Positions 1 to 30,521 of a stretch of DNA of 30,521 nt are shown here, piece after piece. Under the pieces are notes generated by a model. The model had not been told where the DNA came from and did no database searches. It saw only the letters and a list, made by a program, of their open reading frames with translations. Position numbers and translations under genes: made by a program. This DNA is from a virus. The DNA is taken from positions 1 through 30,521 of IMG/VR virus record IMGVR_UViG_3300005747_000545, one strand, 5' to 3'. Every line of letters begins with the position of its first letter. The stretch's first letter is position 1.

Positions 1-2032
1 CCGTAGCCCCAGCAGTAACAATAGGCGCTAGCGGTGGCGCAGAGCCTTCGTATAAGCCAGCGTGAGCGATGTAGATGCCGGAGTAGCCGTCGCCTTGGTA
101 GATTGCGGCCCCTCCGTTAAGAATGTTGATTGCGACACTACACGATGTCTCGGTATCAGCGATGGTTGTGGTCAAATGGACGGCATAAAAACCCTCACCT
201 AAAGGTGTCACACCCGCGTCATCGAGCGTGTATGGTGCTGCGCCGCTTGAGGTAATAAGGCTTCCTGAATCTAGGTTGACATCCACAACTGCGAATTCAG
301 AATAAGTGGGGTTAGACACACGGGCACGGATACCGTCGCGCTCACCGGAGCGCACAATAATCAGCAACGTATATGTGACATCCGATGCAGCTTTCGTGAA
401 GTTCTGTCGAATAAAGTGGGAATTACTCTGCGAATCCTCAGTCACTTTTGTAGAGGCATCATCACCGAAAACCGAAGGTCCGATAAGTCGAGTGGTTAGG
501 CGAATCGGGAACCACGCACCGTTGGTGAGATCATTACTCCGCAACAGCAAATTCGTCCGACTTTCCTCGACCATCAACCCCCGAATTGTCCCGTCGAGGT
601 TGTACGCAAAACGGGGTTCGTCAATCGCCGCCTCTTTGTAAACATTCGGTTGGTAGTGGGTGATGGGTTGATCAGTGGTCGGGGTGTAGTCTGATGCGTA
701 GTCGCGTTGTTCTACCTGTGCGCCCCAGACGAATACGTTTGCGTCGGTGCTGCCTGCGTAGGAAGGCTGATAACCCAAACCGTCGTTGTCATTCGTAAAT
801 ACAATCCGAACGCCGGTTGCGGTTGACGTTGAGCTTGTGGCGGTAGCTGTTATGGAACAGCGATACCAACCAGAACCGTAGTCAACAATGGATGCTGTTG
901 CTCCAGCCCCAGAACTGCCAACCACGCCATTCGTCAGATCAAAGTTTGCATACTCAGTGCCACTGAATCCTGCTGCGCGGAAGTTCAACTGCATCCAGTC
1001 TGGCGCAGCAGGACCGTCGCCTTTTTTCAAAAATATTGAGGCCGTGTAATCAGCGCCAGTAACTACACTAAATAGATTTTCAGAGGTACTGTTGCCGAGC
1101 AAATGCACACCAGAGTTGCCCGCTTCTGTCAGTTCGTCTGCTGTTGTTGTTAAATCAGGTGCAACTGCTTGGTTCTGGTCATTTAACGAATTCGTGTTCG
1201 ACCAGAATACGGAGTTTGTAACTTGACTGTCCCTCAATAAATTCTGCTCCGCAAGCTGGCTTTCACCGGACGGGTACAGAGCCGTCGTTGAACGAGTGAA
1301 TGTCACGATATCGGTGAAGTCATCCGCAGTCGTGTAGTTGCCCGGTGCTTCCAATCCAGTCTTACTACGGTATTCACCTTTGTTAGCGTCCAAAGATAAT
1401 GTAGAATTAGGTAGAGTCTTTAGAGTCGTTTCTCTACGATAGAAGTCTACTAGATTGAATGAATCAGCTTCATATTGATCGTCAGGTATTTCGTAGTTTT
1501 TACCAAACTCTAAATTGAGAGTAGGTTCAGGTAATTCAATAGCGCCTGATTTAACACCTGTTCTACGGAAGAACTGAGTAGGGGACATACCATATTCAGC
1601 AGCAAAATTACCTGAGATTAAGGTAAGTTTATACACCCATTCCCCGGCTTCTAGTACGTATAATGTTTGTTCACTGTCGTAGTTTTCATCTACAGCTACT
1701 CGACCAACATCGCCGTTTGTTCTATTACCCTTGTCTGCTTCAGCGGCAGCGAACGTATCATAAAAGTAACCTACTCCCGCCGCTTCCGCAGCAGCAATAG
1801 CATCAGCAGCAGCTTGTTGGGCATCAGCGGCATCAGAAGAAACCTGAGAAGTGTTTGCTGCCACTTCTGCTCGATCTGCCTCAACCTCATCACGATAGAT
1901 AAGGGTCTGATTCTGAGCGTTAATAGCGGTAGTAGAAGCAGCTACGGCAGTGTCGCGGCTACTTTCATATGTTTGAAAAAGGTCAGTAGCTGTTTGTACT
2001 AACGTAGCTACCTGATTGGATAGTTCACTCAT
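1..2032 (-). CDS. Tail fibre / receptor-binding protein with tandem carbohydrate-binding-like domains (3' end outside window)
   Basis: The frame is open from an ATG at 2032 to the window edge, 677 codons with no stop, so the C-terminus is missing. The start overlaps the stop of the upstream gene as TAATG, which supports coupled translation. Residues about 15-90 are Ala-rich and helical, as in the trimeric stalks of phage fibres. Residues about 90-230 look like an attachment or adaptor region. Two beta-sandwich modules follow, at about 260-445 and 490-665. They begin with matching motifs (NLLRDSQVTNSVFW and NLLLRSNDLTNGAWF), and the first ends with WGAQVEQRDYASDY. This type of repeated module is common in phage fibres and resembles carbohydrate-binding jelly rolls. 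Base composition changes near 1360, between the N-terminal part and the modules. A host-receptor role is inferred from domain type and position after the J-like gene. Confidence 0.85.
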   Translation of the reverse strand, partial: MSELSNQVATLVQTATDLFQTYESSRDTAVAASTTAINAQNQTLIYRDEVEADRAEVAANTSQVSSDAADAQQAAADAIAAAEAAGVGYFYDTFAAAEADKGNRTNGDVGRVAVDENYDSEQTLYVLEAGEWVYKLTLISGNFAAEYGMSPTQFFRRTGVKSGAIELPEPTLNLEFGKNYEIPDDQYEADSFNLVDFYRRETTLKTLPNSTLSLDANKGEYRSKTGLEAPGNYTTADDFTDIVTFTRSTTALYPSGESQLAEQNLLRDSQVTNSVFWSNTNSLNDQNQAVAPDLTTTADELTEAGNSGVHLLGNSTSENLFSVVTGADYTASIFLKKGDGPAAPDWMQLNFRAAGFSGTEYANFDLTNGVVGSSGAGATASIVDYGSGWYRCSITATATSSTSTATGVRIVFTNDNDGLGYQPSYAGSTDANVFVWGAQVEQRDYASDYTPTTDQPITHYQPNVYKEAAIDEPRFAYNLDGTIRGLMVEESRTNLLLRSNDLTNGAWFPIRLTTRLIGPSVFGDDASTKVTEDSQSNSHFIRQNFTKAASDVTYTLLIIVRSGERDGIRARVSNPTYSEFAVVDVNLDSGSLITSSGAAPYTLDDAGVTPLGEGFYAVHLTTTIADTETSCSVAINILNGGAAIYQGDGYSGIYIAHAGLYEGSAPPLAPIVTAGAT

Positions 2033-2805
2033 TAATTATTCTCCACATAATATTGATGGGTTTGTAGAATAGACTCGGCCATTTGAGTGTACTCAACATC
2101 GTATGTTCCTAAATTACCTAACATTCTCCACTCTGATCCTGTATACCAAATCCTATCCCCTAGATAGAACTGATCTCCTCCTAATTCGGCATCATCAAGT
2201 AATTCATAAAAATCACCATTTACCGGCGCGGTAGGAAAGTCACCAGTCGTGGTTGGGTCATAATCACCTCGATACACGAGGGTGTTGACAGGAGGGATAG
2301 TGTCTAAATCTTTTAGGAAATACCAAGTAGAAGGGTCGTTGTCGGGTCTATTTGTAGCGTCATCAGAAAGGTGGTCATTATTTGCAACATAAAGTTTATT
2401 GTCGTATACGACACCATCGCCTGCGTTATAGTTAGTACCGTCCTGCCAAGCTCCTTTATATTCTAGGAATGAGTTAGATGCTTGAATATCAAGGTCGATT
2501 TCTTGTAACGCTCTTTTGATAATTGAGGCTGTTTCAATATCCCCGCGTTCTGGGTAAGGGTATCCCTTGTTTGCGGTAAAAGATGAAGATATTCCGTAAA
2601 GAATACCCGAGTCGGTTTCACCATAAAACGGAACAGAGAGTTCTAATTCAGTATCGCTGGTAACGCTTGCTACTTGGTACGCTACCCCGTGATTCTTTAC
2701 TACAAACAGGCTACCTACAAGAATATTAGCCGCCCACAGCGTACCGTTACCCGTTACGGTAGACGATCCATTCTCTACATTTACTGATCCTGTTCTATAT
2801 TGCAT
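2032..2805 (-). CDS. Tail-tip/fibre-associated protein with CBM5/12-like domain
   Basis: This is a 257-aa protein. Residues 1-78 carry a beta-rich N-terminal pattern (YRTGSVNVENGSSTVTGNGT, then a run of V/T/D strands) that is common at the start of phage tail-fibre-associated proteins. Residues about 114-163 resemble a CBM5/12 or chitin-binding type 3 fold: KGAWQDGTNYNAGDGVVYDN, then KLYVA and a late STWYF aromatic patch. The C-terminal part, rich in Asp, Gly and Trp, looks like a second small beta module. A GAGGG ribosome-binding site precedes the ATG. The stop overlaps the next start as TAATG. Its place between the J-like hub and a fibre gene suggests a virion adhesion accessory. The carbohydrate-binding role is inferred. 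Confidence 0.8.
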   Translation of the reverse strand: MQYRTGSVNVENGSSTVTGNGTLWAANILVGSLFVVKNHGVAYQVASVTSDTELELSVPFYGETDSGILYGISSSFTANKGYPYPERGDIETASIIKRALQEIDLDIQASNSFLEYKGAWQDGTNYNAGDGVVYDNKLYVANNDHLSDDATNRPDNDPSTWYFLKDLDTIPPVNTLVYRGDYDPTTTGDFPTAPVNGDFYELLDDAELGGDQFYLGDRIWYTGSEWRMLGNLGTYDVEYTQMAESILQTHQYYVENN

Positions 2806-2858
2806 TTATTTACACCCTCTATTAAATAGATAGACAATTAAAAGGTTTTTCTTATCCA

Positions 2859-3215
2859 TCACTGAAGGATTCTTTTACTTTGTGTTTTTGGTGATCGTTG
2901 ATTGTGGATTTTATATCTGGCTTCTTGTTCAATTGAAGCTTTATCCATCCCCGACGATTCGCAGAAACTAATGACCTGATCTGATGTTAGTTCGTTAAGT
3001 GATATAAAATTCGCAGGGTTGGTGTTACCAAGCTCAGTTTGTCCAATTACTACACCTGTAAATTTTTCAAAATAGGCGATGAGATGCCAGTTGACAATTT
3101 TAACCACATCGCTTAACCCGTTCTCTTCTGAGACTGTAACACTATCAATAACCCACTCATAGTAAGGGGTTATGTCGTTTGAGATTTCATTTACTTGTTC
3201 TTCAGTTAATTTCAT
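2859..3215 (-). CDS. Small tail-region protein of unknown function
   Basis: This is a 118-aa protein starting at an ATG with an AAGGAAC ribosome-binding site, 12 nt after the J-like gene. It has no signal peptide or membrane segment. The middle holds a beta-type motif (LSDVVKIVNWHLIAYF) and a helical motif near residues 74-88 (LNELTSDQVISFCESS). The tail end is basic. Small proteins of this shape, with a DVV..V.W strand and an L..DQVI.. helix, occur in the tail-fibre region of many marine and enteric phages, but no function is established that I can name. An assembly or chaperone role for the neighbouring fibres is possible from position only. Confidence 0.75.
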   Translation of the reverse strand: MKLTEEQVNEISNDITPYYEWVIDSVTVSEENGLSDVVKIVNWHLIAYFEKFTGVVIGQTELGNTNPANFISLNELTSDQVISFCESSGMDKASIEQEARYKIHNQRSPKTQSKRILQ

Positions 3216-3227
3216 TTTTGTTCCTTG

Positions 3228-6200
3228 TTAGTAGCCAAACGCAATCCACGTTACGGGCGATCTGCCACCATCAACATTATAAGAGAATTGCGTGTTCGAA
3301 TAAGCGGTAACAGCCATTGTCCCTTGCCCTGTTCCAGCAGCAGATAACCAAACACCGAAGCACCCATTAGGGAAGCTTAGAGACACTGTTCCTGTGTCAG
3401 GGTTTCCTCCGGAAGTATCGAAAGACCCGGTTTGATAGTCTAGTGAAGAAACAGAACCGTTCATCTTAGTCCATGAACTACCATTAGACCAATATACGTT
3501 ATTACCCGTAGTGGTAAATGAATTACTGAACGATGACGCACTAGGGAGGGATGACGTAAAGAATCTAATCGGTACGCCTGAACCACTATTCAAGCAGGCC
3601 ACAGCAGAGCTTGCTGAACTGGTACTGTCCGCGAATACAGCGGCTCCTCCAGACACCCCTGTTTCACCGTATACAGCGTGAGAGCTACTACTATTTCCAT
3701 ATACTCCATAACTAGAAGATGACTCACCGTACACGCCTACATTTGATGTAGATTTACCATATACGCCTATGTTAGTGCTAGACTGACCTCTAGCGCCGAT
3801 ACCTGACCCCGAAGCACCAAATACCCCGGTCCCAGATGATGTATCACCATACACGGCATAACCTGTTGATAGGTTAGAACCCATAATACCTGCGACACCA
3901 GTCCCATCTCCAGAACTAGTTCTACCAAACACCCCTATTCCACCGCCATTTGATAGACCGCTAACTGCGGTAGAAGAACCGTTTGTGTTTATCGCCTGAA
4001 TAGCCGGATAAATATTGGCACTTAATACACTTACTCCATTTCTATAACTTGAGGTATTAGTATTAATTTCTAGTACGGCTGTATCACCAAGTCCCAACTT
4101 ATTACCACCAAAGCCAATGCTTAAAATTGTGTTATTTGATGAATCGTACCAAATACTTTGACTACTGGTTATAACTAACCTTTCACCTAATCCAGAACTT
4201 GTTTGTATTGTCCCCCCCGTAAGGGTGCTACCTGTAATATCAGAAGCGGTAATATCACCAGAAATAGTCAAATCACCAGCAGGAGTTAATTGGAAATTAT
4301 TAGTAGTTGAATAAATACCGTTAGTTGAATCAATCTTAATGGTTCCCACAGAGATACCAGAAGTATCAACAGTGGTTGCAGTTAATGTACCTTCAAAGTA
4401 CGAGTCTCCTCCGATATATAATGACGTACCATCCCAGACCATACCTGAACCTGTACCAGCAGCAGAGCCTGTTTTCTTACCAATGGAGACTGTACCTGAT
4501 GAACCAATCCAGTATCCGTTAGTTGGGTCATACAGGGATTCCTTACCTGTACTGTAAATGTTGCCGGAGGTAATCATGTTACCTACTTGGGTCATTTCAA
4601 TGAGAGTAGTAGTACCATCCCATAATCTGAAAGGAGTTGTCCCGTCGGTAAGTTGTACATAATAAACACCCGACGAATCTGCACCCGCACGACTACGAAT
4701 AGTATTACCACTAATGCTACCTGTTACGCTGACAGCGGCTGTAACTGTCACATTACCCGCAGTGTCGATTGTGATAGGATTAACACTACCTATACTGATT
4801 GCACCATTAATATCAGCATTGAACGTAACATTTCCTGCGGCACTCGTCACAAACAACCCATTACCACTGTCCATTTGGACTTTAGGGTTTGTGGCCGAAG
4901 TTCTAATTATAGCGCCTGTAATAGTAGACGTACCTGTAATATTTGTACCTGTAATATCTATACTCGTAATAGTACCTGAATTAATGTTGTCTGCGTTCAG
5001 GTTTGTTACATTTACAACCCCGGCGTCAAGAGTACCGGTTGTAATTAGATCAGCATCAATCTCACTAACCAACAACTCGCCGGGGATTTGGACTTGTCCA
5101 GCCGTATCCCAAGAAATTACAGGATATGTACCGTTTCTACCTAAGAAGCCTGACCCGTCATTGGAGATGTGAGCGGTCTGCTGACTTGAAGCATTGTACA
5201 CCCTGATTCCGTTGAATTTATCAAGCTGTACTCTTGCGCCAGAGGCCGCAGTCTGGATAATATCACCGCGTATAACTGCGGCGGATAACGCCCCAGTGCT
5301 GATTTGACCCGCTTCAATAGAATTTGCTACCAATCTGTCAGCATCAATTCCACCAGCGGTCATATGAGATGTGACAATGTTCCCTGCTAAAATTTTAGGG
5401 GTGGTAATTGCATCATTAGCTATCTGAGTTTCAGTTATTTCACCATCTAGTTCGGTGGTATCAACTTTCTTAGTCCACTCAGGTACGCTTGCATCATAAC
5501 GATATAGTTTACTATCCGAGGTTAGAAGAACCGTCTTAGGGCCGGTATAACCAACAGGGTTAGGTAGAGATGCTACAATGGAAACTGGCTCAATTCCATC
5601 GGCAAACTTTACTGCCTCAATAGTCTCATCATCCATGTAGTCATCAATATTCAAAGGACTCATGGTGAAAGGTGTAGCTGGGCCAACAGCAGCACTCAGA
5701 GTGCCATTTGTACCAGAAGCAGAAACAGGTTGAAGCTTGTAGTAATAGTCTGTCCCGTTAGACACATCAATATCCACGTATACAGTATTGCGAGTTTCTG
5801 CAATTAAACTTCCCGCGTTTGCGGTAAAGCCTGCTGTAGTACCACGATATACTTTAGTCTGTAAGAAGTTACTTGTAGTAGGGTTATCCCAAGTCAGTTT
5901 AACTTTATTCAGGAACCCCGTTACTGTCTCATTAGTGGTCGCACCCGGCGAGGTGGATGAGCCAACAATCGCAATAGTGTCAGAAATAGAAGAAGTAGAT
6001 TCATTACCTGAGTAATCAAGAGACTTGACAGTTACAGTATAAGTATCTCCAATGATGGCGGGCATCAGAGAAGTAGAAGTATCCTCAGTTACCAGAGTTC
6101 GAACGTCATTTGCTGACGTGAAAGTTACGTAGTAATAGAAGTTGCCCGAATCGTCGCTGCCAGCGTCCCACGAGGCTTCTAGCTTAACCGTAGCAGACAG

Positions 6201-9200
6201 GTTATCCTCTGTTAGTTCTTGTGAAAGAACGAGGTTAGAGGGCGCTACAGGAGGGGTAATGTCCTCATTGGTCAGGGTTACTACAGAAAGGTTTGCTGTA
6301 GGTGTGCCTGCTCCGAATACGTCATAAGGTACAACAGTTACGTAATACTGTTGATTTAGATTCAACCCTGTGATAAACGAAGGATTGTATTCTGGTCCGT
6401 TGTACTTCAAGTTGGTGTCATTGATTGTTACCGGCGAAGTCTCAGAAAGGTAGAGTCTTGTACCCTTGAAGTCGGTGTCGGTAGGCTCGTCATAACGAAC
6501 AACTAGTGCCCCGACTCTCGGTTCAATTGTTACATTGCTCGCTACAGGAGCAGGGTTTGTAACGGTAATGCTCGACGTTGCACCTGTTTGACCGTCAGTA
6601 GTGGTAGAATAGACTTCAACCGTAAATGTTCTACGTGGGCCACCGTCGTTTACATTCTTCTCATAAGTATATGAATAGAAAGGATTTGATACTTCTTCAG
6701 TACGTAAAACAGTTGCACCATCCTTGACAGTAACAACATACCCTTTGAAGTTTTCTTGGTCCGGAATTTCAGGCTGCTCAATAATGAACTCGGCATCACG
6801 ACCTGAGAATTCTGTACCCCCTCCCACAAGGGTGATACCAGCACCCGGAGGCGCATCATATACCGTACCAGCCGAGACAGTGCTGTAGCCCGTCCAAGCA
6901 GAAGTATTACCTGAGTAGTCTACTGCGCGTACTCTAAATTTGTAATCATTGTCTACATCAATATATGGGATGATGTAAGTGGTATCTTTAGTAGTCGCTA
7001 CAGTAGGTTTAGTTGCAGAAACTAACCCGTGTTCTACCTCATAGAATAGTTCACCCGAGTCGTCAAACGCGGCATCCCATGAGAGTTCAGCAAATGAGGT
7101 TTGTAGGTAGTTCTTACCTTGTGTACCTATTGTTACTACAAGATTATCAGGCGCAGTTGGTGGTGTAATATCCACGCCAGATGGTTGCTGCGTAGCAAAC
7201 GAGATTTGATCTGTAAATTCACCTTCACCAAACGTGTCTACATACCTTGCACGGACGTAGAATGTTCTGTCAGCTTCAAGGTTTACGAGTGTTACTGGTG
7301 ACTGATATGGACCGGAGTATGTAGGGTCTTGTAGTTCAGGATCAAAACCACTTATTGTGGATACATAAATCTCGAACGCTGTAATATCTGCGTCAGTTGG
7401 TTTGGTCGCACCGAAAGATACTTCAGTGAAATTAACACTCGCTGTAAAGTTCTGAGGAATCTCAGGGGCGGGGTTTTTAACGTCAAGGAATGCCTGTTGA
7501 CTTTCTTGGTTTTCAGAACCTCTTGCTTTAACAGCAATTCTGAATGATCTTGTAGCAACCCCGTTACCATCTTCCAAGTTATCTTCATACGTGTATGTAT
7601 AAGCAGGTTGTGCTACAATTTCCTCACGTCGAGGAATGTATGTGGTGATTGTTTGAGGCGTAGGGAAGTTTATATTGACCGTTTTCTTTTCGGCAATTAC
7701 AACCTGATAGTCTTCAAAGTAAACATCTTGCGCACCAGAGTCTGCCCCGAATGTTTCAGAACCAATTTCTTCTGAGTTGTTAAGTGCGTTTAAACGCCAT
7801 CTGAACTTAGCATCCTCACCGAAGAAGTAATGAACAACCTCGTCATCTTCAATATCCCCGGCGTTGTTTTGACGGTTGATTAATTCAATACCAGTAACTG
7901 TACCCACGTCTGGAACACGAGCAGGATCATACGACAATGTGTATGTGTACGATGTGAAGTCTGACTCGCCCGTATTTGAAACAGTTCTTACTCGGAAGGT
8001 GTATTCACCCAACTCTAGGTTTTGAAGTAAAAATGATCCGGCGGAAGTCGGCACTCTACCTGCATAAATCTCAGGAATTTTTTGAGTTGTCCCATCTTTA
8101 ACGTAGCTGTAGTAAACCTCAAATTGAGGGTTTAGCGCATTCTTGATGAAAGGGGAAACAATGGACAAACGAATCGAACTATAAACTTTACCTCTATCAT
8201 CCCTAGCTCTCTGGTCAATTAGTGACACACCTGTAATAACAGGAGCGTCGTGCCTAACGTTGTCAGGATAAGGAATATTGATGCCGGGTGGTGTTTCATC
8301 AATAACATTGTCGTTATCGTACAGAGATTCGACGTAAGGTATAGCTGTCAGTCTTGCTCTCAGATCGTTGTCATATTCAATGTCCACAACCATTAATTCA
8401 GTTGTTTCAATTCCTGACTGACCTACGGATACAAGATCGCCAACCACACCACTGTGACCTACTGCTGTGAATTGAGCGGTAGTTACGCCGGGGTTGGTAA
8501 TAGACACTGCTGTGTGAACTGTACCGTCAGCGTTACGTACTACGATACCGTAGTTTTCACCGGGATCAAATACCACTGGTTCATCAAGCGTAATCACATC
8601 ACCCGATACTTCAGCAATTCGGGCACCTGTAATACCTCGAAGAAGTTTCTGGTTCTGTATTGAAATTCTGTCACCTGTTTGGCACACAATGCCATCAATA
8701 TCTGTAGTAATATCAAAGGTTTGTGAACGCACATATCGTGACTTAAATTTTGTTCTAGCTAGGTATTGTGCCTGTGCTGGGTTGGTTACACCCCACAGTT
8801 CAATGTTCTCGTAGTCATTACCTAGATCAGTTTTCTTCAGAGGATTGATTACAGGGAATTCATTCTGTTCATAATTATCATCTGTTTCGTCTTTGAAACG
8901 CACCTGATAACCGTCAATCTGATCGAGGAATTCTTTCTTGGAAGTAATTTCAGCATTGTCATCTGTGAACAATTGCACTGAGAAATCCTTCGCCTTATCC
9001 AAGGAAACGCCATACTTGCCATTGTTAAATATGAAACGCCCATTGGCAGTAGAACAAATATCACTAAGTAGTTCGTACACTGTTGTTTTGTAATCAACAA
9101 CCGCGTTACATTCAAAGTTACGTTTTGCAGAAGGTGCAGCCCCTACGTCATACCCTACGACATTAGGCGTGTTACAATACTGTCTGAATTCTTCAAGTGA

Positions 9201-11069
9201 CCCGGACCCCTCACTGAGGTTGAAGTCTAGTTTTGAGTCAGGTGCACGGATTTTAGCTGAACGACCTTGTAGCGCCCAGCGATACATATATGCGGGATTC
9301 GCCGCTGGAACCATAAACTCTGAAGGATCACTATCTACTGTGATAGATGAAGGGTTGTCAATATCGTCAACACCCGCTGGGTTATTCATTACGAATGTGC
9401 GAATGCCTTCTAACCAAGAATCATAAGTACTGTTATCACTGTCAATGCTTTTTAGATACGCATCAGAATCTGATTCCCCACCCGATTGAGAATAACTGAG
9501 AGACAGGTTATCACCCCAATTAGCATAATTCCAAGGAGGTGTGTAGGCTTGGGCAATTGCTGAGAAGCCTTCAATCTGACCATTCAGCTGCTCACTGGCT
9601 TTAATGCTGATAGCAACCAGAGAGATGCCCCCTAACTTGACAGGAGGTGTTTCATTATCAATGGATGTCAGGAACAGGTATACGGATTTATCAAAACGTC
9701 GCCCTTCCCTGCGTGAATCATAAGGTTCGTTTCTACGAACACCAACCGAGTAAACACTTTTAGTTAGTTTCTTTAACCCAAAGGTTGCTCGGAAAGGCTC
9801 ACTGCCTCCGTTACCACCTTGTTTGAACGAATTCTTTATTATGGTGCTGGGACCGAGAGTGTAGGTGTTAATTACAGGATCGTCGTACCACGTTTCATCG
9901 TCAAACATTCCACCGGCTATTACTTCAGGAGTTACTAGAGTTCTTCTCAGAGTAATACCGTTAGCGGCAAATTCTTTATACACTTTAGTAAGAGGGTTCC
10001 ATCTGAACGTACCGGGACTGGTTTGCCTACATACGTATAAATCTGGATCAAAAGAACCCGACTCTTTCACCACTAACCCGTTCAGAGGTTTATTACTTGT
10101 AAAATAATCCGTACCTATCTTAGAAGGTACTTTATTACCTACAGTATTAATATCACCTTTGGTATTTAAATCACTCTCATTAGGTACGTACTCCATATCC
10201 AACAGAGTATATGTACCTCCGTCTAAATAACCAGCACCGGGCGCTCCGTCATGTCTGAATGTAATTTGGTGATACGCTTCTTCGTGGACATATTCACCAT
10301 CGTTTTTAACCCCATAAAGCCCTTGAGGGAAATCAATTGTGGCGCTAACTTCTGAGCCGGATTGAGCAACGGTTCTCGTTACGTATACACCTCTCGGTGT
10401 GATGCCAGTCGCAGAGGATGTCTCTGTTTTAATTAAAGGGGTCTCAACACTTATGTTCTCTTGGAAAACATCATTAGGGTATAGTGTTAGCGGGGTTCTG
10501 TTATCCAACCCGTCGTAAATTTCCAACTCATAGTTAGGGTCACCGTTTTCATCAACGAATGAATCAAGCGAGGTGTCACCAATCTTGAAATCAGACAACG
10601 ACATTGGGGAGTACCCAAACAGATACAATGCTCGGATATATTCATCTTCACCTTCTTGGAAAATCCAAGGTTGTGCAGCGAGAGGGGGAGTTACACGGTG
10701 CCTACCTAATACAGAAGGGACGGGTGAATACTTATTAAATGCGTTTGATACACCAGTAAGAGAATATGACTCCCCCGGCTTATCGCCAATATTACCTAAA
10801 AGCTGGCTTGCAAAGTAGTACGACGCAACACCGACTACAATAGAGAAGATGATATACCCTGCTGCTTCCCAACCCTCTTGGGTTGCACGAATCAGGACAC
10901 GATCACCTTCTTTAATCTCATAGTCACCATTACCGATGACTTCACCATCAGTATTAACAACTTCGATATTATCGTCATCGTACCCCTCAACTAGTTCCCT
11001 CGCTTTCTTACCAGCAATGGCAACAATAGTCTTAGGGGCTTTGAAAGGGTTATTCTGGACTTGCAACAT
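3228..11069 (-). CDS. J-like central tail hub / host-specificity protein fused to a fibre-like C-terminus
   Basis: This 2613-aa protein is more than twice the length of lambda gpJ (about 1130 aa). Residues 1-60 look like a beta-grasp-type N-terminal domain ending in IKEGDRVLIRA, and a hydrophobic segment follows at about 71-92 (GYIIFSIVVGVASYYF). Residues about 100-920 form the hub; the region near 654-682 (VYELLSDICSTANGRFIFNN) is typical of J hub domains. Residues about 925-1800 hold a chain of fibronectin-III-like domains, including a duplicated three-domain unit. At about 1860-1935 there is a J-type linker with repeated ITETQIANDAITTPKI-like segments. The rest is a repetitive beta fibre, with GVYG repeats at about 2371-2475 and a C-terminus ending WIAFGY, like gp53-type fibre tips. 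The gene starts within the end of the NlpC gene (20-nt overlap). The product should cap the tube and contact the host. Confidence 0.92.
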   Translation of the reverse strand: MLQVQNNPFKAPKTIVAIAGKKARELVEGYDDDNIEVVNTDGEVIGNGDYEIKEGDRVLIRATQEGWEAAGYIIFSIVVGVASYYFASQLLGNIGDKPGESYSLTGVSNAFNKYSPVPSVLGRHRVTPPLAAQPWIFQEGEDEYIRALYLFGYSPMSLSDFKIGDTSLDSFVDENGDPNYELEIYDGLDNRTPLTLYPNDVFQENISVETPLIKTETSSATGITPRGVYVTRTVAQSGSEVSATIDFPQGLYGVKNDGEYVHEEAYHQITFRHDGAPGAGYLDGGTYTLLDMEYVPNESDLNTKGDINTVGNKVPSKIGTDYFTSNKPLNGLVVKESGSFDPDLYVCRQTSPGTFRWNPLTKVYKEFAANGITLRRTLVTPEVIAGGMFDDETWYDDPVINTYTLGPSTIIKNSFKQGGNGGSEPFRATFGLKKLTKSVYSVGVRRNEPYDSRREGRRFDKSVYLFLTSIDNETPPVKLGGISLVAISIKASEQLNGQIEGFSAIAQAYTPPWNYANWGDNLSLSYSQSGGESDSDAYLKSIDSDNSTYDSWLEGIRTFVMNNPAGVDDIDNPSSITVDSDPSEFMVPAANPAYMYRWALQGRSAKIRAPDSKLDFNLSEGSGSLEEFRQYCNTPNVVGYDVGAAPSAKRNFECNAVVDYKTTVYELLSDICSTANGRFIFNNGKYGVSLDKAKDFSVQLFTDDNAEITSKKEFLDQIDGYQVRFKDETDDNYEQNEFPVINPLKKTDLGNDYENIELWGVTNPAQAQYLARTKFKSRYVRSQTFDITTDIDGIVCQTGDRISIQNQKLLRGITGARIAEVSGDVITLDEPVVFDPGENYGIVVRNADGTVHTAVSITNPGVTTAQFTAVGHSGVVGDLVSVGQSGIETTELMVVDIEYDNDLRARLTAIPYVESLYDNDNVIDETPPGINIPYPDNVRHDAPVITGVSLIDQRARDDRGKVYSSIRLSIVSPFIKNALNPQFEVYYSYVKDGTTQKIPEIYAGRVPTSAGSFLLQNLELGEYTFRVRTVSNTGESDFTSYTYTLSYDPARVPDVGTVTGIELINRQNNAGDIEDDEVVHYFFGEDAKFRWRLNALNNSEEIGSETFGADSGAQDVYFEDYQVVIAEKKTVNINFPTPQTITTYIPRREEIVAQPAYTYTYEDNLEDGNGVATRSFRIAVKARGSENQESQQAFLDVKNPAPEIPQNFTASVNFTEVSFGATKPTDADITAFEIYVSTISGFDPELQDPTYSGPYQSPVTLVNLEADRTFYVRARYVDTFGEGEFTDQISFATQQPSGVDITPPTAPDNLVVTIGTQGKNYLQTSFAELSWDAAFDDSGELFYEVEHGLVSATKPTVATTKDTTYIIPYIDVDNDYKFRVRAVDYSGNTSAWTGYSTVSAGTVYDAPPGAGITLVGGGTEFSGRDAEFIIEQPEIPDQENFKGYVVTVKDGATVLRTEEVSNPFYSYTYEKNVNDGGPRRTFTVEVYSTTTDGQTGATSSITVTNPAPVASNVTIEPRVGALVVRYDEPTDTDFKGTRLYLSETSPVTINDTNLKYNGPEYNPSFITGLNLNQQYYVTVVPYDVFGAGTPTANLSVVTLTNEDITPPVAPSNLVLSQELTEDNLSATVKLEASWDAGSDDSGNFYYYVTFTSANDVRTLVTEDTSTSLMPAIIGDTYTVTVKSLDYSGNESTSSISDTIAIVGSSTSPGATTNETVTGFLNKVKLTWDNPTTSNFLQTKVYRGTTAGFTANAGSLIAETRNTVYVDIDVSNGTDYYYKLQPVSASGTNGTLSAAVGPATPFTMSPLNIDDYMDDETIEAVKFADGIEPVSIVASLPNPVGYTGPKTVLLTSDSKLYRYDASVPEWTKKVDTTELDGEITETQIANDAITTPKILAGNIVTSHMTAGGIDADRLVANSIEAGQISTGALSAAVIRGDIIQTAASGARVQLDKFNGIRVYNASSQQTAHISNDGSGFLGRNGTYPVISWDTAGQVQIPGELLVSEIDADLITTGTLDAGVVNVTNLNADNINSGTITSIDITGTNITGTSTITGAIIRTSATNPKVQMDSGNGLFVTSAAGNVTFNADINGAISIGSVNPITIDTAGNVTVTAAVSVTGSISGNTIRSRAGADSSGVYYVQLTDGTTPFRLWDGTTTLIEMTQVGNMITSGNIYSTGKESLYDPTNGYWIGSSGTVSIGKKTGSAAGTGSGMVWDGTSLYIGGDSYFEGTLTATTVDTSGISVGTIKIDSTNGIYSTTNNFQLTPAGDLTISGDITASDITGSTLTGGTIQTSSGLGERLVITSSQSIWYDSSNNTILSIGFGGNKLGLGDTAVLEINTNTSSYRNGVSVLSANIYPAIQAINTNGSSTAVSGLSNGGGIGVFGRTSSGDGTGVAGIMGSNLSTGYAVYGDTSSGTGVFGASGSGIGARGQSSTNIGVYGKSTSNVGVYGESSSSYGVYGNSSSSHAVYGETGVSGGAAVFADSTSSASSAVACLNSGSGVPIRFFTSSLPSASSFSNSFTTTGNNVYWSNGSSWTKMNGSVSSLDYQTGSFDTSGGNPDTGTVSLSFPNGCFGVWLSAAGTGQGTMAVTAYSNTQFSYNVDGGRSPVTWIAFGY
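3648..3960 (-). repeat. GVYG-type glycine/serine peptide repeats in the J-like protein
   Basis: About 100 residues near the end of the J-like protein are built from units of 8-10 residues such as GVYGKSTSN, GVYGESSSSY and GVYGNSSSSH, with degenerate upstream copies (GVFGRTSSG, AVYGDTSSG, GVFGASGSG, GARGQSSTN). The spacing suggests a regular beta-helix or a glycine-rich packed structure in a trimeric fibre. The codons differ between copies, so this is a protein-level repeat rather than a recent DNA duplication. Confidence 0.85.
5960..7915 (-). repeat. Duplicated three-domain unit (FN3-like) in the J-like protein
   Basis: Two consecutive units, about 7915-6865 and 6864-5960, align along their length. 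Matching landmarks, in order, are YTYEDNLEDG with YTYEKNVNDG, VKNPAPEI with VTNPAPVA, YVDTFGEGEFT with YDVFGAGTPT, DITPPTAPDNLVV with DITPPVAPSNLVL, WDAAFDDSG with WDAGSDDSG, and VDYSGNTS with LDYSGNES. The order is preserved, so an ancestral block of three beta-sandwich domains was duplicated as a unit. The copies are now well diverged. Confidence 0.8.
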
Positions 11070-11490
11070 ATCTGTAGAAACCTTCTATTTTGTAATTTTC
11101 GTATCTTTCTATACAACTTTTAGACTTAATCTTTGCGTGGAGCATTACGCCGGGTTTTAATACTATCCCCATGTGAAATGGGACACCACGGTATTTAATT
11201 AAGACAATATCTCCCGTATTAGGTTTGCTAACTTCTTGAAATCGCTTATAATACTCTTCAGAATAGTGGTTATATAATTGCTCCGCGCTTTCTCTGTCTC
11301 TTGTTGGGAGGAACCCCAAGTCAATACCGTATACATCCCTGTAATATAGATACACCAAACCAACACAATCACAAGCATCGTATCCCCTAGCTCCTTTGAC
11401 CCAAGGGATGCCCACATACTTAGAAACCACCGGGGAAGAGGGTAGGGGTGACAAAGTCTCTAGGGATGGTTTGTTGCAGAATGGGTTCAT
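11050..11490 (-). CDS. NlpC/P60-family cysteine peptidase, tail assembly protein (lambda K-like)
   Basis: This 146-aa protein has an NlpC/P60 catalytic core. C42 lies in DACDCVGLVY, H106 in GVPFHMGIVL, and a third polar residue, H118, in VMLHAKIKS. Before the core is GIPWVKGARGYDACDC, the entry motif typical of tail K proteins. NlpC/P60 peptidases cleave peptidoglycan stem peptides. In phage tails they sit at the tip and help open the cell wall during DNA entry or take part in tip assembly. The JAB domain of lambda K is absent. The chosen ATG gives a 71-nt overlap with the upstream L-like gene. A shorter start at the GTG at 11430 would still keep the core, but I see no ribosome-binding site there. 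The 3' end overlaps the J-like gene by 20 nt. Confidence 0.88.
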   Translation of the reverse strand: MNPFCNKPSLETLSPLPSSPVVSKYVGIPWVKGARGYDACDCVGLVYLYYRDVYGIDLGFLPTRDRESAEQLYNHYSEEYYKRFQEVSKPNTGDIVLIKYRGVPFHMGIVLKPGVMLHAKIKSKSCIERYENYKIEGFYRYVASPE

Positions 11491-11926
11491 AAGTTAGCGA
11501 AGCCTGAATAGTAGTGTCTTGAAATGAAATATCAGAAACCTGAAATTCAAAAGGACCATACTCGGGTTCTGGTCCGTAGCCGGGGTTACCAACCTTAGAC
11601 GCAAGGATATACTCCAGCTTTACAATGGGTTTCTCTAGGGCTAATTGAAATTTAGCAACAAGGTCAGCATCACCAAGGTCCGCTGTCAGAGTAACTCTCG
11701 GTGGGCTATCTGAGGATGAGCCGGGGGCACCAATCAAGAACTCCCCTGCTGTGTAAGTATTTCCATCAAACACAACGTCATCAAACGCTTTCACATAACG
11801 CATTACTTCTGTTGTGGGTGAGGCATACGTGCCCGTCTTAACGGTGACCGTCAGTAGAGGGTGTAATACGTCAGTAAAATCTCTTGAGTTGATTTGACTG
11901 AGTAGGTCTGTTGATAAATCAGGCAT
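11420..11926 (-). CDS. Minor tail-tip protein (lambda L-like, DUF1833-type)
   Basis: This 168-aa protein sits in the L position, between an M-like gene and the NlpC gene. It has the pattern I associate with DUF1833 tail proteins: LLTVTVKTG near residue 24, a strand with FDGNTYTAGEFLIG, PPRVTLTADLGDADLVAKF in the middle, and the end motif FVTPTLFPGGF, close to the family's terminal FPGLF. Lambda L proteins bind an iron-sulphur cluster through a C-terminal Cys-containing domain. This protein has no cysteine and is shorter, so it probably corresponds only to the hub-joining part. It would link the distal tail ring to the J-like hub. The start overlaps the upstream stop by 8 nt. Confidence 0.75.
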   Translation of the reverse strand: MPDLSTDLLSQINSRDFTDVLHPLLTVTVKTGTYASPTTEVMRYVKAFDDVVFDGNTYTAGEFLIGAPGSSSDSPPRVTLTADLGDADLVAKFQLALEKPIVKLEYILASKVGNPGYGPEPEYGPFEFQVSDISFQDTTIQASLTYEPILQQTIPRDFVTPTLFPGGF

Positions 11927-12269
11927 TTGTAAAAACTAGAAATTCCAAGTTTGCTGTGAATTGGTCACAAGACACAGGGCTAATAGCGGGAGGGGCGGTA
12001 AATTGGAAATACTCATTGGTTAATGACGTGGGGCGTTTCCAAAGAAACCGAGTGATACCATTAGATAACGTATCCTTGTAGTAAGTTTCTAAAGTTTGAA
12101 CCTGTTCTTCAGTTAGAAATACAGTTCCTGTCACTTTAATGGGTGGGTTTCTATATAAATTACGGAGCTTTGGTCTACCGTTATAGCTACCTCTTAGAAC
12201 ACCATCAAAACGTTGTTCGTTATAACCGTTAATCATTAAGCTCTGAGGAAGCGTTACTGGCCAACTCAT
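11919..12269 (-). CDS. Minor tail protein (lambda M-like, distal tail)
   Basis: This 116-aa protein begins WPVTLPQSLMINGYNEQRFD. It continues with PKLRNLYRNPPIKVTGTVFL and TEEQVQTLETYYKDTL, then FLWKRPTS and a hydrophobic strand near the end. This is the signature of small tail proteins coded right after the tape measure gene in lambda-like tails. They form part of the distal tail ring. The ATG overlaps the tape measure stop as ATGA, so translation is coupled, and a GGGG tract just upstream may serve as a ribosome-binding site. No membrane segment or enzyme motif is visible. Confidence 0.75.
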   Translation of the reverse strand: MSWPVTLPQSLMINGYNEQRFDGVLRGSYNGRPKLRNLYRNPPIKVTGTVFLTEEQVQTLETYYKDTLSNGITRFLWKRPTSLTNEYFQFTAPPAISPVSCDQFTANLEFLVFTNA

Positions 12270-15200
12270 CGGATACCCCCTTGTCTTCTAATACCATAAT
12301 TAGCCTTAAAGTCTCTATCAAATTCACCAGTGGTGATGGCGTTCTTAACCGCGTCTTTGATAAGAACTTGGATACTTGTACTACCGTCCGGGTTCATACC
12401 CTCTGTAACCTCCACAGGAGCGCCTGAGCCGCGTTGGTCAATAACTTGAACCGTCGTACTACCACCACCTGTAGCGGCCCCCACAACGCCTCCCATAGCG
12501 AATCCGGGCATCTTACCTTGGTTCATCATGTTCATCATACCCACCCCGTACTTTCTTACGGCTTTAGCGTTCATTACGAACTCACCATTTGAGAGATTTG
12601 CAGGAATTGAGTCAGAGGTGTTTGACCCCGGCCCACGCACATAGCCACCTGTTGCATAATTTGCATTATCAATAGCGGCTATTTGAGCGCCAACAGCAGC
12701 AGCAATAAATCCAGCGGTAACCATTCCTGTAACACCGCCCTCATCCGCACTGTACGCCTTGATTACAGCAAGGGCACCCGCAATGGTGGCTTGGGTTTTA
12801 GCAAATTTCTTATACTTCTCAGAAGATTCACCATACCTTTCTTTAAGGGACGCATCAAAACCGGACATTAAATCTTGAAGACCTGTCAAGGTTGTTTCAA
12901 GACCTCCCATATTTTTAGTTCTATCACTGAAGGTTAATACGCTTTCTCCCAATTTCAAGAACCCGCTGGACAAGTCTGAACTCAGTACGTTACTAAGACC
13001 AGATAAAGTACCAACAAGGTTTTGAACAACAAGGTCAAGACCCGATAATTTACCAATAGGTACTTTCGCAGCCTCCGCAATTGTCCTAAACAACTCAATA
13101 GCACCTGATCTTTCAGCATCAGGGAACAGACCTACAAACTTCTCAGCAAACTGGTCTACTGCGTTATCAAGACCTGCTGAATCCTTTCCAAATTGAACAG
13201 CTAGTCTTTCTAACAGTGATCTAGCGTCAGCCTCAACAGACCCTGCAATTTTATCAAATGTGATTGCGGAAGAAGGAACATTCACACGCAAATTAGTCAT
13301 AGCGTTTTCAATATTCTGACTGGCTATTCCGGCATAATCTGTTGCCTCTTGAACGCTCACTCCCTCAAGTAACAACTTAACATCTATAGCGGGGTTCTTT
13401 TTAGCGACTTCTTCAATGAGGTTTCCAATTTGAATATACTTATCTGAAATCTTTTCAACCGGTCCTTTACTGCTCTCATGTAGTGTAGGAGCAATAGCTA
13501 ATAATTTGTTCAGGTTTTCTTGGTTAGCTAATGTCTCAGCAAACACATCTTTCACTTCTTGAGCAGAGCCGTATATCTTAGCGTAAGAAGCTACTTGTTC
13601 ATCTAACAACCCTGCGTATTGCTTGGCTGCTTCTGTGGAGAAATCACCGGCAGTGGCCACACCACTAACCGATTGCAGTTCTTTAAATCCGTCAACGGCT
13701 TCATTTATCTTATCAGTGACGTTAGCGATAGGTGCAAGAATAGGGTTAGTTTTTGCAAACGCCTTTTTAAACGCATTATATTGCTCTGTCAATCTAGCTA
13801 GGAATTGCTCGTAGGTTTCCCCCGCCTTGGCATTCTTTTCAAAATACTCCTTGAGTGCATTATTTCTAACCTCTTCGTTTATGTCCGATAAGGTAATACC
13901 AAGCAACTCACCCATTGAGTTCAATCGTTCCATGTTAGCCGCAGCAGTTGAAAACTTCTTACTGTCAGGAAGTAATTTATTCAACTCGCTCATGCTTTCA
14001 CCCAAGGCTTTACTCAAGGTCTTAGCGAGGGATTTAGCAGCAGTCTCTGCTTCTTCAGCCTGACCTTCAAACTTCTTAAGGAGTATTTCAGTTGCTTTAA
14101 TTTGAGCATTGAAGTTTTTCATTCTATCGGAGTCCGTAGAAGAAACCCGTCTACCTCTACGACCAACTTTATCCATTGAAGAATTTAGCTGGGATTTCTC
14201 TAATAGTAATTGAGTTCTAAGTGCCTCTAATTGAGCTTTGTTTAATTCTTCATATTGATCAACGTAGTTTCTTACTGCCTTACTACCTTCTAATTCAAAT
14301 AAAGAACTCACAATTGAAGCTATACCGGAAGCAGTAGCCACCACGTAACCGTTTAATTTACTGAAAATATTACCAATGGATTTAGCAGCGGGCACCACTC
14401 CTGACTTTAGCACACTCCACATTTTGTTGAAATAAGTTACTAGACCTTTTGCTCTCACTGCCAGCGTAACCACCCACTTGATGATTCTCACAAAAGGCAG
14501 CATCAATAGGGCTACACCAATAGCTTTGATAATGATTTTAATCGTGTCAAAGTGTTTCTTTATGAACTGAACAGTCGCGTCGATGGCGGTGAATACCCAA
14601 CCTATAATTTTAGCAAACGTACCAAAATATTCTTCTGGATTGTCAGCTATTACTTTTAATCCTTCCGCGATAGTTTTAAGGGTATTTTCTAGCTTTTTAG
14701 CAATACCAGCGGAATTAGCAATACCTGATACAATGGTTCTAAGGTGTAGCCCGATTGCATCATACTGACCGCTTGCGCTTCTAGCAGCCTCAGTCGCCCC
14801 GTTCTGAAGCGTATTGAGTTTCTCCATGATGACAGCATTAGCTTCACCAAATCTCAATTGACGACGTAGTGACGCAATACGCTCTCTTTCCTGAACACTC
14901 AATACAATACCAGTCTTACGTAAACTATCGAAGTTGCGTACCGGGTCTTCTAATAATCTACCTAGTTTCTTAGTGTTCTGTACTAAATCACCACCAAGGA
15001 CTTCTGTAAGACCTTGAGCAGCAGTCAAGATACTCTTGAAGCTCTTTGACCCATTAGCGGCGGCGGATGGGAATAACATTAAAGCGGCACCGGCTTTCTC
15101 AAAATCTTCAAATCCGCCTAGAGTTAATCCATCCAACTCCTTAGCAAATTTTGCAATTTGACCAGCAGAGAAGAGAGCATCGTCGCCTTGTGCGTCGATA

Positions 15201-16693
15201 ATACCGCTAAGACGCTTCATTCTCTCTTGGGTAGAAACAGCAACCTTGCCTAGTTTTACTGTGCTGACAGAAATAGCTGTAATTGCACCAATTGCTGCGG
15301 CAATACCAACAGTGTTTCGACCAAACAGGGTTTTAATAGCAACCAGTCGAGAAGCAAGACCATTTAGCGGACCATACACGATCTTAGCTACCTGTGCGGT
15401 TCTTTGCAACGTACTATTAAACTTACCAGTCTCACCGGAAGCCTCGCGCATTCTCAACTTAACTTCGTTGAGTACGTCCTTTCTACGTTGGTCTGCCCGA
15501 GTAGCCTCCACACTGCCGCTCTTATACTTACGCATTGCCCTAATGTAATTAGCTGTGGCACTACGGAGCTTGTTAATTAACTGAAGCTCACGCTCCTGAG
15601 ACAAACCTAGCGTTTTAATACTAGCTTCTGTTTGGGAGTATGTACGCAACGCACCCTTACTTGCTACAATAATTTGCTTCTTACTGGTTTGGGCATTCTT
15701 AGCTCTACGACTTTCACTAGCGGCTATTCTTTCATTGCTGTTAAGTTGCTCTTGTGCAGCTTTTTGAATTGCTCTGCGGGATTTTTCAATCTCCGTCTGT
15801 TCAATTTTAGCAGCGCGTTGTGCAGCCTTTGTTGCCATTTCTTCAGCTTTAACTTTTTCCTTAGCCGCCTTTTCAGCGACCTTTGCGGCTAATGCTTCAG
15901 CTTTACTTTTCTCTTTAGCAATCCGCTCGGCTTCTTTCTTGGCCGCAGTCGAACTCTTCTGAATGGCAGCTAGGCGTTGTTCAGAATCCTTGATTGTGTT
16001 AACAATGTCGTTGTAAGCCTTGCCGGTAAGGGCACCCTTCTTAACAGCTTCGTTGTAACGATTTCTCTGTGCTTCAATTGCCTTTAGTATATTGGCCGCT
16101 TCCTTATCTCCAGACGCAACACCAGAGAAACGATCCATTGTTTTGTCCACACCACGATTGAATCCTCGACGTTTGTTCTCATCACGCTCTTGATTCTTCT
16201 GTTCTTTTAGGGCCAGCTTAACTTTCTGAATCGCCTCGTGTCGTTTCTCATCAGCTTTAACCGCTTCTAGGCTATTCTTACCGTGTGTTTTTACAGCGTT
16301 ATCATAATCTACTGTTGCTTTTGTGACCTGAGAAATCATTTTCTGCTCAAGCGATCTAGCTACGCGAGCATTCTTAATCATTGATATTTGGTCGGTCAGA
16401 CTTCTACCTGACATGCCTAATGCGCGAGTAAGGGCAATCTGCGCCTTCTCAGCGTTCTTTGCTGACTTTGCCTGATCGTCAAATGCTTTTTTGGTTTCTT
16501 TTGCTTTTTTTACAGCCTTGGATTGGACCTCATTGACCTTACCGAAACCTTTTTCTAACTTACCAATTACCTTAGTAAGTTTATCTATGGACGCAGAAAA
16601 CTTATTACCAAAGTTATTAAGCTCCTTGCTGGCATCCTTAATAGACTTAGTATTTAGTTCAATTGTTGCTTGTAGTGAACCCATATCGGCCAT
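12266..16693 (-). CDS. Tail tape measure protein
   Basis: I take the ATG at 16693 as the start because GGAG lies 8 nt before it; a TTG at 16714 in the same frame has no such site. That gives 1475 aa. Residues about 1-430 are highly charged Lys/Ala/Glu helices, as expected of a coiled-coil ruler. A hydrophobic segment at about 459-485 (VGIAAAIGAITAISVS) and a long one at about 694-750 (ALLMLPFVRIIKWVVTL) could insert in the host inner membrane. Near the C-terminus is the typical ATGGYVRGPGSNTSDSIPAN motif with NGEFVMNAKAVRKYG (about 1348-1383). At the usual 0.15 nm per residue the tail would be roughly 220 nm. The stop overlaps the next start as ATGA. Confidence 0.95.
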   Translation of the reverse strand: MADMGSLQATIELNTKSIKDASKELNNFGNKFSASIDKLTKVIGKLEKGFGKVNEVQSKAVKKAKETKKAFDDQAKSAKNAEKAQIALTRALGMSGRSLTDQISMIKNARVARSLEQKMISQVTKATVDYDNAVKTHGKNSLEAVKADEKRHEAIQKVKLALKEQKNQERDENKRRGFNRGVDKTMDRFSGVASGDKEAANILKAIEAQRNRYNEAVKKGALTGKAYNDIVNTIKDSEQRLAAIQKSSTAAKKEAERIAKEKSKAEALAAKVAEKAAKEKVKAEEMATKAAQRAAKIEQTEIEKSRRAIQKAAQEQLNSNERIAASESRRAKNAQTSKKQIIVASKGALRTYSQTEASIKTLGLSQERELQLINKLRSATANYIRAMRKYKSGSVEATRADQRRKDVLNEVKLRMREASGETGKFNSTLQRTAQVAKIVYGPLNGLASRLVAIKTLFGRNTVGIAAAIGAITAISVSTVKLGKVAVSTQERMKRLSGIIDAQGDDALFSAGQIAKFAKELDGLTLGGFEDFEKAGAALMLFPSAAANGSKSFKSILTAAQGLTEVLGGDLVQNTKKLGRLLEDPVRNFDSLRKTGIVLSVQERERIASLRRQLRFGEANAVIMEKLNTLQNGATEAARSASGQYDAIGLHLRTIVSGIANSAGIAKKLENTLKTIAEGLKVIADNPEEYFGTFAKIIGWVFTAIDATVQFIKKHFDTIKIIIKAIGVALLMLPFVRIIKWVVTLAVRAKGLVTYFNKMWSVLKSGVVPAAKSIGNIFSKLNGYVVATASGIASIVSSLFELEGSKAVRNYVDQYEELNKAQLEALRTQLLLEKSQLNSSMDKVGRRGRRVSSTDSDRMKNFNAQIKATEILLKKFEGQAEEAETAAKSLAKTLSKALGESMSELNKLLPDSKKFSTAAANMERLNSMGELLGITLSDINEEVRNNALKEYFEKNAKAGETYEQFLARLTEQYNAFKKAFAKTNPILAPIANVTDKINEAVDGFKELQSVSGVATAGDFSTEAAKQYAGLLDEQVASYAKIYGSAQEVKDVFAETLANQENLNKLLAIAPTLHESSKGPVEKISDKYIQIGNLIEEVAKKNPAIDVKLLLEGVSVQEATDYAGIASQNIENAMTNLRVNVPSSAITFDKIAGSVEADARSLLERLAVQFGKDSAGLDNAVDQFAEKFVGLFPDAERSGAIELFRTIAEAAKVPIGKLSGLDLVVQNLVGTLSGLSNVLSSDLSSGFLKLGESVLTFSDRTKNMGGLETTLTGLQDLMSGFDASLKERYGESSEKYKKFAKTQATIAGALAVIKAYSADEGGVTGMVTAGFIAAAVGAQIAAIDNANYATGGYVRGPGSNTSDSIPANLSNGEFVMNAKAVRKYGVGMMNMMNQGKMPGFAMGGVVGAATGGGSTTVQVIDQRGSGAPVEVTEGMNPDGSTSIQVLIKDAVKNAITTGEFDRDFKANYGIRRQGGIR

Positions 16694-16710
16694 AGCGTAG
16701 TCTCCAATAA

Positions 16711-16742
16711 ACAAAAAGGCAGGGTTTTAACGCCCCGCCTTT
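16711..16742 (-). terminator. Terminator-like hairpin between GT and the tape measure gene
   Basis: On the minus strand a stem of about 10 pairs, with one G-U wobble, joins AAAGGCGGGG and CCCUGCCUUU around an 8-nt loop. It is followed by a U-rich tract (UUUUUGUUU). The GT stop codon lies in the loop, and the hairpin ends about 18 nt before the tape measure start. The structure fits a partial terminator or attenuator that lowers tape measure mRNA relative to the tube protein and chaperone. Confidence 0.6.
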
Positions 16743-17250
16743 CTTTTAGCTTTTTTCATTTCTTTTTCTTCTTGCTCTGCCTTGAACCTGAAATAATGAT
16801 TCCAAGTATCAAATTCGTCACAAGACATTTCTTCTATTTCATGGTGAAATTTTTTAAGCTCATGCGCTAAGAAATACTCAGAAACAAGACTCGGGTTAGC
16901 CTTGAACTGAGCATAACTTAGTTTCCCTCAGTGTCCAGCAACTCTCCAGCCGCTTGACCAAGTTTATCAACAAATGAGTCTGAAGGTTGGGCCATTAGAC
17001 TTTCATAGTCAGCATCGTCAAAAACCTTTTCTTCAGTACCCGGTACAAAAGTACAATAAATTACAGACCAGACTAGGAAATCACTAGAACTAATCTTATC
17101 CCCTTTAGAGGACTTATCGTAAATCTTTTGTCGATCCCCGACAGAGAGTTGACGCACTTCAAACTTAGCCTCGTCAATCTCTACGACCTTTTTACGAAAG
17201 TTCTTTTTACCACCAACGGTGAGACTTCGTAGATCATTTTTTGTTGTCAC
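16727..17250 (-). CDS. Tail assembly chaperone GT (G-T fusion by -1 frameshift)
   Basis: Downstream of the G stop, the -1 frame is open for 64 codons to a TAA at 16727-16729. Its sequence begins LSYAQFKANPSLVSEYFLAH and contains MSCDEFDTWNHYFRFKAEQ, the layout of the lambda T extension (an L..YF or EFxxWxxYF helix pair with a basic end). A frameshift at G GGA AAC (16927-16921) joins the two parts into a 174-aa protein: 110 G residues then 64 T residues. In lambda the T part binds the tape measure and tube protein, while excess G coats the tape measure. The T part has no start or ribosome-binding site of its own, which supports frameshift-only expression. Confidence 0.88.
16918..17250 (-). CDS. 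Tail assembly chaperone G (short form)
   Basis: This 110-aa protein starts at a GTG preceded by a strong AAGGAG site 8 nt upstream; no ATG lies nearby in frame. The sequence has an N-terminal basic stretch (KKNFRKKVVEIDEAKFEVRQ) and helical segments (GDRQKIYDKSS, SDFLVWSVIYCTFV), then an acidic end, DTEGN. This is the pattern of G-type chaperones in long-tailed phages. These coat the tape measure protein in several copies before tail tube assembly and leave the finished tail. It lies right after the tail tube gene and right before the tape measure gene, the conserved position. It is the major product where ribosomes do not shift frame. Confidence 0.88.
   Translation of the reverse strand: MTTKNDLRSLTVGGKKNFRKKVVEIDEAKFEVRQLSVGDRQKIYDKSSKGDKISSSDFLVWSVIYCTFVPGTEEKVFDDADYESLMAQPSDSFVDKLGQAAGELLDTEGN
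16921..16927 (-). other. Programmed -1 ribosomal frameshift slippery heptamer
   Basis: The minus strand reads G GGA AAC followed at once by the G stop TAA. This is a perfect X XXY YYZ heptamer in the zero frame (lambda uses GGGAAAG at the same place). After slipping, the codons GGG AAA are followed by CTA AGT TAT, the start of the T extension. The stop directly after the heptamer could promote slippage by ribosome pausing. Confidence 0.88.
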
Positions 17251-17266
17251 TTAAACTTCTCCTTGA

Positions 17267-18319
17267 TTATTCGTCATCAACAATTGAAGCAGCACCTGTA
17301 CCGTCAAAGGTAACGCTAAAGGTAACAAGACCTTCAACAGAACCAGATGCTGAAATATCGGTAACAATAACGTTACCTTCACGACCTTCAGAACCAACAC
17401 CATTAGGTAGGTATTGAACCTTCAGTTCGGTTTTATTAACCCATGCTTCCTGAATCACAGGGAGAGCATTGGGGATGCTTGAAGCACTGTGTCTCCAACC
17501 AAAAGGTGTCGCTGGTACAGTAGTGTCAGGGACAAATAGACTGAACGAAGTGTCTTCAGTTTCGTCACCACCCACATCACCAGATTGACTATCGCTAGAT
17601 AGTTTGTAAATACCGCGAGCAACAGATTCATCGCTACCGTCCGGGTTGATTTCGATAACGAACGCATCATCAGCATTAAGAAGCTGGAATAGGTCATTCT
17701 CGGGACGATAGAAACCTGACAGACTAAGATCGGCAGTAAGTAGGGTTGGGCGCATTGTAGCCCAGCCACCGTTTGCACAAGCTGTCTCAAAGTCAGTGGT
17801 ATCAGTTGTGTCAGCAGTCTGAGTAAGGTCAAAACTAGATGCCTTACCAAATGCGGCAAGAGGAAGGTAGGCACCAGTAATAGTTACTGGACCAGTTACC
17901 GCGTATCCGCTAATGAAAGTTACAGAACCTTGAGCGTAGTTAATAGATTCAATATTTGTAGCAGCCACAACAGAAGCGTTGTCTTCAACAACAACAGCAG
18001 TGTCCCAATCAAAGACAGACTTACTGCGGTCTACAATTTCGTATTCCTTAGTAGTTCCGATTTGAGCAGCAGCTTCGTCAGTGAAAACAGTAGAAGTACC
18101 AGACTTCTTAACACTCACGCAGTAGCCCGGAATGCCTCGCCATAGGCTATCACCGGAAACAGACCAAGTCTTAAGACCTGTCTGATTAGATGCAAAGTTT
18201 GATCCAAAAACACTGTTGTCATTCTGCGATGCTTCAGCACTGAAGTCAGCAGTAGTACCCGGAAGGGTGTACCATGTTGTACCGTCATCAGGACTAATTC
18301 GTACTAATTTAGCAGCCAT
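17267..18319 (-). CDS. Major tail tube protein
   Basis: This 350-aa protein begins MAAKLVRISPDDGTTWYTLP and holds an aromatic and glycine-rich beta pattern, including SVFGSNFASNQTGLKTWSVS and WRGIPGYCVSV. A second, related region follows after about residue 150 (AAFGKASSFDLTQTADTTDT, then NGGWATMRPTLLTADLSLSG). Near the end are SIPNALPVIQEAWVNKTELK and a last strand, LVTFSVTFDGTGA. Position just before the G/GT pair, a strong GGAG site (8 nt from the ATG) and size fit a tail tube protein with the two-layer beta barrel fold used to stack hexameric rings. Some extra length may be an Ig-like or insertion domain on the outer surface. It should be one of the most abundant virion proteins. Confidence 0.82.
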   Translation of the reverse strand: MAAKLVRISPDDGTTWYTLPGTTADFSAEASQNDNSVFGSNFASNQTGLKTWSVSGDSLWRGIPGYCVSVKKSGTSTVFTDEAAAQIGTTKEYEIVDRSKSVFDWDTAVVVEDNASVVAATNIESINYAQGSVTFISGYAVTGPVTITGAYLPLAAFGKASSFDLTQTADTTDTTDFETACANGGWATMRPTLLTADLSLSGFYRPENDLFQLLNADDAFVIEINPDGSDESVARGIYKLSSDSQSGDVGGDETEDTSFSLFVPDTTVPATPFGWRHSASSIPNALPVIQEAWVNKTELKVQYLPNGVGSEGREGNVIVTDISASGSVEGLVTFSVTFDGTGAASIVDDE

Positions 18320-18361
18320 GTGATTATCTCCTATAAAAAAATAGAGAACAACATACTTATA

Positions 18362-18784
18362 TTAAAGTATTTCTTCTCTATTGGATTCAGGGTAACTATC
18401 GTATTCACGAGTTACCTGAAAGTTAATTGAAAATTGAGGACGATTTTCCTCGTCTTCACCTAAATATGTAATATCTGAGATCATCACGACCCGTATATAA
18501 TAGACTGAATTGTAAGAGAAAGGTTTCTTACCCAATAGATAATCCTTAATCGACTGGGCTAAGTCGTGACCTAAATCATACCTATGGGTTTCACCTGTTG
18601 TAATAAACCGTAATCCTAAATCATCACGAAGATATTTAGGGTTTGATCCTCCACCGGGTGTATCAAATGCAACAGTGTGAGTAGTTGTAATAGAAGGTGG
18701 TGCTTTACCAACAAATGAGTTACTACTAGTCAATATCCCATCATCCCTCATTTTACTTACAATATCGAATGCAACTGAACTCAT
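18362..18784 (-). CDS. Tail terminator protein (minor capsid-type family, lambda U-like)
   Basis: This 140-aa protein has helices at the start (SSVAFDIVSKMRDDGIL). A strand with HTVAFDTPGGGSNPKYLRDD then LGLRFITTGETHRYDLGHDLA resembles the DTGG-and-N-P motif of the phage minor capsid/tail terminator family. The rest alternates strands (YYIRVVMISDITYLG, FSINFQVTREYDS). The order neck protein, this gene, tail tube protein is the place of lambda U, the hexamer that ends tube growth and joins the tail to the head. The start overlaps the upstream stop by 4 nt (ATGA). The family assignment is by motif and position, without a database search. Confidence 0.72.
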   Translation of the reverse strand: MSSVAFDIVSKMRDDGILTSSNSFVGKAPPSITTTHTVAFDTPGGGSNPKYLRDDLGLRFITTGETHRYDLGHDLAQSIKDYLLGKKPFSYNSVYYIRVVMISDITYLGEDEENRPQFSINFQVTREYDSYPESNREEIL

Positions 18785-19278
18785 CCTGTGTACTCCCTAC
18801 CTTTAGGTGCAATGATTTTAGTACCGTCTTTTAATCGTCTTTTAGTAGAAATCTTCTCAGATTTTAAAATGTCCATAAACCGTTTTCTTAAAACGGGGTC
18901 TTGTAGTACCTTCGTAACGAAACTGTGAGTCGCATCAGGTGGGTTATTAGGATACTTGTCCTTAATGTGATCGTAAGGAAGCTCGTGAACCATCAACGCC
19001 TTGGGGTCATCATAGCTAATTGATATAGAAGCCTTGTTATTAGACTTAGTAAGAACAGCTTGCTGACTACGCTGTAGTTCTCCGGTATCTCTAGGTGTGA
19101 GCTTAAGCATCTCATTTGCCATCATGTAAGCGGCTAATTCGAGATTTCTCAAATAATAATCTGAGGAAATGTTTTCATTGTAATCATTGAGAAATTTGCT
19201 TATCTCAGACATAGCGGCTTTAGCGGTAGAGCTTTTATTATTACCTAACTTAACCTTAAACACTTTGCGTTTTGCCAT
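18781..19278 (-). CDS. HK97 gp10-like neck / tail completion protein
   Basis: This 165-aa basic protein carries a long helix (YYLRNLELAAYMMANEMLKL) followed at once by TPRDTGELQRSQQ, the TPxDTGxL motif typical of HK97 gp10-type proteins. Then come strands with SISISYDDPKALMVHELPYD, in which the VHE motif is also typical of this family, and a C-terminal helix with LRKRFMDILKSEK. Proteins of this group form part of the neck or help finish the tail before it joins the head. The ATG overlaps the upstream stop by 1 nt (TAATG), and its end overlaps the tail terminator start as ATGA. Confidence 0.85.
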   Translation of the reverse strand: MAKRKVFKVKLGNNKSSTAKAAMSEISKFLNDYNENISSDYYLRNLELAAYMMANEMLKLTPRDTGELQRSQQAVLTKSNNKASISISYDDPKALMVHELPYDHIKDKYPNNPPDATHSFVTKVLQDPVLRKRFMDILKSEKISTKRRLKDGTKIIAPKGREYTG

Positions 19279-19589
19279 TATGTCATAACCCGTATTTCTG
19301 TTCTGTCACCAAACACGTTATCTATAACGCGCAACGCTCTTACTTCTTCCGCGCCCGAAGGTGGTGAAGCATCCGCAGAAACACCCTTGTAGATGTAATC
19401 TCCTTCAGATACTTCACTTTCTAGATACACTACTGATTTAGAACCAACGGTGTCCCCTGCCTCGGTCGTAAACAACTCAGTCTTGCGTTCCCATCGCCCA
19501 CGAATAACTTTAGGGGTAGCCCATCCCGGCTGACCGTAAATGTCATACCCAGACTGGGTCCATACTGTTACATCGTGGATGAATCTCAT
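19278..19589 (-). CDS. Head-closure (stopper) protein
   Basis: This 103-aa protein is nearly all beta in pattern: VTVWTQSGYDIYGQPGW near the start, then IRGRWERKTELFTTEAGDT, SVVYLESEVSEGDYIYKG and a last strand RTEIRVMT. This layout (W....DxxGxPxW, then RWE, then a GDY turn) fits the small head-tail joining proteins that close the head after DNA packaging. It lies between the adaptor and the gp10-like gene, the usual order in long-tailed phages. A GAGGG site precedes the ATG, which also overlaps the adaptor stop as TAATG. No Cys, signal peptide or enzyme motif is seen. Confidence 0.75.
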   Translation of the reverse strand: MRFIHDVTVWTQSGYDIYGQPGWATPKVIRGRWERKTELFTTEAGDTVGSKSVVYLESEVSEGDYIYKGVSADASPPSGAEEVRALRVIDNVFGDRTEIRVMT

Positions 19590-20089
19590 TACGCCCTCAC
19601 TATGTTTACACGGTGTGCCGTATACACGCCATATCTACCAAGGTGCTTCAATAACTTACTCAGCGTAATTGACCCTTGATTCTTTCTAGAAGAAGCGTAG
19701 GTAACAGATGTTGACCCGTAACTCTCTGATTTAATTGAGCTATTATTAGTCGAATCCACCACATCCTGTAGGTATAAATCGGCCAATTGAATAACTGAAT
19801 CAATTAAAAGTTGAGGAATACCTTCAATATAATTCCCTGCGGAATCCACAAAAGGGTCACGAGGAAATTCCAAGGCTTGGGTGGAAGTCAATCGGTCACT
19901 ATACCAGCTAAAATTAAGGTCTAGGTAACGAGTTGCCTTCCTGAGCGCCCGTTCTTGGGTAGTACCATCGACATTATCCCAATAAGTACTTTCTCCATAC
20001 ATGTTGAAGTATGCGGCGGCATCGGATAGATCAGCATAGGTGTCTGCGTTATCTGGCGTACCATCATCTAACTGTTTAATTAAAGACAT
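19589..20089 (-). CDS. Head-tail adaptor (DnaT-like family by name)
   Basis: This 166-aa protein has the pattern of phage adaptor proteins that databases often label putative DnaT-like. It begins with a TYADLSDAAAYFNMYGE segment, then helices (RALRKATRYLDLNFSWYSD), then LTSTQALEFPRDPFVDSAG with GIPQLLIDSVIQLADLYLQ. The QALEFPR and IP..L..A..QLA motifs are the signature. The C-terminal part, with SYGSTSVTYAS and KLLKHLGRY, is usual too. Adaptors of this type form the ring under the portal. The DnaT name should not be taken as a DNA replication role, given its place inside the connector genes. The start follows a GGGTGAG site. Confidence 0.82.
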   Translation of the reverse strand: MSLIKQLDDGTPDNADTYADLSDAAAYFNMYGESTYWDNVDGTTQERALRKATRYLDLNFSWYSDRLTSTQALEFPRDPFVDSAGNYIEGIPQLLIDSVIQLADLYLQDVVDSTNNSSIKSESYGSTSVTYASSRKNQGSITLSKLLKHLGRYGVYTAHRVNIVRA

Positions 20090-20436
20090 TACTCACCCTT
20101 TAGGATTTTAATAGCCTGATCTTTGCTCTTGATTGGTTCGTCTGTTAATTCTTTAGCGGCGGAACGTAGTTCATTCCACGACATATCTTCAATAGACGCT
20201 TCTTCTTTCTCAACAACAGGTTCGAGTTTCGGAGCAGGTTTTGGTGCCTCTACCTTAGTCTTTCGGGTATCCCAAGAGGGTACACCTGCCTTCTCGAAGG
20301 CTTCAATGATCTTAGGGTTAGTAGACTTGTAGTAATCTACACCGTGGGTGCGACCATCAAAATACTGAGGGTTTTTATAACGGACATTGTAGCCTTCCCC
20401 GCGAGGAATACTTGATGTGAAATCAACAACAATCAT
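20089..20436 (-). CDS. Small acidic head-region protein with HeH/LEM-like C-terminus
   Basis: I choose the ATG at 20436 (115 aa) because AGGA lies 7 nt before it; an ATG at 20460 would add 8 residues but has only a poor site. Residues 1-60 hold an unknown beta region (IVVDFTSSIPRGEGYNVRY). The middle is a charged Pro/Lys/Glu linker (VEAPKPAPKLEPVVEKEE). The last 35 residues, MSWNELRSAAKELTDEPIKS then a KDQAIKILKGE helix, resemble the helix-loop-helix fold (HeH/LEM or SAP-like) found at the end of small proteins near many phage capsid genes. It is the first gene after the capsid terminator. The function is unknown; a minor capsid or packaging-linked role is only a guess from position. Confidence 0.72.
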   Translation of the reverse strand: MIVVDFTSSIPRGEGYNVRYKNPQYFDGRTHGVDYYKSTNPKIIEAFEKAGVPSWDTRKTKVEAPKPAPKLEPVVEKEEASIEDMSWNELRSAAKELTDEPIKSKDQAIKILKGE

Positions 20437-20473
20437 TTTCTTATCCTGTATTGTAAACATTTATTTTTCCCAT

Positions 20474-20501
20474 AAAAAAAGGGGAGACAAAAGCCTCCCC
20501 C
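20474..20501 (-). terminator. Intrinsic terminator after the major capsid gene
   Basis: On the minus strand, 8 pairs (GGGGAGGC with GUCUCCCC, one G-U) close a UUUU loop, and seven U residues follow at 20480-20474. This is a classic rho-independent terminator, starting about 30 nt after the capsid stop. As no clear promoter lies after it, downstream genes must rely on read-through or antitermination, which would give capsid protein a higher mRNA level. Confidence 0.85.
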
Positions 20502-20529
20502 TGTATAAGAGGCGTAAACCTCTAATTGC

Positions 20530-21543
20530 TTAGGCAACAGCCAGAAGAACACCCGGACCCATCTTGGAATCATGCATACGCAAATCCCAGTTGGCACTTG
20601 CAGCAAGTGTTGCAAGATCAGGGTTCTTAGCGCCAGTGTAAGCGTAACCGCGAACACCAACGTTGTAAGCATATTCACCCTGCATACGACGAACAAGGTT
20701 TTCATGCCCTGTAATGTCTTGCATGGTAACAATCTGCTCTTCCGATTGCGCTACTTCAGCAGCCCCTGCAACCAGACCAACAATGAAGTTACGAGAATCG
20801 TCTTCGATGGTATCTTCGTTGAAGTCGGTGGTGCTAAGTGAAGAGTTATCAGTAACGATAACAGGCTTACCAAGTGTACCCGGAGTACCGCCGTAGATAA
20901 CAGAAGCGGCTACACCGTCAACTTTATCAGCAATATCCTTGTCAACAAGGTTGTGGTACGTAGTACCGTTCATAAGCCAAGCAACGATGCGGTTAGACTT
21001 GTCACCGAACTGGGCCATAGCTGCGTTCAAGTGACGTGCACTCGGACCAGTCTGACCGTCAACCGGTGATGTAACTGCATCATAAACAACGTTAGAGTCG
21101 GAACGTAGAGCAGCAACAAGTGCTGATACACCGTAAGTAACGAAGTCGATAGCAGCAGCCTTACCTGCCTGCTCACCAAGGGCGTAGCTCATTTCGCTAG
21201 GATCAGAGCCAATCTTGCGCCAGAAGTCCAGAGTCTGATCGACAGGGCCAATAGCCTTGTTGACCTTCACATGGATCAGTTCGTCCATCGTCATTTTCTT
21301 AGACGTAACAACCGCATTACTGTCGGGGTCACGGTCACGGATAATGCCGCTAACGATTTGCAAGAAAGATTCCTTCTCGAAGTCGCCCTTCAGGCTACGA
21401 CTAACAAGACGGAGAGCGCCGTTGGATGCGCCGTTGAAAATGTTTGCTTCTTCTTGAAGCACTTCAGTCATAGCTCCGAAAAACTCTTCCTGATAGATTA
21501 CTGCGTCTAACGCATTACCTGCGTTTGGTGCTGTGGTACTCAT
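20530..21543 (-). CDS. Major capsid protein
   Basis: This 337-aa protein is placed between the scaffold gene and a terminator, as expected for the coat gene. It has a helical N-terminus (ALDAVIYQEEFFGAMTEVLQ), a strand with MTMDELIHVKVNKAIGPVDQ, a long helix region (ALGEQAGKAAAIDFVTYGVS), and VAWLMNGTTYHNLVDKD with LGKPVIVTDNSSL, a pattern widely seen in HK97-fold coat proteins. Coat proteins of this fold build the icosahedral head on the scaffold. The ATG has a very strong GGAGG site 7 nt upstream, fitting high expression. I see no delta-domain or protease-linked N-terminal extension. The subfamily cannot be set without a structure search. Confidence 0.88.
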   Translation of the reverse strand: MSTTAPNAGNALDAVIYQEEFFGAMTEVLQEEANIFNGASNGALRLVSRSLKGDFEKESFLQIVSGIIRDRDPDSNAVVTSKKMTMDELIHVKVNKAIGPVDQTLDFWRKIGSDPSEMSYALGEQAGKAAAIDFVTYGVSALVAALRSDSNVVYDAVTSPVDGQTGPSARHLNAAMAQFGDKSNRIVAWLMNGTTYHNLVDKDIADKVDGVAASVIYGGTPGTLGKPVIVTDNSSLSTTDFNEDTIEDDSRNFIVGLVAGAAEVAQSEEQIVTMQDITGHENLVRRMQGEYAYNVGVRGYAYTGAKNPDLATLAASANWDLRMHDSKMGPGVLLAVA

Positions 21544-21544
21544 A

Positions 21545-21597
21545 AGATGACCTCCAAATTATTTAAGATTAAAAATTAAAAACTTCTTTGGTCATCT
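21545..21597 (-). repeat. Inverted repeat overlapping the capsid ribosome-binding site
   Basis: Eight-base arms AGATGACC (21545-21552) and GGTCATCT (21590-21597) flank a 37-nt A+T-rich spacer. On the mRNA the downstream arm includes the 3' part of the GGAGG site before the capsid start. Pairing could limit ribosome access, but the loop is long, so this may also be chance. Confidence 0.4.
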
Positions 21598-21605
21598 CGA
21601 CCTGC

Positions 21606-22415
21606 TTAGTCTAGCTCTGAGAAAGGAGGAACACCATCAACTTTGGCAGATTCGTAGCCATACTTACGAATGTAAGCGGCGCGTTCTGCTCTAGTCATGT
21701 CTCCCTTTGCTTTACCAGCACTAGGCTTTTCCACCCGTTTCTGACTTGCTGCTGGTCGTGAACCGGTCCCAGAGGCAGAAGCCACTTGGAATAGATCACC
21801 GAACACCTCGTCAGATTTCATTTCTGAGATAAATTCAGAAACGGACATGTAATCGCCTTTATCATTAAAGCGGACATCCCCATCTTCGTCCTTTACCCGA
21901 ACCACATACTTACCATCTTCTTCTACAACAGTTGTGTGTTGTTGAATAAGTGGGTTAAGTACCCGGTTAGCACCCTTTTTCGCACCTAGCGAAGTAAGAG
22001 CTTCGTTTGCTCGATTAGTAATTAGATAATCATGGAGAGAACTCTTCATGTTATTAATCACTTCATCTTTTTCACTCAGTTGGTCTCTATACTTAGCTTC
22101 CAACTGCTCTCGAATCTTTTCAACGTCACCACGCTTCAATGCGCGCTTATGTTCTTCAGCTTCGAGTTTTTCTCTCAATTTGACAGCATCATCAACAGAA
22201 AGACCAGCTTTTTCCAAGGTCTTGAGTTGCAAACGACGATCTTTAGCTTCCTTATTGGCCTTACGTAGAGCTTCTTTTGCCTTACGTAGTTCTGCCCTAG
22301 TGCTTAAGAGTTCGTTATCCTCTTCGTCTTGGTCTTCATCTTCATCAATGTCGTTGTCAAATTCGTTATCAAGTTCTTCGTTGTCGAGATCGTCACGATC
22401 TTCTAATTCAGGCAT
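21606..22415 (-). CDS. Head scaffold protein
   Basis: I place the start at the ATG at 22415 (269 aa) because GGAGG lies 5 nt before it; an ATG at 22427 has no such site. The N-terminal 40 residues are very acidic (runs such as NDIDEDEDQDEEDNE). A long coiled coil follows at about 45-130 (Lys/Glu/Leu-rich, with ELRKAKEALRKANKEAK and EKIREQLEAKYRDQL), and the last third is basic. This shape is usual for phage scaffolds, which guide coat assembly and then leave or are degraded. Position between portal and coat genes agrees. No Ser protease motif (such as a G-x-S-x-G site) is visible, so this is not a protease-scaffold fusion. No separate protease gene appears near it. Confidence 0.88.
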   Translation of the reverse strand: MPELEDRDDLDNEELDNEFDNDIDEDEDQDEEDNELLSTRAELRKAKEALRKANKEAKDRRLQLKTLEKAGLSVDDAVKLREKLEAEEHKRALKRGDVEKIREQLEAKYRDQLSEKDEVINNMKSSLHDYLITNRANEALTSLGAKKGANRVLNPLIQQHTTVVEEDGKYVVRVKDEDGDVRFNDKGDYMSVSEFISEMKSDEVFGDLFQVASASGTGSRPAASQKRVEKPSAGKAKGDMTRAERAAYIRKYGYESAKVDGVPPFSELD

Positions 22416-22459
22416 CTTCGCCTCCATTGCTATATGTATGTTTTGAAAAGGTTTTTTTA

Positions 22460-23875
22460 TTAAAGTTCACTTTGAACGCTTGTATCATCTCGATTCTTTA
22501 CGTCATTCGTTTCCTCCGTCTTACTTTTTTGCTTTGATTGATCTATTGTCTCCGTTGTTTGTGGAGCAACAGTACCTCTTCTCTTAAGTTCGGAGAAGAA
22601 TTCTGTTTCAGTCAGAACACCCTCCTGATATGCTTGCATTAAATCAGCAAATGAGTTAGCCTCATCGCCGGGAACAGTCAGGTCATCACCAATAGATACT
22701 TGAACCTCACTTGCGTCTACCCCTATCCAGTCTCCCGCCACCTTAAAGCAATCCTCAAGACCTCTCTCAAGGTTGCGAAGAATAACTTGGAAAGTAGACA
22801 GACTTTCTGCTTTATCAATTTGTCTAGCACTTGCTGTTTGACGCTCTACACTTTTTTGGGTTAGGATGTCACTACCCATGTGAGCCATTCTTTTTTCGAG
22901 GTCTTCTAAGTCCTTACGACCCGCCTCAATAGCATTACCTTGATGCTCTACGTATTTTAAATCCGCGTTTTCTGAATTAGTAAATAGTGCAGAGTTAGCA
23001 CCAATTACAAGGTTTTCAATTTCATCTTCAGCAAAACCAGTACCTAGAAGTAAAGGAACGCGAACAACGTGAAGAATGTTATTTTGGTCAGAACTAGACT
23101 GCCAATGACGCAAATTAAGCCATGCCAAATCTTCAAGCGGTGGTTCTGCAACCATCGTTGCAATCTTTTCTTCATAGATAGGTACAATTGGAACATAATC
23201 CAAAGAGAATGTTCCTTCTTCCTCAAAATGATATTTACCTTTTTTATCCCCGTGATGGACTTCATATGATCCGGGGCGAATAATTCTAACGGATTCGTTT
23301 AGTTGTTCGAAATAATTTTCATCAAGACTTGTTTCTTGTTCGACTAATCTTATTTCAATTATTTCCTCAACTCCGTTGTTATAAGTGGCTTGCCAGCCAA
23401 TAAGACTTCTTGGGTCAATAGGGTTCAAATAGGGACGAACACCATTGTCGAATTGACGTTTGGTGATTCCCCCTTCAGTTGAAGGCATGTCCACAAGAGG
23501 GTGCGCCCTACCTGTAATAAGTAAATGGTGAGCCAACGTAGCGGCGACGGACGTAATGCTCTGACCACAACCATCTGCATTGTCTACCAAATACTCCAAT
23601 TCTTTCGGCACATTGGATATTTTCACAGGGCGCATGAATGCACCACCAACAAGAGCCTTCACAGTGCGTTTGTAAGCGTTGTAGAGGAACGTTCTGCGTA
23701 CACGGCACTGGTACGCCTCATCACTCTCTTTCGGTTCTTGAGGGAGCCACTTCTTCTTGTTACGCATTGTTTTAGTACCACCAAGGAGGTCGTATAACGG
23801 CTCCCATCTTTCGTACATTTCATCAAATGCGGACGCTGTAGTTCTAACACCCCTAACTTGTTTGGTTGTAATCAT
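22460..23875 (-). CDS. Portal protein (DUF4055-type)
   Basis: This 471-aa protein has the motifs of DUF4055 portals: YERWEPLYDLLGGTKTM near residue 20, WLPQEPKESDEAYQCRVRRT, then FLYNAYKRTVKALVGGAF, and a D.A.GCGQSITS block. GRAHPLVDMPS, the PYLNPIDPRSLIGW block and a hydrophobic PLLLGTGF stretch follow. A helical region (KDLEDLEKRMAHMG) matches the stem, and the C-terminal tail is hydrophilic. The protein forms the dodecameric ring through which DNA is packaged. The ATG has GAGGA 7 nt upstream and follows the 131-nt gap. A terminase gene would normally lie just before the portal; here adhesin-like genes do. The portal call is firm; the DUF number is from motif recall. Confidence 0.88.
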   Translation of the reverse strand: MITTKQVRGVRTTASAFDEMYERWEPLYDLLGGTKTMRNKKKWLPQEPKESDEAYQCRVRRTFLYNAYKRTVKALVGGAFMRPVKISNVPKELEYLVDNADGCGQSITSVAATLAHHLLITGRAHPLVDMPSTEGGITKRQFDNGVRPYLNPIDPRSLIGWQATYNNGVEEIIEIRLVEQETSLDENYFEQLNESVRIIRPGSYEVHHGDKKGKYHFEEEGTFSLDYVPIVPIYEEKIATMVAEPPLEDLAWLNLRHWQSSSDQNNILHVVRVPLLLGTGFAEDEIENLVIGANSALFTNSENADLKYVEHQGNAIEAGRKDLEDLEKRMAHMGSDILTQKSVERQTASARQIDKAESLSTFQVILRNLERGLEDCFKVAGDWIGVDASEVQVSIGDDLTVPGDEANSFADLMQAYQEGVLTETEFFSELKRRGTVAPQTTETIDQSKQKSKTEETNDVKNRDDTSVQSEL

Positions 23876-24006
23876 TGATTATCCTCTTTTTAATTAGGGA
23901 CAGAAACCCTTGTTTAATATTTACTATAGCTTTAAGATAGTACAAGGAGCACCTAGTTCCATTATGTTCATGTTTTAAAGCATTAATTCCAAATTAGTTT
24001 TATTGT
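23876..24006 (-). promoter_or_regulatory. 131-nt A+T-rich gap before the head genes; possible promoter region
   Basis: This is the largest stretch without a gene in the window. On the minus strand it contains TATAGT, close to a -10 box, near 23930, and TTGTAC upstream of it, but the spacing is not good for a sigma-70 promoter. A short AGGG/CCCT inverted repeat lies close to the portal start. No terminator with a U tract is seen after the upstream gene, and the only frame with an ATG is about 15 codons with no ribosome-binding site. Confidence 0.3.
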
Positions 24007-26247
24007 TTATCGAGGTCCGCCGCTAAAACCAACAGGGTCAAATTTATTGTTTGCAATACGGAATACAACTTGATTCTTAATGCCGTTTCCGCTCAACTTA
24101 GCTTCGTATTGCAGCGCGTATCGTCCTTGCGCTGGATAACCGAGGTCACTCATCAACACTCGATAAACTCCCCCATCAATGGTTTCTTGATCATCTATGA
24201 CATTGCGCATATTTCCGCTTGCAATTTCCACCAAGTCCTCATCAAACAGCCTCCATGTGGGTAACTGCTGAGGGGTGTCCAGTAAATTATCAATTTCACA
24301 GCGTACTCTGAACTCATGCTCTGTACCTTGAGGTATCAGAACCGCACTTGATCCGATCACCGCCAAATTTGATGTGAGCGGGGTGATATAGGTGACGGTG
24401 TGGCTAGCCGAGGCAACATTATTGTGTTGATCTATCAAATCTAGCTCGTATGTCCACTCGCCAGCGGGAGCGCCGGGGTTCACGTTGATTCGTGATGACC
24501 ACCCATCAGCACCAGTATCGAAGTTGTAAGTTGCTTGGATACCACCGTCGGGGTCTTTGATAAGCAGATTCAGTGACGAGCCGGTAGTCTGTACCTCAGT
24601 CCCATCGTTACGGATGTTCTCAACGTGCGCCCACGTATAGACCACGTTCCCCAAGATAACCGCTGCATATTCCTCGTTAGCGTCTTCACTTGGGAAGTCG
24701 TCTTTATTCAGTGTACCCACCAACTGCGTGTGCAGGTCTATCAGCCGGAGACTTGATACGCTCCAAGCGTCTGCCGTATCAAGTTGCACATTCCCGTCAG
24801 TATCGCGTATACGCAAGTGGTACGGAGTTCCCGTAGGTGTCGCTACCGCTTTATTCGGACTGACCGGAGTGTGTGTAAAGCTAATTTGACCACTACCATC
24901 AGGTGTTTCAGTAGCGGTGTCATACGTTGCACCAGCATCATCCACAGCAGTCGCAGACACATTGTTGCTCCACGGATTCCCGTCTGCCCTCGTTACTGAC
25001 GCGGTGACTTCAATAACCTCACCGTAGTTTGCTAAAGCAAAGGATGGAGTTGCTGCTGAGATTGTCCGATACCGGCTAACTTTGAAAACATTGCCGCTTA
25101 GTGTTGTAACCTGCCCCGGAGGCAGTGTTTCAATCGTCCACTGCTTACCTGTTGCATCCGCTGTAGCGTCATCACCCGACAGAAGCGTGTAGTTCAGGTC
25201 GTAATTCGATCCTGTATCCGCGATGCTTTTCTTCGTAGCACCGAGAGAGTCTTTCAGCACCAGCGTTAGGTTACGTGTGAGTGCTTCGCCGCGACTGTTC
25301 GTGATGCCCCAATCTACTTCAGTCGCATCCCCGATGTTAGACAAAGCGAAGTTGGTCGCGGGTGTTCCCGAGGTTAAACGGGGGTCGGCGTCGAATAGTG
25401 TTTGCCCCCCTGCATTCGCACTGAAAGTGGTCCAAAGCGCAGTTCCGCCTTCACTTGTCGCCTGCAACTGTGCCAATCCGTTAACTACAAATCTTGCACC
25501 ATAGGTTTTTAAGGTAAGGTCAAAATTGGTTTCATTGACCACTGCCGAAAAATCAGTGAATCCACCAGAACTAACCGTTGCGGTGCTGCCCGCGAGTTGC
25601 ACGTCTACACCATCCAGAATATCCAATTTGGCCTGCTCGTGACCACGTACACTCCAAGGGGGAGAATAGCTTGCACGAACCGTTGCCAGTTCATCGCCTG
25701 CGGGGCCATACGAGTGTTTATCACCTGCTGGATAACCGGACTGGTGGGAAAGTGTGACGGGGTTACGTGCGATCAGCTTACCTTGGTCTTCGTAACCCAC
25801 ACTACCAAGTGACGGCGGCGAACTACCCCCGTCAGTGTCGATCACAAAATTACCCAAACCAGCGGCGGTGCCTGTTCGGGTGTGGCGCGCCCGCAGCCGC
25901 AACGTACCAGAACGAGGGTTTCCAGTTTCTGTGCCGTCGTGTGTCGCCCAGAATGTGAACGCCTGCCCTGCGGTCAGGCCAGCTTGCGACCCCGAGTACA
26001 ACGTGCGTACCAGTGTCCCCGTTCCAGTTTCGTAGTACACCCACAGGTCTACCGTGTTCGTTCCGTCACTGGTGTCAAGATTACGGTTGTAATACAACTG
26101 AATGCTCTCACCAGCGTTGAGCATATACGTGGGGCGGTCCGAGCCTTGATTAGTCGGAACGGCGTTAACCGTCGATAGGCATATACTGAACTCCGCACCC
26201 AGCGTCGTATCTACACGCGCCCTTGCCGCACCCAGATAAACCGCCAT
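24007..26247 (-). CDS. Multidomain beta-rich virion/adhesin-like protein
   Basis: This 746-aa protein is made of many beta-sandwich-like segments. An N-terminal domain starts YLGAARARVDTTLGAEFSI. A region with FTFWATHDGTETGNPRSGTL and RLRARHTRT follows. At least three Ig-like domains come later, for example FALSNIGDATEVDWGITNS and FALANYGEVIEVTASVTRAD, plus the final RYALQYEAKLSGNGIKNQVV. Paired AT.SFALxNxGxxxEVxxxxT-type strands suggest that two adjacent domains are related. It has no signal peptide, membrane span or enzyme motif. The ATG overlaps the stop of the 31-aa gene as TAATG. A virion surface or fibre role is inferred from fold type and neighbours. Composition is clearly higher in G+C here than in the head and tail genes; for example, positions 25861-25920 hold 42 G/C of 60. 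Confidence 0.72.
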   Translation of the reverse strand: MAVYLGAARARVDTTLGAEFSICLSTVNAVPTNQGSDRPTYMLNAGESIQLYYNRNLDTSDGTNTVDLWVYYETGTGTLVRTLYSGSQAGLTAGQAFTFWATHDGTETGNPRSGTLRLRARHTRTGTAAGLGNFVIDTDGGSSPPSLGSVGYEDQGKLIARNPVTLSHQSGYPAGDKHSYGPAGDELATVRASYSPPWSVRGHEQAKLDILDGVDVQLAGSTATVSSGGFTDFSAVVNETNFDLTLKTYGARFVVNGLAQLQATSEGGTALWTTFSANAGGQTLFDADPRLTSGTPATNFALSNIGDATEVDWGITNSRGEALTRNLTLVLKDSLGATKKSIADTGSNYDLNYTLLSGDDATADATGKQWTIETLPPGQVTTLSGNVFKVSRYRTISAATPSFALANYGEVIEVTASVTRADGNPWSNNVSATAVDDAGATYDTATETPDGSGQISFTHTPVSPNKAVATPTGTPYHLRIRDTDGNVQLDTADAWSVSSLRLIDLHTQLVGTLNKDDFPSEDANEEYAAVILGNVVYTWAHVENIRNDGTEVQTTGSSLNLLIKDPDGGIQATYNFDTGADGWSSRINVNPGAPAGEWTYELDLIDQHNNVASASHTVTYITPLTSNLAVIGSSAVLIPQGTEHEFRVRCEIDNLLDTPQQLPTWRLFDEDLVEIASGNMRNVIDDQETIDGGVYRVLMSDLGYPAQGRYALQYEAKLSGNGIKNQVVFRIANNKFDPVGFSGGPR

Positions 26248-26342
26248 TATTCGCGCCCCGCCAGTTTTTCTAGTAGATCAGGGCGTGCGTCGTTAGGGTT
26301 GCGTCGAAGATTTTCCCGACAAGTTATACATACATATATCAC
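26247..26342 (-). CDS. 31-aa CxxC microprotein, translationally coupled
   Basis: A GTG at 26342 overlaps the stop of the upstream gene as GTGA and is preceded by a strong AAGGAG site 7 nt away. The frame runs 31 codons to a TAA that overlaps the next ATG (TAATG), so it fills the gap exactly. The protein begins MIYVCITCRENLRRNPNDAR and ends with an acidic/basic helix, PDLLEKLAGRE. The Cys-x-x-Cys pair could bind a metal or form a disulphide. I do not recognise the family. The good site and double overlap make a real gene likely despite the length. Confidence 0.75.
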   Translation of the reverse strand: MIYVCITCRENLRRNPNDARPDLLEKLAGRE

Positions 26343-27160
26343 CAGCCAACTCCTTTTGAATCCCACGCAAAGCCGGTGCGTTCAACCCACTCACCACCTG
26401 CGTCTGGTATAAATACAGCATCAAACACAGCATCGCCCGAGGATGAACCCGATGGTGCTTCCGCCATGATTGTGCCTACGCCAATATTAGTAGTCACTAA
26501 TTCTTGCACCCACATTCTATATCCTACCTGTGGACGCTTGTTTGTTAATCGCCCCGTTAGTGTATTCGGTGTTGCCGCAAGTATTGCGTCTTGCTTTGCT
26601 TCTGTTGATGGTGCTGCTATCAACTTCGCCAATACAGCAGCAAGAGTCGTTTGTGTTGCAAAATCCAACCCTGCTATAGTATCTAGTGTTGTCTTAGCGG
26701 CACCAAGTGTTGCTTCTTTCGCTAAACCTGTTTCTGGATCAGCAGTTGGGTTTGTTACAGTTACATTATGCCCGTCCGCAAGCTGTCCCGCCAACAGTGA
26801 ATCTAGCTTTGTATGAGCAACGGTATCCAGATTGTATAGTCTTCCTTTAGAGTCTACAGAAAGACCTGAGTAATCCCCGTTTGCACTTGTAAGAGTATTT
26901 ACTGCGTCGTCATTTCTAACACCCAAAACGAATGAACCAGCAGCACCTGTTGTGTGCGTATCATCTTCATTGTGGTCTGATGCTGTTTCAAAGTCACCTT
27001 CAGCTACAACTGTAAGGGATTGGTCTGCTGCAAATACAACAGGGATGCTCTCATCCTTGATCTTTTGACCAAGGGTTATGTCCTCTCCACCTATCTTGAC
27101 TACATCAGTGAGTGTTGCACCACTTGCTCGTGGAGTTCCTACGTTTCCACCAATAAACAT
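26339..27160 (-). CDS. Virion-type protein with repeated EATL/EAKQD helical segments
   Basis: This 273-aa protein starts MFIGGNVGTPRASGATLTDV, and its ATG overlaps the upstream stop as TAATG, with AGGGG about 8 nt before. Residues about 35-110 form an acidic beta region (VVFAADQSLTVVAEGDFETA, HNEDDTHTTGAAGSFVLGVR). At about 145-200 are repeats of LAKEATLGAAKTTLDTI and LAKLIAAPSTEAKQDAIL type, seen in many phage structural proteins next to adhesins and giving a trimeric coil. The C-terminus (VGYRMWVQELVTTNIGV, then GGEWVERTGFAWDS) is a small beta domain. The position between two large beta-rich proteins suggests a virion fibre linker. The exact role is unknown. Confidence 0.72.
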   Translation of the reverse strand: MFIGGNVGTPRASGATLTDVVKIGGEDITLGQKIKDESIPVVFAADQSLTVVAEGDFETASDHNEDDTHTTGAAGSFVLGVRNDDAVNTLTSANGDYSGLSVDSKGRLYNLDTVAHTKLDSLLAGQLADGHNVTVTNPTADPETGLAKEATLGAAKTTLDTIAGLDFATQTTLAAVLAKLIAAPSTEAKQDAILAATPNTLTGRLTNKRPQVGYRMWVQELVTTNIGVGTIMAEAPSGSSSGDAVFDAVFIPDAGGEWVERTGFAWDSKGVGW

Positions 27161-30100
27161 TATAAATTCCCCTGCATGACAGATACGCGAGTGGTAGCCC
27201 CACTTGATTCACGTACTTCTAAGTATAAGTTATCTACAGACAAGGCCGCTGCCCCAACATCATCTACGGTAACAATAGCTTCTATATTCTGAATATCTGC
27301 CGGTACAATAGTGCCAAAGTCAGAAGTAACGTCCATAAACTGTACGAAGTCTGATGTACCAAAAAATGAAACTTGTTTCTCTGTAGCCCCTTGTACACCA
27401 TTATATTTATATGTCATTGTGGCGGCTGGTGCTGACGTTGCTGCCGGTGAGAACGTTATGGCGATTAGACTGAACCCGATAGTACTAGACGTTGTTCCGG
27501 AGAACACTTGTGTTCCTGTACTCGTGAGGTCTAACGTGTTTACCACCAGCGATGCCGCATTGCTACCGTTGCCGTTACGTGGTTCAGTGTTAGCGTTCTG
27601 GTCTGATTGTTCGATAAATCCAGAACCAGCAGTATGAGTGCGTTGCCCCATCGAAACAAAAACAACTGCTTGTCCGTTAATTGTTCCTTCAAGACTGTCG
27701 TTATACGAATTTTCATTACTTGCAGCACTGTACGTCTGAATGTCCTGCTCCGCACCCACACCAGTAAAGCTAGTTACAGCAATTACACCATTTGTACACG
27801 GTTGCGAAAAGGAGGCGGTAACAATGGAGTCTCCGGTAGGGGTGCCTACACCGCGCCACAGCGAGACTCGGGTATCACCATTGCCTCCGGAAACACCAGC
27901 AGTAACCTCTTCCCATGCCAACCCTAGACCCGTCACTGTAGCAACCAAAGCAGATGCGTTTCTGCGGCTAATAGCTGCATAATATGTCCGTTTTGATGAG
28001 GAAGTCACTGTTGTTTCTGTAGAAACGCTGGTGGTGTTACCTGTAACACCTGAAATGTATTCATCAAGGGTCACAGTCGATGTTGTTGGGGTAGGTGCCT
28101 TGCGCGCCTCAAACCCAATACGCAATCTGTCTATATCGGTAAATCCACCCGTGAATGAGAAACTGGCACCGGAGACACTTAATGTCTCACCAACCGCGTC
28201 CATTGTTGCATACTGATTGTCTGAAGTCAGGGCGAATGACGGATTAGTGCAAGTACCACCCGCTACCGTCCCGTTCTCGTGAACAATATTTCTATTCCCC
28301 CCTACATCCTCACATATCGCCCATAATTCTTCGTCAGGCTCTAGCGTAAAGGTTGCATCGCCACCAAGGAATAAAGGTATGCTGTTGATTTCAGTAACGT
28401 CAGAGGACTCTTTAACGAAAGCATGGTAATTACCTGCGTTTCGCACCTGTAAAGCTCTTGTTCCCTCAACAACAGGTTCATCAATTCGTTGAGGATCAGG
28501 TGTAAGTACAAACTGCCTCGTTTGCAGCCCTGAAACGCCACTCAAGGCTGTTTGGGCGTCATTCCCTACTAGGTGCACATCTAAACCTAAACCAGCGCCA
28601 CCGCGCTTAATGAAGCCGTGATTCCCTGCCGCATCCTCAGTAAAAGGTTTTATTTTTTTCAGACCAGCAAGGAATGTCTGATCAGGGACTGTTGAAAGTT
28701 GCTCCATTGCATCCGGCGGTGCTACACCAATAAACGAAACGTCTAATGTGAGGCTCGTTTGCCCGATAATACCGTTGACAATTCTAAAGCGCACCCATTT
28801 ACCCTGAACAGGGGTGTAACGTGGAGCGGAGCCGTTCCCTTCAAGCGGATCGTACTCGGTAGGAAGGGTGTAGGTAATATCATCGTCGGTGCCGTTGACC
28901 GGCGCATCCTTAGTGGATATGTCGATATACAGCGTACAAGGAACATCTGTTGTCAGTGTATCCAGTACTCCTGCATAATTACCAGACCAACGGAACCATT
29001 CTCCACGGAAAATGTGATCTGTTCCGCCCGTGTTTCCGTTTAGTGGAGTGGTGGTAGAGTTAGCGGCGTGGCTTCCGGGCTTGCGGAATACTTCGATTTC
29101 ACCATCAGGGTTCTGACCCTTATTGACAGACTGCACAAGAGGTGCAGGGAAATACGTATATATTGGTTGGTCAATTGATTGGAAAACAGGACCAACGGGT
29201 GTATCTGAGCCTTGTGACCTTACAGAGAAGCTTGTGCAATCAACTCCCGTGTCATTATAGACGATAATACGGAAGTATTTCTGAAAGTAAGGTGCGCCTG
29301 TAACAATCGGAGCGTCTGCAAATGAAATTGCGGTAGGCTGACTAAAATCTACAGTTGCGGAGTTGTTACCTTGATCGTCTGATGCGTTTAATAAAAATAC
29401 CTTTACACCAGACACATTAAACGTCATGTGCGCGAACTGATCTTTGAAACGGGTTACGTTTATCCAACCAGAATCAATGACATTTGCAGCAACAATCGGA
29501 CCAACAGGGTCAAATGCAGGTGTAGTACCAGACGTTAGATTCCCCGCTGTCTCCCAATTGTTGCGGAAAACAGTACGCCAAGGGTTTGCTATAATAGCTG
29601 CCTTATCTACGGTAAGACTCGCAACACCAAACTCTGATTGCTCTTCTAAGTCCTCGTCAAGAACGGAACCAGCCTGTACAGCTCGTACATTTTGAACAAG
29701 GGATGTGAATGCGAGCGGGGCAGATAGTTTTGTAACACTTCCAGATAACGCGGTCTTGCGCTTTAACATAAATGCAAGTACGCCGGGGGTCTGTGGTGTT
29801 TCCCCATTTGTAATTTCAACGCGCAAGTAATCAGCAGAAAACGTTTCCAACGGCGTCAAGAAGAAATAATACCCGGATGCCGCATCCAGAGCTACTTCCT
29901 GTGGAGCAACCTCAAATATATCACCTGTGCCGTTTACACCATCATGTGACCAACGCACAACAGCAGTGAAAGGCTCAAACGCAGCATAGACTAATAAACC
30001 CGACGCATGATCTGAGTATTTTGAGTAGCTACCTATAAATGTACCAGATGCGCCAAGAAGTCCTACTTGCTCATTTAATGTATCGCGCTCGTGAGCGTCT

Positions 30101-30521
30101 GCTCCAAGTGACGATAGTGTATCATCCCCCAGCGTTCTAAGTCTCTTAAGTAGAGCAATTACGGTGCCGTCACCGGATGCGGATTCTGCGTCTGTAGTGA
30201 AACCTGTGTTGTCTCGAAGCGACTGTGTTTTAAGACGAATCTGGTCTGCGTCTGCTTCGATGTTATTGAGTGATGTATCTATTGTGCTCAGAACAGCTTG
30301 AGTTGCGTCAGACTCTGATTTTGCTTCGTCTTTGAATGCAACCAAGTCTGTGTTCAGATCAACAACAGCTTGCTTCACTTCGTCTTGTTTTTGTTTTGTC
30401 GCAGGATCAATTTTCGCGTCAGCAGAGTCCTTGACTCCAACTTCATTGTCAATCGTGACAGTAATATTTTCTAGAGCAACAAGAGACTCATCAGATAGCT
30501 GGACACGTTGTGCTGTTGCTC
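27160..30521 (-). CDS. Large multidomain beta-rich virion protein, 5' end outside window
   Basis: The frame stays open past a GTG at 30378 to the window edge, so at least 1119 codons are coding and the true start lies beyond 30521. The visible N-terminal part reads ATAQRVQLSDESLVALENIT and VTIDNEVGV, a typical opening of phage structural proteins, followed by a helical stalk (DEVKQAVVDLNTDLVAFKDE, DADQIRLKTQSLRDN). A series of beta domains follows. Near the C-terminus a beta-sandwich (SVSGASFSFTGGFTDIDRLR) is interrupted by about 200 residues containing SRRNASALVATVTGLGLAWE and SFSQPCTNGVIAVTSFTGV, a domain seen in bacterial surface proteins. After it the outer fold resumes at TMTYKYNGVQGATE. 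The function is inferred as a virion adhesin. Confidence 0.8.
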   Translation of the reverse strand, partial: ATAQRVQLSDESLVALENITVTIDNEVGVKDSADAKIDPATKQKQDEVKQAVVDLNTDLVAFKDEAKSESDATQAVLSTIDTSLNNIEADADQIRLKTQSLRDNTGFTTDAESASGDGTVIALLKRLRTLGDDTLSSLGADAHERDTLNEQVGLLGASGTFIGSYSKYSDHASGLLVYAAFEPFTAVVRWSHDGVNGTGDIFEVAPQEVALDAASGYYFFLTPLETFSADYLRVEITNGETPQTPGVLAFMLKRKTALSGSVTKLSAPLAFTSLVQNVRAVQAGSVLDEDLEEQSEFGVASLTVDKAAIIANPWRTVFRNNWETAGNLTSGTTPAFDPVGPIVAANVIDSGWINVTRFKDQFAHMTFNVSGVKVFLLNASDDQGNNSATVDFSQPTAISFADAPIVTGAPYFQKYFRIIVYNDTGVDCTSFSVRSQGSDTPVGPVFQSIDQPIYTYFPAPLVQSVNKGQNPDGEIEVFRKPGSHAANSTTTPLNGNTGGTDHIFRGEWFRWSGNYAGVLDTLTTDVPCTLYIDISTKDAPVNGTDDDITYTLPTEYDPLEGNGSAPRYTPVQGKWVRFRIVNGIIGQTSLTLDVSFIGVAPPDAMEQLSTVPDQTFLAGLKKIKPFTEDAAGNHGFIKRGGAGLGLDVHLVGNDAQTALSGVSGLQTRQFVLTPDPQRIDEPVVEGTRALQVRNAGNYHAFVKESSDVTEINSIPLFLGGDATFTLEPDEELWAICEDVGGNRNIVHENGTVAGGTCTNPSFALTSDNQYATMDAVGETLSVSGASFSFTGGFTDIDRLRIGFEARKAPTPTTSTVTLDEYISGVTGNTTSVSTETTVTSSSKRTYYAAISRRNASALVATVTGLGLAWEEVTAGVSGGNGDTRVSLWRGVGTPTGDSIVTASFSQPCTNGVIAVTSFTGVGAEQDIQTYSAASNENSYNDSLEGTINGQAVVFVSMGQRTHTAGSGFIEQSDQNANTEPRNGNGSNAASLVVNTLDLTSTGTQVFSGTTSSTIGFSLIAITFSPAATSAPAATMTYKYNGVQGATEKQVSFFGTSDFVQFMDVTSDFGTIVPADIQNIEAIVTVDDVGAAALSVDNLYLEVRESSGATTRVSVMQGNL

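Follow-up and report, generated by a model that had tools for sequence, protein, structure and literature searches.

A candidate virion-fibre gene cassette between the terminase and portal genes in a siphophage relative of Nitrincola phage 1M3-16

Results

Organization of the locus

The stretch of DNA analysed here, referred to as the window, is the 30,521-bp virus fragment IMGVR_UViG_3300005747_000545, which carries a siphophage head-tail module with all of its real genes on the minus strand (Table 1). Read along that strand, the portal and scaffolding genes lead to the major capsid gene, which is followed, in order, by genes for the connector, tail tube, tape measure, hub and tail fibres. 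The syntenic portal, scaffold, Gp13-like capsid and tail genes fit the window to the DUF4055-portal siphophages of the Nitrincola phage 1M3-16 type. The predicted fibre gene behind the tail hub shows that fibre genes are present at the usual place too. A strong terminator-like hairpin with a T run lies at 20479-20502 on the minus strand, immediately 3' of the major capsid gene, as expected if the head-tail genes downstream of it are made at lower amounts.

Directly upstream of the portal gene are large fibre-like open reading frames. A sequence-only reading of the window had counted four adhesin-like genes at this site; three are in the window, and the fourth fibre-like gene, for a protein of 268 residues, is outside it, at 12872-13678 of a second contig (3300005747_000028, here L025). 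Packing is tight among the first three block genes, whose start codons overlap or abut the previous stop. Scanning the intergenic region between block and portal revealed no minus-strand terminator-like site, and a promoter scan of the block gave fewer matches than in shuffles.

Table 1. Features of the window discussed in the text (positions in the 30,521-bp window)
Position	Strand	Feature	Evidence
2-2032	-	Conventional tail protein, 3'-truncated at contig end	phrog_5939 E 1.3e-46
2032-2805	-	Conventional tail-fibre-type gene after tail hub, carbohydrate-binding CBM_5_12 domain	PHROG and Pfam; CBM_5_12 exceeds Pfam cut-off
20530-21543	-	Major capsid protein, Gp13-like	PF20036 E 1.1e-87
21606-22427	-	Head scaffolding protein	phrog_206 E 1.4e-37
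22460-23875	-	Portal, DUF4055 family	PHROG 145 portal E 9e-113; Pfam DUF4055 7.5e-38
23876-24006	-	A+T-rich intergenic region between block and portal, 131 bp, 28% GC	Sequence count
24007-26247	-	P0003, 746 aa, multi-Ig-like fibre candidate	Weak Ig-like profile matches
26339-27160	-	P0002, 273 aa; start codon shares one base with the P0001 stop codon	
27160-30519	-	P0001, fibre-like protein, 5'-open; 1119 aa in window, 1144 aa with start on overlapping contig	
30431-30521	-	Repeat segment, 91 bp at 90% DNA identity (50 bp exact) to internal repeat of L023 706-aa protein	

Domains of the block proteins

The combined T, G, A, S and N content of the block proteins is 0.43-0.46, as compared to 0.45 and 0.43 for the tail genes at 2-2032 and 3228-11069 and 0.31 for the portal. 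A fibre or adhesin domain is recognisable in the 268-residue protein and, more weakly, in P0001 and P0003; P0002 has a repeat match only. The middle part of the 268-residue protein matches the tail fiber family PHROG 33244 (E 7.5e-7), its relatives by tblastn and profile search are fibres of Acinetobacter and Caulobacter phages, and its N-terminal 90 residues are predicted to be helical (AlphaFold without alignment, pLDDT mostly 55-84). PHROG and Pfam profile searches with P0001 gave no matches. Residues 480-605 of this protein match a protein of cyanophage BUCT-ZZ01 (E 8e-7, z 13.8 versus shuffles), and residues 145-250 form a second, weaker copy of the matching domain (z 5.7); as judged from these alignments, P0001 holds at least two predicted beta domains common to the BUCT-ZZ01 protein. 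In P0002, the 44-residue stretch 65-108 is 45% identical to gp42 of Microbacterium phage Burro. P0003 matches two profiles of Ig-like fold, MG2 on a fragment and under the Pfam cut-off (E 2.5e-6) and, weakly, Big_1 (E 0.02). The label "beta-rich" given earlier to these proteins is to be read as one based on composition, weak Ig-like profile matches and remote domain matches; single-sequence AlphaFold models reached a mean pLDDT of 36 for the product of 24007-26247 and 44 for the 268-residue protein, too poor for a fold search.

A search of solved structures (PDB) found no relative of the block proteins, and across PHROG, Pfam and PDB they matched no capsid decoration protein and contained no recognisable capsid-binding domain. 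Full-length relatives of P0001, P0002 and P0003 were not found in 50,697 phage records or in IMG/VR (peptide scan), protein-level searches of IMG/VR, phage and plasmid records gave nothing or fragments only, and P0003 had no relative in 84,980 prokaryote genomes.

Position of the terminase gene

The terminase had been thought absent from its usual site before the portal, and a search of the window with PF03354 only found none; the large subunit (TerL) found later falls outside that family. It came to light when a degenerate pattern built on the opening residues of P0001 located IMGVR_UViG_3300005747_000028 (45,482 bp), the last 51 bases of which are identical to those that begin the reverse strand of the window (30471-30521). 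The reading frame is continuous through this overlap, and the start codon of the truncated P0001 frame sits on the second contig. The contents of the two contigs are complementary: the second encodes DNA polymerase, ribonucleotide reductase, a sigma factor, PhoH and TerL and has no portal, which the window supplies (the polymerase, reductase and sigma-factor names come from tblastn to annotated relatives and from reading of the frames). TerL is of the Terminase_6 family (Terminase_6N E 8e-26) and is 30% identical to the Nitrincola packaging protein. We take the two contigs to adjoin each other in a single genome, which would measure at least 76 kb. If the 51-bp join holds, that genome carries a predicted TerL of the 1M3-16-type lineage, and its genes are deduced to follow one another as TerL, an oppositely oriented RNase H, 442 bp, the genes for the 268-, 1144-, 273- and 746-residue proteins, and the portal. 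In this order TerL does precede the portal, with the block between, and the premise of a missing terminase is an artefact of where the fragment ends. Circular closure of the two contigs was considered and rejected, their other ends having no overlap.

The second contig also holds, at 6015-8300, a nicotinamide phosphoribosyltransferase gene that adjoins one for a bifunctional adenylyltransferase-Nudix protein; ClpP-like and PhoH genes are near. In what we infer to be the same genome, this may be a phage NAD+ salvage pair countering NAD+-depleting defences.

The join sits inside a repeat that occurs in another phage, and could be wrong or conceal collapsed repeat copies; the assembly break probably fell at the repeat. 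It is on this ground, together with a 50-bp exact copy of part of the repeat in the unrelated phage L023, that one might suspect an assembly artefact, with fibre genes from another phage brought in by a chimera at 23876-24006 or by mismatched contigs. We consider such an artefact improbable. TerL and the portal flank the block on separate contigs, and their nearest relatives coincide and rank alike (56% and 57% identity, respectively, to IMG/VR contig L013; 40% and 44% to L014), so that an artefact would need two independent false joins. Among the fetched loci the exact 51-mer occurs at these two contig ends only, and the tetranucleotide distance between the two contigs is 0.14, against 0.22 or more for the other phages compared.

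A repeat common to an unrelated phage

The first 33 residues of P0001 are 91% identical to a shaft-type repeat of a 706-residue protein encoded by contig 3300005731_000104 (L023), and residues 124-159 of P0002 are 78% identical over 36 positions to the same repeat protein. L023 has 58% GC and a different set of virion genes, and no relative of the portal or of other window genes was found in it. Its repeat gene (7056-9176) is a mosaic in third-position G+C content (GC3), with codons ~60-430 near 0.35 and both ends at 0.6-0.9. Because the 91 bp held in common with the window lie in the low-GC3 core of this otherwise higher-GC3 gene, the pattern suggests that repeats moved between phages of differing base composition. 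The pair provides a DNA-level example of a fibre repeat common to phages with no other detected relationship.

The interval in related phages

The survey covered 17 relatives in which TerL occurs together with a related portal. The two genes are 38-123 bp apart in 12 of them and 1.5-3.4 kb apart in the other five, as compared to a distance of 8,555 bp from TerL to the portal start here, given the contig join. Where annotated or scanned, the five long gaps hold a primase-polymerase (Prim-Pol), small opposite-strand frames or a sigma factor. The block was present in none of the 17 (0/17), nor were there fibre genes in their gaps. These relatives are distant, 57% identical at best. The TerL-portal junction is thus a variable spot, and of the genomes sampled only this one carries the fibre set. 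As to the addition itself, the suggestion of a gained module next to the portal, which may set host range or encode head fibres, is borne out by the absence of the block from relatives and by the want of full-length relatives for its proteins; close relatives that all keep the block, which would have spoken against it, were not seen. Cargo at this site has a precedent in the lysozyme gene of some RcGTA-like clusters (PMC11409702), and no fibre cassette between TerL and portal was found described in the literature.

In the nearest relative, L013, the major capsid frame (within 4922-6557) breaks at about position 5800, where the last stretch of the match shifts to a different frame; next comes an open reading frame resembling a GIY-YIG homing endonuclease. 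The break is possibly an intron or a sequencing frameshift.

Codon usage of the block genes

The block had been proposed to be richer in G+C than the head and tail genes on the strength of two 60-bp counts, 42 of 60 at 25861-25920 and 19 of 60 at 18841-18900. Both counts are correct, but the signal comes from one gene. Of the 60-bp windows, 13 reach 42 G/C or more, and every one of them falls within 24007-26247. When GC3 was compared with the codon use of core genes, given each gene's amino acids, this gene stood out at 0.507 (z 8.9), which is what would recommend viewing the block as a single island, gained recently and foreign in its codon usage. Its neighbours do not stand out (26339-27160, 0.308, z -1.8; 27160-30519, 0.382, z 2.3; the 268-residue gene, 0.32), and elsewhere in the window the major capsid gene (z 3.3) and the tail gene at 2-2032 (z 4.9) deviate too. 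Composition is thus not uniform across the boundary, but it departs gene by gene rather than block-wide, because of which the compositional case for one gained G+C-rich module fails. A block-wide island was rejected, and we regard that reading as highly improbable; foreign gain of the single gene at 24007-26247 is possible.

Discussion

In this study, we examined a group of fibre-like genes upstream of a siphophage portal gene. The reading we favour, with a probability of roughly 0.6, takes the block for an accessory set of virion-fibre genes, a cassette inserted between TerL and portal in a relative of Nitrincola phage 1M3-16. Provided that the window was assembled correctly and the contigs are rightly joined, the insertion is real; it is unusual for the lineage and made of parts of known kinds. 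The four co-directed genes would open the head-tail operon, and their products would therefore be made together with the capsid proteins. The helical N-terminal segment of the 268-residue protein could serve as a virion anchor. The other modules would comprise short shaft repeats that an unrelated phage also carries, Ig-like domains in the 746-residue protein, and beta domains like those of phage adhesins. Most likely, the products would be mounted on the virion as fibres or decorations and bind host-cell or environmental surfaces, a capacity additional to that of the conventional tail fibres encoded at 2-2805; they could alternatively be stabilising decorations that bind nothing. The block is lineage-specific and probably assembled piecemeal, and would have been acquired by recombination in pieces.

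Where on the virion the products might be displayed is a matter of two competing placements. The first has them on the head, as capsid fibres or decorations of the kind of Hoc, pb10, N4 gp17 or phi29 gp8.5 that promote adhesion of the virion to cells or surfaces. This is a serious possibility that falls short of even odds. The genes begin the head module while separate fibre genes follow the tail hub, capsid decorations that have a part in adhesion commonly contain Ig-like domains (PMC7602432), and two phages with the same TerL and portal families, Dinoroseobacter phage vB_DshS-R5C and Roseobacter phage CRP-6, have fibre-type genes beside the portal in the head region. Gene position does not, however, fix virion position, and no capsid-binding domain was recognised. 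The fibre-type genes of R5C and CRP-6 carry a tail-fibre annotation, and the 268-residue protein itself resembles annotated tail fibres. That resemblance, seen in both its profile and its tblastn relatives, leads to the second placement, in which the block encodes extra side tail fibres or receptor-binding proteins away from their usual site; the BUCT-ZZ01 protein with the P0001 domain has its gene 3.6 kb upstream of the terminase gene in that phage. Against this placement, the relatives were annotated by similarity, and conventional tail genes and fibres already occupy 2-11069. We hold tail-side fibres to be a somewhat less probable outcome and have a slight preference, by position, for head decoration.

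More doubtful is the fullest form of the head placement, a capsid-mounted set of adhesive fibres, carried as a replaceable TerL-portal cassette and built by exchange of shaft repeats between unrelated phages. If true, the set would be a second attachment apparatus, on the head, besides the tail fibres of the siphophage. For the accessory fibre cassette as such, wherever it is mounted, the TerL-portal junction of this lineage would be a variable spot able to hold a large fibre cassette. This bears on the ways in which phages gain and swap attachment parts at sites other than the usual tail-fibre locus, and suggests that head modules should also be searched for fibre genes.

The proposed cassette can be compared with several known systems. 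Nitrincola phage 1M3-16 (NC_024217; 82 kb) is the closest isolate; it matches the window in the order of its portal, scaffold, capsid and tail proteins, with identities of 42% for the portal, 42% for the major tail protein and 53% for the DNA polymerase. It differs in that it has no block, its portal is preceded by PhoH, and its terminase is on the opposite strand several kb off. L013 (IMG/VR contig 3300028388_002644) is the nearest relative of both TerL and portal, but in it TerL is directly followed by the portal with no insert. Among capsid decorations, T4 Hoc, T5 pb10 and N4 gp17 are accessory, adhesion-type and Ig-like, and Ig-like decorations with adhesion roles are known on the heads of T4, T5 and N4 (PMC7602432); the block proteins would be like them in these respects, and no sequence relationship to them was detected. 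Resemblance at the level of parts is found in the 706-residue protein of L023, which has repeat units in common with P0001 and P0002, and in hypothetical proteins of Synechococcus phage BUCT-ZZ01, which are encoded upstream of its terminase and share the P0001 beta domain, although BUCT-ZZ01 is a T4-like cyanophage (Kyanoviridae) and the match is at domain level only. CRP-6 and R5C belong to the same TerL group; unlike the block, their fibre genes are downstream of the portal, and tblastn finds no sequence match between the two sets. Fibre genes beside the portal are thus already known from CRP-6 and R5C, and the block described here is a variation on a known arrangement.
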